Shown: positions 1 to 64,000 of the stretch, in pieces
Layout: each line of letters opens with the position of its first letter
Position numbering within the stretch: position 1 is the first letter of the stretch
From: Rhodospirillaceae bacterium
GTDB lineage: Bacteria; Pseudomonadota; Alphaproteobacteria; Rhodospirillales; Rhodospirillaceae
Reading direction: 5' to 3'
Assembly (NCBI GenBank): GCA_947476695.1
Contig: CANJRD010000007.1
Coordinates: 1-64,000 of the forward strand
Length of the DNA stretch: 64,000 nt
Position numbers and translations under genes: made by a program
The notes under the pieces: generated by a model
The model's database searches: none
What the model saw: the letters and a program-made list of their open reading frames with translations, nothing else
Told to the model about the DNA's origin: nothing

Positions 1-1
1 C

Positions 2-592
2 GCCGATGAGACGGTGGACGGCGAACTCTGCGCCGCCGACTTGCTGGGTCAGGCCGAACACGGCCCGAACTCGCCGGCGGTGCTGCTGACGAACTCCGAG
101 AAGCTCGCCAAGGAAACGATGGCGGAAGTCGAGCGTCAGCTGAAGATCCTGCCCACGGGCGAGATCGCGCGCAAAGCCTGGGAAGACTACGGCCAGGTGA
201 TCCTCGCGGACTCTTACGAAGAGATGGTCAAGATCGCCGACGACCTCGCCTCTGAGCATGTGCAGGTGATGACCAAGGACCCGAACTACTTCCTGACGAA
301 CATGACCAACTTCGGCGCCCTGTTCCTCGGGCCGGAAACGAACGTCTCTTACGGCGACAAGGTCATCGGCACCAATCACACGCTGCCGACCAAGAAGGCC
401 GCGCGTTACACCGGCGGTCTGTGGGTCGGCAAGTTCCTCAAGACCTGCACCTATCAGCGCGTGCTGACGCCTGCCGCGTCCAAGATGATCGGTGAATACT
501 GCTCGCGCCTCTGCGCCATCGAAGGCTTCGCCGGCCACAAGGAACAGGCCGACATCCGCGTCCGCCGCTACAGCAAGCAGGCCGCGGAGTAA
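2..592 (+). CDS. histidinol dehydrogenase-family protein, 5' end outside window
   Basis: Only the C-terminal ~196 residues are present; the frame is open from base 2, so the gene begins upstream of the window. The first residues (ADETVD, then [12 protein letters not shown]) are the conserved metal- and substrate-site block of the HisD family, and GTNHTLPT followed by [15 protein letters not shown] is the family's C-terminal signature. HisD-fold enzymes oxidise alcohols to acids with NAD in two steps. The gene sits 5 bases before a hydroxyacyl-CoA dehydrogenase-like gene and upstream of an SDR, and no other his gene is near. This suggests a catabolic relative (for example the sulfopropanediol 3-dehydrogenase group) rather than histidine biosynthesis; the substrate is not determined here. 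Confidence 0.85.
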
Positions 593-597
593 GCGCG

Positions 598-1542
598 ATG
601 GCCAAGGATACGATTGCCGTCGTCGGTGCCGGGCTTGTCGGCGCCGGCTGGGCGATTGTGTTCGCGCGGGCCGGTCATCCTGTCCGCATCTTCGATGCCG
701 AGCCCAGCGTGCGCGCGAAGGTGCTGGATGGAATCCGCGCCAACGCGAACGACCTCAAGCACTTCGACCTCATCGACGATGTCGAGGCGCTGATGGCGCG
801 CATCACCGTGCACGACGATCTCGGCGCGGCGGTGAAGGGTGTGGCCTACGTTCAAGAATCGGTATTCGAATCCATTCCGGTGAAGACGCCGGTCTATGCG
901 GCACTCGATACGCTCGTTCCCGATAATGTGCCCATCGGCAGTTCGTCGTCGGGCATTCCGGCCTCGCAGTTCACCGAGCACTGCAAGACGCGCGCGCGCA
1001 TGTTGATCTCCCATCCGGTGAATCCGCCCTACCTCGTGCCGCTGGTCGAACTCGTCCCCGCGCCATGGACGTCACCGGACGTCGTCGATCAAGTGCACGC
1101 GCTGATGACGGCGGTCGACCAGAAGCCTATCCGCGTCAATCACGAGGTCGAGGGCTTCATCCTCAACCGCCTACAAGGCGCGTTGCTGATGGAAGCCTGG
1201 GCGCTGGCGCGCGAAGGTGCGGCTTCGGTCGCCGATATCGACAAGACCGTGTCCGAAGGACTGGGCCTGCGCTGGGCCTTCATGGGCCCGTTCGAGACTA
1301 TCGATCTCAACGCGCCCAAGGGCGTGGCCGATTACGCCGCGCGGCTGGGCAAGCTGTTCCACGGCATCGCGGCCTCGCGCAATAATCCAGAACCCTGGGA
1401 AGCGCCGCTGGTGAGCGAGGTCGAGAAAGAACGCCGCGTCGATCTCGCCGCGGATAAGATCGATGAACGCCGCGCCTGGCGCGACCGCCGCCTCATGGCG
1501 CTCGCGGTCCACAAGGCGAAGGCCGTGAAGCAGTTCGGGTGA
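598..1542 (+). CDS. 3-hydroxyacyl-CoA dehydrogenase / lambda-crystallin-like oxidoreductase
   Basis: 314 residues, the usual length of the single-polypeptide lambda-crystallin / L-gulonate or carnitine dehydrogenase branch of the 3-hydroxyacyl-CoA dehydrogenase family. The N-terminus carries the NAD-binding Rossmann motif (VVGAGLVGAGWA, residues ~8-19). SSSSGIPAS and SHPVNPPYLVPLVEL (about residues 104-152) contain the catalytic serine and histidine regions, and the C-terminal helical domain (EGFILNRLQ onward) follows. It starts 5 bases after the HisD-like stop and is 7 bases from the SDR gene, so the three are almost certainly co-transcribed. Oxidation of a 3-hydroxy acid or sugar acid is likely; the substrate is inferred only from family membership. 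Confidence 0.88.
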   Translation: MAKDTIAVVGAGLVGAGWAIVFARAGHPVRIFDAEPSVRAKVLDGIRANANDLKHFDLIDDVEALMARITVHDDLGAAVKGVAYVQESVFESIPVKTPVYAALDTLVPDNVPIGSSSSGIPASQFTEHCKTRARMLISHPVNPPYLVPLVELVPAPWTSPDVVDQVHALMTAVDQKPIRVNHEVEGFILNRLQGALLMEAWALAREGAASVADIDKTVSEGLGLRWAFMGPFETIDLNAPKGVADYAARLGKLFHGIAASRNNPEPWEAPLVSEVEKERRVDLAADKIDERRAWRDRRLMALAVHKAKAVKQFG

Positions 1543-1549
1543 GGATGCG

Positions 1550-2296
1550 ATGAGCGGGGGATTGTTCGACCTTAAGGGCAAGCGCGTCCTGATCACCGGC
1601 GGCTCGCGCGGGATCGGGCTGGCCTGCGCCCAGGCGATGTACGAGCACGGCGCTGACGTCACCATCACCGGTCGCGGCGAACGCGACCTCGAGCAAGCCA
1701 TGGCTGTGATCGGGCCCGGCGCCGCCGCGGTGGTCTGCGATGCGACCGACCTCAAGAGCTTGAAGGCGCTGGTCGAGCGCGAGGCCCCCTTTCATGTGCT
1801 GGTCAACAACGCCGGTACCAACAGGCCGCAGCCCGTCGTTGACGTGACGGAGGAGAACTACGATTTCGTCATGAGCGTCAATGTGCGCGCGCTGTTCTTC
1901 GCGTCGCAGTACGTCGTGCGCAAGATGAAGGCCGCCGGTATCCAGGGCAGCATCATCAATATGTCCTCCCAGATGGGACACATCGGTTCGCCGAACCGCT
2001 CGGTCTACGTTGCGACCAAGCATGCGGTCGAGGGCCTGACCAAAGCGATGGCCATCGAACTCGCGCCGGATCGCATCCGGGTGAATACGGTAGCGCCCAC
2101 CTTCATCGAAACGTCGCTGACCAAGCCGATGCTGGAGAACAAGGATTTCGCCGGCTTCGTGGAAAAGAGCATTCCCCTGGGCTTCATCGGCGAACCGCGC
2201 GACGTCGCTGGCGCCGTCGTTTACCTCGCCAGCGAAGCGTCGCGGCTGGTCACCGGGTCATGCGTGAAAGTCGACGGCGGCTGGACGGCGCAGTAA
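1550..2296 (+). CDS. SDR family NAD(P)-dependent oxidoreductase
   Basis: 248 residues, typical of classical short-chain dehydrogenases. The cofactor motif TGGSRGIG is at residues 16-23, NNAG near 86, a serine in NMSSQMG near 139, and the YVATK catalytic pair (YxxxK) near 153-157. The C-terminus DGGW is the usual family ending. It is the last gene of a tight three-gene operon with a HisD-like and a hydroxyacyl-CoA dehydrogenase-like gene. Together they look like successive oxidations of a polyol, sugar acid or sulfonate. The exact substrate cannot be told from sequence. Confidence 0.9.
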   Translation: MSGGLFDLKGKRVLITGGSRGIGLACAQAMYEHGADVTITGRGERDLEQAMAVIGPGAAAVVCDATDLKSLKALVEREAPFHVLVNNAGTNRPQPVVDVTEENYDFVMSVNVRALFFASQYVVRKMKAAGIQGSIINMSSQMGHIGSPNRSVYVATKHAVEGLTKAMAIELAPDRIRVNTVAPTFIETSLTKPMLENKDFAGFVEKSIPLGFIGEPRDVAGAVVYLASEASRLVTGSCVKVDGGWTAQ

Positions 2297-2298
2297 TT

Positions 2299-2341
2299 GC
2301 TCGCGCCCGGAAATCGACGCCGTGCGTCGATTTCAGCGAGC
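2299..2341. terminator. hairpin between convergent genes
   Basis: A perfect 10-bp stem (AAATCGACGC, 2311-2320, with its complement 2324-2333) closes on a 3-base loop. It is flanked by a second 6-bp pair (GCTCGC 2299-2304 with GCGAGC 2336-2341). It lies just after the SDR stop and before the stop of the opposing yqgE-like gene, so it can end transcription from both sides. There is no long T run, so the call is structural only. Confidence 0.5.
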
Positions 2342-2381
2342 GATTCCCCCGGAGGGACGTCGGCAATATCAAAGAGATCGC

Positions 2382-2966
2382 CTAAGCGTGACCCGCGCTC
2401 GCGGACAGCATCGCGGGGTTGATGCCCAGCTTGCCCAGCGCGCGCGACCACTTGGTGCCGAGGTCTTCGGAAAACAGCAGGTCCGCGTCCGCCGGCACGC
2501 TGAGCCAGGCGTTGCGCTTGATTTCCTCGTCCAGCTGACCTTCGCCCCAGCCCGCGTAGCCCAGCGCCATCAGGCTGCGGGTCGGGCCCTCGCCCGAGGC
2601 AATGGCGCGCAGGATATCTGTGGTGGCCGAGAGCGCGATATTGTCGGTAACAATCAGCGTGCCGTCGCGCTTGTAATCGGCGCTGTGCAGCACGAAACCG
2701 CGCGACGTCTCGACCGGCCCGCCGCGATGGACGCGGATCTCGTCGCAACCTTGCGCGGGCTTGATGTCGAGCTGGGAAAGAATCTCGCTGAAGGCGAGGT
2801 CCTCGATCGGGCGATTGACGATCAGGCCCATGGCGCCGTCGGCCGCGTGGTGACACATGTAGGTCACCGTGCTTTCGAATCGCGGATCGCCCATGCCCGG
2901 CATCGACACCAGGAACTGGCCGACCAGATACGTAGACGAGATGATGCGACCCGAAGTGCTACCCAT
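2382..2966 (-). CDS. YqgE/AlgH family protein
   Basis: 194 residues if started at the ATG ending at 2966, which has AAGGA eight bases upstream; an ATG six codons earlier is possible. Recognisable UPF0301 features are LVGQFLVSMPGM near the N-terminus, HHAADGAMGLIVNRP, GGPVET, and the C-terminal block with GWGEGQLDEEI. These proteins are small cytosolic proteins of unclear function; the name AlgH reflects an old link to alginate regulation in Pseudomonas. It is transcribed alone, convergent with the SDR operon and divergent from the peroxiredoxin gene. Confidence 0.9.
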   Translation of the reverse strand: MGSTSGRIISSTYLVGQFLVSMPGMGDPRFESTVTYMCHHAADGAMGLIVNRPIEDLAFSEILSQLDIKPAQGCDEIRVHRGGPVETSRGFVLHSADYKRDGTLIVTDNIALSATTDILRAIASGEGPTRSLMALGYAGWGEGQLDEEIKRNAWLSVPADADLLFSEDLGTKWSRALGKLGINPAMLSASAGHA

Positions 2967-3054
2967 GGTAAGTATCCTTAGCATAAAAACCTAACGTAGC
3001 GGACTGCAAAGACACACTCAGTCGTAAGGTGGCAAGGCGCCGCCGCGAGGAAAA

Positions 3055-3537
3055 ATGGCCCTTCGTCTTGGCGATCCGGTTCCGGACGTTTGCGTCCAAA
3101 CCCTTGACCACAACGGCATAGCGACAGTTTCGGTCGCTGCGCTTTGTCACGAAAGTCGCCTGGTGCTTTTCGCGGTGCCGGGGGCTTTCACGCCGGCCTG
3201 TTCCGCGCGGCATCTGCCGGGTTTTGTGGAGCTTGCGGCGGCGTTCAAGGCCAAGGGCGTCGCGACGCTGGCTTGCACCGCGGTGAACGATGCCTTCGTG
3301 ATGGAGGCCTGGGGCCGCGTCAACAATGCCAACGCGACGGTTCGCATGTTGGCGGACGGCAATGGCGACTTCGCGCGCGCGATGGAGCTATTGCAGGATG
3401 CGCGGCCGTTCGGCCGGGGCTGGCGCTCGCAGCGCTATGCCATGATCGCCGATGGCGGACGCATCACGCATCTGTTCGTGGACGAGCCCGGCGCGTTCGA
3501 GGTGTCCGCCGCGCCGCATGTGCTCGCGCATCTTTAG
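3055..3537 (+). CDS. peroxiredoxin (Prx5/type II family)
   Basis: 160 residues. The motif PGAFTPAC near residues 42-49 holds the peroxidatic cysteine, followed by SARHLPGF, diagnostic of the Prx5-type group that reduces hydrogen and alkyl peroxides with thioredoxin or glutaredoxin. VNDAFVMEAW is also a Prx5 hallmark. An AGGA-type ribosome binding site lies five bases before the ATG. It is convergent with rnhA with only 12 bases between stops. A peroxiredoxin next to the rnhA-thrB-ispH group is a common alphaproteobacterial arrangement. Probably cytosolic; no signal peptide is visible. Confidence 0.9.
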   Translation: MALRLGDPVPDVCVQTLDHNGIATVSVAALCHESRLVLFAVPGAFTPACSARHLPGFVELAAAFKAKGVATLACTAVNDAFVMEAWGRVNNANATVRMLADGNGDFARAMELLQDARPFGRGWRSQRYAMIADGGRITHLFVDEPGAFEVSAAPHVLAHL

Positions 3538-3549
3538 TGGGGATTATTT

Positions 3550-4014
3550 TTAGGTACGGTTGGCCTTGAACTTCAGCGCTTCGGCGCGGGCCAGTTCGTC
3601 GACGCGTTCGTTTTCCGCGTGCCCCGCGTGCCCCTTCACCCAGTGCCACGTCACTTTGTGTATGCGTTGGGCTTCGTCCAGCATCTGCCACAGGTCGACG
3701 TTCTTCACCGGCTTCTTGTCGGCGGTCTTCCAGCCGTTGCGCTTCCAGCCGTGGATCCAGCCGCTGATCCCCTGCTGCACATACTTGCTGTCGGTGGTGA
3801 CGGCGACTTTGCACGTACGTGTGATCGATTGCAGCGCCGCGATCACCGCCATCAGTTCCATGCGGTTGTTCGTGGTCATCGCCTCGCCGCCGGCGATTTC
3901 CTTCTCGTGACCGCGGAAACGCAACAGCGCGCCCCAGCCGCCGGGGCCGGGATTGCCGAGGCAGGCGCCGTCGGCGAAGACCTCGACGACCGTGTCGTCC
4001 GTATCTTCGCTCAT
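3550..4014 (-). CDS. rnhA: ribonuclease HI
   Basis: 154 residues, standard for RNase HI. All four catalytic acidic residues are visible: Asp in [11 protein letters not shown], Glu in NNRMELMAV, Asp in VTTDSKYV and Asp near the C-terminus in NERVDELAR. The enzyme cuts the RNA strand of RNA-DNA hybrids, clearing R-loops and primers. Its ATG overlaps the stop of thrB by four bases, so it is translated as the last gene of the ispH-thrB-rnhA operon. Confidence 0.96.
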
Positions 4015-4991
4015 GACAGGCCGTAGGCGGCGATGCTGTTCACCCCGCGATGGAAGGCCAGCTTGCGCAGATACTCGCGCGGGTCTTTGGGTTTCACCAT
4101 CGCGCCGGGCGGCGTGTTGACCCAGTCGTACAGCCGCGTCAGCAGGAAGCGCATGGCCGCGCCGCGCGCCAGCAGCGGCAGCGCCGCTTTCTCTGCTGGT
4201 TCCAGCGGACGCACGCTTTCATAGCTGGCCAGCAGGCGATGCGCCTTGGTGGCGTTGAAATCGCCATCGGGCTCAAAGCACCAGGCGTTCATGCAGATCG
4301 CCAGGTCGTAGGCCAGGAAATCGGTGCAGGCGAAATAGAAGTCGATCAGGCCCGAGCACGCGTTGTTCAGGAAGAACACGTTGTCGGGGAACAGGTCGGC
4401 GTGAACGATGCCGGCCGGCAATGCCGCCTGCGGCGTCAGCTGCGGCCAGGCGCCTTCGAGGAAATCGAGCTCGCGGGCGAGACTTGCGTGTAGGCCCGTC
4501 TCGACGTTCTCCGCCGCGTCCTTGGCGATGCGGCCATAGAGATCGCGCCATCCTGCGACAGAGAGGGAGTTGTCGCGGCGCATGTCACAGCTCATGCCGG
4601 CGAGATGCATCTGCGCCTGCGCCTTGCCGAGTTCGCCGCAGTGCCAGGGCGCGATTTTGCGCGGCCACATGCCTTGCAGGAACGACACGATGGCGGCGGG
4701 CTTACCGCACAGCGTTTTCAGCGCCTGGCCGTCCTTATCAGTCAGCGGCACAGGGCAGCGCACGCCGGAACGGGCGAGATGTTCCATCAGGCCGACGAAG
4801 AACGGCAGGTCGGCCGGATTCACGCGGCGCTCGTACAGCGTCAGGATGAACGGGCCTTGGGTGGTCTGCAGAAGGAAGTTGGAATTCTCCACGCCTTCGG
4901 CGATGCCCTTGCAACCGACAATGCTGCCGATGGCGTAGGTGGCGACAAAGCTCGCGAGTTCGTCGTCTGAAATTTCGGTGTAGACCGCCAT
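4011..4991 (-). CDS. thrB: homoserine kinase (aminoglycoside-phosphotransferase fold)
   Basis: 326 residues. It begins [15 protein letters not shown] and carries the phosphotransferase active-site signature [11 protein letters not shown] (near residue 195) followed by [16 protein letters not shown], where the metal-binding Asp sits. This is the type II homoserine kinase of alphaproteobacteria, unrelated in fold to the GHMP enzyme of E. coli. It phosphorylates homoserine on the way to threonine. It lies 17 bases downstream of ispH and overlaps rnhA by four bases. Confidence 0.94.
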
Positions 4992-5008
4992 GTCTCGCCA
5001 GATCGCCG

Positions 5009-5950
5009 CTATACGGTGAGAAGACGCGGTAAGCCGAAGCTCATGTTCTCCGGCATGGCGGACGTTTCCTCAACGGTCACATCATAGCGCGTTTGCGCCG
5101 CCGCGATCACCTCGCGCACCAGCACGTCGGGCGTCGATGCGCCGGCGGTCAAACCCAGGGTCCCGGCGGGGATGCTGTCCCAGTCGATCGCGTCGGCGGA
5201 CTCTATCAACGTGGCCTGGGTGCAGCCCAGCTTCTGCGCCACTTCCACCAAGCGATTGGCATTGGACGATGTCGGCGCGCCGACGACCAGGAAACTGTCG
5301 CACTGCGGCGCGATCTCTTTCACCGCGGCTTGGCGATTGGTCGTGGCGTAGCAGATGTCCTCGCGGCGCGGCCCGACGATGGTCGGGAAGCGGCGGCGCA
5401 ACACCTCGATGATGTCGGCGGTTTCGTCGACGGACAGGGTTGTCTGCGTGACATAGGCGAGGTTATCGGGATCGGCCGGTGCCAGCGTCTCAGCTTGCGC
5501 GACGGTTTCGACCAGGACCATGCGTCCGTCGGGCACCTGGCCCATGGTGCCGATCACCTCGGGGTGGTTGGCATGGCCGATCAGGATGATCTGCCGGCCG
5601 GCGCGGTCATGCCGCTCGGCCTCGGCGTGAACCTTGCTGACCAGCGGGCAGGTGGCGTCGAGATAGATCATCTCCCGTGCGACCGCCGCGGCGGGTACCG
5701 ATTTCGGCACGCCATGGGCGGAAAACACCACGGGGCGCCCTTCCGGCATTTCATCCAGTTCGTCGACGAAGACCGCGCCTTGCGCCTTCAGGGTCTCCAC
5801 AACGTGGCGGTTGTGGACGATCTCATGGCGCACGTAGACGGGCGCGCCGAACTTGGCCAAGGACCGCTCGACCACGGCGATGGCTCGTTCCACGCCGGCA
5901 CAGAAGCCCCGGGGGGCCGCCAGCAAAATCCGCAACCGAGGTTTTGTCAT
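5009..5950 (-). CDS. ispH: 4-hydroxy-3-methylbut-2-enyl diphosphate reductase
   Basis: 313 residues from the ATG ending at 5950 ([10 protein letters not shown]); the reading frame is open further upstream, but that extension has no family similarity. The three iron-sulfur cysteines are visible in [19 protein letters not shown] and CDSFLVVG. The last precedes [11 protein letters not shown], a conserved block. The enzyme performs the last step of the non-mevalonate isoprenoid pathway, yielding IPP and DMAPP. It is the first gene of the ispH-thrB-rnhA operon. Its promoter should lie in the 120 bases before the CDGSH-like remnant on the opposite strand. Confidence 0.96.
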
Positions 5951-6070
5951 CAGCGCAACCAGGGCCGGGGGAGAGGATGGCCCACTTCCGTCTAGAGTCT
6001 TGCACAGCCAGCCTATAAACTGCCGGTCTTGCGCCAGAAACGCGGCGCATCGATAGCAAATCCCCGGGGC

Positions 6071-6178
6071 ATGCGAAAGCGAAGCGTCAAAGGCCCCTAT
6101 GGGGTCGACGCCGAGGCGGGCAGGACCTATTACTGGGGCGCCTGCGATGGCCAAGGTGCCCAAAGCTCGGATACGTAA
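6071..6178 (+). pseudogene. possible remnant of a CDGSH iron-sulfur protein gene
   Basis: A 35-codon frame starting at ATG 6071 reads [16 protein letters not shown] then GACDGQGAQ. The first half matches the start of small CDGSH-domain proteins (GPY, a short strand, G-K/R-TY-W). The cysteine cluster that should follow (C-x-C, then C-D-G-S-H) is collapsed: one Cys-Asp-Gly is left and the histidine is missing. This fits an internal deletion followed by decay. There is no good ribosome binding site. It lies just upstream of a lipoprotein gene. It could be chance similarity, since the region is short. Confidence 0.3.
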
Positions 6179-6186
6179 GGCTTGTG

Positions 6187-6744
6187 ATGAAGTTTTTCTC
6201 TCTTTTCGGCACCGCGGCATTCGCCGCCGTTGGGGTCCTGGCGCTTGCCGCCTGCAGTAACAAGCCCGTGCCCCCGTGTCCCCAGGTCCGCGTCGACAGC
6301 AACACCGCAAGCGTCGTGAACTTCGCGAAGAACGAACGCGATCTGACGCAGGTGACCTACGCGGTCGGCCTGCTCGGATACGACGGCCAATGCAAATTCA
6401 CCAAGACCGGCGTCGAAGTGTCGATGGATCTGACCTTCGATGTGTTCGGCGGACCGGCGGTGAAGGGCGGCAAGCTCGAAGTGCCCTACTTCGTCGCCAT
6501 CCCGCAGTTCTATCCGAAGGACTACGGCAAGCGGGTCTTCACAGCCAGCGTCAACCTGCCCAAGGCGGGCCAGCACACGCGCTTCGAGCAGAACAACGTG
6601 AAGCTGTTCATCCCGCTGAAGAAGGACGAGCCCGGCGCGGCTTATGACGTGTATGTCGGCTTGCAGATGTCCGAAGCGGACGCCGAGTACAATCGCGCGC
6701 GCCGTCAGGCCGAATCCGAGAACGTCCCTCAGGCGCGCAAATAA
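6187..6744 (+). CDS. putative lipoprotein of unknown function
   Basis: 185 residues from ATG 6187, which has a TAAGG sequence six bases upstream; a GTG at 6184 is the alternative. The N-terminus is a lipoprotein signal peptide: MKFFSL, a hydrophobic stretch, then the lipobox LAAC near residue 24. The mature part is rich in Lys and aromatic residues ([30 protein letters not shown]) and looks like a beta-sandwich. The tail is charged. No family is recognised with certainty. A strong terminator overlaps its stop, so it is monocistronic and separate from the gcv operon that follows. Confidence 0.8.
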
Positions 6745-6761
6745 AGCCCCAGCGGGCTTTT
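6743..6761 (+). terminator. rho-independent terminator of the lipoprotein gene
   Basis: AAAGCCC (6743-6749), loop CAGC, GGGCTTT (6754-6760) followed by T. The stem begins inside the stop codon. It insulates the lipoprotein gene from the riboswitch leader downstream. Confidence 0.7.
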
Positions 6762-6894
6762 GCATCTGCCTGTGAGCATCGCAAAACGAACTGTGGATAA
6801 GTCGCGGTTTGTGACCGGCGCGCATTGACCGGTCCTGCGACTCACGCCACAGTCCGGCCACCTGATATCCCCGTGGAAGAGACCAGTCCCACCA

Positions 6895-7083
6895 CATCTT
6901 GCGGTGAAGGATCGGCGCCGAAGGAGCAACCGCCCTCGGAAACTCTCAGGCACACGGACCGCGGGGAGTTGGTACTCTGGAAACGAGATGGGCATCGCAA
7001 CAGTCCTGTCTCACCGAAGAAGTAAGCCGGATCGCCAGTCCAAGGCGTCGGTGAATCTTTCAGGTCTTTCCGACAGAGGAGGG
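6895..7083 (+). promoter_or_regulatory. tandem glycine riboswitch upstream of gcvT
   Basis: Two consecutive copies of the gcvT-type aptamer are visible. Aptamer I (about 6895-6990) has the conserved core GCCGAAGGAGCAA, AAACTCTCAGGCA and ACTCTGGA, closed by CATCT (6895-6899) with AGATG (6986-6990). Aptamer II (about 7001-7083) has CACCGAAGAAGTAAGCC, GTGAATCTTTCAGGT and CCGACAGAGG, closed by CCTGTC with a GACAG-AGG strand. Glycine riboswitches of this kind usually switch on glycine cleavage genes when glycine is high. The expression platform is probably the 60 bases before gcvT, which hold a 6-bp hairpin (7096-7110) and the ribosome binding site. Confidence 0.92.
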
Positions 7084-7144
7084 CGCCCCCAGATTCGGAC
7101 TCTGAGTCCGGCCGGGGAGTCGCAGACCTTGTCGGAGACGCCGT

Positions 7145-8263
7145 TTGGACGATCATTCAACTGAGCCCCTGAAGTCGACGCCGCTTGAGGCGTTGCACGT
7201 CGCGCGCGGCGGCAAGATGGTCGGCTTCGCCGGCTACAACATGCCGGTGAACTATCCGCTCGGCGTGCTGAGGGAACACCTGCACACGCGCAATGCCGCG
7301 GGTTTGTTCGACGTCTCGCATATGGGCCAGGCCGAACTTACCGGCGCCCACGTCGCGCTGGCGATGGAAACGCTGATCCCCGGCGACATCGTCGGACTCG
7401 CGGCGGGCCACATCCGTTATTCCGTTCTGACGAATGCCGACGGCGGCATCATCGACGATCTGATGATCACGAAAGTCTCCGACGACAAGCTGTACCTGGT
7501 CGTCAACGCCGCCTGCAAAGACCGCGACTTCGCCCACATCGCGTCGCGCCTCGCCGGCCGCGCGACGCTGACGCGTCACGACGATCTGGCGCTTCTGGCC
7601 CTGCAAGGCCCGAAGGCGGCGCAGGTCATGGCGCGCCTTGTGCCGGCGGCGGCCAACATGAGTTTCATGACGAGCTTGGTGGATCGCATCGGCGACGTGC
7701 CGACGCGGTTGTCGCGCTCCGGCTATACCGGCGAAGACGGCTGGGAAATCTCGATCCCCAATCACGCGGTTGTCGAAATAGCCGAGAAACTGCTCGGCCA
7801 GCCGGAAGTGCAGCCCATCGGTCTGGGCGCGCGTGACTCGCTGCGTCTCGAAGCGGGGCTGTGCCTGTATGGCAGCGACATCGATACCGCGACCACGCCG
7901 ATCGAAGGCAGCCTCGCCTGGGTGATAGGCAAGCGCCGCCGCGAAGAAGGCGGCTTCCCGGGCGCGGACAAAATTCTCGATCAGCTCAAGAACGGCGCGC
8001 CGCGCCGCCGTGTCGGCATCAAGCCGCTGGGCCGTGCGCCCGCGCGCGCTCACACCGAAGTGCAAAGCGCCGAGGGCAAGCGCATCGGCGAGATCACATC
8101 CGGCGGTTTCGGTCCCAGCTACAACGGGCCGGTGGCCATGGGTTACGTCGAGACCGCTTACGCCAAGCCCGGCACGCCGCTGCATCTGATCGTGCGCGGC
8201 CAGGCGCAGCCGGCCGAAGTTTGCACGTTGCCGTTCACCCCACACCGCTATTTCAAGCCTTAA
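7145..8263 (+). CDS. gcvT: glycine cleavage system aminomethyltransferase (T protein)
   Basis: 372 residues. The N-terminus LKSTPLEALHV, then GGKMVGFAGYNMPVNYPLGV, and FDVSHMGQ are hallmarks of GcvT; GYTGEDGWEISI and RDSLRLEAGLCLYG mark the folate-binding region. The start is a TTG at 7145 with GGAG eight bases before it; no in-frame ATG keeps the conserved N-terminus. T protein transfers the methylene group of the lipoyl-bound intermediate to tetrahydrofolate, releasing ammonia. First gene of gcvT-gcvH-gcvPA-gcvPB, under the tandem riboswitch. Confidence 0.96.
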   Translation: MDDHSTEPLKSTPLEALHVARGGKMVGFAGYNMPVNYPLGVLREHLHTRNAAGLFDVSHMGQAELTGAHVALAMETLIPGDIVGLAAGHIRYSVLTNADGGIIDDLMITKVSDDKLYLVVNAACKDRDFAHIASRLAGRATLTRHDDLALLALQGPKAAQVMARLVPAAANMSFMTSLVDRIGDVPTRLSRSGYTGEDGWEISIPNHAVVEIAEKLLGQPEVQPIGLGARDSLRLEAGLCLYGSDIDTATTPIEGSLAWVIGKRRREEGGFPGADKILDQLKNGAPRRRVGIKPLGRAPARAHTEVQSAEGKRIGEITSGGFGPSYNGPVAMGYVETAYAKPGTPLHLIVRGQAQPAEVCTLPFTPHRYFKP

Positions 8264-8275
8264 GGAGAGCCGTCA

Positions 8276-8653
8276 ATGACTGAGGTCCGTTACACGAAAG
8301 AGCACGAGTGGGTGCGCATTGACGGCACGACCGCGACTGTCGGCATCACCGATTTCGCGCAAGGTGCGCTCGGCGACATCGTGTTTGTCGAAGTGCCGTC
8401 AGCCGGCAAGGATCTGAAGGCCGGCGGCGAAGCCGCGGTGGTGGAATCCGTGAAGGCCGCCAGCGAAGTCTACGCGCCATTGTCCGGCAAAGTGCTCGAA
8501 GGCAACGCCGCCCTGCCGGATGCGCCGGAGACGGTGAACAAGGACCCGCAAGGCGCCGGCTGGTTCTTCAAGATGCAGCTCTCCAATCCGGGCGAATTGT
8601 CGGCCCTGATGGATGAGACCGCTTACAAGGCCTACGTCGCCGAGCTCGGCTAA
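8276..8653 (+). CDS. gcvH: glycine cleavage system H protein
   Basis: 125 residues. The lipoylation site is Lys60 in [17 protein letters not shown]; the N-terminal [11 protein letters not shown] and the C-terminal [13 protein letters not shown] are also typical. H protein shuttles the aminomethyl group between the P, T and L proteins on its lipoyl arm. A clean AAGGAG sits before its ATG, 12 bases after gcvT. No lpd (L protein) gene is in the window, as expected since it is shared with other complexes. Confidence 0.97.
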
Positions 8654-8668
8654 CAGGAGCAACCGCCC

Positions 8669-10012
8669 ATGCGCTATCTGCCCATTAGCGAAGCCAACCG
8701 CCGCGACATGCTCGCGACGATCGGCGCGGCGTCGGTCGAGGACTTGTTCCGCGACGTGCCGAAGTCCGCGCTCGCGTCAGCGAAGTTCGCGTTGCCGAAC
8801 ACCAAAAGCGAGATCGAGATCGAGCGCGCGTTGGGCGCGATGGCGGCGAAGAATCTGGATTGCTCCAAGGCTCCGGCATTCCTCGGCGCGGGCAACTACC
8901 GTCACCATACGCCGGCGAGCCTGGACTATCTGATCCAGCGCGGTGAATTCCTGACGGCTTACACGCCCTATCAGCCCGAAATCAGCCAGGGCACGCTGCA
9001 GGCGATCTTCGAGTTCCAGACGCAGGTGGCATTGATCACCGGCATGGAAGTGGCGAACGCCTCCATGTACGACTGCGCCACCGCCACGGCCGAGGCCGTC
9101 GCGATGGCCGCCCGCGTGACCAAGCGCACCAAAGCGCTGATGTCGGGCCAAGTGCATCCGCACTATCGCGACGTCACCGCCACGACGATGAAGTTCCTCG
9201 ACATCGATGTCGATCTGCTCGCCCCCGATCCCTACGACATCGAAGACCTGATCGGTCGCGTCAGTGCCGAACACGCCTGCGTGGTCGTGCAGACCCCTGG
9301 CTTCTTCGGCAAGGTGAAGGACTACGCCGCGCTCGCGAAGGCCTGCCATGATGCCGGCGCTTTGCTGGTCGTCTGCGTCGCGGAACCGGTATCGCTGGGC
9401 TTGATCACGCCGCCGGGCAAGATTGGCGCCGATATCGTGGTAGGCGAGGGGCAATCGCTCGCCGGTCCGATGAGCTTCGGCGGCCCCGGTGTTGGGCTGT
9501 TCGCCACACGCGAGAAGTTCCTGCGCCAGATGCCAGGCCGTCTGTGCGGCGAAACCACGGACGAGCAGGGGCGTCGCGGTTGGGTGCTGACGCTGTCGAC
9601 ACGCGAACAGCATATCCGCCGCGAGAAGGCGACATCCAACATCTGCACCAACTCCGGCCTGATCGCGCTGTCGTTCTCGATCCACATGACGCTGCTGGGC
9701 GAAGCGGGTTTCACGCGGCTTGCGGAGCTCAATCACGCGCACGCGGTGCAACTGGCCGAGCGCGTCGAAGGCTTGAAGGGCGTGAAGGTGCTGCCCAGCA
9801 CCTTCTTCAACGAGTTCACGGTCGAACTTCCGAAGCCGGCGGCGGAGATCGTCGAGGAACTGGCCGCTATGGGCATTCTCGGCGGCGTCCCGGCCTCGCG
9901 CTTCTATCCGACCTATCCGGAACTCGCGAACCTGCTGCTGCTCACCGCGACCGAGATGAACACCGCTGAAGATATCGACGCCCTGATCGGCGCGTTGAAG
10001 GAGATCCTCTAA
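8669..10012 (+). CDS. gcvPA: glycine dehydrogenase (decarboxylating) subunit 1
   Basis: 447 residues; begins [15 protein letters not shown], the standard GcvPA start. [20 protein letters not shown], then the [20 protein letters not shown] block are conserved. In this split form, P protein is made of two polypeptides, of which this one is the structural half without the PLP lysine. AGGAGCAACCGCCC-ATG gives a good ribosome binding site. Its TAA shares its last base with the ATG of gcvPB, implying coupled translation and equal amounts of both subunits. Confidence 0.97.
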
Positions 10013-11544
10013 TGACCGTCGGCACCGTAAGCGGCAATCGCGGCCTGCAGATCGAGCAGCTGCTGATCTTCGAGCAGAACACCAAGGGCGACACCGCGGT
10101 CGATTTGCCGCCGGCTCCGAAGGTGAAGGATCGCCTCGGCGCGATGCGCAACACCGACAAGATCGGGTTGCCCGGGCTGTCCGAGCCGGAAGTGGTGCGT
10201 CACTACACGCGCCTGTCGCAGAAGAACTATTCCATCGACACCGGCTTCTATCCCCTCGGCTCCTGCACGATGAAGCACAACCCGCGCCTGAACGAGAAGA
10301 TGGCGCGCCTGCCGGGCTTCGCGGAAATCCATCCGTTCCAGCCGATCTCGACCATCCAAGGCGGGTTCGAGCTGATCGACACTTGCGCCAGCTGGCTGAA
10401 GGAACTCACCGGTATGACGGCGGTGGCGATGTCGCCGGCCGCCGGCGCGCATGGTGAATTGTGCGGCCTGCTTTGCATCCGCGCCGCCCACGTCGCCAAC
10501 GGCCAGGACAATCGCCGCGTCGTGCTGGTGCCGGAGTCCGCGCACGGCACGAACCCCGCCACGGCCGCGCTTACGGGCTATGCGGTTGAGTCCGTGCCGG
10601 CCACGGAAGACGGTCATGTCGATGTCGCCGCGCTGAAGGCCAAGCTCGGCCCGCATGTCGCGGCGGTGATGATCACCAACCCGAACACCTGCGGGCTGTT
10701 CGAGAAGGACGCCATCGAGATCGCCGCGGCGGTGCACGAAGCGGGCGCGTATTTCTACATGGACGGCGCGAACTTCAACGCCATCGTCGGCCGCGTCAAG
10801 ATCGCCGACCTCGGCGTCGACGCGATGCACATCAACCTCCACAAGACCTTCTCCACCCCGCACGGCGGCGGCGGCCCGGGCGCGGGCCCGACCGTGCTGT
10901 CGGCGAAACTCGCGCCCTTCGCGCCGGTGCCGCAGGTGGTGAAAGTCGGCGAAAAGTACGACGCGGTCGAACTTGCCGGCGACAAGCGCGCCCGGCAGGC
11001 TTTCGGCCGCATGAAGGGCTTCCACGGCCAGTTCGGCGTGTTCGTGCGCGCGGTGTCTTACATGATGGCGCTGGGCGCGGACGGTCTGCGCCAAGCCTCC
11101 GGCGATGCGGTTCTGAACGCCAACTACGTCATGGCGCGCCTGTCGGAAGAACTCACGCCGGCCTTCGCGGGCCCTTGCATGCATGAATGCGTGTTCGACG
11201 ACCGCTTCCTGAAGAACACCGGCGTCTCGACGCTCGACTTCGCCAAGGCGCTGATCGACGAAGGCTTCCATCCGCCGACCATGTACTTCCCGCTGGTGGT
11301 GCACGGCGCGCTGTTGATCGAACCGACTGAGACCGAGAGCAAAGCGAGCCTCGATCAGTTCATCGAAGCGGTGCTCGGCCTTGCTCGCCGGGCCAAGGAA
11401 GGCAACGCGGCGGACGACTTCCGTGCCCGTCCCTTGCTCGCGCCGCGCCGGCGTCTCGACGAGACGAAGGCCGCGCGCAAGCCGGTGCTGCGCTGGAAGC
11501 CATCCGAGCCGGAGAGCAACGGCGCCCGCCAGGCGGCGGAATAA
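10012..11544 (+). CDS. gcvPB: glycine dehydrogenase (decarboxylating) subunit 2
   Basis: 510 residues. The PLP-binding lysine is Lys278 in NLHKTFSTPHGGGGPG; ESAHGTNPA and FYPLGSCTMKHNP are conserved GcvPB blocks. The two subunits bind glycine as a PLP Schiff base, release CO2 and load the rest on lipoyl-H. Last gene of the gcv operon. The C-terminal ~20 residues are charged and not conserved in the family as far as I can tell. Confidence 0.97.
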   Translation: MTVGTVSGNRGLQIEQLLIFEQNTKGDTAVDLPPAPKVKDRLGAMRNTDKIGLPGLSEPEVVRHYTRLSQKNYSIDTGFYPLGSCTMKHNPRLNEKMARLPGFAEIHPFQPISTIQGGFELIDTCASWLKELTGMTAVAMSPAAGAHGELCGLLCIRAAHVANGQDNRRVVLVPESAHGTNPATAALTGYAVESVPATEDGHVDVAALKAKLGPHVAAVMITNPNTCGLFEKDAIEIAAAVHEAGAYFYMDGANFNAIVGRVKIADLGVDAMHINLHKTFSTPHGGGGPGAGPTVLSAKLAPFAPVPQVVKVGEKYDAVELAGDKRARQAFGRMKGFHGQFGVFVRAVSYMMALGADGLRQASGDAVLNANYVMARLSEELTPAFAGPCMHECVFDDRFLKNTGVSTLDFAKALIDEGFHPPTMYFPLVVHGALLIEPTETESKASLDQFIEAVLGLARRAKEGNAADDFRARPLLAPRRRLDETKAARKPVLRWKPSEPESNGARQAAE

Positions 11545-11631
11545 CCCCGCGCCGGGCGTCGGTTTTCCACAGCCTAATAGGCTGAAATCATGGGTGATTC
11601 GGCCATGTCGTTCATGGTCGAAATCATATAT

Positions 11632-11662
11632 CCTTCTGGGGACGCCAGCGATTCCCAGAAGG
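11632..11662 (+). promoter_or_regulatory. inverted repeat covering the ribosome binding site of the receiver gene
   Basis: CCTTCTGGG (11632-11640) and CCCAGAAGG (11654-11662) are perfect 9-bp arms with a 13-base spacer. The second arm includes the AAGG of the Shine-Dalgarno sequence AAGGGG (11659-11664), which stands six bases before the ATG at 11671. In RNA the hairpin would hide the ribosome binding site; in DNA it could also be an operator. Confidence 0.55.
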
Positions 11663-11670
11663 GGACACCC

Positions 11671-12210
11671 ATGAACGTCGCAAGTTTCCTCAAGTCCGAT
11701 CTCGACCTGAACCAGGGATCGTTCCTGGTGGTCGAGACCAAGGCGCACTTCCGCGAGATCGCGCACAACGCGCTGATGCGCGGCCGGGCCCGCGACGTGA
11801 AGTACGCCCCCGATGTCGACGAGGCGATGCAGGTGTTGAAGCGGCTCGGTCCGCAGCTCACCGCCGTCATCTGCGACTGGGATATCGCACCGGTCGGTGG
11901 GCTTGAGCTTCTCCGCAATATCCGCAGCGGCAAATCGGCCCGCATCCCACGCGATCTTTGCGTGGTGATTCTCACGAGCAAGACCGAGGCCATTGCGGTG
12001 AAAGCCGCGATGCAGCTCGACGTGAACGGCTTCGCCGTTGCGCCGCTGTCGGTCGAGAAATTCATCAAGACGGTGAATATGGCAATTCAACGGCGCATCA
12101 CGCTGCGCGATCCTGCGCAGTACGCCGCGGTCGCGTTGCCGAACACCGATGATGCGCCGGCGAAGCCGAGCGCGAACCTTGCGACGGTCGAGCGGCGCGT
12201 TACGCCTTAA
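11671..12210 (+). CDS. single-domain response regulator, degenerate receiver
   Basis: 179 residues from ATG 11671 (MNVASFLKSD), supported by AAGGGG six bases upstream. Residues ~15-140 form a receiver domain: FLVVETKAHFREI (first strand), ICDWDIAPVGGLELL with the phospho-acceptor Asp in CDW as in CheY, and VVILTSK (Thr/Ser switch). Two conserved features are altered: the acidic pair at the end of strand 1 is reduced to one Glu, and the invariant Lys before Pro is Ala (FAVAPLS). There is no output domain, only a ~35-residue disordered tail. No kinase gene is adjacent. It may be a partner-binding or weakly phosphorylated regulator. Confidence 0.8.
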   Translation: MNVASFLKSDLDLNQGSFLVVETKAHFREIAHNALMRGRARDVKYAPDVDEAMQVLKRLGPQLTAVICDWDIAPVGGLELLRNIRSGKSARIPRDLCVVILTSKTEAIAVKAAMQLDVNGFAVAPLSVEKFIKTVNMAIQRRITLRDPAQYAAVALPNTDDAPAKPSANLATVERRVTP

Positions 12211-12321
12211 AAAGTCGACCAACGCGCTTCCTTCCACTTTGTAATTCACGCGTCATTGCTTCGCCGCAATCTCCCCGTAGTCTGAGCAAACGTCACGAAG
12301 CCTCTGGTGGGGGTTAAGGAA

Positions 12322-13242
12322 ATGTTTGCGTCGTTCAATCGCATCGCGATGTTGTCTGCGGTGTGGATCGTGTTTGCCGGAGCCTTTGCCAACGCGGAGG
12401 CTGCCGGGCCGCCGGAAGCGGTCATGAAAATGCTCAACGAAGCCGCGCGTGATGGCAGCGATCCCGGCGAACTGGAGCTGACGGCCATGTTGGCCAAGCG
12501 CGCGTACCCTGAAGCCGCGCTCGAGATCGATCGTACCGTGCGCCGGTTGGAGCGCCAGAGGCAGCGCCATAAAGTGGTCGCCGAAGCGCCGCGCAGTCTG
12601 CGCGACGGCTGGACCGGCGAGGGCGAATTCGGCGCTTCCGCATCGGGCGGCAACACCAACGAAACGTCCATCAACCTCGGCTTCAAAGCCGAGCGCGAGA
12701 CGGCGACCTGGGGCAACACCTTCGTCGCGAAGGCGGACTACAAAAAAAGCGCCGGCACGACCACCGTGGAACGGTTCCTCGCGAACCACCAGTCGAAGTA
12801 CAAGTTCGACGGCAAGCTCTACGGCGTCAGTCTGCTGCAGTGGGAAAGCGATAAGTTCGCCGGCTTCGACAACCGCTTCTCGGAATCCGCAGGCCTCGGC
12901 TACAGCCTCAAGCAGGCGCGCAAATGGACCTGGGATGTGACCGCGGGCCCTGCGTTCCGTCAAACCTCGCGTGTCGACCGTTCGTATGAGGCCGATATCG
13001 AGGCGCGGCTCAGCAGCCATATCGCCTGGTTCCTGACGCCGGGCACGACGGTGACGCAGGACACCAACTTGTTCCTTGGCCCCGGCAACAACACCTATCA
13101 AGCGGTGACGGCCCTGACGACCAAGGTGATCGGTGCGATCTCGGCGCGCGCGTCCTTCGACTACAAGCGGGAAACCTCGCCGCCGCCGGGTCTGGTCGGC
13201 CAGGACACCGTCAGCCGCCTGACGCTGGTATACGGCTTCTAG
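12322..13242 (+). CDS. DUF481 family outer-membrane beta-barrel protein
   Basis: 306 residues from ATG 12322; GTG 12307 would add five. A signal peptide (hydrophobic run ending AFANAEA) is followed by a ~70-residue helical, charged linker and then a barrel of alternating strands (GEFGASASGGNTNETS, YGVSLLQWESDKFAGFDNRF) ending in TLVYGF with terminal Phe, as outer-membrane barrels do. SGGNTN and YGF are typical of the DUF481/YdiY family. Role unknown; family members are salt- or stress-related outer-membrane proteins. A GGTGGGG sequence lies upstream of the ATG. Probably monocistronic. Confidence 0.85.
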   Translation: MFASFNRIAMLSAVWIVFAGAFANAEAAGPPEAVMKMLNEAARDGSDPGELELTAMLAKRAYPEAALEIDRTVRRLERQRQRHKVVAEAPRSLRDGWTGEGEFGASASGGNTNETSINLGFKAERETATWGNTFVAKADYKKSAGTTTVERFLANHQSKYKFDGKLYGVSLLQWESDKFAGFDNRFSESAGLGYSLKQARKWTWDVTAGPAFRQTSRVDRSYEADIEARLSSHIAWFLTPGTTVTQDTNLFLGPGNNTYQAVTALTTKVIGAISARASFDYKRETSPPPGLVGQDTVSRLTLVYGF

Positions 13243-13252
13243 CAAGACGAAC

Positions 13253-13302
13253 TTGCCATACCTTGGGACTCTAGGTATTATACCTAGCGACTCGAGGTAT
13301 GG
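13253..13302 (+). promoter_or_regulatory. sigma-70 promoter inside a nested palindromic operator before padR
   Basis: CTAGGTAT-T-ATACCTAG is a perfect 17-base palindrome at 13271-13287. A second pair, CCATACCT (13256-13263) and AGGTATGG (13295-13302), is also a perfect inverted repeat, and both are centred on base 13279. The -35 TTGCCA (13253-13258) and -10 TATTAT (13276-13281) lie 17 bases apart within it. A repressor bound here would block the promoter, most likely the PadR protein encoded immediately downstream. Confidence 0.75.
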
Positions 13303-13310
13303 AGCTTGTC

Positions 13311-13667
13311 ATGGCCAAACGCGACATCGGCGCGTCTTTCGTCAACGGCGTCCCGGAGCTGTTGATCCTCCGGCTGCTCGTCGGTCAGGAGATGTACGGC
13401 TATGAGATCGTGGCCGCGATCCGCGATCAAAGCCGTGAATCTCTCGTGTTCGGCGAAGGCGTGATCTATCCCGTGCTGCATGCGCTGGAGCATGACGGCG
13501 CGTTGAAAGCGCATCGCAAGACCGTCAACGGCCGCAGCCGCGTCTACTATCGCCTCACCGCCGCCGGTGAGCGCCGGCTGGGCGATCTCACAGCGACCTG
13601 GAGCAAAGTGAACCAAGCCGTTCAGGGCATTCTGCAAGGGGGAACTCAACATGCCAAAGCTGTTTGA
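13311..13667 (+). CDS. PadR family transcriptional regulator
   Basis: 118 residues from ATG 13311, preceded by GGAG six bases upstream; ATG 13299 is less likely because its Shine-Dalgarno would be one base away and it would overlap the palindrome. A winged helix-turn-helix of the PadR type: LLILRLLVGQEMYGYEIVAAI, then FGEGVIYPVLHALEHDGALKA and YYRLTAAGERRL. PadR proteins are usually repressors of an adjacent membrane or detoxification gene. The next gene, which overlaps this one by 17 bases, is a membrane protein with the short helical N-terminal domain often encoded next to PadR. Confidence 0.9.
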   Translation: MAKRDIGASFVNGVPELLILRLLVGQEMYGYEIVAAIRDQSRESLVFGEGVIYPVLHALEHDGALKAHRKTVNGRSRVYYRLTAAGERRLGDLTATWSKVNQAVQGILQGGTQHAKAV

Positions 13668-14355
13668 ATCGCTGCGCGAACGGCTCCTGAGCGCCGGCAT
13701 CGCCCCGCGACATGTGCGGCGCTATCTCGCCGAACTCAACGATCATGTGGCAGATCTGCGCGGCCAGGGCCTGGACGAGACGGCCGCCTTCACGCGCCTC
13801 GGAACACTCGACGACCTGGCGCAGCCGATGATCGCGCGACCGGAATTCCACGCCTGGGTCGCGCGCTGGCCGGGAACCGCCTTCTTTATCGGGCCGGTCA
13901 TGGCGACCATCCTGCTGATGACGGGATTATTCGGTCTCCTTTGGGTCGTCGCAGTCGCTTGCGGGATGCCGAATCCCGGCCACCCCATCGAGCCGATGTG
14001 GTTCCAGATGATGGCGCAGGCCGCCGTCGCGATCCAAGTCTTCGCGGCGCCGATCCTTATCGGCTGGGCCTTGGTGACGATTGCGATCGAACAGCGGCTT
14101 TCGACGCTATGGCCGGTGCTGGGCCTCACGTTCTTTGCGGTTCTCACCGGTACATTCGCGATGGAAGTTATCTTCCCGAACGTCGCAGGCGATCACGGCG
14201 AACTGCGTATCGGCTTCGGATGGGGCTTCCTCGGTCCGCTCGACCGCATGGAGAAGAGCCAATGGCACTGGATCGCGAACCTTGTCCTGATCGTCGGGCC
14301 TTATCTCGCGTCGCACATTCGTCGCGCGACACCCGCGCGCGAGCAGTTTGCTTAG
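13651..14355 (+). CDS. membrane protein with HAAS-like N-terminal domain
   Basis: 234 residues. Residues ~1-65 form a soluble helical domain (SAGIAPRHVRRYLAELNDHVADLR, then TAAFTRLGTLDDLAQPMIA) like the HAAS/permease-prefix domains found beside PadR regulators. Four hydrophobic segments follow, near residues 75-100, 118-145, 150-172 and 203-222. The gene overlaps padR by 17 bases, so the two are translated together. By analogy with PadR-HAAS pairs it may sense or transmit a membrane signal; the function itself is not known. Confidence 0.8.
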   Translation: MPKLFESLRERLLSAGIAPRHVRRYLAELNDHVADLRGQGLDETAAFTRLGTLDDLAQPMIARPEFHAWVARWPGTAFFIGPVMATILLMTGLFGLLWVVAVACGMPNPGHPIEPMWFQMMAQAAVAIQVFAAPILIGWALVTIAIEQRLSTLWPVLGLTFFAVLTGTFAMEVIFPNVAGDHGELRIGFGWGFLGPLDRMEKSQWHWIANLVLIVGPYLASHIRRATPAREQFA

Positions 14356-14361
14356 ACCAGA

Positions 14362-15189
14362 ATGCGCTGCCTCCTGCTAACGGTTGCATTCGGCTTGATA
14401 GCCTCTATTGCCGTTGCAGAAACGTCGGTCACATCTGGCAGCCAACTCGCCTACGAAATCTGCGGTCGTGGCGAGCACACGATTGTCCTGTTGCACGACG
14501 GAATCGCCGACGCCGCGGTGTGGGATGAGGTCTGGCCAGCGCTCTGCAAGGACAACCGCGTCATCCGTTACGACCGGCGCGGCTATGGCCACTCTCCAAA
14601 AGCGACGGAGCCGCACTCGCCAACCGCCGATCTTGCGGCGCTGCTAGCGCGGCTTGGGATTCAACGCTGCGTGCTTATCGGCGCTTCCGCGGGCGGAGGC
14701 ATGACCTTCGATTTCGCCCTAGAGCACCCAAACATCGTCGAACGCTTGGTCCTTGTTGCACCGTCTATCACCGGATTTCCGAGAACGGCCGCATTCGAGA
14801 CGCGCACCGCGGCGTTGGGACAGGCCATTCTCAAAGGCGACATCGAAGCGGGGATTGCGGCTGTGGTCACAGACCCCCACTTCATTGCCCCGGGGCGTGA
14901 TGACGCCAAGCGTCACCTCACCGCTATCTTGCGAGCGAGTCCGCAAGACTTAGCGCCGCATCCTTTTCAAACGCGTCCAATGGACAGCATGTCGCGAGTT
15001 GCTCGAATGCAAGTTCCAACGCTTATTCTTATTGGCACAGCGGATGATGACCAGAACATCGGCCAAGCCGCAGCGCTCCAGAAAGGCTTGCCGAACGGAA
15101 AACGGGTGAGCATCCAAAAGTCCGGTCACTTGATTTATCTCGATCAACCGCGAGCCTTTGTGAAAGCCGTCCGCGCCTTCCTGAGGTGA
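14362..15189 (+). CDS. exported alpha/beta hydrolase
   Basis: 275 residues with a short signal peptide (LLLTVAFGLIASIAVAE). The alpha/beta hydrolase fold is clear: oxyanion region LLHDG, nucleophile elbow GASAGGG with Ser near residue 111, Asp in GTADDDQN and His in KSGHLIYLDQP. The substrate is unknown; the domain resembles esterases and haloperoxidase-like hydrolases. Codon use looks less G/C-biased than in the neighbours (for example CTTATTCTTATTGG), a hint of later acquisition. It starts six bases after the HAAS-like gene and so belongs to the PadR group. Confidence 0.87.
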   Translation: MRCLLLTVAFGLIASIAVAETSVTSGSQLAYEICGRGEHTIVLLHDGIADAAVWDEVWPALCKDNRVIRYDRRGYGHSPKATEPHSPTADLAALLARLGIQRCVLIGASAGGGMTFDFALEHPNIVERLVLVAPSITGFPRTAAFETRTAALGQAILKGDIEAGIAAVVTDPHFIAPGRDDAKRHLTAILRASPQDLAPHPFQTRPMDSMSRVARMQVPTLILIGTADDDQNIGQAAALQKGLPNGKRVSIQKSGHLIYLDQPRAFVKAVRAFLR

Positions 15190-15193
15190 GTTC

Positions 15194-15799
15194 GTGAAAC
15201 CCGCGCGGTCACACCGTCTCGTCGTTGCCCTGGTCGCGGTGGCTTTGCACGCGGGCTTGATCGCGTTGCTCGGCAGAATTCCGCGTGAAGCCGACGCCGC
15301 GAGGTTGGCATCGCCTCCGATCACGTGGATCGCTCTGACGGCGCGCGTTGGCTCTAACGAGGCCAAAGGACCGCCCGCACCCGTGTTCCAGCCGAAGCCG
15401 CCAGCTGCTCCGGTCATTCCGGCAATCGTCACGGCTCGGCCGGAGATGGCGCCAAATCACTCAGCGGAGGCGCTACAGAGTTACGTGCTGTGCAGCCTCC
15501 CCGCTCAGTCGCTCTCGCCCGATCAGCGCGCGCGATGCGCGGTGCTGCGGCAAGGCATGGTGCGCGAGCCGTTGGCGATGCGTAAGGCGCCGACCGAAGC
15601 GGAGACGGCGCGTGACCTCAGGCTTGCGCACGATCTTGCGGTTCAGAAAACACCGCCCGCATTGCCATGTGTCGCGGGCGGGATCAACGTCATGTGCGTT
15701 ATGGGCGGCCTGCTGCACGGCTTCGGCGGGATGGGCAGCTATGCCGACGTTCATCCTACCAAGAAGCGCGGCGAAAGCCTGATGCCGCCGCTGCACTAA
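15194..15799 (+). CDS. proline-rich single-pass membrane protein of unknown function
   Basis: 201 residues from GTG 15194, four bases after the hydrolase stop. The N-terminus is basic, then one membrane segment (LVVALVAVALHAGLIALL), giving a TonB-like N-in topology. A proline-rich linker follows (PPAPVFQPKPPAAPVIPAI), then a domain with four cysteines (YVLCSLPAQ, ARCAVLRQ, LPCVAGG, VMCVMGG), possibly two disulfides. The C-terminus is glycine-rich. No known domain is recognised. The stop overlaps the stop of the convergent TPR gene by four bases. Confidence 0.65.
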   Translation: MKPARSHRLVVALVAVALHAGLIALLGRIPREADAARLASPPITWIALTARVGSNEAKGPPAPVFQPKPPAAPVIPAIVTARPEMAPNHSAEALQSYVLCSLPAQSLSPDQRARCAVLRQGMVREPLAMRKAPTEAETARDLRLAHDLAVQKTPPALPCVAGGINVMCVMGGLLHGFGGMGSYADVHPTKKRGESLMPPLH

Positions 15800-17979
15800 G
15801 GCTGTGGCGGTATCGCGAACGCGCGGGGTCGTTCGCCGGACTGCGCGATCCCGATCATCGTGCGATAGGCCGCCTCAAGGTGGCGCGTGAAGCGGGCGGT
15901 GTCGAACAACGCGCTCTGCGTCCATGAGGCGCTCACACGCGCGCGCACCTCAGCGAGGTAGGCTGGATCAGTCGCCAGTTTCAGGGCCAATGCTTCGTAG
16001 TCGCTCAGCGACGATGTGATGAGTTCGCTGAGCCCGGCGGCGCGCAGATGACTGCCGGCGGCGCGGGCGGCATAGCTGCGGCCGGCGCAGGTGATCAACG
16101 GCGTTCCCGTCCATAGGGCTTCAGTGCCGGTGGCGTGGGCATTGTAGCCGGTGGTGTCGAGGAACAGGTCGGCGCACAGCTGGCGGGCGAGGTGCTGATC
16201 TTCGGGCGCGCGCGCGGCGAAGATCAGACGAGCCGCATCGACCCCGCGCTTTTGCGCGGCGTTGCGCAAGTTCTCTTTCGCATCGGCACGGTCGCAGCGC
16301 AGCCACAGGACGCTGCCCGGCACCTGCTTCAGAAGCCGCATCCACAAGTCGAAGATCTCGGGCGTGATCTTGTTGACGGCATTGAAGCACGAGAACACGA
16401 AGCCTTGCGCCGGCAGGCCGGCATCGGCCCGCGACAGGGCTTTCGCGGCGCGCGGACGCGTTGCGTCGGTCACCTGGTAGGTATCGGGAAGCGTGACGAC
16501 CTTCTCGTCATAGTGGACGTGCTCGTCCGCCGGGATGATGAAGTCGTCGGCGATGACGTAGTCGAAGTACGGGACGCCGTTGGTTCCGGGGTAGCCGAGA
16601 TAGCTGACCTGAATCGGCGCGCCGCGATGGGCGAAGATCCCCATGCGACCGATCCCGGTATGTCCGGTGAGGTCGACGGCGATGTCGATCTCCCGCGCGG
16701 CCAGCCACGCGGCGACGTCGTGATCCGTCATGGCCTGTGCATCGACCAAGCCGCCGAGCTGCGCCGAAAGACGCGCGCGCAGAGCGCTGCCGTCGTCGCT
16801 GCCATACGAGATGCCGAAGATGTCGAAGGCGTCGCGGTCATGGCGGGCGAGAAGATCGGCCACCTGCACCGCGACCGGATGATCGCGGAAGTCGGCGGAG
16901 ACGTAGGCGATGCGCGGCTTCGCATGACCATAGGCCGTGGTCTTGCAGACGGCCGGCGGCTGCGCCGGCGGCTGCGCCTGCGGCGCCATGTAGGCGCGCG
17001 TGTTCTGCTGCTGAAGCGCAGGATCGTCGAACAGCAGCAGGCCCATGTAGGGCTCGATCGGGTTCCCGGCGCGGATGCGTTCTGCCAGGCGTACGAGATC
17101 GGATGGATCGCCTGCCTGCCAATCGCAGGCGAAGCGGCGGCCGTAGACGCTCTCCGCGAGCGCGCAGAGATGCTGCGGATCCAGCGCCCGCGCCCGCTCG
17201 AAGGCCGCCAGGGCCTCGGCGGGCCGGCCCAGCGCTCGCAGCGCCAAGCCATGCGCGCGATGGACCTCCGGGTCTTGCGGGGCGAGCGCCACCGCCTGCG
17301 CGAAGATCGCCAACTCGTTCGCCAAGGTCTTGCGCCGGACCAGCACGATCAGCAGAGAGCGCAACGCGGGCGCGAAGGTCGGCACGATGGCGAGGGCTTG
17401 CTTGAGGGCGGCTTCGGCCTCGTCGTAGCGATCCAGCGCGATCAGGCTGAAGCCGATGTTGGCCAGCACATCGGCGGACGCGGACGGGACGCTGCGCCAA
17501 GCGGCGAGGGCTTCGTCGTGGCGTTGGAGCGACGACAGCGCCATCGCCTTGCCCTTCAACGCCGGCGCGCGCGCGGAGAGGCGCAATGCGTCCGCGAAGC
17601 TTGTGAGCGCTTCCTCGGCGCGCCCCAGCTTGAGCAGGGCTTCGCCCCGGCCTTCCAAGGTCGCCGGATCCGCGGGCGCAAGGGCTCGTGCGCGGTCATA
17701 GGCGTGCAGCGCGTCCGCGCCTCGGTCCAAATGTAGGTAGGCCACGCCGAGATTGGCGAACGCGCCGGCGACGGTCGCATTCACGGCCACGGCGCGCTCG
17801 ATCAGTGGCACGGCTTCGGCGGCACGGCCTTGCTGCAAACGCAGGACGCCCAGCAGGTGCTGGGCGTCGAAGTGGTTCGGATCGATGTCGAGGATTTGCC
17901 GGTATGCAGCCTCGGCCCCGTCGAGGTCGCCGGCCTGGTGCTTCGCGCCGCCCGCCCGCAGGATGTCGTCGACGGTCAT
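15796..17979 (-). CDS. TPR protein with O-GlcNAc transferase-like glycosyltransferase domain
   Basis: 727 residues. The N-terminal ~270 residues are tandem 34-residue TPR repeats (for example AEAAYRQILDIDPNHFDAQHLLGV, one per ~34 residues). After a linker with PAQPPAV, a GT41 catalytic domain follows: RIAYVSADFRDHPVA, DLTGHTGIGRMGIFA, QVSYLGYPGTNG, a Cys-Phe-Asn-Lys block (FSCFNAVNKITPE), and the UDP-binding TGTEALWTGTPLIT. This is the bacterial relative of eukaryotic OGT/SPINDLY, which glycosylates proteins on Ser/Thr. No signal peptide. Targets are unknown. It is alone on its strand, downstream of atpF but behind a terminator. Confidence 0.92.
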   Translation of the reverse strand: MTVDDILRAGGAKHQAGDLDGAEAAYRQILDIDPNHFDAQHLLGVLRLQQGRAAEAVPLIERAVAVNATVAGAFANLGVAYLHLDRGADALHAYDRARALAPADPATLEGRGEALLKLGRAEEALTSFADALRLSARAPALKGKAMALSSLQRHDEALAAWRSVPSASADVLANIGFSLIALDRYDEAEAALKQALAIVPTFAPALRSLLIVLVRRKTLANELAIFAQAVALAPQDPEVHRAHGLALRALGRPAEALAAFERARALDPQHLCALAESVYGRRFACDWQAGDPSDLVRLAERIRAGNPIEPYMGLLLFDDPALQQQNTRAYMAPQAQPPAQPPAVCKTTAYGHAKPRIAYVSADFRDHPVAVQVADLLARHDRDAFDIFGISYGSDDGSALRARLSAQLGGLVDAQAMTDHDVAAWLAAREIDIAVDLTGHTGIGRMGIFAHRGAPIQVSYLGYPGTNGVPYFDYVIADDFIIPADEHVHYDEKVVTLPDTYQVTDATRPRAAKALSRADAGLPAQGFVFSCFNAVNKITPEIFDLWMRLLKQVPGSVLWLRCDRADAKENLRNAAQKRGVDAARLIFAARAPEDQHLARQLCADLFLDTTGYNAHATGTEALWTGTPLITCAGRSYAARAAGSHLRAAGLSELITSSLSDYEALALKLATDPAYLAEVRARVSASWTQSALFDTARFTRHLEAAYRTMIGIAQSGERPRAFAIPPQP

Positions 17980-18003
17980 GGCAGACGAATGCCCGCAACG
18001 AAC

Positions 18004-18034
18004 AAACCCCTCTCCATTTCTGGACGAGGGGTTT
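18004..18034 (-). terminator. terminator of the F0 ATP synthase operon
   Basis: AAACCCCTC (18004-18012) with TCCA (18013-18016) pair with TGGA (18021-18024) and GAGGGGTTT (18026-18034): a 13-bp stem with one bulged base and a TTTC loop. It stands about 45 bases after the atpF stop on the minus strand. The T run is short, but the stem is strong. Confidence 0.65.
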
Positions 18035-18079
18035 GGTTGGAAAGGCGCGACGTCATGACGGCGCGTGTCTTTCGACGTT

Positions 18080-18568
18080 TCAGTTCAGGCGCTTCGGCAA
18101 CTCGGCGATGGCCTGGTCGGCGAGGGCTTGCTGCTGGCCCGGGACCAGCTTCTCGCGGATCAGCTTTTCGGCGGCGGCCAGCGCCACGTCGACGGCGGTG
18201 TTGCGCACGTCCTTCAGCGCCTGCGCTTCGCTCTGGGCGATGCGCTCGAGCGCCTGCTGCTTGCGACGCTCGATGGCGTTCATCAGTTCGGCTTCCGCTT
18301 CCACCTTCAGGCGGGCGGCGTCGGACTTGGCTTGCGCGATGATGCTTTCGGCTTCCGCCATCGCTTCACGCTGCTTCTTTTGGTAGCTCGCCAGCAAGGC
18401 CGCGGCGTCTTCACGCAGCTTGCGGGCTTCTTCGATGGTGGCGCGGATCTTGGCGGCACGCTCGTCGAGACCGGCATTGACGGTCTTCACGATACGCGGG
18501 CCGAACACGAGGGCGACGGTGACGATCGCCAGCGCGACCCAAAATTCGGGATCGTGGAGGAATTCCAT
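18080..18568 (-). CDS. atpF: ATP synthase F0 subunit b
   Basis: 162 residues: one N-terminal membrane helix (FWVALAIVTVALVF) followed by a long charged coiled-coil rich in Ala, Glu, Lys (KIRATIEEARKLREDAAALL). It forms half of the peripheral stalk linking F0 to F1. The ATG overlaps the stop of the b' gene by one base, so both halves are made together. Last gene of the atpI-B-E-F'-F set; F1 genes are elsewhere, as is usual in alphaproteobacteria. Confidence 0.95.
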   Translation of the reverse strand: MEFLHDPEFWVALAIVTVALVFGPRIVKTVNAGLDERAAKIRATIEEARKLREDAAALLASYQKKQREAMAEAESIIAQAKSDAARLKVEAEAELMNAIERRKQQALERIAQSEAQALKDVRNTAVDVALAAAEKLIREKLVPGQQQALADQAIAELPKRLN

Positions 18569-19059
18569 TACCGGGTCTCCTTCAGCGCGCCGGCCACGGC
18601 CGACTGCACTGCCGCATCATCGGGCGTGAGGTTGGCGAGCTTCGCCACCACCGCCTTGGCATTGTCCGCCGCAACCTGCATTAGGCCGTCGAGCGCGTCC
18701 TGGCGGGCCTTGGCGATGCGTGCTTCGGCCTGGGCAGTCTGGTCGTTGACCGCTTTCGTCACCTCGGCGGTACGCTTCTCAGCGATCGCCTTGGCTTCGT
18801 TGGTCACGATCCGGATCTGCTCCTGCGCCTGGGCACGCGCATCGGCCATCGCCTGCTCATAAGCGGCGATGGCCTGGTCGGTCTCGGCCTTAAAAGATGC
18901 CGCGCGGTCGATATCGTCCTGCACCAGGCGGTGACGCTGCTCCAAAACCTCGGCGACGCGCGGCACAGCCAGCCGCGATACGACGAGGTAGAGAGCGATG
19001 AAGCTCACCACCAGCCAGAAGATCTGGGAGGGGAAGGACGATGGGTCGAATTGCGGCAT
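18568..19059 (-). CDS. atpG: ATP synthase F0 subunit b'
   Basis: 163 residues. MPQFDPSSFPSQIFWLVVSFIALYLV is the characteristic N-terminus (residues 1-26, with the membrane helix), followed by a coiled-coil (VLEQRHRLVQDDIDRAASF). The paralogous b and b' subunits, instead of a b homodimer, are typical of alphaproteobacteria and photosynthetic bacteria. The symbol atpG is used for b' in some species and for gamma in others. It lies 53 bases after atpE. Confidence 0.95.
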   Translation of the reverse strand: MPQFDPSSFPSQIFWLVVSFIALYLVVSRLAVPRVAEVLEQRHRLVQDDIDRAASFKAETDQAIAAYEQAMADARAQAQEQIRIVTNEAKAIAEKRTAEVTKAVNDQTAQAEARIAKARQDALDGLMQVAADNAKAVVAKLANLTPDDAAVQSAVAGALKETR

Positions 19060-19112
19060 GGCCGTAGAGTCCTCAAGTAGTCCTGGTCAAAAAGACCGCG
19101 AAAAGCCGCGGC

Positions 19113-19337
19113 TTAGGTGAACAGGATGATGAGGGCGATGACGAGCGCGAACAGCGAGGTCGCTTCCGACAGCGCGAAGCCGAGGAACGCCGGGGTACGC
19201 AGGCGATCTTCCATCGACGGGTTGCGGGCAACCGCGTTCATGTACTGGGCCCAAACCTGGCCGACGCCGATACCACCGCCGATGACGCCGATTGCCGCGA
19301 GGCCTGCGCCGATCATCTTTGCAGAAGCGAGATCCAT
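19113..19337 (-). CDS. atpE: ATP synthase F0 subunit c
   Basis: 74 residues: two membrane helices joined by a polar loop (RNPSMEDR). The proton-binding carboxylate is the Glu in LGFALSEATSLFALV in helix 2, and helix 1 has the GxGxG-rich packing motif (GGGIGVGQ). It forms the rotor ring. The spacing to neighbours (52 and 53 bases) is longer than elsewhere in the operon, leaving room for translation enhancement of this high-copy subunit. Confidence 0.97.
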   Translation of the reverse strand: MDLASAKMIGAGLAAIGVIGGGIGVGQVWAQYMNAVARNPSMEDRLRTPAFLGFALSEATSLFALVIALIILFT

Positions 19338-19389
19338 GGTCGATTTCCTTTCGTGAGTATAACTGAAGCGTTGGTTGTTTTCCGTCGAC

Positions 19390-20139
19390 CTAGTGCAGGT
19401 TGACGGCGTCGTTGAGGTAAATGCAGGTGAGCAGCGCGAACACGTAGGCCTGAATCAGCGCCACCATGATCTCGAGCAGCGTGATGCCGAACACGGCGAT
19501 CAGCGGGATCCAGCCGAACAGAAGGCCCAGGCTGATGATGAAGCCGGCGAGGACCTTCAGGAGCACGTGGCCCGCCATCATGTTGGCGAACAGACGCAAG
19601 GACAGGCTCACCGGGCGAATGAAGTAAGACATCGTCTCGATCAGCACCAGGAAGGGCGCGACCGCCGGCGGCGTGCCTTTCGGCAGCAGCAGCGAGAAAT
19701 AGTGGAAGCCGTGGCGGGAGAAGCCGATCACCGTGGCGCCGACCCAAATCGCCACCGCCAGCGTCGCGGTGACGACGATGTGCGAGGTGATGGTGAAGCC
19801 GTAGGGCATCAGACCTAGCACGTTGCCGAGCAGCACGAACAGGAACAGCGTAAAGACGAACGGCAGGTACTTCAGACCTTGCTTGCCGATGTTGTCTTTC
19901 ACCATCGTCGCGTTGAATTCGTAGAGGACTTCCGCGATCGACTGCCAACGCGAGGGCACCATCGTGCGATTGCGCGTCGCGCTCCAGAACAGGAGCGCCG
20001 AGGCGATCACCGCGAACGTCATGAACAGCGCGGAATTCGTGTAGGAGAGGTCGTAGCCAGCAATATGCAGATCAAACAACGGCTTGATCTCGAATTGCTC
20101 CATGGGCCCGTGAGCCCCAGCGCCATGTTCCTCAGCCAA
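19390..20139 (-). CDS. atpB: ATP synthase F0 subunit a
   Basis: 249 residues with 5-6 membrane helices. The essential Arg lies in SLSLRLFANMMAGH, and FVLLGNVLGLMPYGFT is also typical of the family. It forms the proton half-channels against the c-ring. Starts MAEEHGAGAHGPMEQFEIKPLF; 11 bases downstream of atpI. Confidence 0.96.
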   Translation of the reverse strand: MAEEHGAGAHGPMEQFEIKPLFDLHIAGYDLSYTNSALFMTFAVIASALLFWSATRNRTMVPSRWQSIAEVLYEFNATMVKDNIGKQGLKYLPFVFTLFLFVLLGNVLGLMPYGFTITSHIVVTATLAVAIWVGATVIGFSRHGFHYFSLLLPKGTPPAVAPFLVLIETMSYFIRPVSLSLRLFANMMAGHVLLKVLAGFIISLGLLFGWIPLIAVFGITLLEIMVALIQAYVFALLTCIYLNDAVNLH

Positions 20140-20150
20140 GCGTCGTTCTC

Positions 20151-20546
20151 CTACTCGCCATCGTCATCGGCGCTCGGCGCCGGCTGACGAGTTTTTGCAT
20201 CTTTTGCCGCGTCGCCATGGACGATGCGGTTCGCCACATCCATGCGCTTCGTAATGCGCAGCACGTTCATCACACCGGCGGTAAACCCCAGGGAAACCAT
20301 CGCCAGAAGGAAGATCGGAGAAGTCTCGAGCTTGTCGTCGAGAAACACGCCCAGTCCGCCGCCGACCAGCACCGAAGCCAAAAGCTCGATGCCAATCCTC
20401 ATGCCGATGCCGATCCCCTCGGCCTTCCCCTTCCGGCGCTCTGCGCCTGCGTTCTCTTTTGCTTCCCGCGCCTGAACCGCCTCAAGCCGCGCGGCGACAT
20501 CCTCAAGGGAGGGCGTCGACTGGGCCGGAGGCTCGCGATCGGTCAT
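20151..20546 (-). CDS. atpI: AtpI/AtpZ family protein
   Basis: 131 residues from ATG 20546 (MTDREPPAQ); the frame is open further upstream but the extra 31 residues are not conserved in character. A hydrophilic N-terminus (charged, ~50 residues) is followed by two membrane helices (IGIELLASVLVGGGLGVFLDD and IFLLAMVSLGFTAGVMNV) and a charged tail. AtpI-type proteins help assemble the c-ring. First gene of the F0 operon, with the promoter in the 400 bases upstream. Confidence 0.88.
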   Translation of the reverse strand: MTDREPPAQSTPSLEDVAARLEAVQAREAKENAGAERRKGKAEGIGIGMRIGIELLASVLVGGGLGVFLDDKLETSPIFLLAMVSLGFTAGVMNVLRITKRMDVANRIVHGDAAKDAKTRQPAPSADDDGE

Positions 20547-20971
20547 CTCAGGCCTTATAGGGGCGAAAAAACCGAGGAAATCCGCCGGTTGCGGCGCGAA
20601 AAGCGGGCGGACAATAGGTTTCGTAGGCGTCCACGTCAAGCTGATTTGGTTTCGTGCTAAACCGCTGATCTGTCAACAAAAATCACTATTTTGCGCGCAT
20701 TGCGAAGCGGGCGGATTTGGGCCTGGGTGGAAGCCTGGCCCGCGCGGGCCGTCTTGCCGGCTCGGCGGAGGTCTTTCGCCTGTTCCGGCAGGAAAATAAC
20801 AGGCTGGGCGGGGCGGGTGGGTCTCATCGGCCCAGCTTAAGCCCAGGGCGCGGACTCCCGGTATTTCAATTCGGCCGGCCCGGATGGGGCAGGGGCTGTC
20901 GGCCATCGACGGTCCGGTGCAAGATCGGCCATCGGGGATGCCAAGCTCCGGAAGGCCACAGGAGCAGGACC
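20547..20971. other. non-coding divergent region between atpI and an exported-protein gene
   Basis: 425 bases without a credible gene. On the minus strand a TTGACA near 20669-20674 is a candidate -35 for atpI, but no good -10 follows at 17 bases. The right half is rich in G and C, with runs such as GCCCGCGCGGGCC. An AGGAG before 20972 is the ribosome binding site of the next gene. Confidence 0.5.
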
Positions 20972-22087
20972 ATGCCTCTGCGCCGCGCCGTCATCGTTCT
21001 CAGCCTTTTGGGGCTATGGACCGCGCCCGCGGGCGCCCAGGAGTCCGGCACCCTCAGCTTCGTCATCCGCGATTGGTTCACCGCGATGTACGAAAGCCGC
21101 TTCATGGACGAGTGCCCCGAAGGCCTGAACGTAGGCCAGGACGAATACTGGTGGCGCGGCATGACGCGGGAACGCCGCGCCAAGGTCACCAATGACGGCA
21201 AGGGTTCGCGCGGGCGGCTCTATTACGAGATCATGGATCTGGGGCGGAACGGCGAAGACGTCTGCCTGAATCCGACATCGACCGTTCATCCGCCGTTGCG
21301 CGTGGTCGAAGGCAAGTTCGGATACGGCGACAACCTCGACGGCACCGACGACGGACATGCCACGGCCAAGAGCTACGCGCATAAGAAATTTGTATCGCCC
21401 GACGGCACGAAGACCGGCATCGATAATCAGCTGTATCGGCTGGTCGGCTGCACCTTCGGCTGGCGCAAAAGCGGCATGGTCGAACTGAACGCGCATATCG
21501 AGCGCGGCAACTCAGGCCTCGGCATGATCCTGCTCGAAGTCACCGGGGTGAAAGACCCGCGCAATTCCGACGACGTCACCGTCACCTTCTATCGCTCGAT
21601 CGATCAGTACACCTACGACGGCAAAGCCGAGCCGCTGCCGTTCTCGACCTATCGCGTCGACACCGCGAACGGCAAAGCGCGCTACGGCGATTCACTCAAA
21701 GGCCGGATCAAGAACGGCGTGCTGGAGACGGCGCGCGGCGATGTGCATCTGCCGATCGCCTACAGCAACGACAACACCTCGAACCAAGTGATGAAGAATA
21801 TGGCGTTACGCCTGGAGATCGCGCCCGACGGCGCAACCGCGACGGGCACGATGACCGGCTACTACGACGTCGCGCAGTTCATGTACGGGGTGTTGAGCAT
21901 CGGTCAGGTGATCCAGACCGCGCAGGTCAGTTGCCCGGCGCTCTACGTCGCCGCGCACAAACTCGCCGATGGCTATCCCGATCCGGCCACCGGCGAATGC
22001 ACGGCGTTGTCGGCGGCCTTCAAGGTGAAAGCTTTCGCCGCCTTTGCGCTGCATCCTGAAAAGGCGCATCGTCAGGCGGCGCGGTAA
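20972..22087 (+). CDS. exported protein of unknown function
   Basis: 371 residues from ATG 20972, preceded by AGGAGCAGGACC. A signal peptide (AVIVLSLLGLWTAPAGAQ, cut after AQ) is followed by a mature domain with four or more cysteines (MDECPEGLN, DVCLNPTST, VGCTFGW, VSCPALY, TGECTALS), so disulfides in the periplasm are likely. TFYRSIDQYTYDG and YYDVAQFMYG are aromatic-rich strands. I recognise no family. It stands alone between the ATP synthase operon and katG, with a small hairpin after its stop (22159-22173). The role cannot be given. Confidence 0.75.
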   Translation: MPLRRAVIVLSLLGLWTAPAGAQESGTLSFVIRDWFTAMYESRFMDECPEGLNVGQDEYWWRGMTRERRAKVTNDGKGSRGRLYYEIMDLGRNGEDVCLNPTSTVHPPLRVVEGKFGYGDNLDGTDDGHATAKSYAHKKFVSPDGTKTGIDNQLYRLVGCTFGWRKSGMVELNAHIERGNSGLGMILLEVTGVKDPRNSDDVTVTFYRSIDQYTYDGKAEPLPFSTYRVDTANGKARYGDSLKGRIKNGVLETARGDVHLPIAYSNDNTSNQVMKNMALRLEIAPDGATATGTMTGYYDVAQFMYGVLSIGQVIQTAQVSCPALYVAAHKLADGYPDPATGECTALSAAFKVKAFAAFALHPEKAHRQAAR

Positions 22088-22177
22088 AGCGCGTGAATTG
22101 TTCGCGCGATGGAAACACGGTTTTCCACAGGACGAGGCGGGATGTCCCGCAGACGTCATCTCGTAAAACGAGAAATA

Positions 22178-24601
<2,424 letters not shown>

Positions 24602-24610
24602 CTGAGATGA

Positions 24611-24649
24611 TCTGGCGCCGGCAATGACAGCCGGCGCCAGATTCTTTTT
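24611..24649 (+). terminator. strong rho-independent terminator of katG
   Basis: TCTGGCGCCGGC (24611-24622) and GCCGGCGCCAGA (24630-24641) form a perfect 12-bp stem with a 7-base loop, followed by TTCTTTTTC. It also separates katG from the convergent GIY-YIG-like gene. Confidence 0.9.
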
Positions 24650-24661
24650 CTATCATCAGCG

Positions 24662-25414
24662 CTACCGATTAAGGCTCTCGATCTCAAGATCGCCTTCATA
24701 AACCTGCGCAAAATGCTCAAACATTCTTCGCATCGCTTTATTTGAAAGGTCGACTGACCGCTTTTTACCGCCGGTGGTCAGCGCAAATTCGCTCGTCGCT
24801 ATCGCGACAGATATTTCCGCACCATTTGCTAGAGCTTCGACCAATGCTTTGTTGATTCGCCAGCTTGTTTGCTGGCCTTTGCTCGGGCTGGCATAGTTGG
24901 AATGAAAGCGTCTGCGGATATTGGCCGACTCGCCCACATACCTTCGCTCGACACGGCCGCTCTTAAGACGGAATCTGTACAATCCGGGTTCCGCTGACAC
25001 TGGAGGAAACTTGAGGCGAGTGCCTTGCAAGGTGATCCTTCCCAAAGGCTGCCAAGACAGTTGCAAGGTGCCCGCCAACTTCTCAGTTTGATCCCACTGC
25101 CACGGTATGCTCTGCGTCGGATCAATGCCGGACGCTTTGTGCTGAACCAAGACGCCCTTATATTTTTGCCCCGCTTTCTCTCTACGAAAGACCAAGGCTT
25201 CTCTTGTGAGGTCAACTTCGGTCGTCACCCAACTATTCTCAAGCCAGGCGCCGGCGTGGGAATGCGTCCCGATGCTGTTTGCCCACCACGCGGTATGCCG
25301 ACGGGCGCTCGTAGGTAACCTGAAGCCTAGAATTTTCTCGATCTCAGAAAATCGCGCCCGCCATTCATCGGTGGCCAGTGTTCTGATGTGTGCTTTGAGA
25401 GCTTCGTATTTCAT
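24662..25414 (-). CDS. GIY-YIG-like nuclease protein with N-terminal DUF7662-type domain
   Basis: 250 residues from ATG 25414 (MKYEALKAHIRT). Residues ~1-80 (FSEIEKILGFRLPTSAR, then WWANSIGTHSHAGAW) resemble the short domain with LPxSAR and WWxN found in many uncharacterised bacterial proteins. Residues ~150-245 look like GIY-YIG: GLYRFRLKSGRVE, RRYVGESANIRRRF with the catalytic Arg, and a Glu in MRRMFEHFAQ. The sequence is less G/C-rich than its neighbours, suggesting acquisition. It begins 7 bases after the nitrobindin-like gene on the same strand. GIY-YIG enzymes cut DNA; whether this one is a repair, restriction or mobile nuclease is open. Confidence 0.65.
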   Translation of the reverse strand: MKYEALKAHIRTLATDEWRARFSEIEKILGFRLPTSARRHTAWWANSIGTHSHAGAWLENSWVTTEVDLTREALVFRREKAGQKYKGVLVQHKASGIDPTQSIPWQWDQTEKLAGTLQLSWQPLGRITLQGTRLKFPPVSAEPGLYRFRLKSGRVERRYVGESANIRRRFHSNYASPSKGQQTSWRINKALVEALANGAEISVAIATSEFALTTGGKKRSVDLSNKAMRRMFEHFAQVYEGDLEIESLNR

Positions 25415-25421
25415 CGCTAGC

Positions 25422-26051
25422 CTAACGCGCCAACGGATTTGGCGTTGGTTCACCCACCCGATGCAGCGTGTTCTCATCGGTGTGATGGAACGCTTCCTTT
25501 CCGCGCACCATCAGCAGCGTGTCCTGGAAATAGCTCCACGTGCCGTCCGCGTTCACCGTCACCTTCATCATGAAGCTATCGGTGCGGAACGCCTGTTCGA
25601 GGAACGTGGTGGAGCAGATGCCGTAGTCGGTCTGTCCGCGTGTGGCGCGGACCTCGAACGTCGTCGCGTCGGCGCGCGCTTTCCCGACGGCCAGCGCCAC
25701 TTGCGCGCGCGGGATCGCGAGGCTGAGGATGACCGTCTCCGTCGCGGGCTCCCATAGCCAGTAGCCGACCTGATCGTGAAACGTCTCGGTTTCGCCCGGC
25801 TTCACGATGTGGGTGTGATAGCGCAAGCCGTACAGCAGCTGCGGCCCGTTGGCCTGCGGGTCGATGGGCTGCAGCGCGATGCGCTCAACAAACGGCTGGC
25901 GTTCCGGGCCATGCGCTTTGGGGTTCACGTCGAGGCTTTTGGTGCCTTCCCAGATCCCGGCCAGCGCGCGCAGCGGCCCGAGATTGCGCAGGGTGTCGAC
26001 ATCGATATCCGCCGGCTCGCTGTAGATATCGATGTCGTTGACGACATTCAT
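25422..26051 (-). CDS. heme-binding beta-barrel (nitrobindin-like) protein
   Basis: 209 residues from ATG 26051, preceded by GGGGGAG seven bases away. The segment LGPLRALAGIWEGTKS and the strands LLYGLRYHTHIV, QVGYWLWEPATETVILSLAIPR are those of the FABP-like/DUF1794 family, small cytosolic barrels that in nitrobindins hold a heme and react with nitric oxide or peroxynitrite. Whether the heme histidine is kept cannot be told reliably here. It is followed, 7 bases later, by a GIY-YIG-like gene. Confidence 0.8.
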   Translation of the reverse strand: MNVVNDIDIYSEPADIDVDTLRNLGPLRALAGIWEGTKSLDVNPKAHGPERQPFVERIALQPIDPQANGPQLLYGLRYHTHIVKPGETETFHDQVGYWLWEPATETVILSLAIPRAQVALAVGKARADATTFEVRATRGQTDYGICSTTFLEQAFRTDSFMMKVTVNADGTWSYFQDTLLMVRGKEAFHHTDENTLHRVGEPTPNPLAR

Positions 26052-26082
26052 GACGGTGCTCCCCCGAGCGATCGACACAAAA

Positions 26083-26113
26083 AAAGACCCCGGCGTTTCG
26101 CGCCGGGGTCTTT
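26083..26113 (-). terminator. terminator of smc, symmetric
   Basis: AAAGACCCCGGCG (26083-26095) pairs with CGCCGGGGTCTTT (26101-26113), a perfect 13-bp stem with a 5-base loop. On the minus strand a run of T follows the stem, so it ends smc transcription and keeps it apart from the gene downstream. Confidence 0.9.
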
Positions 26114-26138
26114 ATAGCAAATCCGAGCGGGCTGTGGA

Positions 26139-29100
26139 TTACGCCGCTTCGACCATGTCCGCGGCGGCCTTGAGGTCGACCGACACCAGGCGGGAGACGC
26201 CGCGTTCCGCCATGGTGACGCCGAACAGGCGGTCCATGCGGGCCATCGTCATGCGGTGGTGGGTGACCACCAGCGCGCGCGTGCCGGTCTGCTGGGTGAT
26301 TTCCTGCAACAGGGTGCAGAAGCGGTCGACGTTGGCGTCGTCCAACGGGGCGTCGGCTTCGTCCAGCACGCAGATCGGGGCGGGGTTGGTCATGAACACG
26401 GCGAACAGCAGTGCCAGCGCGGTCATGGTCTGCTCACCGCCCGACAGCAGGCCGAGGTTGCCGAGGCGCTTGCCCGGCGGGCTGGCCATGATCTCAAGAC
26501 CGGCTTCGAGCGGATCATCCGCTTCGATCATCGTCAGGTGCGCGCGGCCGCCGCCGAACAGACGCGTGAACAGGTTGGAGAAGTGACCGTTCACTTCGTT
26601 GAAGGACTTCAACAGGCGCTCACGGCCTTCCTTGTTCAGCTTCTGGATGCCTTCGCGCAGGCGCGCGATGGCGGCGATGAGGTCGTCGCGTTCGGTCGTC
26701 AGGCCTTGGATGCGTTCGCCCAGTTCGTTGCTTTCCTGTTCGGCGCGCAGGTTGATCGCGCCCAGGTTCTCGCGCTCGCTGAGGAAACGCTGCAGGCGCT
26801 TCTCGGCGGTCTCGAGGGGTGGCGACTCTTCGCCTTCCTCAAGACGGGTGTGGGCACGCACGTCTTCCGGGGTGCAGCCGATCTTCTCGGCGATGTTGCC
26901 GTCGATGACGGCCATCGACTGCTCGCCCTGGGTCACGCGGCTTTCGCGGCGCACGCGGTCTTCGCGCACGTCGGCCAGCGCATGCTCGGCCTGCTTCAAG
27001 GTGCGGTCGGCTTCGGTCAGGCGCTTCTCCCCGACGGCCAGCGCATCGGCGGCCTGGGCGCGTGCTTCTTCGGCGACGTTCAGCTGATCCATCAGTTCGG
27101 AACGCTGGGCGTTGATCTCTTCCGGACGGCTGGCGAGTTGTTCGATCTCTTCGCTGGCGGCGCCTTTGCGCTCGGACAGGGCTTCGATCTGGCGTTCGGC
27201 TTCGCCGCGGCGTGACGTCCACGAGTTCAGTTCGTTGGCGAGACCGGCGAGGCGGCGGGCGCGTTCGTCGGCCTGACGCGACAGGGCGTCGTAAACCGCG
27301 CGCGCTTCCATCAGTTCCTGGCGCAGGGCGCCGAGACCGCTGGTCTTCTGTTCGACTTGGGCGCGCAGCTCCGAGCCGTCGCCGAGTTCGTCGAGGCGCG
27401 CCTGGGCGACTTCGATCTGCCCGACGGCTTCCTCAAATTCGGTCTGAAGCTGGGCGCGGCTGTCTTCCAGACCTTGCACGCGCGACTGCAGCGCGGCGAC
27501 CTTCTGGCGCAGGATGCCGAGCGCATCGCGCGCTTGGTTACGCGATGTTTCCGCATTGCGCACGGCGGCGCGCGAAGTGGCTTCGTCGGCTTGCGCGGCG
27601 GCGACGGCGCGCTTGGCGTCTTCGGACGCCTGATTGGCTTCGTTCAATGCCGCGGTCGACTCTTCAAGCAGGCCGCGCAGTTCCTTCAGGCGGTTGCGCT
27701 GGCGCAGGCGCGTGGCGGCGGCGGTCGGCGCGCCGCTGGCGGAGAAGAAACCGTCCCAACGCCACAGATCGCCGGCGGTGGTGACAAGACGCTGGCCGGG
27801 GCGCAGTTGATCCTGCAGCGCAGCGCCGGCTTCGGCGCTGGCGACCACGCCGATCTGCGACAGGCGGCGGCCAAGGCGGCCGACCGCGCGCACGAAATCG
27901 CTGAGCGGGCGCACGTCGCCCGGCAGCGGCGAGGGCGCCAGGAACGCCGGCAGCATGTTCCAGCGCAGCGGCGAGGTATCGTCGCCGGCGGCGGACAGGT
28001 CGTCACCAAGTGCCGCGCCAAGGGCGCTTTCGTAGCCCGGCTCAACGGTGACCGAGTCAATGATCGGCGACCAGGCTCCTTGCGACTTCGGCTCGGCGAG
28101 CAGTTCTTCCAGCGCGACGGATTCCGCGTTCAGCTTCGCATAGGCGGTGTTCGCGGCTTGCTGTTGATCGCGCGCGGCTTCGTAAGCGGTCTGTGCGCCG
28201 GCGCGCGATTGTTCGGCGGCTTCCCAGGTGGCGCGGGCTTCGTCGGCGGCGACCTCGGCTTCGGCGGCGCGCGCTTCCTCGGCCTCGACGATTTCGGGGG
28301 CCAGGGCCGACTGACGTGCCGTCTCGATCTGCTGGGCGATGTCGGTCAGGCGGCGTTCGGCGCGCTGACGGCGCAGGTCGGCTTCGCTCAGCTGCTGGCG
28401 CACGCGCGCGCGCATCGTCTCGGTGTCGTTGAGCTGCTTGTTGAGCGCGGTGAGTTCTTCCTCGACCACCTCAACCGCCTTGGCGGCCGTCTTGAGGGCT
28501 TCGCGCGAACGCTCGCGCTCGTCGGCTTCGGCGGCGGAAGCCGCGTTCAGTTCATCCTGCTCGGCCGACAGCTTGGCCAGCGCTTCGTCGGCGTCGGCGA
28601 GACGGGCGGCTTCGCGCGCCACGTCTTCCTTGATCTGCATCAGCCGCATCTCGGCGGCTTCACGGGCGCGGGCCACGCGCTCGAGTTCCTCGTCGAGCTT
28701 GTCGCGCGCGATCGCCAGCACCTGACGGCGGGCGGCGGCTTCGGCTTCGGCCTTGCGCAGTTCCGGCATGTTGGCGGCGGCGTCGGCCTGGGCCGTCGCT
28801 GCGGCGGCGGCCTCGGCAGCGCGGTCCGCAACGGCGGCCTCGATCTCGGCCAGCGCCGTGCGGGCGGCCTCCATCTCGACGATCGCGTTGTCGCGCTTGA
28901 TGGTCAGGACGAGGGCTTCGGCGGCGCGGATGCTTTCGCTGACGGTGCGATAGCGGACGGCCTGGCGCGCCTGCTTCTTCAACGTCTCCAACTGCGCGTC
29001 GAGCTGCAGGATGACGTCGTTGAGGCGGTTCAGGTTGCCTTCGGCCGCCTGCAGGCGCAGTTCGGCTTCATGACGACGGCTGTGCAGGCCGGTGATGCCG

Positions 29101-29606
29101 GCGGCTTCTTCCAGCAGGTGGCGACGCTGCGCCGGCTTGGCGCTGATCATCGCGGCGATCTTGCCCTGGCTGACCAGCGCGGTGGAGCGCGCGCCGGTGG
29201 CGACGTCGGCGAACAGCAGCTGCACGTCCTTCGCGCGCACGTCGCGGCCGTTGACGCGGTACAGCGAGCCCTTGTCGCGCTCGATGCGGCGGGTGATTTC
29301 CAGATCGTCGTATTCGTTGAACTGCGCGGTGGCCTTGCGATCCGAATTGCCCAACATCAGCGAGACTTCCGCGATGTTGCGCGCGGGCCGGTCGCGGGTG
29401 CCGCCGAAGATCACTTCGTCCATGTCGCCGCCGCGCATCTGCTTGGCGGACGTCTCGCCCATGCACCAGCGCAGCGCTTCGACCAGGTTCGATTTGCCGC
29501 AGCCGTTGGGGCCGACGACACCGGTCAAACCCGGTTCGATGACAAGCTCCGTCGCATCGACGAACGACTTGAAACCCGACAGGCGTAGCTTATTGAACTC
29601 GACCAA
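26139..29606 (-). CDS. smc: chromosome segregation protein SMC
   Basis: 1155 residues. Walker A is VVGPNGCGKSN near residue 32; the C-terminal signature LLSGGEQTMTALALLFAV and Walker B CVLDEADAPLDDAN are near residues 1055-1095. Two long coiled-coils (rich in Ala, Glu, Arg) flank a central hinge near residues 500-640. The start is TTG at 29606 (VEFNKLRLSGFKSF follows, the canonical SMC start), with GAGG upstream. It is the ATPase of the condensin complex. It lies 68 bases after dsbA; dsbA-smc adjacency is typical of the class. Confidence 0.97.
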   Translation of the reverse strand: MVEFNKLRLSGFKSFVDATELVIEPGLTGVVGPNGCGKSNLVEALRWCMGETSAKQMRGGDMDEVIFGGTRDRPARNIAEVSLMLGNSDRKATAQFNEYDDLEITRRIERDKGSLYRVNGRDVRAKDVQLLFADVATGARSTALVSQGKIAAMISAKPAQRRHLLEEAAGITGLHSRRHEAELRLQAAEGNLNRLNDVILQLDAQLETLKKQARQAVRYRTVSESIRAAEALVLTIKRDNAIVEMEAARTALAEIEAAVADRAAEAAAAATAQADAAANMPELRKAEAEAAARRQVLAIARDKLDEELERVARAREAAEMRLMQIKEDVAREAARLADADEALAKLSAEQDELNAASAAEADERERSREALKTAAKAVEVVEEELTALNKQLNDTETMRARVRQQLSEADLRRQRAERRLTDIAQQIETARQSALAPEIVEAEEARAAEAEVAADEARATWEAAEQSRAGAQTAYEAARDQQQAANTAYAKLNAESVALEELLAEPKSQGAWSPIIDSVTVEPGYESALGAALGDDLSAAGDDTSPLRWNMLPAFLAPSPLPGDVRPLSDFVRAVGRLGRRLSQIGVVASAEAGAALQDQLRPGQRLVTTAGDLWRWDGFFSASGAPTAAATRLRQRNRLKELRGLLEESTAALNEANQASEDAKRAVAAAQADEATSRAAVRNAETSRNQARDALGILRQKVAALQSRVQGLEDSRAQLQTEFEEAVGQIEVAQARLDELGDGSELRAQVEQKTSGLGALRQELMEARAVYDALSRQADERARRLAGLANELNSWTSRRGEAERQIEALSERKGAASEEIEQLASRPEEINAQRSELMDQLNVAEEARAQAADALAVGEKRLTEADRTLKQAEHALADVREDRVRRESRVTQGEQSMAVIDGNIAEKIGCTPEDVRAHTRLEEGEESPPLETAEKRLQRFLSERENLGAINLRAEQESNELGERIQGLTTERDDLIAAIARLREGIQKLNKEGRERLLKSFNEVNGHFSNLFTRLFGGGRAHLTMIEADDPLEAGLEIMASPPGKRLGNLGLLSGGEQTMTALALLFAVFMTNPAPICVLDEADAPLDDANVDRFCTLLQEITQQTGTRALVVTHHRMTMARMDRLFGVTMAERGVSRLVSVDLKAAADMVEAA

Positions 29607-29674
29607 CGTGACCTCTTCGATCCCCCCACGGACGCAAAAAACGCCCGTGTGTCCCCGCTAAAAAACGACTTCGC

Positions 29675-30310
29675 TTACTTGGCTTTCGCGACTTGCTTGT
29701 CGAGAACCTTGGTGATGGCGTCGTAGCCGGCTTTGCCGGCGGCCAATCCCTCGACCTTCTCGTCGTTCACGTAGAACGTCGGCGTCGACTGCACGCCGTA
29801 GAGCGACGAGGCCTTGGACTGGATGTCCTTGATCTCTTTGAGCAGCGCTTCGTTCTTCAGGCAGGCGTCGACATCGGTGGCCGACATGCCCGCCAGCGCG
29901 GCGTAGCCCTTCAGGGGCTCGATGGGCGATGCGGCGCGCGCCCACTCCAGCTGATTTTTGTACATCAGCTCGATCATCTTCGCGCCCCGGCCTTCGGGCG
30001 CGCAGCGCGCCAGCGCGGCGGCGGCCATGCCAAGGCCGTCCAGCGGGTAGTCGCGGAAGACGAAGCGGATCTTGCCCGTGTCGATGTAGTTCTTCTTGAT
30101 GTCCGGGAAGACAGTGTTGGCGAAATCGGCGCAGTGCGGGCAGGTGAGCGAGGCGTACTCGATCACCGTCACCTTGGCCTTCGCGTCGCCCCAGATGAAT
30201 TCCTTATAGGTGACCGGCGCGGGCGCCTTCGGCGCGTCCGCGGCCATGACGCCGGACGCAAATCCAGCTGCCATTACCGCAGCGGCGAATAGCGTCGTCC
30301 GACGGCGCAT
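29675..30310 (-). CDS. DsbA-family thiol:disulfide oxidoreductase
   Basis: 211 residues from ATG 30310 (MRRRTTLFAAAV), chosen because GGGAG lies nine bases before it; ATGs 3 and 8 codons upstream are possible. A signal peptide ends near VMAAD. The thioredoxin-fold active site is CPHC in EYASLTCPHCADF, and the cis-Pro is in TPTFYVND. DsbA-like proteins introduce or isomerise disulfides in periplasmic proteins. It lies just upstream of smc. Confidence 0.92.
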   Translation of the reverse strand: MRRRTTLFAAAVMAAGFASGVMAADAPKAPAPVTYKEFIWGDAKAKVTVIEYASLTCPHCADFANTVFPDIKKNYIDTGKIRFVFRDYPLDGLGMAAAALARCAPEGRGAKMIELMYKNQLEWARAASPIEPLKGYAALAGMSATDVDACLKNEALLKEIKDIQSKASSLYGVQSTPTFYVNDEKVEGLAAGKAGYDAITKVLDKQVAKAK

Positions 30311-30561
30311 TCCAGACATCTCCCAGCTCCCCATTTCGCCCACCTGCACAAGATGGTGGGGTTACCTAACAAGGCTAACACCATTTGTGGAGGTTTTTAG
30401 ACGGGAGATCGGAAAGCTAAGAAAAGCGCCGTTTTTTAAGGCTCGCGCGACATGCGCAGCGGGCCGTTTGCGATGCGGCGGAGGGGATTCCAGAGAGACT
30501 CGGGGGGCCGACTCCGTCCGCGCTTCGCGCGCGACTCGGGCGCGGGCCGACGTGGCGGATC

Positions 30562-31431
30562 CTAGAACGCGTAGATCACGAAGGCGCCCGCGGTCGGCTG
30601 GTTCCGCGAACCGCGCATCTTCACCAGCGGATTGTTCGCAGCACCGCTCAACATCCGCGCATAGCCGACGGTGCCGAGCACCGACCAACGGTCGTTCAGG
30701 AGATATTCGGCGCTCAGGCGCACCGACGCATCGCGCAGGCCCGAACTCGCGCGGTAGATCGGCAGTCCGGAGGCGGCCGACTGACCCGGCGTGATGCCGA
30801 ACCATGTGCCCATCCACTTGCTGTCGGCCCAGGTCACCTGGGCGCCGATGTTGACGAACAGGCGGCGTGCGTCGACGACCCGGTAGTCGATCTGACCGTC
30901 GACCAGCCAGCCGCCGGTCGCGCCGGCGACGTCGTGGCGCGCGCGCACACGATAGCGGGCGTTGGAAACGCGATAGGCGACGTAGGCGCCCATCTCGAAC
31001 GAGGTCGAAATCCCGCCGACGCCGACGAGCTTCGGGCTGTCGCTGGTGGCGCGGCCCCAATCGATGTTGATCGTCGGGCCGGTGGACCAGGCCGACGTGT
31101 TGCTGCCCATACGGCCCCAGTTGCCGAGGAAGTTGACGCGAATGGCGTTGTTGTCGACTTCGATGAAATTGCGATAGCGCAGCGAAATGACGGGCGCGAC
31201 GCGCGTGCTCTTGCTGGAATCGCCGAAGAAGTTCGGCTGCATCACCGGGCCGAGACCGACGCGGATGCCGTGGATGCCCGGCGGCATCATGTCGAGCGCC
31301 TGGCCGACGAGATTGTCGAGGTTGTGCTCGAGGCTGCCGAAGTTGCTGAATAACTGGGCCTGTGCCGGTGCGGCGGCGCTGCTGGCGACCACGGCGGCGA
31401 TGAAGGCCGTGGCGATACGGCGGTTATTCAT
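30562..31431 (-). CDS. MipA/OmpV family outer-membrane protein
   Basis: 289 residues from ATG 31431, overlapping the dciA-like stop by 8 bases. A signal peptide (AAVVASSAAAPAQAQ) is followed by a beta-barrel with VGLGPVMQPNFFGDSS, PVISLRYRNF, DGQIDYRV and GTVGYARMLSG, ending in VIYAF with a terminal Phe. MipA/OmpV proteins are barrels that in some species scaffold murein hydrolases or bind metals. Its place between dciA and dsbA is unusual for the class. Confidence 0.88.
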   Translation of the reverse strand: MNNRRIATAFIAAVVASSAAAPAQAQLFSNFGSLEHNLDNLVGQALDMMPPGIHGIRVGLGPVMQPNFFGDSSKSTRVAPVISLRYRNFIEVDNNAIRVNFLGNWGRMGSNTSAWSTGPTINIDWGRATSDSPKLVGVGGISTSFEMGAYVAYRVSNARYRVRARHDVAGATGGWLVDGQIDYRVVDARRLFVNIGAQVTWADSKWMGTWFGITPGQSAASGLPIYRASSGLRDASVRLSAEYLLNDRWSVLGTVGYARMLSGAANNPLVKMRGSRNQPTAGAFVIYAF

Positions 31432-31984
31432 CGCGCGTGCGCCGGCGGCGGACAGCCGCGCCCAGGCGCGCGAGCGCGTCGCGGATTTCGGTGTCTTGGA
31501 CGTCGGATACATTGCGCGCGATTTCCTGCAGGCTTTCTGGCGAAAGGATCGGCTCCGCCTGACGTGCTGCGGCGAGCTTGGGCCCTTGTCCCGGGACCAC
31601 CTGCAGTTTCGCGACTGCTGGGTAGCCGAAGAACCGGTTCACACGCTCAACGATCTGCGGACCTTTTAGTTGCAAAACTGTCGCCGCCGCGCTGCTGGAA
31701 ACGCGCAGGAGCAGGGTGCCCCCCGCATCGGCATTGCCGCGCTCGCGCTTCAGGCTGGCGGGCGTGGCCAATTGGGCCAGCTCCGGACCGACGATATTGC
31801 TCCATTGGCCGATCAGTTCGGCGCCGGCGAGGCCGCGGCTGCCCAGAGCCGGCTTTGTAATACGTCCGACCAGATTGGCGATGCCGATGGGTCCACGCGC
31901 GATGCGCGGCGGTTCCTCGTCGGGCTTGCCGGTGGTCGGTTTGCCTTTCGCCGGCCTGTCGGTGCGATGCTTGCTTTGGACCAT
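31424..31984 (-). CDS. dciA: DciA/DUF721 family protein (replicative helicase loader)
   Basis: 186 residues. The DUF721 core is visible: IGQWSNIVGPELAQLATP, LLLRVSSSAAATVLQL and IVERVNRFFGYPAVAKLQV. DciA proteins load or assist the replicative helicase DnaB in bacteria without DnaC. The basic, disordered N-terminus (KHRTDRPAKGKPTTGK) fits. It is divergent from mutY (56 bases between starts), the usual arrangement. Confidence 0.88.
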   Translation of the reverse strand: MVQSKHRTDRPAKGKPTTGKPDEEPPRIARGPIGIANLVGRITKPALGSRGLAGAELIGQWSNIVGPELAQLATPASLKRERGNADAGGTLLLRVSSSAAATVLQLKGPQIVERVNRFFGYPAVAKLQVVPGQGPKLAAARQAEPILSPESLQEIARNVSDVQDTEIRDALARLGAAVRRRRTRDE

Positions 31985-32040
31985 GCGCCTGCGCAGTCTA
32001 CGGCGCGTCCCGCGAACAGAACAGGCCCCAGAGCAGACGG

Positions 32041-33117
32041 ATGTCCGTCCCCAAACCGACTTCCCGCGCTCTGCTGGCGTGGTACGACCGGCATCGTCGG
32101 CGCTTGCCGTGGCGCGCGTTGCCGGGGGAGCGGCCCGATCCGTATGCCGTGTGGCTGTCGGAGATCATGCTCCAGCAGACCACCGTCACGGCGGTGAAGC
32201 CTTATTATGAAGCGTTCCTCGCGCGCTGGCCCACGGTCGCGGACCTGGCCGCCGCGCCGTCCTCCGACGTCATGGCCGCCTGGGCGGGGCTGGGCTACTA
32301 CGCCCGCGCGCGCAATCTGCATGCCTGCGCGCAAACGGTCGCACGCGATTACGGCGGCGTATTCCCGGATACCGAAGAGGGGCTGCTGGCGCTGCCGGGC
32401 ATCGGCCCGTATACGGCCGCCGCGATTGCCGCGATCGCCTTCGACCGGGTCGCGACGGTGGTGGACGGCAATGTCGAACGCGTGATGGCGCGGCTGTTCG
32501 CGGTGACCGCGCCGCTGCCGGGCAGCAAGCCGCGCCTGAAGGAACGCGCCGCGACTCTCACACCCAAGGCTCGCGCCGGCGACTATGCGCAAGGCGTGAT
32601 GGACCTCGGCGCGACCGTCTGCACGCCGCGTTCGCCGAGTTGCGCGCTATGTCCGTGGATGGAACCGTGCCTGGCGCGCCGCGCCGGCATTCAGGAAACG
32701 CTGCCGGCCAAAGCGCCGAAGACCAAGACGCCGACGCGTCACGGCTTGGCGTTCTGGATCGTGCGCGGCGATGGCGCGGTGCTGTTGCGCCGTCGCCCGC
32801 CGAAAGGTCTGTTGGGCGGTATGATGGAAGTGCCCTCCACGCCCTGGCGCGCGAAAAGCTGGACGCTGGACGAAGCGTTGGCCGAAGCGCCCGCGAAAAC
32901 CACCGGCAAGCCAAAGTGGACCGTGCTGCCCGGCGGCGTCAGCCACACGTTCACGCATTTCCAACTTGAGCTGCAGGTGGCTGTCATCGATCTGCCATCG
33001 CGGCACAAGATTTCGGATGAAGAGGTCAGCTGGGTGCCGGTCGACAAGATTGGCGATGCCGGTCTCCCAAGTGTGATGGCGAAGATTGCTAAACATGCCT
33101 TGCGGCATTTGGCCTAA
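32041..33117 (+). CDS. mutY: A/G-specific adenine DNA glycosylase
   Basis: 358 residues. The glycosylase domain has SEIMLQQTTV (catalytic Glu), the helix-hairpin-helix LPGIGPYTAAAIAAIAF and the catalytic Asp in VVDGNVERV. The iron-sulfur cluster is C194-x6-C201-x2-C204-x5-C210. The C-terminal part (FWIVRGDGAVLLRRRP, then the GGMMEVP motif) is the NUDIX-like domain that reads 8-oxoguanine. It removes adenine mispaired with 8-oxoG. Confidence 0.96.
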   Translation: MSVPKPTSRALLAWYDRHRRRLPWRALPGERPDPYAVWLSEIMLQQTTVTAVKPYYEAFLARWPTVADLAAAPSSDVMAAWAGLGYYARARNLHACAQTVARDYGGVFPDTEEGLLALPGIGPYTAAAIAAIAFDRVATVVDGNVERVMARLFAVTAPLPGSKPRLKERAATLTPKARAGDYAQGVMDLGATVCTPRSPSCALCPWMEPCLARRAGIQETLPAKAPKTKTPTRHGLAFWIVRGDGAVLLRRRPPKGLLGGMMEVPSTPWRAKSWTLDEALAEAPAKTTGKPKWTVLPGGVSHTFTHFQLELQVAVIDLPSRHKISDEEVSWVPVDKIGDAGLPSVMAKIAKHALRHLA

Positions 33118-33176
33118 GGGCTGGCTATTAACGGGCACCTCGGGAACAATGACTCTCCGTCTGAGGTGAGGCCGCA

Positions 33177-35486
33177 ATGCCTGATAACGAACGCAACGAC
33201 GCCGCGAAAGCCGATCTCAAGGAAGCGGCGCTGCACTATCACCGCTTCCCGAAACCGGGAAAGCTGGAAGTCACCGCGACCAAGCCGCTCGCGAACCAGC
33301 GCGATCTCGCGCTCGCCTATTCACCGGGTGTGGCCGCCGCCTGCGAAGCCATCGTCGCCGATCCCGCGGAAGTCTCCACCGTCACGGGCCGCGCCAATCT
33401 CGTCGCCGTGGTGACGAACGGCACCGCCGTGCTGGGCCTCGGCCCCATCGGGCCGCTCGCCGCCAAGCCGGTGATGGAAGGCAAGGCGGTCCTGTTCAAG
33501 AAGTTCGCCGGCATCGATGTGTTCGATATTGAAATCGCCGAACGCGATCCCGCCAAGCTGATCGAAGTGATCGCGGCGCTGGAGCCGACCTTCGGCGCGA
33601 TCAATCTCGAGGACATCAAGGCGCCAGACTGCTTCATCGTCGAAGAAGCGCTGCGCAACCGGATGAAGATCCCGGTCTTCCATGACGACCAGCACGGCAC
33701 CGCGATTGTCGTCGCCGCCGCCGTCATCAACGGGCTCAATTTCCTCGGCAAGGATATCGCCACGGTGAAGGTGGTCTCCACCGGTGGTGGCGCGGCGGGC
33801 ATCGCCTGCTTGAACCAACTCGTCGCGCTGGGGCTGAAGCGCGAGAACGTCATCCTCTGCGATCATATCGGCGTCGTGTTCAAGGGCCGCACCCAGGACA
33901 TGACCGATCAGAAAGCGGAATACGCGGCCGATACAAAAGCGCGCAATTTGGCCGAAGCGATCCCGGGCGCGGATGTGTTCCTGGGCCTTTCGGCACCGGG
34001 CATCCTGAAGCCCGAGATGGTCAAGGCGATGGCGAGGAAGCCGTTCATCCTGGCGCTTGCCAATCCGGAACCGGAGATCCGCCCCGAGGTCGCGCGCGAA
34101 GCCGCACCCGATGCGGTGATCGCCACGGGGCGTTCGGATTATCCGAACCAGGTGAACAACGTTCTGTGCTTCCCCTACATCTTCCGGGGCGCACTCGATG
34201 TCGGTGCGACGACTATCAACGAAGCCATGAAGACGGCCTGCGTGGAAGCCATCGCGCGGCTGGCGCGCGGGGCGTCGTCGGATGTCGTCTCGACCGCTTA
34301 CGGCGGCGAGCAACTGCGCTTCGGCGCGGATTACCTGATCCCGAAGCCCTTCGATCCAAGGCTCATCTCCGAAATCGCACCGGCGGTGGCGAAAGCGGCG
34401 ATGGACTCCGGTGTCGCAACGCGGCCGATCGAAGATCTCGCGGCCTATCGCGACCGTCTAAGTCAGTTCGTTTATCGCTCCGCTTTCGTGATGAAGCCGG
34501 TGTTCGATCAGGCGCGCCGCGATCCGAAGCGCGTGGCCTTTGCCGAGGGCGAAGACGAACGCGTGCTGTTCGCGGTGAAGACGCTGATCGACGAGCGCAT
34601 CGCCAAGCCAACCCTTGTCGGCCGGCCGTTGGTGATTTCGCAGCGCATCCGCAAGCTCGGCCTCGGGCTCGAAGCGGGGCGCGACTATGACGTCGTCAAT
34701 CCGGAAGAGGATGCCCGCTACGGCGATTACTGGCGGCACTTCCATGGCCTGATGGAGCGCAAGGGCGTTTCGCCCGACACTGCGCGGACTATCGTGCGCA
34801 CCAACTCAACCGTCATCGCCTCGCTGATGGTGGCGCGCGGCGACGCCGACGCCATGATCTGCGGCACCTATGGCGAATACCCGTGGCATCTGCGCTATCT
34901 GATGGACATCCTGGGGCTGGCGAAAGGCGTGCATCGCGCTTCCGCGCTGAGCCTGCTGGTGCTCGAACAAGGTCCGGTGTTCATGTGCGACACTTTTGTC
35001 GCCGAGGATCCGAGCGCGGAAGACATCGCCGACATCGCCGTGCGCGCGGCGGCGAAGGTGCAGGACTTCGGCATCACGCCGAAAGCCGCGCTGATCGCCA
35101 CATCCAACTTCGGCTCACGCTCGACGGCGAACACCCGCAAGATGCGCCGCGCGCTGAAGATGCTGTTCGACGACTATCCGGGCTTCGAGGTCGAAGGTGA
35201 AATGCAGGCGGACGTGGCGCTGGACGAAGTCTTGCGCCAACGCATCTTCCCAAGCTCGAAGCTGAAAGGTGCGGCGAACCTGCTGATCATGCCGACACTG
35301 GAGGCGGCCAATATCGCCTTCAATCTCGTGCGTACGCTGGCCGGCGCCTTGCCGGTCGGCCCGATCCTGCTGGGCATCGACAAACCTGCGCACATCACCA
35401 CGCCGTCGGTGACCGCGCGCGGCCTGGTGAATCTCGCCGCCATCGCGGTGATCGACGCGCAAGTAAAGGCCAAGGGGGCGCCATGA
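33177..35486 (+). CDS. maeB: NADP-dependent malic enzyme with phosphotransacetylase-like C-terminal domain
   Basis: 769 residues, the size of the large two-domain MaeB. Residues ~1-430 form the malic enzyme: LAYSPGVAAACEAI, DIFDIE-like acid cluster, DDQHGTAIV and the cofactor motif STGGGAAGIACL. The C-terminal ~330 residues resemble phosphate acetyl/butyryltransferase (MICGTYGEYPWHL, ATSNFGS) and usually serve as a regulatory domain binding acetyl-CoA. It makes pyruvate and NADPH from malate. A GAGGTGAGG sequence precedes the ATG. The stop overlaps the start of the next gene by four bases. Confidence 0.95.
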   Translation: MPDNERNDAAKADLKEAALHYHRFPKPGKLEVTATKPLANQRDLALAYSPGVAAACEAIVADPAEVSTVTGRANLVAVVTNGTAVLGLGPIGPLAAKPVMEGKAVLFKKFAGIDVFDIEIAERDPAKLIEVIAALEPTFGAINLEDIKAPDCFIVEEALRNRMKIPVFHDDQHGTAIVVAAAVINGLNFLGKDIATVKVVSTGGGAAGIACLNQLVALGLKRENVILCDHIGVVFKGRTQDMTDQKAEYAADTKARNLAEAIPGADVFLGLSAPGILKPEMVKAMARKPFILALANPEPEIRPEVAREAAPDAVIATGRSDYPNQVNNVLCFPYIFRGALDVGATTINEAMKTACVEAIARLARGASSDVVSTAYGGEQLRFGADYLIPKPFDPRLISEIAPAVAKAAMDSGVATRPIEDLAAYRDRLSQFVYRSAFVMKPVFDQARRDPKRVAFAEGEDERVLFAVKTLIDERIAKPTLVGRPLVISQRIRKLGLGLEAGRDYDVVNPEEDARYGDYWRHFHGLMERKGVSPDTARTIVRTNSTVIASLMVARGDADAMICGTYGEYPWHLRYLMDILGLAKGVHRASALSLLVLEQGPVFMCDTFVAEDPSAEDIADIAVRAAAKVQDFGITPKAALIATSNFGSRSTANTRKMRRALKMLFDDYPGFEVEGEMQADVALDEVLRQRIFPSSKLKGAANLLIMPTLEAANIAFNLVRTLAGALPVGPILLGIDKPAHITTPSVTARGLVNLAAIAVIDAQVKAKGAP

Positions 35487-36052
35487 AGCGGCTTGTTGCA
35501 TCTCTGATCGCGGTGCTGGCGCTTCAGGCGCAAGCCGCTGACTCTGTGTCCACGCCAATGCCCGTGCCTGCCGACTACCGCACCTGGGTGTTCCTGACGG
35601 CGAGCCTCGATCTCAACTACAACGAACCGGTACCGGGGGCTGGGCGCATGTCGCTGCTCGACAACGTGTTCGTCAATCCGGACGCCTATCGCGCGTTCCT
35701 TGCCACGGGGGCTTGGCCCGACGGCACGGTGTTCGTGAAAGAGAACCGCCGCGCCGAAGCCGCCGGTTCCATTGCCCGCGAGGGCAAGACGCAGGGCGAT
35801 GTCGCCAGCATCGAATTGCACGCGAAGGACAAGGCGCGCTTTGGCGGTGACGGCTGGGCGTTCTACGTCTCCGACGGCAAACGCCCCGGCACCTACCTGC
35901 CGCGCTCGGCGTCTTGTTATTCCTGCCATGAAGACCATGGCGCGGTGGATACGACCTTCGTGCAGTATTACCCCACGCTGATCGAAACCGCGAAAGCGAA
36001 GCAGGTGCTCAGCGGCGCCTATCTCAAGGACGAGAACGGCAAGCATAAGTGA
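35483..36052 (+). CDS. cytochrome P460 family c-type protein
   Basis: 189 residues. Signal peptide (LVASLIAVLALQAQAAD), then PADYRTWVFLTASLDLN, a P460-domain start, and a single CxxCH heme site in SASCYSCHEDHGAVD near residue 150. Family members include hydroxylamine- or nitric-oxide-oxidising cytochromes with a cross-linked heme, and simple electron carriers. The ATG overlaps the maeB stop by four bases (translational coupling to a cytosolic malic enzyme is odd); the downstream ABC-type binding protein starts at the stop. Confidence 0.85.
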   Translation: MKRLVASLIAVLALQAQAADSVSTPMPVPADYRTWVFLTASLDLNYNEPVPGAGRMSLLDNVFVNPDAYRAFLATGAWPDGTVFVKENRRAEAAGSIAREGKTQGDVASIELHAKDKARFGGDGWAFYVSDGKRPGTYLPRSASCYSCHEDHGAVDTTFVQYYPTLIETAKAKQVLSGAYLKDENGKHK

Positions 36053-37629
36053 TGCGCGGTTTCTTCGCCGCGATCTTGGCTGTCGTGCTGACGTTCGGCG
36101 CGGCGCACGCCGACAACATCCTGCATCGCGGCAATCGCTACGATCCGGCGAGTCTTGATCCCCATCGCTATAATACGTCTTATGAACAGACGGCTGTTCT
36201 GGACCTGTTCGAAGGCCTGACCGCCTATGGTGCGGACGGCAACGCTACGCCCGGAATTGCGAAAAGCTGGACAGTCTCACCAGACGGCAAAATCTGGACG
36301 TTCACCTTGCGTGCGGGGTTGCAATGGTCCGACGGTAAGCCGCTAACGGCTGAAGACGTGGTGTACTCGTTCCGGCGCTTGATGGACCCCAACACCGCAG
36401 CAACGTTCGCTTCGATCGCATATCTCATTGAGAACGGGCGCGCAGTAAACACCGGCAAGATGCCAGTGGACCGTCTGGGTGTATCCGCGCCGCGCGCCGA
36501 CACAGTCGTTCTAACACTTGAGACCCCGGCGACGTTCTTGCCGGAATTGTTATGCAACGCGTTCATGGCGATCGTTCCGCGGCATGCCATTGAGAAGTTC
36601 GGCGATGCCTGGTTGCGGCCTGAGAACAGCGTCTCGAATGGCGCCTTCGTTCTGAAGGAATGGATTCCCAATGGCCACGTCTTCGTCGTGCGTAATCCTC
36701 GCTATCGCGATGCGGCGCAGGTGAAGCTCGACGGGGTGATGTTATTTCCGACCGAAGACGGCGATGCGGCGGTCTTGCAATTCCGCGCCGGCGGTCTGGA
36801 TACCGTGCGACAGGTGCCTACAACCAAAATCGAGCAGCTGCGCCGGGAAATTCCGGATCAAGTACGCATCGCGCCGGAACTGCTGACTTATTATTTATCC
36901 GTCAATCAGAAACGTCCCTATCTCGCTGATGTGCGCGTGCGCCGTGCGATCTCACTGGCAATTGATCGCGAGGTAATCGCTAACAAGGTGCTGCGCGCGG
37001 GCCAAATCGGCACAGAGACATTCGTGCCGCCGGCAATGCCAGGATATCAAGTGCCAGCCATGCCCACGAGATCGATGGCGCAGCGTATCGAAGAAGCAAA
37101 AATGCTGATGGCTCAGGCCGGTTATGGCCCCGAGAAGCCGCTGCGCCTAACCATGAACACCACCACGACACGCGAGAACCGCCGCCTGGCGGTAGCGATC
37201 GGCGCGATGCTTAAACCAATCGGCATCGAAATGGCTATTCATGGCGCCGAGGGAAAAGTGTTCTTCTCCGATCTGCGTGTAGGGGATTTTGATCTCGGCA
37301 TAGTTGGCTGGGGTGCGGACTACGCCGATGCTGCAACATTCTTGTCTGTGATGATCGTCGGCTCGACCTCCAACTACGGCAAATATTCTAGTGCGGCCTA
37401 TGACGCCTTGATGGCCAAAGCGGCCGATATGACGGATGCGCCCTCACGCGCGGCTGTGTTGCGTGAGGCCGAGGTTCTCATGCTCGCCGATCAACCGATC
37501 GTTCCACTTTATATCGATGCAAGCCGCTATCTGATCGCTCCGCGCGTTGATGGCTGGGTGGACAATGCCGCTGACAACCACCCGAGCCGTTACTTGTCGG
37601 TTGACCGCGCCGTCAGCGCGCCGCAATAG
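36052..37629 (+). CDS. ABC transporter substrate-binding protein, family 5 (peptide/nickel type)
   Basis: 525 residues from ATG 36052, sharing its first base with the P460 stop; GTG 36049 is less likely. Signal peptide (FFAAILAVVLTFGAAHADN), then the SBP_bac_5 pattern: RYDPASLDPHRY, GLTAYGADGNATPGIAKSWT, WSDGKPLTAEDVVYSF, and NTTTTRENRRLAVAI. Such proteins carry oligopeptides or related molecules to a permease. No permease or ATPase genes are near, so it is an orphan. Its codon use is somewhat less G/C-rich than its neighbours, hinting at a different history. Confidence 0.9.
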   Translation: MRGFFAAILAVVLTFGAAHADNILHRGNRYDPASLDPHRYNTSYEQTAVLDLFEGLTAYGADGNATPGIAKSWTVSPDGKIWTFTLRAGLQWSDGKPLTAEDVVYSFRRLMDPNTAATFASIAYLIENGRAVNTGKMPVDRLGVSAPRADTVVLTLETPATFLPELLCNAFMAIVPRHAIEKFGDAWLRPENSVSNGAFVLKEWIPNGHVFVVRNPRYRDAAQVKLDGVMLFPTEDGDAAVLQFRAGGLDTVRQVPTTKIEQLRREIPDQVRIAPELLTYYLSVNQKRPYLADVRVRRAISLAIDREVIANKVLRAGQIGTETFVPPAMPGYQVPAMPTRSMAQRIEEAKMLMAQAGYGPEKPLRLTMNTTTTRENRRLAVAIGAMLKPIGIEMAIHGAEGKVFFSDLRVGDFDLGIVGWGADYADAATFLSVMIVGSTSNYGKYSSAAYDALMAKAADMTDAPSRAAVLREAEVLMLADQPIVPLYIDASRYLIAPRVDGWVDNAADNHPSRYLSVDRAVSAPQ

Positions 37630-37661
37630 TCCGCGAAATTCCCACGTCAGAGAGGTCCGCT

Positions 37662-38654
37662 ATGTCCGATACGTTCCGCGCTTTTGTCGCCGACGAGAAG
37701 GACGGCAAGTACGCCGCCGACTTCCGCAACCTCACCACCGCCGATTTGCCGGCTTATCCGGTGCTGGTCGACGTCGCTTACTCGACCTTGAATTACAAGG
37801 ATGGCCTCGCGGTCACCGGCAAGGGCAAGATCGTGCGCAAGTTCCCGCTGGTCTGCGGCATCGATCTTGCGGGCACGGTCGCTGAGTCCAGCGATGCGAA
37901 CTTCAAGACGGGCGACGCGGTTCTGGTGAACGGCTGGGGGCTGTCGGAAAGCGAGTCCGGCGGTTACACCGCGCGCCAACGCCTCAAGTCGGGACACCTC
38001 ACGCGCATCCCGAAGGCGTTCAGCGCCAAACAGGCGATGGCCATTGGCACGGCGGGTTACACCTCGATGCTCTGCGTGATCGCGCTGGAGAAAGCCGGCG
38101 TGAAGCCGGGCGACGGCGACATCCTCGTCACGGGCGCGGCGGGCGGTGTCGGCTCGGTCGCGGTCGCGCTGCTCGCGAAGCTCGGCTATCGCGTGGTCGC
38201 GGCGACGGGCCGCCCTGAGACGCACGACTATCTGAAGTCGCTCGGTGCGGCGGAATTCATCGCCCGCGCCGATCTCGACAAGGCGGGCCGTCCGCTGGAG
38301 AAAGCGCGCTGGGCCGGCGCGGTGGACTCAGTCGGCTCGAAGACGCTCGCCATGGTTCTCGCGCAGACCAAGGACGAAGGCGCGGTCGCGGCTTGCGGTT
38401 TGGCGGGCGGTGTCGATCTGCCGACCTCGGTCATGCCCTTCATCCTGCGCGGCGTGAAGCTGCTCGGCATCAACTCGGTGACCGCGAGCGCGGCCCGCCG
38501 CGAAGAAGCCTGGGGCCGTCTGGCGCAGGACCTCGATATCGCCAAGCTCGACGCGATGACCTCGGTCGAACCGTTGTCGAACATCAAGGACCTCGGCGAA
38601 CGCATCCTGCGCGGCGAAACGCGCGGACGCGTCGTGATCGACGTGAATAAGTAG
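37662..38654 (+). CDS. acuI: acryloyl-CoA reductase-like MDR oxidoreductase (AcuI/YhdH)
   Basis: 330 residues. The family start FRAFVADEKDGK, STLNYKDGLAVTGKG, FPLVCGIDLAGTV, then the NADPH Rossmann motif VTGAAGGVGSVAVALLAKLG and GYTSMLCVIALEKAGV. The last block LLGINSV and FILRGVKL fit AcuI/YhdH. The enzyme reduces acryloyl-CoA with NADPH, protecting cells from a toxic electrophile. It lies 32 bases after the binding-protein gene and before a palindromic repeat. Confidence 0.9.
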   Translation: MSDTFRAFVADEKDGKYAADFRNLTTADLPAYPVLVDVAYSTLNYKDGLAVTGKGKIVRKFPLVCGIDLAGTVAESSDANFKTGDAVLVNGWGLSESESGGYTARQRLKSGHLTRIPKAFSAKQAMAIGTAGYTSMLCVIALEKAGVKPGDGDILVTGAAGGVGSVAVALLAKLGYRVVAATGRPETHDYLKSLGAAEFIARADLDKAGRPLEKARWAGAVDSVGSKTLAMVLAQTKDEGAVAACGLAGGVDLPTSVMPFILRGVKLLGINSVTASAARREEAWGRLAQDLDIAKLDAMTSVEPLSNIKDLGERILRGETRGRVVIDVNK

Positions 38655-38666
38655 CGGCCACTTGCC

Positions 38667-38776
38667 GTCACCCCGGCGACAGCCTGGGTCCATTCATCAG
38701 CCTGCTAAATGCTGGTGTTCATGCGCGCCTCCCCATGGACCCCGGATCGCGCCGCGCGCGGCTTGTCCGGGGTGAC
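38667..38776. repeat. palindromic intergenic repeat element
   Basis: GTCACCCCGG (38667-38676) is the exact complement of CCGGGGTGAC (38767-38776), and CTGGGTCCAT (38684-38693) nearly matches the complement of ATGGACCCCGG (38735-38745). The inner sequence GCGCCGCGCGCGGC is GC-rich. Arms of this kind (GTCACCCCGGACAAG...) occur as dispersed repeats in alphaproteobacterial genomes, usually between convergent genes; here it lies between acuI and a cupin gene. Only one copy was seen in this window. Confidence 0.65.
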
Positions 38777-38787
38777 AATGGGGAAGG

Positions 38788-39180
38788 CTATCTGAACTTA
38801 TAGTCCCGCACGTTCGCGTCGCCGGGCAGCAGGATGTTGAACATCACCAGCGGCACCAAGCTCGGGTTCGTCGAGTGGTGCAGCGCGCCCGGGGCGACGA
38901 ACAGGAATTCGCCCGCGCTCAGGCGCCAGCCGCCGCCGGCCTGATTTTGGATCAGGTTGTTGCCGGCCATCACGCCGACGAAATGCGCACCGCTGGCGAA
39001 GTGCATCTCGAACGGACCGCCGGTGAGGGGATCTCCCTGTTTGCGGGGCCCCAGGCGCCATTCGATGGCGTCCTGCTTGGCACTGATCGATTCCGTCTCG
39101 CTCACCTTGTGCATCGGCACGTCGATGAAGGTCGTGGTCGAGCGCTCGTTCTGGTCGAGGCCCATCGCGAAGAGTTTCAT
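38788..39180 (-). CDS. cupin domain protein
   Basis: 130 residues from ATG 39180 (MKLFAMGLDQ). A single cupin fold is likely: EMHFASGAHFVGVMAGNNLI, then SAGEFLFVAPGALHHST, where the two-His cluster of the second motif is visible (LHH). The first His-x-His motif is less clear. No signal peptide. Possibly a small metal-dependent dioxygenase, isomerase or sensor; not assigned. Lies 71 bases after a larger exported cupin gene on the same strand. Confidence 0.75.
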   Translation of the reverse strand: MKLFAMGLDQNERSTTTFIDVPMHKVSETESISAKQDAIEWRLGPRKQGDPLTGGPFEMHFASGAHFVGVMAGNNLIQNQAGGGWRLSAGEFLFVAPGALHHSTNPSLVPLVMFNILLPGDANVRDYKFR

Positions 39181-39251
39181 ATGCCGTCTCACTTATTTAA
39201 AAGGCGCGTCGCGTTATCCGAAAACCGGTTCCCACTTTTCGGCGCGACGCG

Positions 39252-40127
39252 CTACTTCGCGACCATGGTGGCGTTATACAGGCCCGGCTCGAATGGCGCG
39301 TCGACGGCCAACACCTGGGCGTCGGTCGTGGCGTCCCAGGCGCTGCCGTTGCCCTTGCGGATGCGCACGGCATCGCCCGCGGAGACGTCATAGGCCTGGC
39401 CGCCTTGCGCGTGATGCAGCGTGCCGGAGATCACGTAGACCAGCACATCGACCGGCGCGGTGGTCGGCATCTGCAGATGCGCGCCTTTCTTCAGGTTGAT
39501 GATGCGCAGCGCGTTGCCGTCGAACTCGTAGCGCTTGGTCGGACCCTTCTGCTTGATGTCCTTGCCGCGCGCGACCGCACCTTTGGGGTCGGCGGTCTTG
39601 GTGTTCACAAAGGCCTGGATCAGGATCATGTCCTGATCCGGCTTCGCGTTGCGGAATGCGCCGGCGGGCATGAACATCGCGTCGCCCGTGCCCAGCTTCA
39701 CCGGGGTCTTGCGCACGCTGACCTCGCCGCTGCCTTTCAGCACGTAAATCATGCTCTCGAAGGTCAGCAGGTGTAGGGCAGGCGCGCCCTTCTTGTAGGT
39801 CATCACCCGCAACGCGCCTTGGGGGAAGTTGTAGGTCTTGGCCTCATAGCGCGACGCATGCGAGGGCGCTTTCGCCACCGCCGCCTGGCCTTGCGCCCAG
39901 TTGAAGTGGCCGAAGTCCTGCGGGTGGCCTTTGCCGTTTTCCCATTCCGCCATCGGCGTCACTTCGACGTCCGCGCCGCGAATGAACAGGATGTCGCCCT
40001 GGTTCGGGCCGACGCCACGGATCGCCCCCGAACTCGGCGTGCCTTCGACGGGCCGCTCGATCCCTTGGGCAAAAGCAGGGCCGCTCAGCGCGATCACGCC
40101 GGCAGCGATCAATGATGTGAATTTCAT
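39252..40127 (-). CDS. exported two-cupin protein
   Basis: 291 residues. Signal peptide (LIAAGVIALSGPAFAQ). Two cupin-like halves are visible: first with TFESMIYVLKGSGEVSV and DAMFMPAGAFRNAKP, second with VDVLVYVISGTLHHAQGG and AGDAVRIRKGNGSAWDA. Histidines of the metal site are sparse, so it may be non-enzymatic or sugar-binding. A small cytosolic cupin gene follows downstream. Substrate unknown; periplasmic location is inferred from the signal. Confidence 0.78.
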   Translation of the reverse strand: MKFTSLIAAGVIALSGPAFAQGIERPVEGTPSSGAIRGVGPNQGDILFIRGADVEVTPMAEWENGKGHPQDFGHFNWAQGQAAVAKAPSHASRYEAKTYNFPQGALRVMTYKKGAPALHLLTFESMIYVLKGSGEVSVRKTPVKLGTGDAMFMPAGAFRNAKPDQDMILIQAFVNTKTADPKGAVARGKDIKQKGPTKRYEFDGNALRIINLKKGAHLQMPTTAPVDVLVYVISGTLHHAQGGQAYDVSAGDAVRIRKGNGSAWDATTDAQVLAVDAPFEPGLYNATMVAK

Positions 40128-40214
40128 GCGCCCCTCCCCAGAAGCGGGACATCGTCTCTGTCCGTCGGGGGATTGTCCATGGAATCCGCCCGGACTTCCA
40201 AGGACTGAATCCGG

Positions 40215-40994
40215 TTAGCTGCTTTCGCGCGCGCGCAAGATCTCCTCGGCCAGCGCCAAGTCGGCGGCGTTGTCGACGTCGATGGGCGCCTCGGGGATGT
40301 CCAGACGCACCACGCGCGCCGTCAGGCCGAAGGCCTTGCCCGCGCCGGCGATGGCTTCGTCCATCGTGAGGCGGCGGAAGATGTGGCGGATGAATATGCC
40401 GACGCCGAAGGCGCGCAAGACCCGCCACGGCTTCTTGCCGAACTGTCCGCCGCCGGCAAAGGCCTGCGCCGCCGCCAGCGCGCGGTCGTTCATCAGCGCA
40501 TAGAGATTGCAGCCTGAGGCGTCGCCGTCCTTGAAATGATGGAACGCTCGCAGGCCGTGGGGATATTTCGCGAGCGTCACCGAGGCGGGCGTCATCGCGA
40601 CGGTGACGTCGGTACCGGCGGCGAGGCTGGCGCGCGCGAACTCATCCAGCAATGTCGGCGTATGCAGCGCGTTGTCGGATGTGGTGATCAGCAGCGGCCA
40701 GGGCGCTGGCGGCATGGCGCGCACGGCGGCGACCACACTCGCCGCGAGGGTGCCGGCGCTGGGCACGGCAACGGCATCCGCGCTCTCGGGCACGCCGCTG
40801 AGCATCTGCGCGTTTTCGATGGAGACGAAGACGCGGCCCACGGCGGCGCTTTCGCGCAACGCCTTCAGCACGCGCGAGAGCATCGGGATGCCGGCGACGG
40901 GGGCGAGCGACTTCTGGGTGACGCCGGTTGCTTGCGCCACGGGATCGGTCGCGCCGCGCCGGCTCGCCGCCATGACAAGGGCTGTGAAGATCAT
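40215..40994 (-). CDS. nucleotidyltransferase family protein (MobA-like NTP transferase)
   Basis: 259 residues. N-terminus TALVMAASRRG with TQKSLAPVAGIPMLSRVLKAL (the NTP-transferase pattern with G-x-x-x-R and P-K/L-x-P), LITTSDNALH (metal-binding Asp near residue 108) and PIDVDNAADLALAEEIL at the end, typical of MobA-like or IspD-like transferases. It probably activates a sugar or polyol phosphate with CTP or GTP for envelope synthesis. It is divergent from the flippase gene (52 bases apart), which fits. Confidence 0.82.
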   Translation of the reverse strand: MIFTALVMAASRRGATDPVAQATGVTQKSLAPVAGIPMLSRVLKALRESAAVGRVFVSIENAQMLSGVPESADAVAVPSAGTLAASVVAAVRAMPPAPWPLLITTSDNALHTPTLLDEFARASLAAGTDVTVAMTPASVTLAKYPHGLRAFHHFKDGDASGCNLYALMNDRALAAAQAFAGGGQFGKKPWRVLRAFGVGIFIRHIFRRLTMDEAIAGAGKAFGLTARVVRLDIPEAPIDVDNAADLALAEEILRARESS

Positions 40995-41046
40995 GTTCGA
41001 ATGTCACGCGACGGCACCGCGTACTCAAGACATAATCGCGTCCGCG

Positions 41047-42447
41047 ATGTTGCCCTCGTTCTTCCGTACCGTCATTTCACATCCGCGCCGCTGGTTCGCC
41101 GACGGCATCCTGGTGCGCGTGCTGCGCAACGCCGGCATGCTGCTGACGGGCCGTGTCGCCACCGGCGTGCTCAATCTGGCGATCCTGTCGATCGCCGCGC
41201 GCACGCTGGGTGTCAGCCAGTTCGGGCTGATCATCCTAGTGCAGACATTCGTGCAGACCGTCACGGCCATCGCCACGTTCCAGTCATGGCAGGCGGTGAT
41301 CCGCTATGGCGCGCTGACGTTCGAGCACGGCGACACGCCCAGCTTCCAACGCCTGCTGCGGTTCTGCACGCTGCTCGACATCGCGGGCGCTTTGATCGGC
41401 ATGGTCGCAGCGATTGTCGCCATCCCGTTTGTCGGGCCGCGCTTAGGCTGGGATGCATCGCTCATGTCCGCGGCGAAGCCCTATGCACTTGTGACGTTGT
41501 TCGCGATTACGGCGACGCCGACGGGTTTGTTGCGGCTTTACAATCGCTTCGATCTGCTGGCGATCCAGTCGACGGTGTCGCCCGCCGTGCGCCTGATCGG
41601 TGTCGGGCTCGCGGCGCTTCTGGATTGGCCGCTCGAGGCTTATCTCGGCGTCTACTTCGCCGGCGGGGCTGCGGCGGGCGCGGTGCTGGTCGCGATGGGC
41701 TGGCAGCAGGCTTACGCGAACGGCCACTTGCGCGGTTTCGCCGCGACGCCGGGGGATTGGTTCCGCATTCCGGCGGATCACCCGGGACTGGCGCGGTTCG
41801 CGATCTTCTCCAACCTGCATGTGACCGTGCAGACGGCCACGGGCTATCTCGCGCCGTTGCTGGTCGGCGCGCTCGCCGGTCCCGCCGCGACCGGCCTGTT
41901 CAAAATCGCGCGCGATGTCGCCACCGCCATCACGCGGCCGGCGGAGTTGCTTAATGCCTCGGTCTATCCGGAATTCGCGCGTCTCGCCGGGCAGGAGAAG
42001 TGGGCGGCCTTCCCGCGCCTGATCCTGCGCGGCGGCGGCATGGCGGCCGGCGCGGGGCTGTTGATCGTCGCCTTCGCGGTGTTCGCGGGGCCTTGGTTCC
42101 TGGCGCTGTTCTTCGGCGCGGACTTCGTCGGCGCGGAGGCGTGCATGGTGCTGCACTGTGTCGCGGCGACGCTCAGCATCGCGGGCTTCGGCTTCGATCC
42201 CGCGCTGTACGCGATGGGCCGTCCGGGTATCCCGCTGCAGGTGAACACCGCGGCGCTGGCGCTCTACCTGCCGGCGCTGGCGATCCTGGCGCCCCGCTTT
42301 GGCGCGACCGGCGCCGGTGTCGCGGGTCTCATCGCCGACAGCAGCGTGTTCATCGTGATGGGGGTTCTGACGTTCCGCCTGGTCCGGCGGAAGATCGCCG
42401 CCCAGCATCATGCATCGCACCAAAGCGCGCCCGCCGCAGCACAGTAG
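41047..42447 (+). CDS. polysaccharide flippase (Wzx/MATE-like)
   Basis: 466 residues from ATG 41047; the frame extends upstream over the divergent gene, which is not credible as coding. About 12 membrane segments are visible, starting near GVLNLAILSIAARTLG and GLIILVQTFVQTVTAIAT, with the motif RTLGVSQFG typical of oligosaccharide flippases. It would move lipid-linked glycan across the inner membrane. The last 98 bases overlap the opposing gamma-glutamylcyclotransferase gene. Confidence 0.85.
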   Translation: MLPSFFRTVISHPRRWFADGILVRVLRNAGMLLTGRVATGVLNLAILSIAARTLGVSQFGLIILVQTFVQTVTAIATFQSWQAVIRYGALTFEHGDTPSFQRLLRFCTLLDIAGALIGMVAAIVAIPFVGPRLGWDASLMSAAKPYALVTLFAITATPTGLLRLYNRFDLLAIQSTVSPAVRLIGVGLAALLDWPLEAYLGVYFAGGAAAGAVLVAMGWQQAYANGHLRGFAATPGDWFRIPADHPGLARFAIFSNLHVTVQTATGYLAPLLVGALAGPAATGLFKIARDVATAITRPAELLNASVYPEFARLAGQEKWAAFPRLILRGGGMAAGAGLLIVAFAVFAGPWFLALFFGADFVGAEACMVLHCVAATLSIAGFGFDPALYAMGRPGIPLQVNTAALALYLPALAILAPRFGATGAGVAGLIADSSVFIVMGVLTFRLVRRKIAAQHHASHQSAPAAAQ

Positions 42448-42829
42448 GATCCAACTTCCAGTCGTTATATCCGCGCGCGATTTCGCCGTAGTAGGCGGGC
42501 TCCGGTTGCGGGCTAAGTCCACGGGCGGCGTCGGGGTTCATCAGGTAGATGAAAGCTTCGGCCGAGCCGTCGTCCGTCTCGACGGTGATGTCGACGCGGC
42601 GATAAAGACGCGGCGCCTCCTCATATTCGTCGAGGGCGCGCAGGTCGGCCGGGGTGAGGCGATACAGTGCGCCGAGCACGACGCCCTTCGGGTCGGGCAC
42701 GATGAGGGCGTAACCCTGAAAGGTCAGGCGATAGCCGGCCAGCCGCGCGGGCGCGACCGGTTGCGCTTTGGGGCAGCGGCGCAGCATGCCGCGTTTCCAC
42801 AAATTTGAGCCGTAGGCGAAATAAAGCAT
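42350..42829 (-). CDS. gamma-glutamylcyclotransferase family protein
   Basis: 159 residues. MLYFAYGSNLWKRGML is the hallmark N-terminus (YGSNL loop), and LDEYEEAPRLYRR carries the catalytic Glu. Enzymes of this family cleave gamma-glutamyl amides to pyroglutamate. The last ~30 residues (RFGAMHDAGRRSSAG) fall in the region overlapping the flippase end and are not conserved, so the true end may be effectively shorter in function. Confidence 0.85.
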   Translation of the reverse strand: MLYFAYGSNLWKRGMLRRCPKAQPVAPARLAGYRLTFQGYALIVPDPKGVVLGALYRLTPADLRALDEYEEAPRLYRRVDITVETDDGSAEAFIYLMNPDAARGLSPQPEPAYYGEIARGYNDWKLDPTVLRRARFGAMHDAGRRSSAGPGGTSEPPSR

Positions 42830-42857
42830 CGGCCAGTCGTACCAAAGCCCGGGCCAT

Positions 42858-42885
42858 AAAAAAGCCCGGCGTTTGCCGGGCTCTT
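42858..42885 (-). terminator. terminator of the small 57-residue gene
   Basis: AAAGCCCGGC (42861-42870), loop GTTT, GCCGGGCT (42875-42882), with A run on the left that becomes a T run on the minus strand. It also lies 30 bases upstream of the gamma-glutamylcyclotransferase start. Confidence 0.8.
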
Positions 42886-42909
42886 TCGTCGCGAGGAAGG
42901 GCGAACCGC

Positions 42910-43083
42910 TTAGGCGGCGGCGCGCGTCTCAAGCGGAAGCTGAAGCTGGCTCAGGCTGAACTGGCGCGCGACCACGCGCGCACGCAGCGTCAGAAGCTCT
43001 TCGGCTTCCGCATGACGGCCACCCACGGTGGCTTCCTGGGCGCTTTCCGACAGGAATTGGACGAGTTCCTCTTGCTGGCTCAT
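42910..43083 (-). CDS. small protein of unknown function
   Basis: 57 residues from ATG 43083 (MSQQEELVQFLSES), with TGGAGA eight bases upstream; the frame is open further back but the extension is not supported. It is predicted almost wholly helical: EELVQFLSESAQEATVGG, then EAEELLTLRARVVARQFSL. A strong terminator follows it. No family is recognised. A ribosome binding site plus a dedicated terminator make it a likely real small gene, perhaps a regulator or adaptor. Confidence 0.6.
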   Translation of the reverse strand: MSQQEELVQFLSESAQEATVGGRHAEAEELLTLRARVVARQFSLSQLQLPLETRAAA

Positions 43084-43835
43084 TTTGGCAATCTCCACTG
43101 ACAACGATCGCCCCTGACCCATCTCGACAACACGCGGGGCACGTACTGGCGACCGACGTCGCGCCCTACCGGCCAATTTTCATGACATTGTCATCCTGCC
43201 GCGCGTACGGGCTTTGGGACAACGCTGATTTTGTGCATTGCAGCAATGACCGCAGTGCATGCCCCCTCCAGGTCGTATGAGGAAGTCTGCGATCCGAGTG
43301 GAAGTCGCGATATCACAGGGTTTTTCACAGGCTTTTCCACCGGCAAAACGATGTCCACCGGCAATCCACAGGGGTCTGTGGACGGCTCGGGGCGTTCCGC
43401 AAACACGTTGCGTTTCAACACGTTGCGATCCGAAGCTCGTGTAACACCCCGATTTGCCTAGATGTTGACCGAATCTGGAAATCAAGCCCAAAATCTAGTG
43501 GGTCCGCTAAAAGTCAGGTTGACCGGAGTCCCCTCGGAGGACACCATACCTCGTAGCGCGGCCGGACTAGAAGCACTGCATCTAGTCGGTCTCACTGGGG
43601 ATATAGGGAGCTTTCGGGGTAGGGGGCGAAGACGCGGACGTCATCCGCGCGGACCTCAACATCGACCGGTTTCCGCGGCCGAAAGGCCGCCGCCAGCCAC
43701 GTCCAACGCCCTTCGATTCGAAGGAGCTGCGGCGGGGCCCAGGTGAACTCGCCTCTGTGAGTCCCGTCGGACGCGCGTTGTCGCGGTCTTTCCGCCTGGG
43801 CGGGCTGATGTAACGGGGTGAGGGGCTTAAATAAT
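43084..43835 (+). promoter_or_regulatory. long upstream region of nrdAB with repeats
   Basis: 752 bases without a credible gene. It holds: (a) a cluster of degenerate DnaA-box-like 9-mers at 43321-43387 (TTTTTCACA, TTTTCCACC, CAATCCACA, TGTGGAC); (b) the direct repeat AACACGTTGCG twice with 15-base period (43402-43412, 43417-43427); (c) a candidate promoter TTGACC-N18-CAAAAT (43465-43494); and (d) a dyad GACTAGA-N9-TCTAGTC (43565-43587), with TCTAGTG at 43494-43500. A leader of ~300 bases follows to the nrdA start. Sites (a)-(d) are plausible binding sites of DnaA, NrdR or others; none is an exact consensus. Confidence 0.5.
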
Positions 43836-45737
43836 ATGGCTTATGCGCTTGAGTCGGGTGCGGCTGCAGTCTCCATTGTCGAGAAACCCAAGTCGCGGGT
43901 TCCGAACGCCACACCGGCCCAGTCGAAGCGCGACTCCCTGGCCCTGGTCCCGTCGCTCAAGCTCGACCGCGACCGCGATTCCCTGCTGACCGATTTCGGC
44001 AAGGCCACGATGGAGGACCGCTACCTGCTGAAGGGCGAGTCCTACCAGGACATGTTCGCGCGCGTCTCCACGGCCTATGCCGACGACGTCGACCACGCCC
44101 AGCGCATTTACGATTACATCTCGAAGCTGTGGTTCATGCCGGCGACCCCGGTGCTGTCGAACGGCGGCGCCAATCGCGGTCTGCCGATCTCCTGCTTCCT
44201 GAATTCTGTGAACGACGATCTCGAAGGCATCGTCGGCACCTGGACCGAGAACGTCTGGCTGGCCTCCAACGGCGGCGGCATCGGCACTTACTGGGGCAAG
44301 GTTCGCTCCATCGGCGAGAAGGTGAAGAACGCCGGCCAAACCTCGGGCATCATCCCCTTCGTGCGCGTGATGGACAGCCTCACGCTGGCGATCAGCCAAG
44401 GCTCGCTGCGCCGCGGCTCGGCGGCTGTGTACCTCGATGTGCACCACCCGGAGATCGAGGAGTTCCTCGAGATCCGCAAGCCGTCGGGCGATTTCAACCG
44501 CAAGAGCCTGAATCTCCATCACGGCCTGAACATCACCGACGAGTTCATGGAAGCCGTGCGCGACGACGTTCCGTTCGCCCTGCGCAGCCCGAAGTCGAAC
44601 GCAGTGATGAAGCACGTCAACGCGCGCGAGCTGTGGCAGAAGATTCTCGAGACCCGCCTGCAGACCGGCGAGCCGTACCTGATCTTCGCCGACACCGTGA
44701 ACCGCCAGATGCCGAAGCATCAGCGCGACCTCGGCATGAAGGTCACCACCTCGAACCTGTGCAGCGAGATCATGCTGCACACCGGCCCCGACCATCAGGG
44801 CGTCGACCGCACGGCCGTCTGCTGCCTGTCGTCGCTGAACGTCGAGACCTGGGACGAGTGGCACGACCACCCGACCTTCATCGAAGACGTGATGCGCTTC
44901 CTCGACAACGTCCTGCAGGATTTCATCGATCGCGCGCCGGACGCCATGGAACGCGCCAAGTACTCGGCGATGCGCGAGCGTTCGGTCGGCCTGGGCGTGA
45001 TGGGCTATCACTCGTTCCTGCAGCAGAAGGGCATCCCCTTCGAGAGCGCCATGGCGAAGTCCTGGAACATCAAGATGTTCAAGCACATCCGCATGGGCGC
45101 CGACGCGGCCTCGGTGAAGCTGGCGCAAGAGCGCGGCGCGTGCCCGGACGCCGCAGAGTCCGGCGTGATGGCGCGTTTCTCGCATAAGCTTGCGATCGCG
45201 CCGACGGCCTCGATCAGCATCATCTGCGGCGGCACCAGCCCTTGCATCGAACCGATCCCGGCGAACATCTATACCCACAAGACGCTCTCCGGCTCCTTCG
45301 CCGTGAAGAACATCTATCTGGAAAAGCTGCTTGCCGCGAAAGGCCTGGACAACCCGGCCACCTGGAACTCGATCCTTGAGCACGAAGGTTCGGTCCAGCA
45401 CCTCAACGGTCTGACCGACGACGAGAAGGCCGTGTACAAAACGGCGTTCGAGATCGATCAGCGCTGGGTGGTGGAGTTCGCCGCCGACCGCAGCCCGTAT
45501 ATCTGCCAGGGCCAGTCGATCAACCTGTACCTGCCGTCCGACATCGATAAGTGGGACCTGCTGATGCTGCATTGGAAGGCTTGGGAGTCGGGCGTGAAGA
45601 GCCTGTACTACCTGCGTTCCAAATCAGTGCAGCGTGCGGCCTTCGCCGGCGTCGAGGCCGACAACACCCGCGCCTGGCCGGAACGCCGCCTCATCGAGAA
45701 CAAGACGGACTACGAGGAATGCCTCGCCTGCCAATAG
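43836..45737 (+). CDS. nrdA: class I ribonucleotide reductase, alpha subunit
   Basis: 633 residues from ATG 43836, with GAGGGG upstream. The catalytic cysteines are visible in PISCFLNS, TSNLCSEIML (thiyl site) and AVCCLSSLNV; the radical-transfer Tyr pair is in SLYYLRSKS, and the C-terminal redox pair CLAC (YEECLACQ) is complete. The ~90-residue ATP cone at the N-terminus of the E. coli enzyme is missing, so overall activity control by ATP/dATP through this domain is not expected. It converts ribonucleoside diphosphates to deoxy forms with NrdB. It is followed 42 bases later by nrdB. Confidence 0.96.
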   Translation: MAYALESGAAAVSIVEKPKSRVPNATPAQSKRDSLALVPSLKLDRDRDSLLTDFGKATMEDRYLLKGESYQDMFARVSTAYADDVDHAQRIYDYISKLWFMPATPVLSNGGANRGLPISCFLNSVNDDLEGIVGTWTENVWLASNGGGIGTYWGKVRSIGEKVKNAGQTSGIIPFVRVMDSLTLAISQGSLRRGSAAVYLDVHHPEIEEFLEIRKPSGDFNRKSLNLHHGLNITDEFMEAVRDDVPFALRSPKSNAVMKHVNARELWQKILETRLQTGEPYLIFADTVNRQMPKHQRDLGMKVTTSNLCSEIMLHTGPDHQGVDRTAVCCLSSLNVETWDEWHDHPTFIEDVMRFLDNVLQDFIDRAPDAMERAKYSAMRERSVGLGVMGYHSFLQQKGIPFESAMAKSWNIKMFKHIRMGADAASVKLAQERGACPDAAESGVMARFSHKLAIAPTASISIICGGTSPCIEPIPANIYTHKTLSGSFAVKNIYLEKLLAAKGLDNPATWNSILEHEGSVQHLNGLTDDEKAVYKTAFEIDQRWVVEFAADRSPYICQGQSINLYLPSDIDKWDLLMLHWKAWESGVKSLYYLRSKSVQRAAFAGVEADNTRAWPERRLIENKTDYEECLACQ

Positions 45738-45779
45738 GCGCCGCGACGTTCCTCACTCCACTCCGGAAAGACTGCCCGC

Positions 45780-46859
45780 ATGAACAAGATCATCACCACG
45801 GCCGAAGTGTCTCCGCTTGTCGGCCGTACGCTGCCCGGTCTGATGACGCCGAGCCAGGGCTATAAGCCGTTCCGCTATCCGTGGGCGCACGACTACTGGA
45901 AGCGCCAGCAGCAGATCCACTGGATGCCGGAAGAAGTGCCGTTGGGCGAAGACTGCAAAGACTGGGCGACCGGTCTGACCGACAACGAGCGCAGCCTGCT
46001 CAGCCAGATTTTCCGCTTCTTCACCCAATCCGACATTGAGGTGAACGACAACTACATGGAGCGCTACGCGCGCGTCTTCAAGCCGACCGAGATCAAGATG
46101 ATGCTCTCGGCCTTCTCCAACATGGAGACGGTGCACATCGCGGCTTACGCCCTGCTGCTCGAGACGATCGGCATGCCGGAGACTGAGTTCGGCACCTTCA
46201 TGCAGTACAAAGAGATGGCCGATAAGCACAGCTACATGCAGAAGTTCGGCGTGGATACAGACGCCGACATCGCGCGCACGCTGGCCATGTTCGGCGGCTT
46301 CACCGAAGGCCTGCAGCTGTTCGCCAGCTTCGCGATGCTGCTGAACTTCCCGCGCCAGAACAAGATGAAGGGCATGGGCCAGATCGTGTCGTGGTCGGTG
46401 CGCGATGAATCGCTGCACTGCGAAGCGATCATCAAGCTGTTCCACACCTTCGCCAAGGAAACCGGCTGTCTGACGCAGTCCGTGAAGGACGACATCGTCG
46501 ATTGCTGCAAGACCGTCGTTGGCCTGGAAGACAAGTTCATCGAACTCGCCTTCTCGCTGGGCCCGGTCAACGGCATGACGCCGGAAGACATCCAGAAGTA
46601 CATTCGTTATGTCGCCGATTGGCGCCTGGGCCAGCTCGGCCTGCCGCAGATCTATAACGTCGCGGAACATCCGCTGCCCTGGCTGCAGCAGATACTGAAT
46701 GGTGTCGAACACGCCAACTTCTTCGAGACGCGCTCCACCGAATACTCCAAGGCCGCCACGCAAGGCATCTGGCACGGCCCGCAGGGCGTGTGGTCGCACT
46801 TCGACAAGATGGTCTCGACCCGCAAGACAGTCGCCGGCACCATCGTCGGCAACGCCTAA
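45780..46859 (+). CDS. nrdB: class I ribonucleotide reductase, beta subunit
   Basis: 359 residues. The metal ligands and radical Tyr are present: Glu-x-x-His-x-x-x-Tyr in NMETVHIAAYALLLE, an Asp/Glu region in SDIEVNDNY, Glu in FTEGLQLFAS and the Glu-His pair in RDESLHCEAI. Helical ferritin-like fold. No ATP cone. The enzyme makes and stores the tyrosyl radical for nrdA. The start MNKIITTAEVSP follows a CGGAAAG region. A terminator-like hairpin lies 66 bases after the stop. Confidence 0.96.
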   Translation: MNKIITTAEVSPLVGRTLPGLMTPSQGYKPFRYPWAHDYWKRQQQIHWMPEEVPLGEDCKDWATGLTDNERSLLSQIFRFFTQSDIEVNDNYMERYARVFKPTEIKMMLSAFSNMETVHIAAYALLLETIGMPETEFGTFMQYKEMADKHSYMQKFGVDTDADIARTLAMFGGFTEGLQLFASFAMLLNFPRQNKMKGMGQIVSWSVRDESLHCEAIIKLFHTFAKETGCLTQSVKDDIVDCCKTVVGLEDKFIELAFSLGPVNGMTPEDIQKYIRYVADWRLGQLGLPQIYNVAEHPLPWLQQILNGVEHANFFETRSTEYSKAATQGIWHGPQGVWSHFDKMVSTRKTVAGTIVGNA

Positions 46860-46906
46860 AGGCTGTCGTCGCGTTTATATGGGGTGCGTTAGTCCGCAGG
46901 GACGGC

Positions 46907-47038
46907 GTGGTGGTTCTGCGTTTCAGCCCGTTAGGCGGGCTTTCGAATGATGAAGCCACGCGCAGCGCCGCCTGGAACACCGTGCCGGTCGTCGGTTTGC
47001 CCGAAGATCGCGATCTGAAAATCGATTTTCTCGGCTGA
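46907..47038 (+). CDS. possible small protein downstream of nrdB
   Basis: A 43-residue frame from GTG 46907, with AGGGA five bases upstream: VVVLRFSPLGG, then EATRSAAWNTVPVVGLPEDRDLKIDFLG, in pieces. Codon choice in the second half is G/C-rich at third positions, as for real genes here. A hairpin that may end nrdB transcription lies inside the frame, which argues against it. No family recognised. Confidence 0.25.
   Translation: MVVLRFSPLGGLSNDEATRSAAWNTVPVVGLPEDRDLKIDFLG
46925..46944 (+). terminator. possible terminator after nrdB
   Basis: AGCCCG (46925-46930) and CGGGCT (46936-46941) with a 5-base loop, followed by TTC. The stem is short and the T run weak. Confidence 0.4.
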
Positions 47039-47153
47039 TTGCCAACCCATGCGATTGCCCACGCTGGCGATTGAAAGCCCGCGTTAAATCCTTTTGAATG
47101 CCGCCCAGGGGAAGACGGATGTCTTCGTGAAGGGGGCGGCGCGATGAGCGCCG

Positions 47154-47528
47154 ATGCCAGCGATGGAAATCGCTTTGGATACGGTCAGCTTTGTCATCAA
47201 CAAGGCACGCGAACTTGTTATCGATGAAAGCCGGGATGACGACGATGAGGACAGCGACGAAGGCGGGTCGGCCTTCGCCAGTTCGCCCGAAGTCGACGAG
47301 CTGCGCGAATTCATCGAAGGCCTGAACGAGGACGAGCAGGCCGAACTCGTGGCCATCGCCTGGATCGGTCACGGCACCTTCACGGCAGAGGATTGGGACG
47401 AGGCGGTTGAATCCGCGCTCGAAGAACATCCCAAGTCCGCCGCCGAATATCTGCTGACGTTGCCGCTGTTGGCAGAAGATCTGGAAAGCGGCTTGGCCGA
47501 CCTCGGCCTCGAGGTCGAAGACGAGTAG
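47154..47528 (+). CDS. DUF3775 family protein
   Basis: 124 residues from ATG 47154; ATG 47163 is the alternative. It is strongly acidic (DDDDEDSDEGG near residues 28-38). The block SPEVDELREFIEGLNEDEQAELVAI, then AWIGHGTF and W-D-E-A are the core of DUF3775, a small family of unknown function in alphaproteobacteria. Ten bases separate it from the first of three hydrolase genes, but it lacks a signal peptide and may simply be a neighbour. Confidence 0.8.
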   Translation: MPAMEIALDTVSFVINKARELVIDESRDDDDEDSDEGGSAFASSPEVDELREFIEGLNEDEQAELVAIAWIGHGTFTAEDWDEAVESALEEHPKSAAEYLLTLPLLAEDLESGLADLGLEVEDE

Positions 47529-47538
47529 GGAGAACGCC

Positions 47539-48501
47539 ATGCAAGCCTCCGCTCCGGTTCTGTCGCGCCGCCATGCGCTCGCGCTGGGCGCGGCGGGCTT
47601 CGCTTTCGGCTTGAAGCCGGCACGCGCCGCAGATTATCAGCGCAGTTGGACGTTCGGCGACGTGACCGTCAGTCGCGTTGTCGAAATGTCGGCACCTTAT
47701 CCGGCGGACAAGGCGTTTCCCGGCGCAGCCCTGGAGGCTTTCGACGAGAACCCCTGGCTGGTGCCGCACTTCTACGACCCGAAGGTCAAAGGCGTGATCT
47801 TCACGTACCAGGCCTGGATCGTGCGTACGCCGAAAATGGTGCTGCTGATGGACGGTGGCTTCGGCGAGGCGATGCCGAAGGAGCGTCCCGGCATGACGGC
47901 GGAATCCTTCCTCGACAATCTGAAAGCCGCCAAAGTCGCTCCAGATCAGGTCAACTACGCAATGAACAGCCATTTCCATTCCGATCACATCGGTTGGAAC
48001 ACACGGCGCGACGGCGATAAGCGCGTGCCGATGTGGGGAAAAGCGCGCTATCTGTTCGACCGAACTGAGGTCGAATTCTTCGCCAAAGCTGCGGCGGCCG
48101 GCCAGCCGATGGGCGCGAGCTTCAACGTCAGCATCAAACCCGTGATCGATGCCGGCGTTGCCGACTTGATCGACGGCGACCGCGATCTGGGCGACGGCGT
48201 GCGCATCCTTGCGCTGCCGGGCCACACGCCCGGTCATCATGGTGTCGCGATCGATTCCAAAGGCAAGCGTGCGGTGCTGTGCGGCGATCTGTTCCACAGC
48301 CCCATCGAGATCGTTCATCCGGAGTGGGATGTGGTGTTCGATTACGACAAGAACGAAGGCCGCAAGGCGCGCAATAAATTCCTCGACCAGTACACCGACG
48401 TTGACGTGACGATCTTTGCCGCGCACTTCGGCGGACCGACCGCCGGCAAGATCGTCAGCGAGAAGGGCGGCAAGCGGGTATTCAAGACCCTCGTGCCGTG
48501 A
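47539..48501 (+). CDS. Tat-exported MBL-fold metallo-hydrolase, copy 1
   Basis: 320 residues. N-terminus SRRHALALGAAGFAFG with AxA (ARA) is a twin-arginine signal. The metal motif HFHSDH (MNSHFHSDHIGWN) near residue 145 is the HxHxDH of the metallo-beta-lactamase fold; later His in LPGHTPGHH and the Asp in GDLFHSPIE complete the site. The layout, with a signal peptide and 320 residues, resembles the methyl parathion hydrolase / lactonase group. Substrate unknown. Copy 2 starts within its last four bases, so they are translationally coupled. Confidence 0.9.
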   Translation: MQASAPVLSRRHALALGAAGFAFGLKPARAADYQRSWTFGDVTVSRVVEMSAPYPADKAFPGAALEAFDENPWLVPHFYDPKVKGVIFTYQAWIVRTPKMVLLMDGGFGEAMPKERPGMTAESFLDNLKAAKVAPDQVNYAMNSHFHSDHIGWNTRRDGDKRVPMWGKARYLFDRTEVEFFAKAAAAGQPMGASFNVSIKPVIDAGVADLIDGDRDLGDGVRILALPGHTPGHHGVAIDSKGKRAVLCGDLFHSPIEIVHPEWDVVFDYDKNEGRKARNKFLDQYTDVDVTIFAAHFGGPTAGKIVSEKGGKRVFKTLVP

Positions 48502-49466
48502 TGCGCCGACCGTTCGCCATTTCACGGCGTCATCTGCTTGCCTCTGCTGCGGCCAGCTTTGCCTTCGGCCACGGCGCGCGTGCGGCGGAATATTCCCGCA
48601 GCTGGACCTTCGGCAATGTGACGGTCTCCAAGATTGTCGAGATGTCGGCGCCGCTGCCGGCCCGGCGTCATTTCCCCGACGCGCCATTGGACGTCCTCGA
48701 CGAGAACGCGAGCTGGCTTGCGCCTCACTTCTACGATCCCGCGACCAAGAACGACATATCGACCTATCAGGCCTACGTCGTGCGGACGCAGCGGATCGTG
48801 CTGGTCATGGACGGCGGCTACGGCGACTTCCTGCCGTCGGAGGCCGAGCGCCCCGGGCAGCATCGGGAATCGTTTGTAGACAACCTGCGCCGCGCCGGCG
48901 TCGCGCCGGAGCAGGTGACGCATGTGATCAACAGCCACTTCCACGCCGATCACATCGGCTGGAATACGCGGCGCGACGGCGAAAACCGCGTGCCGATGTA
49001 TCCGAAGGCGCGCTATCTGTTCGACCGCAAGGAATACGACGCCACCGCAACGGCCGCCGCGACCAATGCCGGGACCGCGACAGCGTTCAACGCCTGCGTG
49101 AAGCCCGTGATGGAGGCCGGTGTCGGCGATCTGATCGACGGCGATCTCGACTTGGGCGACGGCTTGCGGATCGTGGCGACCCCGGGGCATACGCCCGGTC
49201 ACCATTCGCTCGCCATTGCCTCCAAGGGCCGGCGCGCGATCCTCAGCGGCGACGTGATTCACAATCCCATCGAGGTGCTGCACCCTGAATGGACGATGGG
49301 CTTCGACGCCGACAAGGATGCCGCCCGGGCCCAGCGCATCAAGTTCGTCGACGCGCATACCGACGTCGATGTGACGATCCTGGCGGCCCATTTCGGCGGG
49401 CCGACCGCCGGAAAGATCGTCAGCGAAAAGGGCGGCAAGCGGGTGTTCAGGACGCTGGTGCCTTAG
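48498..49466 (+). CDS. Tat-exported MBL-fold metallo-hydrolase, copy 2
   Basis: 322 residues, start overlapping copy 1 by four bases. Twin-arginine signal SRRHLLASAAASFAFG. Metal motif HFHADH (NSHFHADHIGWN), TPGHTPGHHSLA and SGDVIHNPIE. It is close to copy 1 along its length (for example the shared AAHFGGPTAGKIVSEKGG near the end), so they are recent tandem duplicates that keep all metal ligands. Confidence 0.9.
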   Translation: MMRRPFAISRRHLLASAAASFAFGHGARAAEYSRSWTFGNVTVSKIVEMSAPLPARRHFPDAPLDVLDENASWLAPHFYDPATKNDISTYQAYVVRTQRIVLVMDGGYGDFLPSEAERPGQHRESFVDNLRRAGVAPEQVTHVINSHFHADHIGWNTRRDGENRVPMYPKARYLFDRKEYDATATAAATNAGTATAFNACVKPVMEAGVGDLIDGDLDLGDGLRIVATPGHTPGHHSLAIASKGRRAILSGDVIHNPIEVLHPEWTMGFDADKDAARAQRIKFVDAHTDVDVTILAAHFGGPTAGKIVSEKGGKRVFRTLVP

Positions 49467-49542
49467 GCCTTGGTACGCGGTGGCCATTGAACGGCACCGA
49501 CGCGCCTTCTACTCTTTCCGCTTATCTCCAGGGGAGGCTTTC

Positions 49543-50505
49543 ATGTCGGACAAGTTGATCTCGCGTCGTGGCGTCATCGGTGCGGGCCTAGGCGCGCTCG
49601 CGGCAACGCGTCTGCGCCCTGCCGGCGCGCAGGCCTTTCCGTCGACCTGGACCTTCGGCGAGGTGACGATCAGCAAGGTGCTCGACATGACGGGCCCGTT
49701 CTCCGCCGCGCGCGCGTTTCCCGGCGCGGATCTGTCCGAGATGGACAAATACGCCGACATGCTGGTGCCCTGGCACTACGAACCGGCGACGAAGAACGTC
49801 CTGTTCGACTATCAGGCCTTCGTCGTGCGCACGCCCCGCTATGTGATCGTGGTCGACGGCGGCCAAGGCAACGACAAGCCGCGCGGCAGTTCCGAAGCGA
49901 ATATGCGCAAAGGCCCATTCCTGGAGAACCTGAAGGCCGCCGGCGTCGTGCCGGAACAGGTGAACTTCGTGATGAATACACATTTCCATTCGGATCACGT
50001 CGGCTGGAACACAAGCACGAAGGACGGTAAGTTCGTGCCGACGTTCCCGAACGCGCGCTACATCTTCAATCAGGCCGAGGTCGACGGTTCACGCGCCAAT
50101 CTGGCCGCGGCCGGCATCGGCGTTTCGTTCGCCGACAGCATCCAGCCTGTACTGGACGCGAACATCGTCGACTTCATCAAGGGTGACCGCGAGATCGACA
50201 ACGGCGTGCGCATCGTCTTCTCGCCCGGCCACACGCCCGGGCACCAGGCTTTGTCGATCAACTCGAAGGGCAAGCGTGCGATCCTCTGCGGCGACCTGAT
50301 CCACAATCCGATCGAAGTCGTGCATCCCGAATGGGAAGTGCTGTTCGACGCCGACAAGGAAGCCGGCAAGGTGCAGCGCCATAAGTTCGTCGACGGCCAT
50401 ACAGACGTCGATGTGACGATCTTCGCCGCCCATTTCCGCGGCCCGACGGCGGGCAAGATCGTCAGCGAACGCGGCGGCAAGCGTCTGTTCAAGATGCTGG
50501 CCTAG
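49543..50505 (+). CDS. Tat-exported MBL-fold metallo-hydrolase, copy 3
   Basis: 320 residues from ATG 49543, preceded by GGGGAGG; an upstream extension of 21 codons is not supported. Twin-arginine signal SRRGVIGAGLGALAATR. Metal motif HFHSDH (MNTHFHSDHVGWN), PGHTPGHQALS, CGDLIHNPIE. More diverged from copies 1 and 2 than they are from one another, but the same family. Separate ribosome binding site; 76 bases from copy 2. The three together suggest a periplasmic hydrolase family that has broadened its substrate range. Confidence 0.9.
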   Translation: MSDKLISRRGVIGAGLGALAATRLRPAGAQAFPSTWTFGEVTISKVLDMTGPFSAARAFPGADLSEMDKYADMLVPWHYEPATKNVLFDYQAFVVRTPRYVIVVDGGQGNDKPRGSSEANMRKGPFLENLKAAGVVPEQVNFVMNTHFHSDHVGWNTSTKDGKFVPTFPNARYIFNQAEVDGSRANLAAAGIGVSFADSIQPVLDANIVDFIKGDREIDNGVRIVFSPGHTPGHQALSINSKGKRAILCGDLIHNPIEVVHPEWEVLFDADKEAGKVQRHKFVDGHTDVDVTIFAAHFRGPTAGKIVSERGGKRLFKMLA

Positions 50506-50510
50506 CCGCA

Positions 50511-50561
50511 GTCGCGGTTGTCCTTGCGCGCGGGTGAGGCCGGCGAAAAGAAAACCGCGAC
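50511..50561. repeat. 9-bp inverted repeat between convergent genes
   Basis: GTCGCGGTT (50511-50519) and AACCGCGAC (50553-50561) are exact complements 33 bases apart, just before the end of the opposing gene. Possibly a terminator with a long loop, or a binding site. Confidence 0.35.
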
Positions 50562-50573
50562 CACGCGAATGAG

Positions 50574-51116
50574 CTAGCTGTTCGCCTGTTGTTGCGCGTC
50601 CAGCAGCACCGAAAGCGCGCGGCTGTTCGAAGGCTGGGCATTGCCCGACACGAGGGGGTTTGGATTGGGCTCGTTCTTGGTCGAAGTCGATCCGTCCGTA
50701 TAGGTGATTGTCACGGTCACTGTGCCGTTGGCATTGGTCGTCGCGACCTGGCTGGCGATTGTCTTTTGGGAGTTGTCGGAGTTCGACGAGTCCTTGTCGC
50801 CGCCACCGTCCGGCGGCGGGCCGTGCGGGCCGCGTGCCTGCCGGGCGTTCTGGAACTCCGTTTGCAGCGACGAGAACGCGTCCTGCGCGCCGGAGAGATC
50901 GCCGGCGTCGAGCGCATCGCCGAGTTCCTCGATGTAGTTCGCCGCGGCGCTGCCGGCCGGCGGTTGCGGGCCGTTGGCGCTGTCGGATTGCAGCGAAGCA
51001 TAGGCCTTCTGCGCGCCGGCGAGATTGCCGGCCTTCAAGGCCTGCTGAAGACTTTGAAAGTCTGAGCGGACCTGCTGGAACTGCTGAGGGGTCTTCGAAA
51101 CGGGGTCAATCGGCAT
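50574..51116 (-). CDS. protein with two internal repeats of a helical motif
   Basis: 180 residues from ATG 51116, with a perfect AGAAGGAGG upstream. Residues ~14-45 (DFQSLQQALKAGNLAGAQKA) and ~68-97 (ELGDALDAGDLSGAQDAFSS) are two copies of a helical motif ending in FxSLQ/YASLQ. A Gly/Pro-rich spacer follows, then VTITYTDGSTSTKN, a beta-rich segment. Such repeats occur in proteins of unknown role in several proteobacteria. No signal peptide is visible, so it is probably cytosolic or exported by a special route. Confidence 0.75.
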   Translation of the reverse strand: MPIDPVSKTPQQFQQVRSDFQSLQQALKAGNLAGAQKAYASLQSDSANGPQPPAGSAAANYIEELGDALDAGDLSGAQDAFSSLQTEFQNARQARGPHGPPPDGGGDKDSSNSDNSQKTIASQVATTNANGTVTVTITYTDGSTSTKNEPNPNPLVSGNAQPSNSRALSVLLDAQQQANS

Positions 51117-51333
51117 GGGTGCCTCCTTCTGGGCGTTATGTTTTGGCCATCGCGCGCGCCGTTCCGAGTTCTCTCGAAAACGATGCGCCCTCATCGGCCG
51201 CTGCCGTGACCACCATCACGTACGTGGGTTATTTACCCACGCTTTACAAAGCCGGGCAAATGAATATTGGTAACGAAGTGCAACGTAACTGGCGCGAGGC
51301 TCCCTTGCGTGCGGATGTAACAGGCGACCTGGC

Positions 51334-52473
51334 ATGCCCGACGTGATGAAGAACGGCCCTCTCGCGGGTTTGCTTGTCGTCACCCTGGAACAAGCTGTCG
51401 CAGCGCCCTTGTGCAGCGCCCGGTTGGCCGATGCCGGCGCGCGCGTGATCAAGATCGAGCGCGCGGAAGGCGATTTCGCGCGCGGCTACGATACGGCGGT
51501 GAAAGGGCAGTCGACGTACTTCGTCTGGCTCAATCGCGGCAAGCAAAGCCTGGTCGCGGATATCAAGCAGCCGGACGACGCGGCGCTTCTGCATCGCATC
51601 CTGTCGCAGGCCGACGTGTTCATCCAGAACCTCGCGCCGGGTGCGGCGGCGCGCGCGGGCTTCGGCTCCGAAGAACTGCGCGCGCAATATCCGCGCCTGA
51701 TCACCGTCGATATTTCCGGCTATGGCGATACCGGGCCTTATGCGCAGATGAAAGCCTATGATCTGCTGGTGCAGGCCGAGAGCGGCTTGGCGATGATCAC
51801 CGGGCATCCCGCCGGACCTGGCCGTGTCGGCGTATCGGTTTGCGACATTGCCTGCGGGATGTCGGCGCATGCGGGCGTGCTGGAAGCGTTAATCGAACGC
51901 GGCATCACGGGGCGCGGCAAGGGGCTGAAGGTTTCCTTGTTCGACGGCATGGCCGACTGGATGAACGTGCCGCTGATGTATTACGAAGGCACCGGCAACG
52001 CCCCGCAACGCGTCGGCCTCGCGCATCCCACCATCAGTCCCTACGGCGCATTCGAGACCGCCGACGGTTCGCTGGTGCTGATCTCGATCCAGAACGAGCG
52101 CGAGTGGCAGGATCTTTGCGCCAAGTTCCTGGGTGAGGCGGACCTGCCGCGCAAGCCGGGTTTCGAGAATAACGGGGCGCGGGTGCGCAATCGTCCGGCG
52201 GTGGACGGCAAGGTCGCCGCCATGGTGAGGACGCTGACGCGCGATCAGGCGGCCGCGAAGCTGAACGCCGCCAACATCGCCTACGGCTTCGTCAACGATG
52301 TCGCATCGCTTGCGCACCACCCGGCGCTGCGCCGCGCCGACGTGCCCACGCCTGGCGGCATGGCGTCGATTGTCGCGCCGCCGGTGCAGACCAGTGACGG
52401 GCCCCGGGCGTTGGGTGCCGTGCCCGCCATCGGCGAGCACTCTGATCTGATCCGACGCGAGTTCGCGGGATAG
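51334..52473 (+). CDS. CaiB/BaiF family CoA-transferase
   Basis: 379 residues. GLLVVTLEQAVAAPLCSARLADAGARVIKIE, in pieces, is the typical start of type III CoA-transferases; GYGDTGPYAQMKAYDLLVQA carries the catalytic region, and VSVCDIACGMSAH follows. The enzyme moves CoA between carboxylic acids. No obvious partner gene is adjacent. The start could also be ATG 51346. Confidence 0.92.
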   Translation: MPDVMKNGPLAGLLVVTLEQAVAAPLCSARLADAGARVIKIERAEGDFARGYDTAVKGQSTYFVWLNRGKQSLVADIKQPDDAALLHRILSQADVFIQNLAPGAAARAGFGSEELRAQYPRLITVDISGYGDTGPYAQMKAYDLLVQAESGLAMITGHPAGPGRVGVSVCDIACGMSAHAGVLEALIERGITGRGKGLKVSLFDGMADWMNVPLMYYEGTGNAPQRVGLAHPTISPYGAFETADGSLVLISIQNEREWQDLCAKFLGEADLPRKPGFENNGARVRNRPAVDGKVAAMVRTLTRDQAAAKLNAANIAYGFVNDVASLAHHPALRRADVPTPGGMASIVAPPVQTSDGPRALGAVPAIGEHSDLIRREFAG

Positions 52474-52675
52474 GCCGAAATCCCTGCGAAATATTCACCG
52501 GGATACATCGCCGGCAGGGCCGATGGCCCCCGTCGGCCGTCCCACGGGGCGGAAACACGCGCAATTTATAGGGGAATCAGCTCCCAAAGGGGGGGCTTCC
52601 GACGCGCAGGCCTTGGGACGTGGACCGGGTCCGTTTATGATCGACCCACAGCCAATTTGCCTTGCGAGGATCATC

Positions 52676-54850
52676 ATGGGTGCCGTTTCGTCCGCCTTGA
52701 GCCGCCGCCGCTTCGTCGCCACGCTGAGCGCCGCCGGCGGTCTCGCCCTCGGGTTCAACGGCCGCGCCGACGCCGCAGCGTTAGGCACGGTGCTGCAGGC
52801 CGCCGAAACGCCGACCCCGCAAGAGATCAACGCCTGGATCGTGATCGATCCGGATGACAGCGTGCTGCTGCGCCTCTCCCACGCGGAGATGGGCCAGGGT
52901 GCGGGCACCACGTTGCCGATGATCCTGGCCGAAGAGCTTCAGTGCGACTGGAGCAAGGTGAAGGTCGAATATGCCTCCGCTTCGCGTAACGCGCGCGAGA
53001 AGGGCGTTTACGGTCCGATGGCCACTGTCGGCAGCCGCGGCACGCGGACCTCGGTCGCTCCGCTGCAGAAAGCTGGCGCCAATGCTCGCGTGCGCCTGAT
53101 CGCCGCCGCGGCCAAGCGCTGGAACGTCGCGCCGGACACCTGCGAAGCGCGCGACAGCAAGATCACGCACAAGCCGACCGGTCGCACGCTGACCTATGGC
53201 GCCGTCGCCGCCGATGCGGTGAAGGTGAAGCTCGACGTCGAGCCGGCGGTGAAGACGCCGGAACAGTACACGCTGATGGGTAAGCCGATCCCGCGCCTCG
53301 ACACGCCGTTGAAGGTCGACGGTACGGCGCAGTTCGGTATCGATGTGCGGTTGCCCGACATGGCCTATGCCGCCGTGATCTCCTGCCCGGTGCCGGGTGG
53401 GACCTTGAAGAGCTTCGATGCGAAGGCCATCGAAGGCCGCAAGGGCGTCATCGCCGTGGTGCCGATGAAGGACTCCATCGCCGTTGCCGCCGAAGGCAAC
53501 TACTGGGCCGCCAAGTCGGCCCTTGAGGCGGTGCATGTCGAGTGGGAAACCGGCGCCGCCGGCAAGACCAACAGCGCGCAGTTCAATCAGCTCTATCGCG
53601 ATGCCCTGAAGGAAAAGAACCCGGTCGCCGAGCAGAAGGGCAACATCGAAGACGCGTTCAAAGGCGCGGCGAAACAGATCGAGGCGATCTACGAAGTGCC
53701 CTATCAGGCGCATGCGCCGATGGAGCCGTTGAACGCCACCGTGCGCTTCACCGGCGACCAGTTGGAAGTGTGGATCGGCACGCAGCAGCCCGGCGGGGTG
53801 CTGGGTATCGCCGCCGCTGCGTCGGGCCTGCCGCCGGCCAACATCACGGTGCATAATCAATTCCTCGGCGGCGGCTTCGGCCGTCGCGGCAAGCACGACG
53901 AACTGCCGCATGCGATTGCGGTCGCTCAGGCGATCAAGCGCCCGGTGAAGCTGGTGTGGTCGCGCGAGCAGGATATCCGCCAGGATCGCTATCGTCCGCA
54001 GGCGGCGATCGGCTTCAAGGGCGCGATTGCAAAAGACGGCACTCCGGTCGGAATGGAAATCACCACCGCCGTGGGCTCGCTGTTCCGCTCGCTGGGCATG
54101 GGCAAGGTCGAGGACGGCATCGAGCCGGTGGCCGTCGAAGGGCTGTCCGGCAATCCCTACGGCATCCCCAACCAGCGCATCAATTGCGCCCTGCGCAACA
54201 TGCATATCCCCGTCTCGTTCTGGCGCTCGGTCGGCGCCTCGCAGAACGGCTTCGCCATCGAAGGCTTCATCGACGAGATGGCCTATGCCTGCGGCAAAGA
54301 TCCCGCGGCGTTCCGTCGCAGCCTGATCTCGCGGCCGGACTTCCTGGGCGTGCTCGACAAGATCATCGAGAAGAGCAATTGGAACACGCCGCTGCCGAAG
54401 GGCCGCGGGCGTGGCATCGCGGTGCACGAATGCTATGGCTCGATCATGGGCCAGGTGGCGGAAGTCACGGTCAGCCCGAACGGCGATCTGAAGGTCGACC
54501 GCTTCGTTGCCGCCGTGGACTGCGGCCATATCGTCAACCCGTCGATCATCGAGGCGCAGATCCAAGGCGCGGTGATCTGGGGGCTGTCGGCGGCGTTGCA
54601 CAGCGAAATCACCGTCAAGGACGGCGCTGTCGAGCAGTCGAACTTCAACGATTTCCGCATCCTGTCGCTGGCTGAAACGCCGGACATCGAAGTGCACTTC
54701 GCCTTGTCGGGCGGCGAGAAGTGGGGCGGCATCGGCGAACCGGGCGCGTCTTGCGTGGCGCCGGCGCTCTGCAATGCGATCTTCGCCGCGACCGGCAAGC
54801 GCATCCGTCGCCTACCGATCAAGGATCAGCTGAAGACTCTGTCCGCCTAA
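52676..54850 (+). CDS. Tat-exported molybdenum hydroxylase large subunit (isoquinoline 1-oxidoreductase beta type)
   Basis: 724 residues from ATG 52676, preceded by GAGGA; the frame extends upstream but the Tat motif fixes the start region. Signal SRRRFVATLSAAGGLALGF. The molybdopterin-binding blocks are SHAEMGQGAGTTLPMILAEEL, PMATVGSRGTRTS, the FLGGGFGRRG signature near residue 400, and the catalytic Glu in GIGEPGASCVAPA near the end. It belongs to the xanthine dehydrogenase superfamily, IorB-like, which hydroxylates N-heterocycles or oxidises aldehydes in the periplasm. The small [2Fe-2S] partner (IorA-like) is not adjacent, which is unusual. Confidence 0.92.
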   Translation: MGAVSSALSRRRFVATLSAAGGLALGFNGRADAAALGTVLQAAETPTPQEINAWIVIDPDDSVLLRLSHAEMGQGAGTTLPMILAEELQCDWSKVKVEYASASRNAREKGVYGPMATVGSRGTRTSVAPLQKAGANARVRLIAAAAKRWNVAPDTCEARDSKITHKPTGRTLTYGAVAADAVKVKLDVEPAVKTPEQYTLMGKPIPRLDTPLKVDGTAQFGIDVRLPDMAYAAVISCPVPGGTLKSFDAKAIEGRKGVIAVVPMKDSIAVAAEGNYWAAKSALEAVHVEWETGAAGKTNSAQFNQLYRDALKEKNPVAEQKGNIEDAFKGAAKQIEAIYEVPYQAHAPMEPLNATVRFTGDQLEVWIGTQQPGGVLGIAAAASGLPPANITVHNQFLGGGFGRRGKHDELPHAIAVAQAIKRPVKLVWSREQDIRQDRYRPQAAIGFKGAIAKDGTPVGMEITTAVGSLFRSLGMGKVEDGIEPVAVEGLSGNPYGIPNQRINCALRNMHIPVSFWRSVGASQNGFAIEGFIDEMAYACGKDPAAFRRSLISRPDFLGVLDKIIEKSNWNTPLPKGRGRGIAVHECYGSIMGQVAEVTVSPNGDLKVDRFVAAVDCGHIVNPSIIEAQIQGAVIWGLSAALHSEITVKDGAVEQSNFNDFRILSLAETPDIEVHFALSGGEKWGGIGEPGASCVAPALCNAIFAATGKRIRRLPIKDQLKTLSA

Positions 54851-55006
54851 CCCATCGTCGGCTTGCCCGAGTTGGGCGAAACGGTGACGGGATACGCACG
54901 TCTTCCGTCGTGGCTGCGCGCAACAAGGGCGTCTCTTCGGCGTTTTTTGTGAGTGGAGCGCCACTATCATCTCTTCCGGGGCGCGCCTTAGAAGGGAGAA
55001 CTCGCC

Positions 55007-55483
55007 ATGAAAAAGAGTTTGTTGGCCGCCATTTTCGGCGCCGCGGCGTTGCTGCCGCTGGCCGCCCAGGCCGAAGTCGCTTTCACCGACGGTCGCGCCA
55101 CGCTGCACGCGGGCCCGGGCCGTGAGTTCCCGCGTATCGACCGTCTGCGCTCGAACGTGCGTGTGAACCTTTACGGCTGCATCGACGGCTTCAGCTGGTG
55201 CGACGTGTCGATCGGTCGGGAGCGCGGCTGGGTGGACGGCGATAGCCTGTTCGTTCCCTACCAGGGCCGTCGCGTGCGCGTCATGGAGTATGGCTCGCGC
55301 ATCAATGTACCGATGGTCCGCTTCAACTGGGGCTATTGGGACAATTACTACCGTGGCCGCGGGTTCTATCGCGATCGCGACCACTGGCGTCGCCAGGACT
55401 TCGCCCGGCGTTGGAGCGATGCCGACGGTGACGGCGTGCCCAATCGTTTCGACGATCGACCGCGGAACCCGTACCGCAACTAG
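55007..55483 (+). CDS. exported SH3-domain protein, larger copy
   Basis: 158 residues. Signal peptide (LLAAIFGAAALLPLAAQAE). Bacterial SH3: RATLHAGPGREFPRIDRL, CIDGFSWCDVSIGRERGWVDGDSL. Two Cys flank the domain middle (YGCIDGFSWCDV), so a disulfide is likely. The tail (YWDNYYRGRGFYRDRDHWRR) is rich in Tyr and Arg. SH3b domains bind cell-wall peptides. A smaller paralogue lies 157 bases downstream. Confidence 0.85.
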   Translation: MKKSLLAAIFGAAALLPLAAQAEVAFTDGRATLHAGPGREFPRIDRLRSNVRVNLYGCIDGFSWCDVSIGRERGWVDGDSLFVPYQGRRVRVMEYGSRINVPMVRFNWGYWDNYYRGRGFYRDRDHWRRQDFARRWSDADGDGVPNRFDDRPRNPYRN

Positions 55484-55505
55484 AACTGCTGTCATTGCAA
55501 TCGCG

Positions 55506-55541
55506 AAAGAGCCCGCCCTCACCGGCGGGCTCTTTTATTTT
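55506..55541 (+). terminator. terminator after the larger SH3 gene
   Basis: AAAGAGCCCGCC (55506-55517) and GGCGGGCTCTTT (55524-55535), a 12-bp stem with a 6-base loop, then TATTTTC. Confidence 0.88.
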
Positions 55542-55640
55542 CATTGTCAAGCATCGGTCAGTAACGCGCGCGCGACTCAAGCGTTGGTGAGGTAAGGTTC
55601 ATCGCGAACCGATCAGACAACTCATGAGGGAGGCATTCAG

Positions 55641-56033
55641 ATGCGTAGGTTGCTTCTCGGCACGGTGTTGGGGGCGGCGCTGCTGAGTCCCATCGCGGCG
55701 AGCGCGTTCACCGCGTACGCCGATGAGACATTGAGCGTTCACGCCGGACCCGGTGCAAACTTCCCCGCGCTTGAAGAACTCGATACCAGCACGCGCGTGT
55801 GGCTGCACGGCTGCAGCCAAACTCTGGAGTGGTGCGACGTATCGCACGGCCGCATGCGTGGCTGGGTGCGCGGCGAGCACCTGGCGGTGCCGCGTGAAAA
55901 GCTCGCCAGTGGTGAGATTCCGGTCGCGAAGTTCGATATCCGCTCCTATTGGAACGACAATTATCGTGACGAGAAATTCTATGGCGATATGGCCCGCTGG
56001 GCAGACCAGCGTCAGGTTGCCGAACGCTTCTAA
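55641..56033 (+). CDS. exported SH3-domain protein, smaller copy
   Basis: 130 residues. Signal peptide (LLGTVLGAALLSPIAASA). SH3: TLSVHAGPGANFPALEEL, GCSQTLEWCDVSHGRMRGWV. The same order of HAGPG, Cys, WCDVS, GW as the copy upstream shows they are paralogues. The tail (SYWNDNYRDEKFYGD) is shorter but keeps the Tyr/Asp pattern. It has its own terminator, so the two genes are separate units. Confidence 0.83.
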   Translation: MRRLLLGTVLGAALLSPIAASAFTAYADETLSVHAGPGANFPALEELDTSTRVWLHGCSQTLEWCDVSHGRMRGWVRGEHLAVPREKLASGEIPVAKFDIRSYWNDNYRDEKFYGDMARWADQRQVAERF

Positions 56034-56050
56034 CGTCCTTCAAGACGACG

Positions 56051-56092
56051 AACAAGAATGGGCGGAGCCTCGCGGTTCCGCCCATTCTTGTT
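56051..56092 (+). terminator. terminator after the smaller SH3 gene
   Basis: AACAAGAATGGGCGGA (56051-56066) and TCCGCCCATTCTTGTT (56077-56092): a perfect 16-bp stem with a 10-base loop. Very stable; the terminal T tract is part of the stem. Confidence 0.85.
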
Positions 56093-56181
56093 GGCGCAGT
56101 TGATACCTCTATCCGCCCCCGGCAACCGCAACCCCTTCTAATTCCACCGAACCCGGCGGGGCGGACATTTTTGACGGGTTC

Positions 56182-56208
56182 GGGACGCTTTCTGGCGGTA
56201 CGAGCGTT
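56182..56208 (+). promoter_or_regulatory. weak EcfG-type promoter candidate before phyR copy 1
   Basis: GGGAC (56182-56186), 18 bases, CGTT (56205-56208). The EcfG consensus is GGAAC with 16-17 bases to CGTT, so one base in the -35 and the spacing deviate. Confidence 0.3.
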
Positions 56209-56332
56209 ATGCCATCGCAAGAATTGCGAAACCGCGCCTCGTTTCGCGTGGCCTTGTCAAGGGCTTCCGGCGCTGGGCGGGGCAGCGGTTCTTCGACTTA
56301 AAGACACTCGAGGACGACAAGGGGACTTCCGG

Positions 56333-57124
56333 ATGGCGCGTTCACAGCAAATCGTTCAACACCTGCCTTTCCTGCGCCGCTATGCGCGCGCGCTCACGGG
56401 TTCGCAAAGCAGCGGCGACGCGGCCGTGCGTTCAGTGTTGGAAGCCGTCATCCAGGATCAGAATGTGATCGGCGCTTCCGGTCAGGAACGCGTCGGCCTC
56501 TATCGTCTGTTCCATGTGATCTGGACGGCGGGCGAAAGCGCCACGAAGCGCCGGGTCGCCAAGGCCCCGGGCCGCGCCGCGATCAGCTCGAAACTCGCCA
56601 CGCTCGGCGTCGTGCCGCGCGAAGCGCTGCTCCTGACCATGATGGAAGGTTTCTCCCCCGAGGAGACCGCCACCATCCTGAACTGCAACGTGCAGGACGT
56701 CGTAGAACTGGTCGACGCCGCGATGACCGAACTGCGTGCGCCGGTGCCGGCGCAAATCCTGATCATCGAAGACGAACCGGTGATCTCGCTCGACCTGTCG
56801 CAGCTGGTCACCGAAATGGGCCACAGCGTGATGGCCGTTGCCCGGACCCGCGCCGAAGCGGTCGAAGCCGTGCGCGATGCGCGTCCGGCGCTGATCCTGG
56901 CCGACGTTCAACTTGCCGATGACAGCTCCGGCATCGATGCCGTGGCCGACATCCTCGAGAAGTTCGATGTGCCGACGGTGTTCATCACCGCCTTCCCGGA
57001 ACGCCTGCTGACCGGCGACCGCGCGGAGCCCGCGTATCTCATCACCAAGCCGTTCGTGCCGCAGAACGTGAAGACCGTCGTCGGCCACGTGCTGTCGATG
57101 GCCGAAGAAGCGGAAGCCGCCTAG
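56333..57124 (+). CDS. phyR: PhyR-type general stress response regulator, copy 1
   Basis: 263 residues from ATG 56333 (GGGGA upstream). Residues ~1-130 are a sigma-factor-like domain (HLPFLRRYARALTGSQSSGD, EALLLTMMEGFSPEETATIL) and ~135-260 a receiver: ILIIEDEPVISLDL, phospho-acceptor Asp in LILADVQLADDSSGIDA, TVFITAFPERLLTG and the Lys in LITKPF. When phosphorylated, PhyR binds the anti-sigma NepR through its sigma-like domain and frees EcfG. The PhyR of this window comes in two copies, both complete. Confidence 0.94.
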   Translation: MARSQQIVQHLPFLRRYARALTGSQSSGDAAVRSVLEAVIQDQNVIGASGQERVGLYRLFHVIWTAGESATKRRVAKAPGRAAISSKLATLGVVPREALLLTMMEGFSPEETATILNCNVQDVVELVDAAMTELRAPVPAQILIIEDEPVISLDLSQLVTEMGHSVMAVARTRAEAVEAVRDARPALILADVQLADDSSGIDAVADILEKFDVPTVFITAFPERLLTGDRAEPAYLITKPFVPQNVKTVVGHVLSMAEEAEAA

Positions 57125-57128
57125 CGTT

Positions 57129-58610
57129 TCAAGCGGCGACGTCGGGGCGATCGCGGTGGGCATTCGTGGGGCGTAAGCCCTTCGGCAACGCCCAGCCCGC
57201 GATGCCGCCGGCGGCGGCAATTACAATCCCCACGATGAAGGCGAGACGCAACGCGTCCGCCACCGCGCCGGTGACATGCGTCAGTTCGGCCGCGCTGAAC
57301 AGCGCGCGCCGCACCGGGTCGACCAGGTACTGCACAGGATCGGCGATCGCTGGCAGGCTGCGCGCAAGGCTTGTGTTCATCGCCGCCCCCAGGAAGGCCG
57401 TGCCCAGAGCCGCCCCCATCATGCGGTTGAAGGCATTGAAGGCGATGGCGATGCCGCGCACGTTCCACGATGCGGCATCCTGACAGGCGACAAAGAACGG
57501 CGAGTTCAGGAAGCCGAGACCGATACCGGTCAGGAACGACGCCACCGAGGCAAAGGTGGTCGAGGTCTCCGGGCCCATCATCGCCAGCATCCCGCTGCCG
57601 ACCATCAGCACAATCGCGCCGAGAATGGCTGACGTGCGGTAGGACGCGCGCAGCATCAGCCGGCCCGACAACGTCGCGGCAACCGGCCAGCCCAGCGACA
57701 TGAACATCAGCGGCGTGCCCGCGGCGTAAGCGGACGTGCCTAGCACGGCCTGCATGTACGTCGGGACGAAAACCGACACGCCCATCGACGCCGCGCCGAC
57801 CGCCAGCGCACCGAGATTGCAGGTGCGGATGATGTGGTCCTTCCACAGGAAGAACGGCAACAGCGGTTCCGGCGCGCGGCGTTCCTGGCGGGCGAACAGC
57901 ACCGCGCTGATCAGGCTGATACCCAGCACCGGCAACAACAGCGATCCGAGGTGATCCGCTTGCATCAGAGCCAGCATGAAGGTGCCGATGGCGATCACCA
58001 GCAACACGGCCCCGAACAGATCGATCTTGTGCTCGGCACGGCGCGGCGTTTCGCGGAACAGGAAGGCGATCAGCAGCGTGACGATGATCGCGATGGGGAT
58101 GTTGAACCAGAAGATCATCGGCCAGGTAAACTTGTCGACGATCAGCGCGCCGAGCATTGGGCCGATGACCGCGGCCAAGGCCCACATGCTGGCAAAAAAC
58201 CCTTGAAGCCGCGCGCGCTGCGCCGGCGTCAGCACGTCGCCGACGATGGTCTGCGCGACCGGCATGATCCCGCCGGCGCCGAGCCCCTGCACGACGCGCG
58301 CGAAGACCAGGAACAGCATGTTGGGGGCGAGGCCGCACAAGAGGGAGCCCAGAGTGAACAGGCCGGCGCCGATGAAAAACATCGGTTTGCGGCCGTACAG
58401 GTCCGCCAACCGGCCATAGATCGGGATGATGACGGCCTGCGCGAGGAGATAGGCGGCGAACGTCCAGCCGAACAGCGCATAGCCGCCGAGGGCACTGGCC
58501 ACGCGGGGCATGGCCGTGGCGGTGATGGTGCCTTCCACCCCGGTCATGAACATCACGCCCATGCAGGCGACGATGACTAACGCCTGCTTGCGCTTCTCAA
58601 CCGAATCCAA
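57129..58610 (-). CDS. MFS transporter, DHA2 family (EmrB/QacA type)
   Basis: 493 residues with 14 membrane segments. The N-terminal pattern ATAMPRVASALGG, GRLADLYGRKPMF (motif A) and LGAGGIMPVAQTIVGD are typical of 14-helix drug:proton antiporters. It ends with a short charged tail. No membrane-fusion partner gene is near. The stop lies 4 bases from the phyR stop; genes are convergent. Confidence 0.9.
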   Translation of the reverse strand: MDSVEKRKQALVIVACMGVMFMTGVEGTITATAMPRVASALGGYALFGWTFAAYLLAQAVIIPIYGRLADLYGRKPMFFIGAGLFTLGSLLCGLAPNMLFLVFARVVQGLGAGGIMPVAQTIVGDVLTPAQRARLQGFFASMWALAAVIGPMLGALIVDKFTWPMIFWFNIPIAIIVTLLIAFLFRETPRRAEHKIDLFGAVLLVIAIGTFMLALMQADHLGSLLLPVLGISLISAVLFARQERRAPEPLLPFFLWKDHIIRTCNLGALAVGAASMGVSVFVPTYMQAVLGTSAYAAGTPLMFMSLGWPVAATLSGRLMLRASYRTSAILGAIVLMVGSGMLAMMGPETSTTFASVASFLTGIGLGFLNSPFFVACQDAASWNVRGIAIAFNAFNRMMGAALGTAFLGAAMNTSLARSLPAIADPVQYLVDPVRRALFSAAELTHVTGAVADALRLAFIVGIVIAAAGGIAGWALPKGLRPTNAHRDRPDVAA

Positions 58611-58719
58611 CGTCGCGTCTCCGAGTTACGGCGCTGAAAAAGCACGCTGGTCCCGGCCTGTCCAGCGGGACTGCGGGCGATATCTCACGCTGTGTGCCAG
58701 CTATCGCAGGATTGGGATT

Positions 58720-60573
58720 TCAAACCGCCGCTGCGGCATCCCATTCCTCCTGCAAAGCCATCCAGGTGGCTTCGGCTTCGGACAACGCCGTTTCCTTAGC
58801 CCGCAGGTTGGCCTGCAAGGTCTGGAGCTTTGCCGCCGGCCCGGTGTACAGCGCGGGGTCGGCGAGCGCGGTCTGCAAGGCGGCGACCTCGGCATGCAGC
58901 TTGGTCGCCAGGGATTCGGCCTGGTCGACCTTCTTCTTCGAGGGCTTTGGGCGCGGCGCGGGCGGCTTGGGTTCAGCCTTCGGCGCAGCTTTCGGCGGCT
59001 CTTCGCGCACGGCGCGTTTGTTGAGCAGCCGCGCGCGATAGTCGCTCAGGTCGCCGTCAAAAGGTTGCACACGCCCGTTCTCGATCAGCCAGAAGCGGTC
59101 GGCGGTCAGCTCGACGATATGCGGATCGTGGCTGATCAGGATCACCGCGCCGTCATAGGTATTGATCGCCTCCACCAGGGCATCGCGGCTGTCGATGTCG
59201 AGGTGGTTGGTGGGTTCGTCCAGGAGCAGCAGGTGCGGCCGGGCCGAGGTCATCAGCGCGAACAGCAGCCGCGCTTTCTCGCCGCCCGAAAGGTGGCCGA
59301 CGATCGTCTCGGCGCGCTCCTGGCTGAAGCCGAAACGGCCCAGTTGGCTGCGCACCTCGCGCTCGCTGTCCTGAGGGCGGCGGCGCGCAAGTTCCAGGAT
59401 CGGCGTCGCGGACAGGTCGAGTTCCTCGGCCTGGTGCTGCGCGAAATAGCCGATGCGCAGTTTGTTCGATTTCGCGACCTCGCCGGACATCGGTGTCAGA
59501 CGGCCCGCGAGCAGTTTCACGAATGTCGATTTGCCGTTGCCGTTCGCGCCCAGCAACGCGATGCGGTCGTCGGAATCGAGCCGCATGGAGATGTTGCGCA
59601 GGATCGCTTTGCCGTCGTAGCCGACCGAGACGTCCTCGAAGGTGATCAGGGGCGGCGGCAGTTCCTCGGGCGGCGGGAACGACAGCGAGATGCCGGATTC
59701 CTCGGTGATCCCGACAACCGGTTCCATACGCTCAACCATCTTCAGGCGCGACTGCGCCTGTTTCGCCTTCGTCGCCTTGGCGCGGAAACGTTCGACGAAC
59801 TTCATCAACTCGGCTTTGCGGGCGTCTTGTTTCGCGCGCTGCTTTTCGGAGTGGACGATCCGCATACGGCGCGTGGCGGCGAAGCGGTCGTACCCGCCTT
59901 GATACAGCGTCAGCTTGCCGCCTTCGAGATGCAGGATCTCGTCGACCGCGCGATTGAGCAGTTCGCGGTCGTGGCTGACGATCAGGATCGTGCCGTTATA
60001 GCCGCGTAAATATTCCTCAAGCCATACAGTGGCTTCGAGGTCGAGGTGGTTGGTGGGTTCGTCGAGGAGCAGCAGGTCCGGTTGGGTGAACAGCAAGCCG
60101 GCGAGCGCCACGCGCATCCGCCAGCCGCCGGAGAAATCACTGCAGGGCCGCGCTTGTGCCGTATGATCGAAGCCGAGCCCCGCCAAGATGCGGGCCGCGC
60201 GCGCCGTGGCCGTATGCGATTCCTTGTCGCGCAAACGCGCATGGATCTCCGCGATCCGATCGCCGTCGGTGGATGTTTCCAGCTCACGCTGTAAGTCCGC
60301 GAGCTCGGTGTCGGCCGCGATCACCGTGTCGAGCAGGCTTTCCGCTCCGGCCGGCGCTTCCTGTTTGGTGATGCCGACCTTCCAGCGGGACGGCATGTCC
60401 ATCTCGCCGGCATCCGCTGACAGGGTGCCGGTGAGGAGCTTGAGCAGCGTCGTCTTGCCGGTGCCGTTTCGCCCGACAAGGCCGACGCGATGGCCCTCAT
60501 TGATGGTCGCGCTGGCCTCATCGAGCAGCACGCGGCCACCGATGCGATAGGTAAGCGCATTGATCCGCAACAT
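58720..60573 (-). CDS. ABC-F family ATPase (Uup/YheS-like)
   Basis: 617 residues with two ATP-binding halves: Walker A GLVGRNGTGKTTL and ALLGANGNGKSTF, signatures DFSGGWRMRVALA and LSGGEKARLLF, and Walker B LLLLDEPTNHLDLE and LLLDEPTNHLDID. No membrane segments; a charged linker between the halves (KATKAKQAQSRLKMVERM) and a coiled C-terminal tail. ABC-F proteins bind the ribosome E site and resolve stalling. Start codon ATG at 60573. Confidence 0.92.
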   Translation of the reverse strand: MLRINALTYRIGGRVLLDEASATINEGHRVGLVGRNGTGKTTLLKLLTGTLSADAGEMDMPSRWKVGITKQEAPAGAESLLDTVIAADTELADLQRELETSTDGDRIAEIHARLRDKESHTATARAARILAGLGFDHTAQARPCSDFSGGWRMRVALAGLLFTQPDLLLLDEPTNHLDLEATVWLEEYLRGYNGTILIVSHDRELLNRAVDEILHLEGGKLTLYQGGYDRFAATRRMRIVHSEKQRAKQDARKAELMKFVERFRAKATKAKQAQSRLKMVERMEPVVGITEESGISLSFPPPEELPPPLITFEDVSVGYDGKAILRNISMRLDSDDRIALLGANGNGKSTFVKLLAGRLTPMSGEVAKSNKLRIGYFAQHQAEELDLSATPILELARRRPQDSEREVRSQLGRFGFSQERAETIVGHLSGGEKARLLFALMTSARPHLLLLDEPTNHLDIDSRDALVEAINTYDGAVILISHDPHIVELTADRFWLIENGRVQPFDGDLSDYRARLLNKRAVREEPPKAAPKAEPKPPAPRPKPSKKKVDQAESLATKLHAEVAALQTALADPALYTGPAAKLQTLQANLRAKETALSEAEATWMALQEEWDAAAAV

Positions 60574-60612
60574 GGCGCGCGGTGTAGCATGCAGGATGGG
60601 AGCGGGAAACGC

Positions 60613-60894
60613 TTACGCGTCAGGCGGCAGCTTTTCGAGCCTGCTAATCAGCGCGTCGAAGTCGCTCGGCAGGGGCTCTTGCGCCACCGCGTCATAAGTC
60701 TCGTGAAGCGCCTTATTGAGCCAATCGTTGAACCCCGGATCGGTCCTGTTCGGGTCTTCTTGGCGAATTTCAGAAGCAGCGCGGTCTAACTCGCCTTCGC
60801 GGTCGGCGTAGATCAACCCCGGACGGTCGCCGGCCAGCGTTACGTCACGCTGGGTATCGGCCAGTCCAAGAGCGGATAAAGCGACGCGTAACAC
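60613..60894 (-). CDS. nepR: NepR-like anti-sigma factor
   Basis: 93 residues from GTG 60894, with AAGGAG nine bases upstream. The segment FNDWLNKALHETYDAV followed by EPLPSDFDALISRLEKL resembles the NepR core (helix with L-x-x-x-Y-D-x-V, then E-P-x-P and a second helix ending L-x-K-L). NepR holds the sigma factor EcfG until phosphorylated PhyR takes its place. The first ~45 residues are variable, as in the family. It is on the strand opposite to the phyR genes and about 0.9 kb from copy 2. No ecfG gene is in the window. Confidence 0.65.
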   Translation of the reverse strand: MLRVALSALGLADTQRDVTLAGDRPGLIYADREGELDRAASEIRQEDPNRTDPGFNDWLNKALHETYDAVAQEPLPSDFDALISRLEKLPPDA

Positions 60895-61052
60895 GCTACA
60901 CAGCTCCTTGCTTTAAGGCCGGGTTCTGAAGGCCGGGTTGCATTTCGGGCAGGCGGTTCCAGCTGTCCGATCAGTTTCATAACGCGTGGGAACCGCGATG
61001 GTTCACCATGCGATACGTAACGCGTTGGAATAAATTCGTTATTTCGCCCCTC

Positions 61053-61078
61053 GGAACCCCCCGGGTTGATCCGGCGTT
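61053..61078 (+). promoter_or_regulatory. EcfG-type promoter before the 89-residue gene
   Basis: GGAAC (61053-61057), 17 bases, CGTT (61075-61078): an exact match to the general-stress sigma consensus (GGAAC-N16-17-CGTT). It ends 37 bases before the ATG at 61115. It suggests that the two small genes downstream belong to the general stress regulon. Confidence 0.72.
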
Positions 61079-61114
61079 GGGTCTCCATCATCCCTACGTG
61101 CGTAAAGGCGAAAA

Positions 61115-61384
61115 ATGCAGACCTCAACCCAAGCCCCTATCGATCTTAAGCAGGCGAAACACAGCCCCAGCAGCGTTTTCACGACACCGGCCGAAGTCCT
61201 GTCCCACCCCGAGCTTTCCCAGGAAGCGAAGGTGGAGATCCTACGGCAGTGGGAGATCGACGCGCGACTCTTGGCTACGGCTGAGAGTGAAAACATGGCC
61301 GGAGGCGAGAGCAGCCATCTGGGTCAGGTCGTCAGCGCCCTCCTCGCGCTGGAAGACCAAGACCGCGCCCGGCCGGAGCACTAG
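61115..61384 (+). CDS. small stress-associated protein of unknown function
   Basis: 89 residues. SVFTTPAEVLSHPELSQEAKVEILRQWEIDARLL, in pieces, matches a widespread small alphaproteobacterial family with the pattern F-x-x-P-x-E-V-L and L-S-x-E-x-K-x-E-I-L-x-x-W-E-x-D-A. Mostly helical, soluble, acidic. Role unknown. Close to it, a proline-rich gene follows two bases after its stop, and an EcfG-type promoter precedes both. Confidence 0.8.
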   Translation: MQTSTQAPIDLKQAKHSPSSVFTTPAEVLSHPELSQEAKVEILRQWEIDARLLATAESENMAGGESSHLGQVVSALLALEDQDRARPEH

Positions 61385-61386
61385 AC

Positions 61387-61599
61387 ATGGCAGAAGCCGA
61401 TCCAAGCGATCCGCCGAAGCGGCCGCCGGAATATGCCCCCGGCAAGCCTGGAGCGCCAGAAGTGGCCCCGGGACGCGGCGGAGACGAGCGCCCGTCGGAA
61501 CCGGAAATCCCGAATCAGATGCCGGTCCCGGAGCCCGACTCCCCCCATACGCCGGAGCCGTCGGGTCCCGAGGTCAATCAGCCCCCGATGTCGACCTAG
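61387..61599 (+). CDS. proline-rich disordered small protein
   Basis: 70 residues: MAEADPSDPPKRPPEYAPG, then repeated Pro-Glu-Pro patterns (PEIPNQMPVPEPDSPHTPEP). About a quarter of residues are proline, with almost no hydrophobic core, so it is intrinsically disordered. It starts two bases after the previous stop and shares its promoter. Possible linker or stress protectant; unknown. Confidence 0.6.
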   Translation: MAEADPSDPPKRPPEYAPGKPGAPEVAPGRGGDERPSEPEIPNQMPVPEPDSPHTPEPSGPEVNQPPMST

Positions 61600-61759
61600 G
61601 CACCTAAAGCGGGTACCGGCTTCAACTTCTACAACCGCACACAACCGCGGCGTTTTTTCCTAGCTCGCTTTCCGCGCCCACGGCTATTGTGCGTGGCGGC
61701 TCCACTTTGTTCACCGCCTGGCTGTTGGGTGGAGCCCTAGGCAAATCCCCCTGCGGTCC

Positions 61760-62557
61760 ATGTCCCTCGGCAAAGAAGTCGCCCAGCAGCTTCCCTACCT
61801 TCGCCGCTATACGCGCGCCCTCACGGGAACGCAGCGCATCGGCGATGCGATTGTGAAGAAAGCCCTCGAAAGCATCGTTGCCGATCCGGCGAGCTATGAC
61901 CGTTCGGTCGGGGGGCCGCGCGCTGCGCTTTACCGTGCTTTCCAGCGCACCTGGACTGGCGTGCTCGGCGGTGCAGAAGGCCGCGCTATCGGCGTCTCGC
62001 ATGACGCACCGGATATCGGCGAGCGTCTGCGCGCGCTGAACCCGATCCGCCGTCAGGCGCTCCTGCTGACGGCGATGGAAGATTTCTCGCACAGCGACGC
62101 GGCCGCGATCCTCGAATGCTCGATCGACGCCGTCGATCAGATGGTGCGCGACGCACTGCTCGATCTGGTCGCGCAGACGCCGGCGACCGTGCTGATCATC
62201 GAGGACGAGCCTGTGATCTCGCTCGATCTTGCCAACATCGTCGAAGAGATGGGCCACACCGTTGTCGCCATCGCAACGACGCGTACGGAAGCGGTGGCCG
62301 CCGCGCGTGAAACCAAACCGGGCCTTGTGCTCGCCGACATTCAGCTGGCCGACGACAGTTCCGGCATCGACGCGGTGAACGACATCCTCGCCGAGCGTCC
62401 GACATCCGTGATCTTCATCACCGCCTATCCGGAACGCCTGCTGACCGGTGAACGTCCGGAGCCCGCGTTCCTGGTGACGAAGCCTTTCATTCCTGAGAGC
62501 GTGAAGGCTGTAATCGCGCAGGCCCTGCTGCTCAGCGAAGAAGCGCTCCGCGCTTAA
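61760..62557 (+). CDS. phyR: PhyR-type general stress response regulator, copy 2
   Basis: 265 residues. Sigma-like domain: QQLPYLRRYTRALTGTQRIGD, RQALLLTAMEDFSHSDAAAI. Receiver: VLIIEDEPVISLDLANIVEEM, Asp in LVLADIQLADDSSGIDA, VIFITAYPERLLTGE and Lys in VTKPF. Near-identical receiver to copy 1 but more divergent in the sigma-like half, the part that binds NepR. It is followed by two strong hairpins and a convergent ompA. Confidence 0.94.
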   Translation: MSLGKEVAQQLPYLRRYTRALTGTQRIGDAIVKKALESIVADPASYDRSVGGPRAALYRAFQRTWTGVLGGAEGRAIGVSHDAPDIGERLRALNPIRRQALLLTAMEDFSHSDAAAILECSIDAVDQMVRDALLDLVAQTPATVLIIEDEPVISLDLANIVEEMGHTVVAIATTRTEAVAAARETKPGLVLADIQLADDSSGIDAVNDILAERPTSVIFITAYPERLLTGERPEPAFLVTKPFIPESVKAVIAQALLLSEEALRA

Positions 62558-62579
62558 ATCATCTCCGTCTTCGAAACGA

Positions 62580-62612
62580 AAACGGCGTCACCCGTCGGTG
62601 ACGCCGTTTCGC
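62580..62612. terminator. terminator after phyR copy 2
   Basis: AAACGGCGTCACC (62580-62592), loop CGTC, GGTGACGCCGTTT (62597-62609): a perfect 13-bp stem, with T-rich ends on both strands, so it can serve both convergent genes. Confidence 0.88.
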
Positions 62613-62615
62613 TTT

Positions 62616-62640
62616 GTGCCCCGCTCGGGGAGCGGGGCAC
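62616..62640. terminator. second hairpin between phyR copy 2 and ompA
   Basis: GTGCCCCGCTC (62616-62626), loop GGG, GAGCGGGGCAC (62630-62640): an 11-bp stem. It has no T run and may only add stability or be a binding site. Confidence 0.5.
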
Positions 62641-62652
62641 AGATCTCAGCGA

Positions 62653-63744
62653 CTATTCGTAGATGATCTCGACGCGACGGTTCTGCGGTTCCTTCACGCC
62701 GTCGCCGGTCTGCACCAGCGGTTCGGACTCACCACGGAAGGACACGACGATGTCCTTGGCGGGGACGCCCAGGCGGATAAGTTCAGCTTTCACCGAGTCC
62801 GCGCGACGCTTCGACAGCGCCACGTTGTACTGATCGGTGCCCGACGTATCGGTGTGACCGGTCAGGTGGATCGCGGCTTTACCGCTCGAACGGTACTGCT
62901 GCGCAGCCTGTCCGACGATCTGCTTCGCGTCCTGACGCAGGTTCGACTTATCGAAGTCGAAGAAGGCCAGGATCTTGGCAGGAGCCGGCGGTGGCGGTGG
63001 CGGCGGCGGGGGCGGCGGAGCCGATGCCGTCTGGCGCGTTTCCGTCCGCTTTTCCTCGTGGCCGAACTTGAAACGCAGGCCGATCAGGACGTTGTGGCTA
63101 CGGTCGTCATGATTGACCAGCTGCGAGGTCAGGTTCGTGCGGCTGGTGATCGCCATGTTGTCGAGCACGATGTAGCGATAGTCGGCGAACAGGCTGAGGC
63201 GGCTGGAGAGCGGAACGGCCATGCCGCCGATCAACTGCCACTGGACGCCCGTGTCATGACCGCTGAACGTGGCCTGCGGGATCGAGCGCGAGCCCGGGCC
63301 CGCGACGCCCTGGAAGCGGTTACGACCGGCACCGATACCGGCACCGACGTAAGGCTGAATGCGGCCGGCGCTGTTGAAGTCATACAGCACGTTGCCCATG
63401 ATCCCGAGGGCCTGCTGACGGCCATCCCAGGGGATCGAGTTCATGTTGCGGACTTTGGCCGAACGCCAGCCGATTTCCATTTCCGCACGGAAGCCCGACG
63501 GGAACTTGTAACCGAAGGCGCCCGTGACGTTATAGCCGTCGTGGAAGGAGAGCTTCGCCGGAGCGCTGGTGGTGACGCCCGGGCCCGGCAGGATGGTGAT
63601 GCCATCGTCCGCCGCAGGCTGATGATAGCCGCCGCCGATGCTCATATACGGACCCGCGTCAGGGGCTTGCGCCCATGCTCCGCTGGTCAATGCGATGGCG
63701 CTGACGAACCCCATCAGAGCGCTCGCGTAATAATTAGATTTCAC
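62653..63744 (-). CDS. OmpA-family outer-membrane protein
   Basis: 363 residues from GTG 63744, with AAGGAGG six bases upstream. Signal peptide (YASALMGFVSAIALTSGAWAQ). The first ~230 residues are an eight-strand barrel (YHQPAADDGITI, FGYKFPSGFRAEMEIGWR). A run of eleven prolines links to the C-terminal OmpA domain with FFDFDKSNLRQDA, LTGHTDTSGTDQYN and LSKRRADSVKAEL, which binds peptidoglycan. It links the outer membrane to the wall. An EcfG-type promoter is upstream. Confidence 0.94.
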   Translation of the reverse strand: MKSNYYASALMGFVSAIALTSGAWAQAPDAGPYMSIGGGYHQPAADDGITILPGPGVTTSAPAKLSFHDGYNVTGAFGYKFPSGFRAEMEIGWRSAKVRNMNSIPWDGRQQALGIMGNVLYDFNSAGRIQPYVGAGIGAGRNRFQGVAGPGSRSIPQATFSGHDTGVQWQLIGGMAVPLSSRLSLFADYRYIVLDNMAITSRTNLTSQLVNHDDRSHNVLIGLRFKFGHEEKRTETRQTASAPPPPPPPPPPPAPAKILAFFDFDKSNLRQDAKQIVGQAAQQYRSSGKAAIHLTGHTDTSGTDQYNVALSKRRADSVKAELIRLGVPAKDIVVSFRGESEPLVQTGDGVKEPQNRRVEIIYE

Positions 63745-64000
63745 GGAAGACCTCCTTGCCGCTAGGTGAATTAAAGGCCGCAGGTTGCGGAAGTATGCGG
63801 CGTGACCGCCAGATGGCGTGCATGCGCGCGAATTGCTAGCCTTTTGGTTGCGAAATGCGGGGTTACAACGAGCATTGCGGTTGATTGTTCCCGGATTAAG
63901 GGCCTCAACCGCGTAATGGTGCCGCTGTGTTGCCGCAGCGCAACAACGTCACTGGAAGGCGAGACATTTAGCGGCGGGCTTGGGCGGTTTCCGTGGTCAG
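63745..64000. other. upstream region of the OmpA gene, to window end
   Basis: 256 bases. It holds the ompA ribosome binding site and the EcfG-type promoter described separately. Nothing else could be identified; no gene is seen up to the edge. Confidence 0.5.
63867..63891 (-). promoter_or_regulatory. EcfG-type promoter before ompA
   Basis: Read on the minus strand: GGAAC (63891-63887), 16 bases, CGTT (63870-63867). The match to GGAAC-N16-17-CGTT is exact. It lies 123 bases before the GTG, giving a leader of about 115 bases. Confidence 0.6.

Follow-up and report, generated by a model that had tools for sequence, protein, structure and literature searches.

Three tandem Tat-type MBL-fold hydrolase genes in a Rhodospirillaceae genome, with a probable kinship to lactonase- and aryl-esterase-type enzymes

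The window, which is the whole stretch of 64,000 nucleotides analysed here, carries three uninterrupted full-length open reading frames (ORFs) side by side on the plus strand at 47539-50505. Each of them matched the PF00753 profile (Pfam Lactamase_B) with E values of 3.7e-20 to 2.3e-19 and with scores of 70.6-73.1 bits against a cut-off of 22.7. Thus, the presence of three intact paralogous hydrolases of the metallo-beta-lactamase (MBL) fold in tandem, which the first-pass annotation had claimed, was borne out. We consider it rather probable that the three copies are periplasmic dizinc enzymes of the lactonase/aryl-esterase type acting in a scavenging setting, and that they arose by duplication in place from one ancestral gene.

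Copy 1 (47539..48501, plus strand) encodes a Tat-type MBL-fold hydrolase of 320 aa with the leader MQASAPVLSRRHALALGAAGFAFGLKPARA, and it is separated from the preceding DUF3775 gene by 10 bases. Copy 2 (48501..49466, plus strand) encodes 321 aa when read from the ATG at 48501, but could also start from the GTG at 48498 (48498-49466). The four-base overlap of copies 1 and 2 noted earlier applies only if this GTG is the start, as with the ATG the two genes share one base (TGATG). After a gap of 76 bases, copy 3 (49543..50505, plus strand) encodes 320 aa from its ATG; a GTG at 49480 would give a longer ORF. The proteins are 66% (copies 1 and 2), 54% (copies 1 and 3), and 51-52% (copies 2 and 3) identical, which is too divergent for an assembly artefact, and this origin of the array was ruled out. 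A promoter/terminator scan gave no promoter-like sites and six terminator-like sites versus 4.3 expected, and no Rfam matches were found in 46500-51500.

A search of the own genome (G000) with copy 3 at E <= 1e-3 gave five matches: copies 1-3, a fourth Tat-type paralogue (copy 4; contig 6, L006:5701-6684; 54-58% identical to copies 1-3), and one distant leaderless homologue on contig 1. Homologues were collected from 91 ORF matches at E <= 1e-10, 53 of which were kept after dropping repeats of one gene and matches of fewer than 200 profile positions (e.g., L016, L017, L027, L028, L029, and the broken second copy of L077). Alignment A3 comprises the 45 homologues with a score of at least 150. 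The 58-row tree, rooted for drawing only, combines all 53 homologues with five PDB segments, and so includes, as does the ligand count below, the eight homologues outside A3 (L054 twice, L052, L015, L053, L055, L056, and L018); later loci, L099 and L100 among them, are outside the tree.

The three copies fell into a single clade of this tree, and hence into one family rather than unrelated ones. Nine leader-bearing rows are monophyletic (support 100/96; hereafter the Tat clade). Within this clade copies 1 and 2 pair as sisters (100/99), all four own Tat-type copies form a group (98/87), and the single copy of a genome of the same genus, G001, is their sister (100/98). The wider HxHxDHxGWNT branch is a 44-row group (98/98) in which this block is nearly invariant. 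The five PDB rows cluster with L015 and L018 (100/99), and the window copies are placed elsewhere, outside the branch of methyl parathion hydrolase (MPH) and OPHC2; LrsL (7y7u) lies with the MPH-type rows and not in the branch of the window copies, while AidC and MomL are outside the tree. By these sequence comparisons, the copies have a separate branch, marked by HxHxDHxGWNT and with mostly leaderless members. At mature position 77, Cys is present in 37 of 45 rows, and Gly in the four own Tat-type copies.

Among the 73 family genomes searched, 17 had a match to copy 1 at E <= 1e-55, and five (G000, G001, G018, G044, and G082) had Tat-clade members, with more than one such copy in the own genome only. 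When the cut-off was set at 1e-60, matches were present in 14 of the 297 genomes searched for the order and in 2 of the 385 searched for the class, and both counts include the own genome. A pattern scan of genome contigs gave 22 loci, one of which, L039 from a MAG titled Steroidobacteraceae, belongs to the Tat clade. In the flanks of 28 related loci, a count that leaves out the window and two own-genome loci, we saw one tandem pair (L093), its second copy broken by a stop codon; no triple array was present in these flanks, the lengths of which vary, some contigs being short.

An SRR twin-arginine-type leader was identified by motif reading near the N-terminus of copies 1, 2, and 3, and all three contain HFH[SA]DH, in agreement with the twin-arginine signal and HFHxDH motif previously assigned to each copy. 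The features of Tat substrates that can be read from the sequences include an SRRx leader, a hydrophobic stretch, and A-x-A before the mature chain; tatC was found in the own genome. Copies 1-3 are thus predicted to be exported by the Tat system and to be located in the periplasm. Ten of the 53 kept homologues have an N-terminal SRR leader, and nine of these ten form the Tat clade among leaderless branches. An automatic leader rule had flagged 13 of the 53, but L031, L040, and L046 were discounted, as their motif precedes the start or falls right at or within the mature domain. L015, which has an SRR leader, is placed outside the Tat clade as a weakly supported (82/50) neighbour of LrsL and L018, and indicates that Tat leaders also exist outside this clade.

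Comparison with genomes of the same genus revealed that the MBL genes occupy a variable interval with conserved edges. Its left edge is the DUF3775 gene (47154..47528, plus strand; PF12616, 4.4e-28), which is syntenic in G001 and G002, and its right edge is a putative ABC-F-like ATPase gene (58720..60573, minus strand; ORF reading). G001 has a colinear interval with one MBL copy and with extra genes interspersed, the order shared with the window being DUF3775, Tat-MBL, CoA transferase, xanthine-dehydrogenase-like, SH3-like, response regulator, MFS, and ABC-F (the last four of these names, as used for the window, and the name RND in G001 come from ORF reading). The CoA-transferase family III gene (51334..52473, plus strand; PF02515) lies downstream of the array, and its G001 counterpart (76%) likewise follows the MBL gene. 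In G002 the interval is missing: DUF3775 ends at 29064 and is directly followed by the ABC-F gene, which begins at 29066.

Judged from this synteny, the array most likely expanded in place, and the earlier proposal of local duplication was supported. The growth of the array probably postdates the split of G000 and G001. In a 17-row tree the four-copy group had support of 93/89, and a topology joining copy 3 with the G001 copy was only just rejected (AU p 0.046). As this p value is marginal, and as copy 3 is closer to the G001 copy (61% identical) than to copies 1 and 2 (51-54%), duplication may have preceded the split and have been followed by loss in G001. Joining copies 1, 2, and 3 (AU p 0.498) or copies 3 and 4 (p 0.154) was compatible with the data, which thus allow more than one branching order of copy 3, copy 4, and the copy 1/2 pair. 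The earlier statement that copy 3 is older would better describe copy 3 as the conserved copy and copies 1 and 2 as sisters.

The six pairs among copies 1-4 had dS of 0.96 to 1.97, dN of 0.28 to 0.42, and dN/dS of 0.20 to 0.44. The synonymous divergence among own copies is about that between genomes, near saturation, and together with the dN/dS values it indicates long purifying selection on copies 1-4. Departures from consensus were counted at 49 near-invariant positions, for which the threshold was conservation in at least 85% of a set of 41 other rows, most of them leaderless: 13 in copy 1, 13 in copy 2, 9 in copy 4, 5 in copy 3, and 5 in the G001 copy, whose inclusion in the 41-row set favours its low count. 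V121I, W132R, and T135M (mature copy 1 numbering) are common to copies 1 and 2 and absent from copies 3 and 4. F136 is replaced with Trp or Tyr in copies 1 and 2, and all four changes adjoin the HxHxDH block. As read from the alignment, these shared changes and the ligand swap of copy 4 described below fit functional divergence. The earlier suggestion of selection was supported as far as purifying selection is concerned, and a broad hydrolase set is a possible reading of changes of this kind. As a separate observation, copy 1 and the G001 copy share a 39-nt identical run (shuffle p 0.0024, uncorrected; one of eight pairs).

All seven columns of dizinc ligands (H, H, D, H, H, D, H) are kept in copies 1, 2, and 3, so that the claim of conserved metal sites held, no ligand being lost on alignment. 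Copy 4 has Asp at the second ligand position (HxDxDH), alone among the 58 aligned rows. At the third residue after the bridging Asp (Asp+3), 53 of the 58 rows have His, the three with Thr are actinobacterial, and the two with Leu are MPH and OPHC2. For homologues from the pattern scan, residue counts depend in part on its patterns, which demanded an F[HD][SAT]DH[VIT]GW or PEW motif; the genome searches did not. All window copies have His there rather than the Leu of MPH (h258L) or the Tyr of the AiiA type, and copies 1-3 have the signature of the LrsL/AidC/MomL type, i.e., His at Asp+3 with the dizinc ligands. Excerpts of a published study describe the residue as conserved among LrsL, AidC, and MomL and as required in MomL, with Tyr in its place in AiiA-type AHL lactonases (PMC9441902). 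Excerpts from work on MPH describe its activity as a recent one that originated from a dihydrocoumarin hydrolase, h258L being one of the five changes involved (PMC8222346), and MPH as retaining arylesterase and lactonase activity (PMC5052733, in part). Because of the His at Asp+3, the place of h258L in the history of MPH, and the residual activities of MPH, lactonase/aryl-esterase chemistry appears to be the better guess for the copies, and organophosphatase the poorer one.

Curated profiles did not assign the copies to a narrower class. The copies scored 34.9-72.8 bits against the AiiA/AttM/AidB/YtnP NCBIfam equivalog models (cut-offs 360-425), with 36-59 bits for AiiA (cut-off 375), and 20.9-28.1 bits against the subclass B3 beta-lactamase model (NF033105; cut-off 240). 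Every NCBIfam lactonase model was thus far from its cut-off, and membership in AHL lactonases or B3 beta-lactamases was rejected by these models. Among solved sequences, LrsL was the best match of copy 1 (1.1e-25), and AncDHCH1 ranked first when copy 3 and a six-row profile were used. Distant plasmid relatives, 33-38% identical to copy 3, are mostly annotated "MBL fold metallo-hydrolase" (among the best 30 of 871 records). We found no tested member of the HxHxDHxGWNT branch, and the strings DHVGWN, DHIGWN, and DHTGWN were absent from papers in a text-string search, which is a weak test.

An AF2 model of mature copy 1, built from aligned input, had a mean pLDDT of 92.7. Its best solved matches were AncDHCH1 (Z 32.8), MPH (32.5), LrsL (31.2), and AidC (30.1); PoOPH and AbOPH were also within Z 30-33, followed by 3esh (29.0) and OPHC2 (26.2). 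AiiA- and GcL-type lactonases had Z of about 22-23 and true metallo-beta-lactamases of about 15, and the nearest solved chains are 20-26% identical to copy 1. As AncDHCH1 and MPH tie within 1 Z, the fold cannot separate lactonase from organophosphatase. On the predicted structure, the best reading is that the copies belong to the dihydrocoumarin-hydrolase/LrsL/AidC structural group.

The neighbours of copy 4 and of the relatives suggest uptake and breakdown of organic compounds. Copy 4 follows a TonB-dependent receptor gene and precedes genes for a GntR regulator, a PEP-mutase/isocitrate-lyase family protein, and an MFS carrier. The G001 copy is located between TetR and GntR regulator genes, followed by genes for a TonB receptor, an FAD-binding hydroxylase-type protein, and an alpha/beta hydrolase. 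SDR and DUF1838 genes are near a relative titled Baikal-deep, and alpha/beta hydrolase and GST genes near the L037 relative. Directly beside the window's own array, we saw no regulator, transporter, or pathway gene that would name a substrate.

We infer the metal content, catalysis, substrate class, and order of duplication in the following scheme. The Tat system would export copies 1-3 folded to the periplasm. There, the HxHxDH...H...D...H site would hold two metals and a hydroxide attacking an ester carbonyl, and the His at Asp+3, in place of the tyrosine of AiiA, may help to position the substrate. Lactones or activated (aryl) esters, encountered during the scavenging of organic compounds, are the probable substrates. 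A single ancestral gene in the interval from DUF3775 to the CoA transferase would have been duplicated in place; copy 3 would have retained ancestral features, while a second copy would have altered residues beside the metal site and then been duplicated to give copies 1 and 2. A fourth copy would have come to lie beside a TonB-receptor gene, with a ligand swapped.

The copies could also cleave another bond (thioester, carbonate, amide, or similar) in a catabolic route, with GWNT marking a distinct specificity. We regard this as possible but doubtful: their branch is distinct, with a near-invariant block and no characterised member found, and genes for a CoA transferase, an FAD hydroxylase, alpha/beta hydrolases, and a PEP-mutase-like lyase are found near the copies and relatives, but the fold and metal-site residues best match esterase/lactonase relatives. 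Somewhat less likely is that they are periplasmic quorum-quenching AHL lactonases like LrsL, which would be a special case of the lactonase/aryl-esterase reading, so that the probabilities of the two overlap. The Tat-bearing LrsL is the best solved sequence match of copy 1 and close to it in structure, and the His at Asp+3 is that of LrsL, AidC, and MomL. Nevertheless, the copies are on a branch apart from LrsL and MPH, they do not reach the cut-offs of AHL lactonase models, and three divergent copies seem excessive for one signal.

That the copies are organophosphate or phosphotriester hydrolases is very unlikely, even though MPH is among the nearest folds and AbOPH (4xuk), whose PDB title names it OPH, has the same residue, His, at Asp+3. 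This position is Leu in MPH and OPHC2, the branch of the copies lies away from MPH, and MPH activity itself is recent. With His in AbOPH, Leu is a mark of MPH and OPHC2 rather than of all enzymes called OPH, and the AbOPH row weakens the Asp+3 test by which an organophosphate hydrolase identity was disfavoured. Of the lactone- or organophosphate-type esters proposed in the first-pass annotation, the kinship to lactonase-type enzymes was therefore retained, and the organophosphate part was not favoured. We attach hardly any probability to a recent array in which copies 1 and 2 were lately copied or converted at their C-terminal ends. These copies are identical in 33 of 35 columns of the last alignment window, so the long shared stretches reported near the C-terminus exist at the protein level; at the DNA level, however, the longest identical run is 20 nt, the run of identical codons is no longer than shuffling predicts (p 0.58), and dS, at about 1.1, is at the level seen between genomes. 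Neither the synonymous-site nor the run-length tests revealed a conversion tract between own-genome copies, and gene conversion or recent C-terminal copying was rejected on these tests. As many members of the wider family have the GPTAG block at the C-terminus too, the likeness of copies 1 and 2 in this region reflects protein-level constraint, not recent copying.

The class of these enzymes is ordinary; they form an exported branch of a known kind of enzyme, with a lineage-specific array. A relative has a single copy and the own genome three plus one, and as gene order is kept, the locus provides a natural series for the diversification of an MBL-fold enzyme. For the exported branch, in which no tested member was found, the prediction at the residue level is of a lactonase type, not an organophosphatase, and the His-to-Asp ligand swap of copy 4 is a ready case for metal-site plasticity. 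We tentatively propose, as one possibility, that the four Tat-type paralogues represent a genus-level radiation of a periplasmic MBL branch in which copies 1 and 2 and the HxDxDH copy have turned to new substrates or metals, forming a TonB-fed periplasmic panel.

Among known systems, LrsL (PDB 7Y7U) resembles copy 1 in fold (271 aligned residues, 25% identity at the Z of 31.2), and shares with the copies the seven ligands, the His at Asp+3, and, according to the excerpted source (PMC9441902), the Tat leader. Unlike the copies, it has an HMHPDH motif without GWNT and is placed on a separate branch with MPH-type rows. The dihydrocoumarin hydrolase ancestor AncDHCH1 (5HIF) and MPH (1P9E) are the top fold matches with the same dizinc ligands, but are only 24-26% identical, and the His at Asp+3 of AncDHCH1 is shared by the copies, whereas the Leu of MPH is not. 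AidC (4ZO2), 20% identical to copy 1, is like the copies in its His at Asp+3 (PMC9441902, in part), and AiiA-type AHL lactonases have the MBL fold in common with them at a Z of about 22. The leaderless HxHxDHxGWNT hydrolases of related genomes, 36-45% identical to copy 1 among the matches, form sister branches, and no export leader was seen in them, unlike in the window copies.

The tandem array of metallo-beta-lactamase (MBL)-fold hydrolase genes lies in a variable interval (window positions 47529-58719), the edges of which are formed by conserved DUF3775 and ABC-F-like genes. The interval between these two genes was absent from G002, a genome of the same genus, while its counterpart in G001, another genome of the genus, was bigger and contained additional genes. 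After copy 3, a minus-strand ORF of 206 aa (50574-51194) had no match at E up to 0.001 in Pfam or NCBIfam; inspection by eye showed that it contains a stretch, LQQALKAGNLAGAQKAYASLQ, and another resembling it, LGDALDAGDLSGAQDAFSSLQ. Two response-regulator-like ORFs (56171-57124 and 61760-62557), which resemble each other by eye, lie inside a stretch of about 6.4 kb, and both have counterparts in G001.

The same genome encodes a fourth Tat-type paralogue, copy 4, on contig 6 (L006:5701-6684), adjoined by genes for a TonB receptor, GntR, a PEP-mutase-like lyase and MFS. In this copy, and in no other of the 58 aligned rows (53 homologues and 5 PDB segments), HFDSDH replaces HFHxDH.

Relatives also occur as a tandem pair in one distantly related genome from the class (L093:4677-6400), where a stop codon splits the second copy. 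DUF1838 genes occurred near MBL relatives in two genomes (L010:60-956 and L036:4815-5801). A public MAG titled Candidatus Marinimicrobia (L035, CANJPQ010000001.1) carries the same MBL gene as G001, whose family also includes MAGs titled Alphaproteobacteria and Rhodospirillaceae; the Marinimicrobia title appears to be erroneous.

In one relative (L039:7887-8918), the SRR leader continues into LPGC, which makes this protein possibly a Tat-exported lipoprotein. Another relative (L015:1369-2379) has an SRR leader and falls outside the studied Tat clade; the tree placed it, with weak support, near LrsL, the Tat-bearing AHL lactonase (PDB 7Y7U).

Follow-up and report, generated by a model that had tools for sequence, protein, structure and literature searches.

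Partner switching from kinase to PhyR, NepR and EcfG is established for the alphaproteobacterial general stress response (GSR) family (PMC4814048, PMC12148442), and duplicated PhyR/NepR switches are already known in other species. Sinorhizobium meliloti possesses two PhyRs (RsiB1/RsiB2) and two NepRs (RsiA1/RsiA2) that cross-interact, and its rsiA2 gene is not under the control of RpoE2 (EcfG) (PMC4814048). Rubellimicrobium thermophilum also encodes two PhyRs, RT-PhyR and RT-PhyR', which are 64% identical, and R. thermophilum PhyR structures have been solved (9BY5, 9CB6). Its GSR and GSR' form separate loci, each with an ecfG, and a single NepR is present (PMC12148442). Multiple EcfG and NepR paralogs have been described in Methylobacterium extorquens (PMC4814048). 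Studies of genomes with several PhyRs and several NepRs cover few species, and the role of the extra copies is little explained.

We analyzed a 64,000-nucleotide stretch of a contig (C7) from a Rhodospirillaceae bacterium, hereafter the window, together with its genome (3.9 Mb in 31 contigs, 99.6% complete) and with G001, a second species of the same genus. On balance, we consider it probable that the window holds much of an alphaproteobacterial GSR regulatory locus after duplication and rearrangement, and that it would operate as an S. meliloti-like switch. The features on which this reading draws are as follows.

56333..57124, + strand: phyR-A, a complete PhyR and the additional, more diverged of the two copies (NF006623, 330 bits; three PhyR domains)
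57129..58610, - strand: MFS transporter (Pfam MFS_1), between phyR-A and nepR2; same place in G001
58720..60573, - strand: ABC-F ATPase (Pfam ABC_tran and ABC_tran_Xtn), between phyR-A and nepR2; same place in G001
60613..60894, - strand: nepR2, NepR anti-sigma factor gene between phyR-A and phyR-B (Pfam, leave-out profile, G001 ortholog)
61053..61078, + strand: predicted EcfG-type promoter, exact match to GGAAC-N17-CGTT, ahead of the small gene and phyR-B
61115..61384, + strand: small conserved gene, function unassigned, between ecfG and phyR in relatives
61387..61599, + strand: short proline-rich ORF directly 3' of the small gene
61760..62557, + strand: phyR-B, a complete PhyR in the ancestral position (NF006623, 323 bits)
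62653-63744, - strand: OmpA-like gene downstream of phyR-B
63867..63891, - strand: candidate EcfG-type promoter, exact match, ahead of the OmpA-like gene
C10:6415-6507: nepR1, the second NepR of the genome, above the Pfam cut-off, adjoining an EcfG-like gene
C10:6723-7277: EcfG-like gene (ECF sigma factor), directly upstream of nepR1 on the same strand
C5:122894: EcfG-like gene, 64% identity
C10:113484: EcfG-like gene, 62% identity

The likeness to S. meliloti is one of gene counts, two PhyRs and two NepRs per genome, and nepR2, which has no EcfG-type promoter match, recalls rsiA2 as a NepR gene that would stand outside EcfG control. The differences are that 4.6 kb, including one nepR, separates the two phyR genes here and that three EcfG-like genes are encoded in the genome. 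We regard the RsiB1/B2-RsiA1/A2 set as the closest tested precedent. The genome shares with R. thermophilum the presence of two PhyRs, which are 51% identical here, but not the separation into two loci with an ecfG in each. Like M. extorquens, it has lineage-specific paralogs of GSR components (PMC4814048); EcfG and NepR paralogs were studied there, whereas PhyR is also doubled here. The locus is thus a useful variant of known duplicated switches rather than a surprise.

Both phyR genes encode complete proteins, as the preliminary description had held. Their NF006623 scores lie above the cut-off of 240 bits, the Pfam domains PhyR_sigma2, PhyR_sigma-like and Response_reg exceed their cut-offs in each, and the parts follow the order sigma2-like, sigma4-like, receiver. 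Solved PhyRs, such as 3n0r, align over almost the whole length of both proteins. The receiver catalytic set (acidic pair, acceptor Asp, Thr and Lys) is present in both and is made up of identical residues, namely E146, D147, D191, T219 and K239 in PhyR-A numbering. These two are the only full PhyRs found by a genome-wide search. Given their family membership, PhyR-A and PhyR-B are both predicted to bind NepR in a phosphorylation-dependent manner.

The two copies were initially described as having nearly alike receivers and more divergent sigma-like halves, which was taken to suggest separate partners or signals. The sigma-like half is indeed the less similar (38.0% identity), but the receivers are only 63.6% identical, and the conclusion was weakly founded. 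Single-copy PhyRs of the family, at 74% identity in the sigma-like half and 82% in the receiver, are asymmetric in the same way, which rules out unequal divergence of the halves as proof of different partners. We also scored 106 positions conserved across PhyRs, 36 in the sigma-like half and 70 in the receiver. PhyR-A is changed at 4/36 and 11/70 of them, respectively, and PhyR-B at 1/36 and 2/70. The divergence of PhyR-A is therefore real at the sequence level, yet it spreads beyond the NepR-binding half.

These changes in both domains of PhyR-A bear on the possibility of two insulated switches, in which PhyR-A would work with NepR2, and perhaps with one EcfG paralog, PhyR-B would pair with NepR1-EcfG, and the two sets would answer to separate kinases and signals. 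Insulation would fit R. thermophilum, where kinase preference and NepR coupling vary between the two PhyRs (PMC12148442), and the divergence of NepR2 from NepR1 and the presence of three EcfG-like genes would also fit. However, PhyR-A retains 32/36 of the conserved sigma-like positions, the core motif is retained in both NepR1 and NepR2, the S. meliloti paralogs cross-bind (PMC4814048), and synteny couples NepR2 to PhyR-B rather than to PhyR-A. We consider insulation of this kind doubtful.

The gene between the two PhyRs encodes a genuine NepR, in agreement with its first description, and its product is predicted to act as an anti-sigma factor on EcfG. NepR2 reaches 23.3 bits against Pfam NepR (E 5e-5), slightly below the cut-off of 25.7 bits; the syntenic G001 ortholog scores 26.8 bits, above that cut-off. 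A family profile from which both NepR2 rows had been removed matched NepR2 alone among 997 ORFs of the window (E 5.3e-17; next-best ORF, E 2.8). The leave-out profile and the G001 ortholog together rule out a chance match. With NepR1 as the phmmer query, NepR2 was recovered at E 1.8e-6. Solved NepRs, 3t0y_B among them (E 9.5e-7), were reached with the family profile, which is required for this link, as a phmmer search of the PDB with the single NepR2 sequence gave no match. Conservation is restricted to about the last 50 residues (core at approximately 60631-60792), where NepR2 keeps the motif common to solved NepRs, and the GTG start codon is uncertain. The genome thus has two NepRs, NepR1 and NepR2.

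The neighborhood was originally noted as having no sigma factor in view, a broken phyR-nepR-ecfG order and no PhyR kinases. All of this is true of the locus, but the absence of a sigma factor does not extend to the genome. The whole-genome searches that the preliminary description had called for returned three EcfG-like genes and, with HWE_HK and HisKA_2, nine distinct HWE/HisKA2 kinase loci, with no EcfG-like gene or HWE/HisKA2 kinase in the window or the rest of C7. An ecfG overlooked on C7 is ruled out by this blank result and by the 220 bp gap between nepR2 and the small gene, which is too short. The closest approach to the canonical adjacency is the EcfG-like gene next to nepR1 on C10, whose product is 66-75% identical to the phyR-adjacent ecfG products of family relatives. 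None of the three EcfG-like proteins reached the cut-off of an NCBIfam EcfG model, so their naming rests on synteny and on identity to the phyR-adjacent ecfG of relatives. PhyR, NepR, EcfG and HWE/HisKA2 kinases, by which we judged membership of the GSR, are thus all encoded in the genome.

The separation of nepR2 from any ecfG, which is seen in both species, would fit another role for its product. NepR2 may be a competitor that binds PhyR without acting as an anti-sigma factor, thereby releasing NepR1 and damping the response, a role that has been proposed for M. extorquens NepR paralogs. Its greater divergence compared with NepR1 is in line with this, and in M. extorquens there are NepR homologs that bind PhyR and for which no sigma partner was found (PMC4814048). 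Retention of the motif common to solved NepRs argues against such a role, as does the supply of three EcfG-like genes as potential partners, and we think it improbable. Against the S. meliloti-like reading, NepR2 is the fastest-evolving part of the system (49% identity across 53 codons between the two species) and might have lost one partner. Equally improbable, in our judgment, is that PhyR-A and NepR2 form a second, non-canonical layer of the switch, in which NepR2 would serve PhyR instead of a sigma factor and PhyR-A, outside the EcfG loop, would set the threshold of PhyR-B. If so, the two phyR genes would have stayed linked as a tuned pair, the sigma gene having moved away.

Comparison with relatives clarifies how the arrangement may have arisen. 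In the family relatives L045, L046, L047, L049 and L050, nepR(-) and ecfG(-) stand in a single block with the small gene(+) and phyR(+). The window has the same order and strands, nepR2(-), small gene(+) and phyR-B(+), and in several family relatives the corresponding intergenic region also carries an EcfG-type promoter match. The window lacks the ecfG that in these five relatives separates nepR from the small gene, and it has the additional PhyR-A 4.6 kb upstream. Homologs of the small gene, which matched no Pfam family, are 55-64% identical and lie next to phyR in the five relatives and in G001. The G001 block is identical to that of the window and runs through a xanthine-dehydrogenase-like gene, SH3, phyR-A, MFS, ABC-F, nepR2, the small gene, phyR-B and OmpA. 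Because the two genomes share this derived block, the arrangement predates the split of the two species. PhyR-A and PhyR-B are 73% and 80% identical, respectively, to their orthologs in G001. With this conservation of both PhyRs and the profile match of NepR2, neither of the two outcomes that the preliminary description had named as refuting it was observed.

PhyR-B holds the syntenic position and is 59-63% identical to most of the family's single-copy PhyRs. In our trees, PhyR-A and PhyR-B both fall inside the family's own PhyR clade (support 99/99 and 100/99), which rules out PhyR-A as a foreign, horizontally acquired copy. Their grouping as sisters has support of only 79/94, and their stems differ in length (1.83 changes per column for PhyR-A, 0.40 for PhyR-B). 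This placement suggests, short of proof, that PhyR was duplicated within the lineage. NepR2 is the ancestral copy by position, whereas NepR1 is closer by sequence to the NepRs of relatives. Relocation of ecfG-nepR1, or duplication followed by differential loss, is a possible origin.

An EcfG-type promoter at the regulatory locus, which we also used to judge GSR membership, is present as the predicted 61053-61078(+) site, 36 bases upstream of the small gene. In G001 (11905) and in five family loci, L172, L173, L175, L128 and L050, a GGAAC-N16/17-CGTT match stands at the equivalent position. No EcfG-type promoter match was found upstream of phyR-A or nepR2. The match ahead of the OmpA-like gene also has a counterpart upstream of that gene in G001. 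The window contains four such matches against 1.6 expected, a number that is not significant alone, and the case for these predicted promoters depends on positional conservation, the count being insufficient.

In the S. meliloti-like reading that we favor, stress would lead HWE/HisKA2 kinases encoded elsewhere to phosphorylate PhyR-A and PhyR-B, which would then sequester NepR1 and/or NepR2 via the sigma-like domain and release the EcfG sigma factors. EcfG would transcribe the small gene and phyR-B from the conserved 61053 promoter, giving positive feedback. We place PhyR-A, as a basal input, and NepR2, as a basal brake, outside the EcfG loop because an EcfG-type promoter is absent there. By analogy with S. 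meliloti, both PhyRs may draw on both NepRs. The ecfG next to nepR1 is reduced to a fragment in G001, so the sigma factor of the loop may differ between the species.

That fragment also raises the question of whether the system is decaying, with loss of the GSR underway in the genus and the duplicated genes as relics. The HisKA2-type kinase that adjoins nepR1-ecfG on C10 carries in-frame stops in both species, at differing sites, and PhyR is absent from most genomes of the order and was not found in congeneric G002. However, the two PhyR and two NepR genes are intact here and in G001, intact EcfG-like genes persist, and the PhyR differences lie mostly at third codon positions. Between the window's genome and G001, differences per codon at the third position (first and second positions in parentheses) were 0.40 for phyR-A (0.19, 0.14), 0.44 for phyR-B (0.15, 0.10) and 0.42 for nepR1 (0.17, 0.17). 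The excess was weaker for nepR2, at 0.68 (0.47, 0.34). The third-position excess indicates purifying selection on PhyR-A and PhyR-B, as far as codon comparison can tell, and suggests that both are maintained. We therefore regard decay as very improbable.

Two PhyRs this near each other are an unusual layout. Among 389 genomes sampled from the class, at least 71 were PhyR-positive, and at least 11 of these 71, including the window's genome, had two or more PhyRs; about six to nine candidates were scored per genome, and weak extra copies may escape these counts. Among the candidates scored, only one other genome had a PhyR pair within 12 kb on one contig, and this next-closest pair was 11.5 kb apart. 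At least 21 genomes of the order sample (n = 281) had a PhyR, and among the candidates scored only two, both of this genus, had two. The family relatives whose whole genomes were searched had one PhyR each. This unusual layout, common to two species, makes the genus a tractable natural case of linked PhyRs, one within and one apparently outside the EcfG loop, and of a NepR split from its sigma factor, with single-PhyR family relatives for comparison. The MFS transporter and the ABC-F ATPase probably have no tie to the PhyR/NepR switch. In G001, a comparable proline-rich reading frame also directly follows the small gene.

Beside the second nepR of the source genome (nepR1, on contig C10, in locus L027) and its counterpart in the congeneric genome G001 (contig C17, locus L186), the neighbouring genes are interrupted or truncated as follows:

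L027 7834-9603 (source genome, C10): dCache-HisKA2 kinase gene adjoining nepR1, with an in-frame stop
L186 4730-6505 (G001, C17): dCache-HisKA2 kinase gene adjoining nepR1, with an in-frame stop
L186 6439-6780 (G001, C17): ecfG fragment between the kinase gene and nepR1

The two kinase stops lie at different sites: in one species a TAG follows the histidine box, in the other a TGA precedes it. The catalytic part downstream of the stop is still 67% identical between the two genomes. In the source genome the interval between the kinase gene and nepR1 holds a whole ecfG, whereas in G001 only the fragment is present, with about 36 residues at 67% identity.

Both species also carry a further EcfG-like sigma factor gene, 83% identical between them:

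L171 5452-6054 and L163 6618-7280: EcfG-like sigma factor gene adjoining a motA-like flagellar motor gene, in the two species

Because this gene adjoins the motA-like gene in both species, its position suggests an EcfG paralog linked to motility.

In the window, two genes lie near the phyR copy at the ancestral position, phyR-B (61760-62557, plus strand):

61115-61384: small gene without a Pfam family
62653-63744: OmpA-like porin gene adjoining phyR-B, with an EcfG-type promoter match upstream at 63867-63891

The position of the small gene between ecfG and phyR is conserved across the family, and a weaker homolog lies inside the two-PhyR cluster of G158, a genome from the class sample; it may be an unrecognised component of the stress-response locus. 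The promoter match upstream of the porin gene is present in both species, and the gene is a possible member of the regulon. The cluster in G158, an unrelated alphaproteobacterium, is large (L188, C250:12000-31900); its PhyR pair is spaced 11.5 kb apart. Also within it are a NepR and a pair of EcfG-like genes, along with several matches to kinases and receivers.

Across the order, PhyR is patchy (21 of 281 genomes), and many nearly complete genomes of the same family are without it, among them G002 of the same genus. This distribution suggests that the general stress response has been lost or gained repeatedly. In the family relative G080, an in-frame TAA splits the single PhyR (L045/L175, on C45). 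The database record titles of five loci (L044, L047, L049, L071 and L077) appear incorrect: within this set, contigs titled Candidatus Marinimicrobia bear alphaproteobacterial stress-response loci, and records titled Bacillus and Arthrobacter bear Sphingomonas-like PhyRs.
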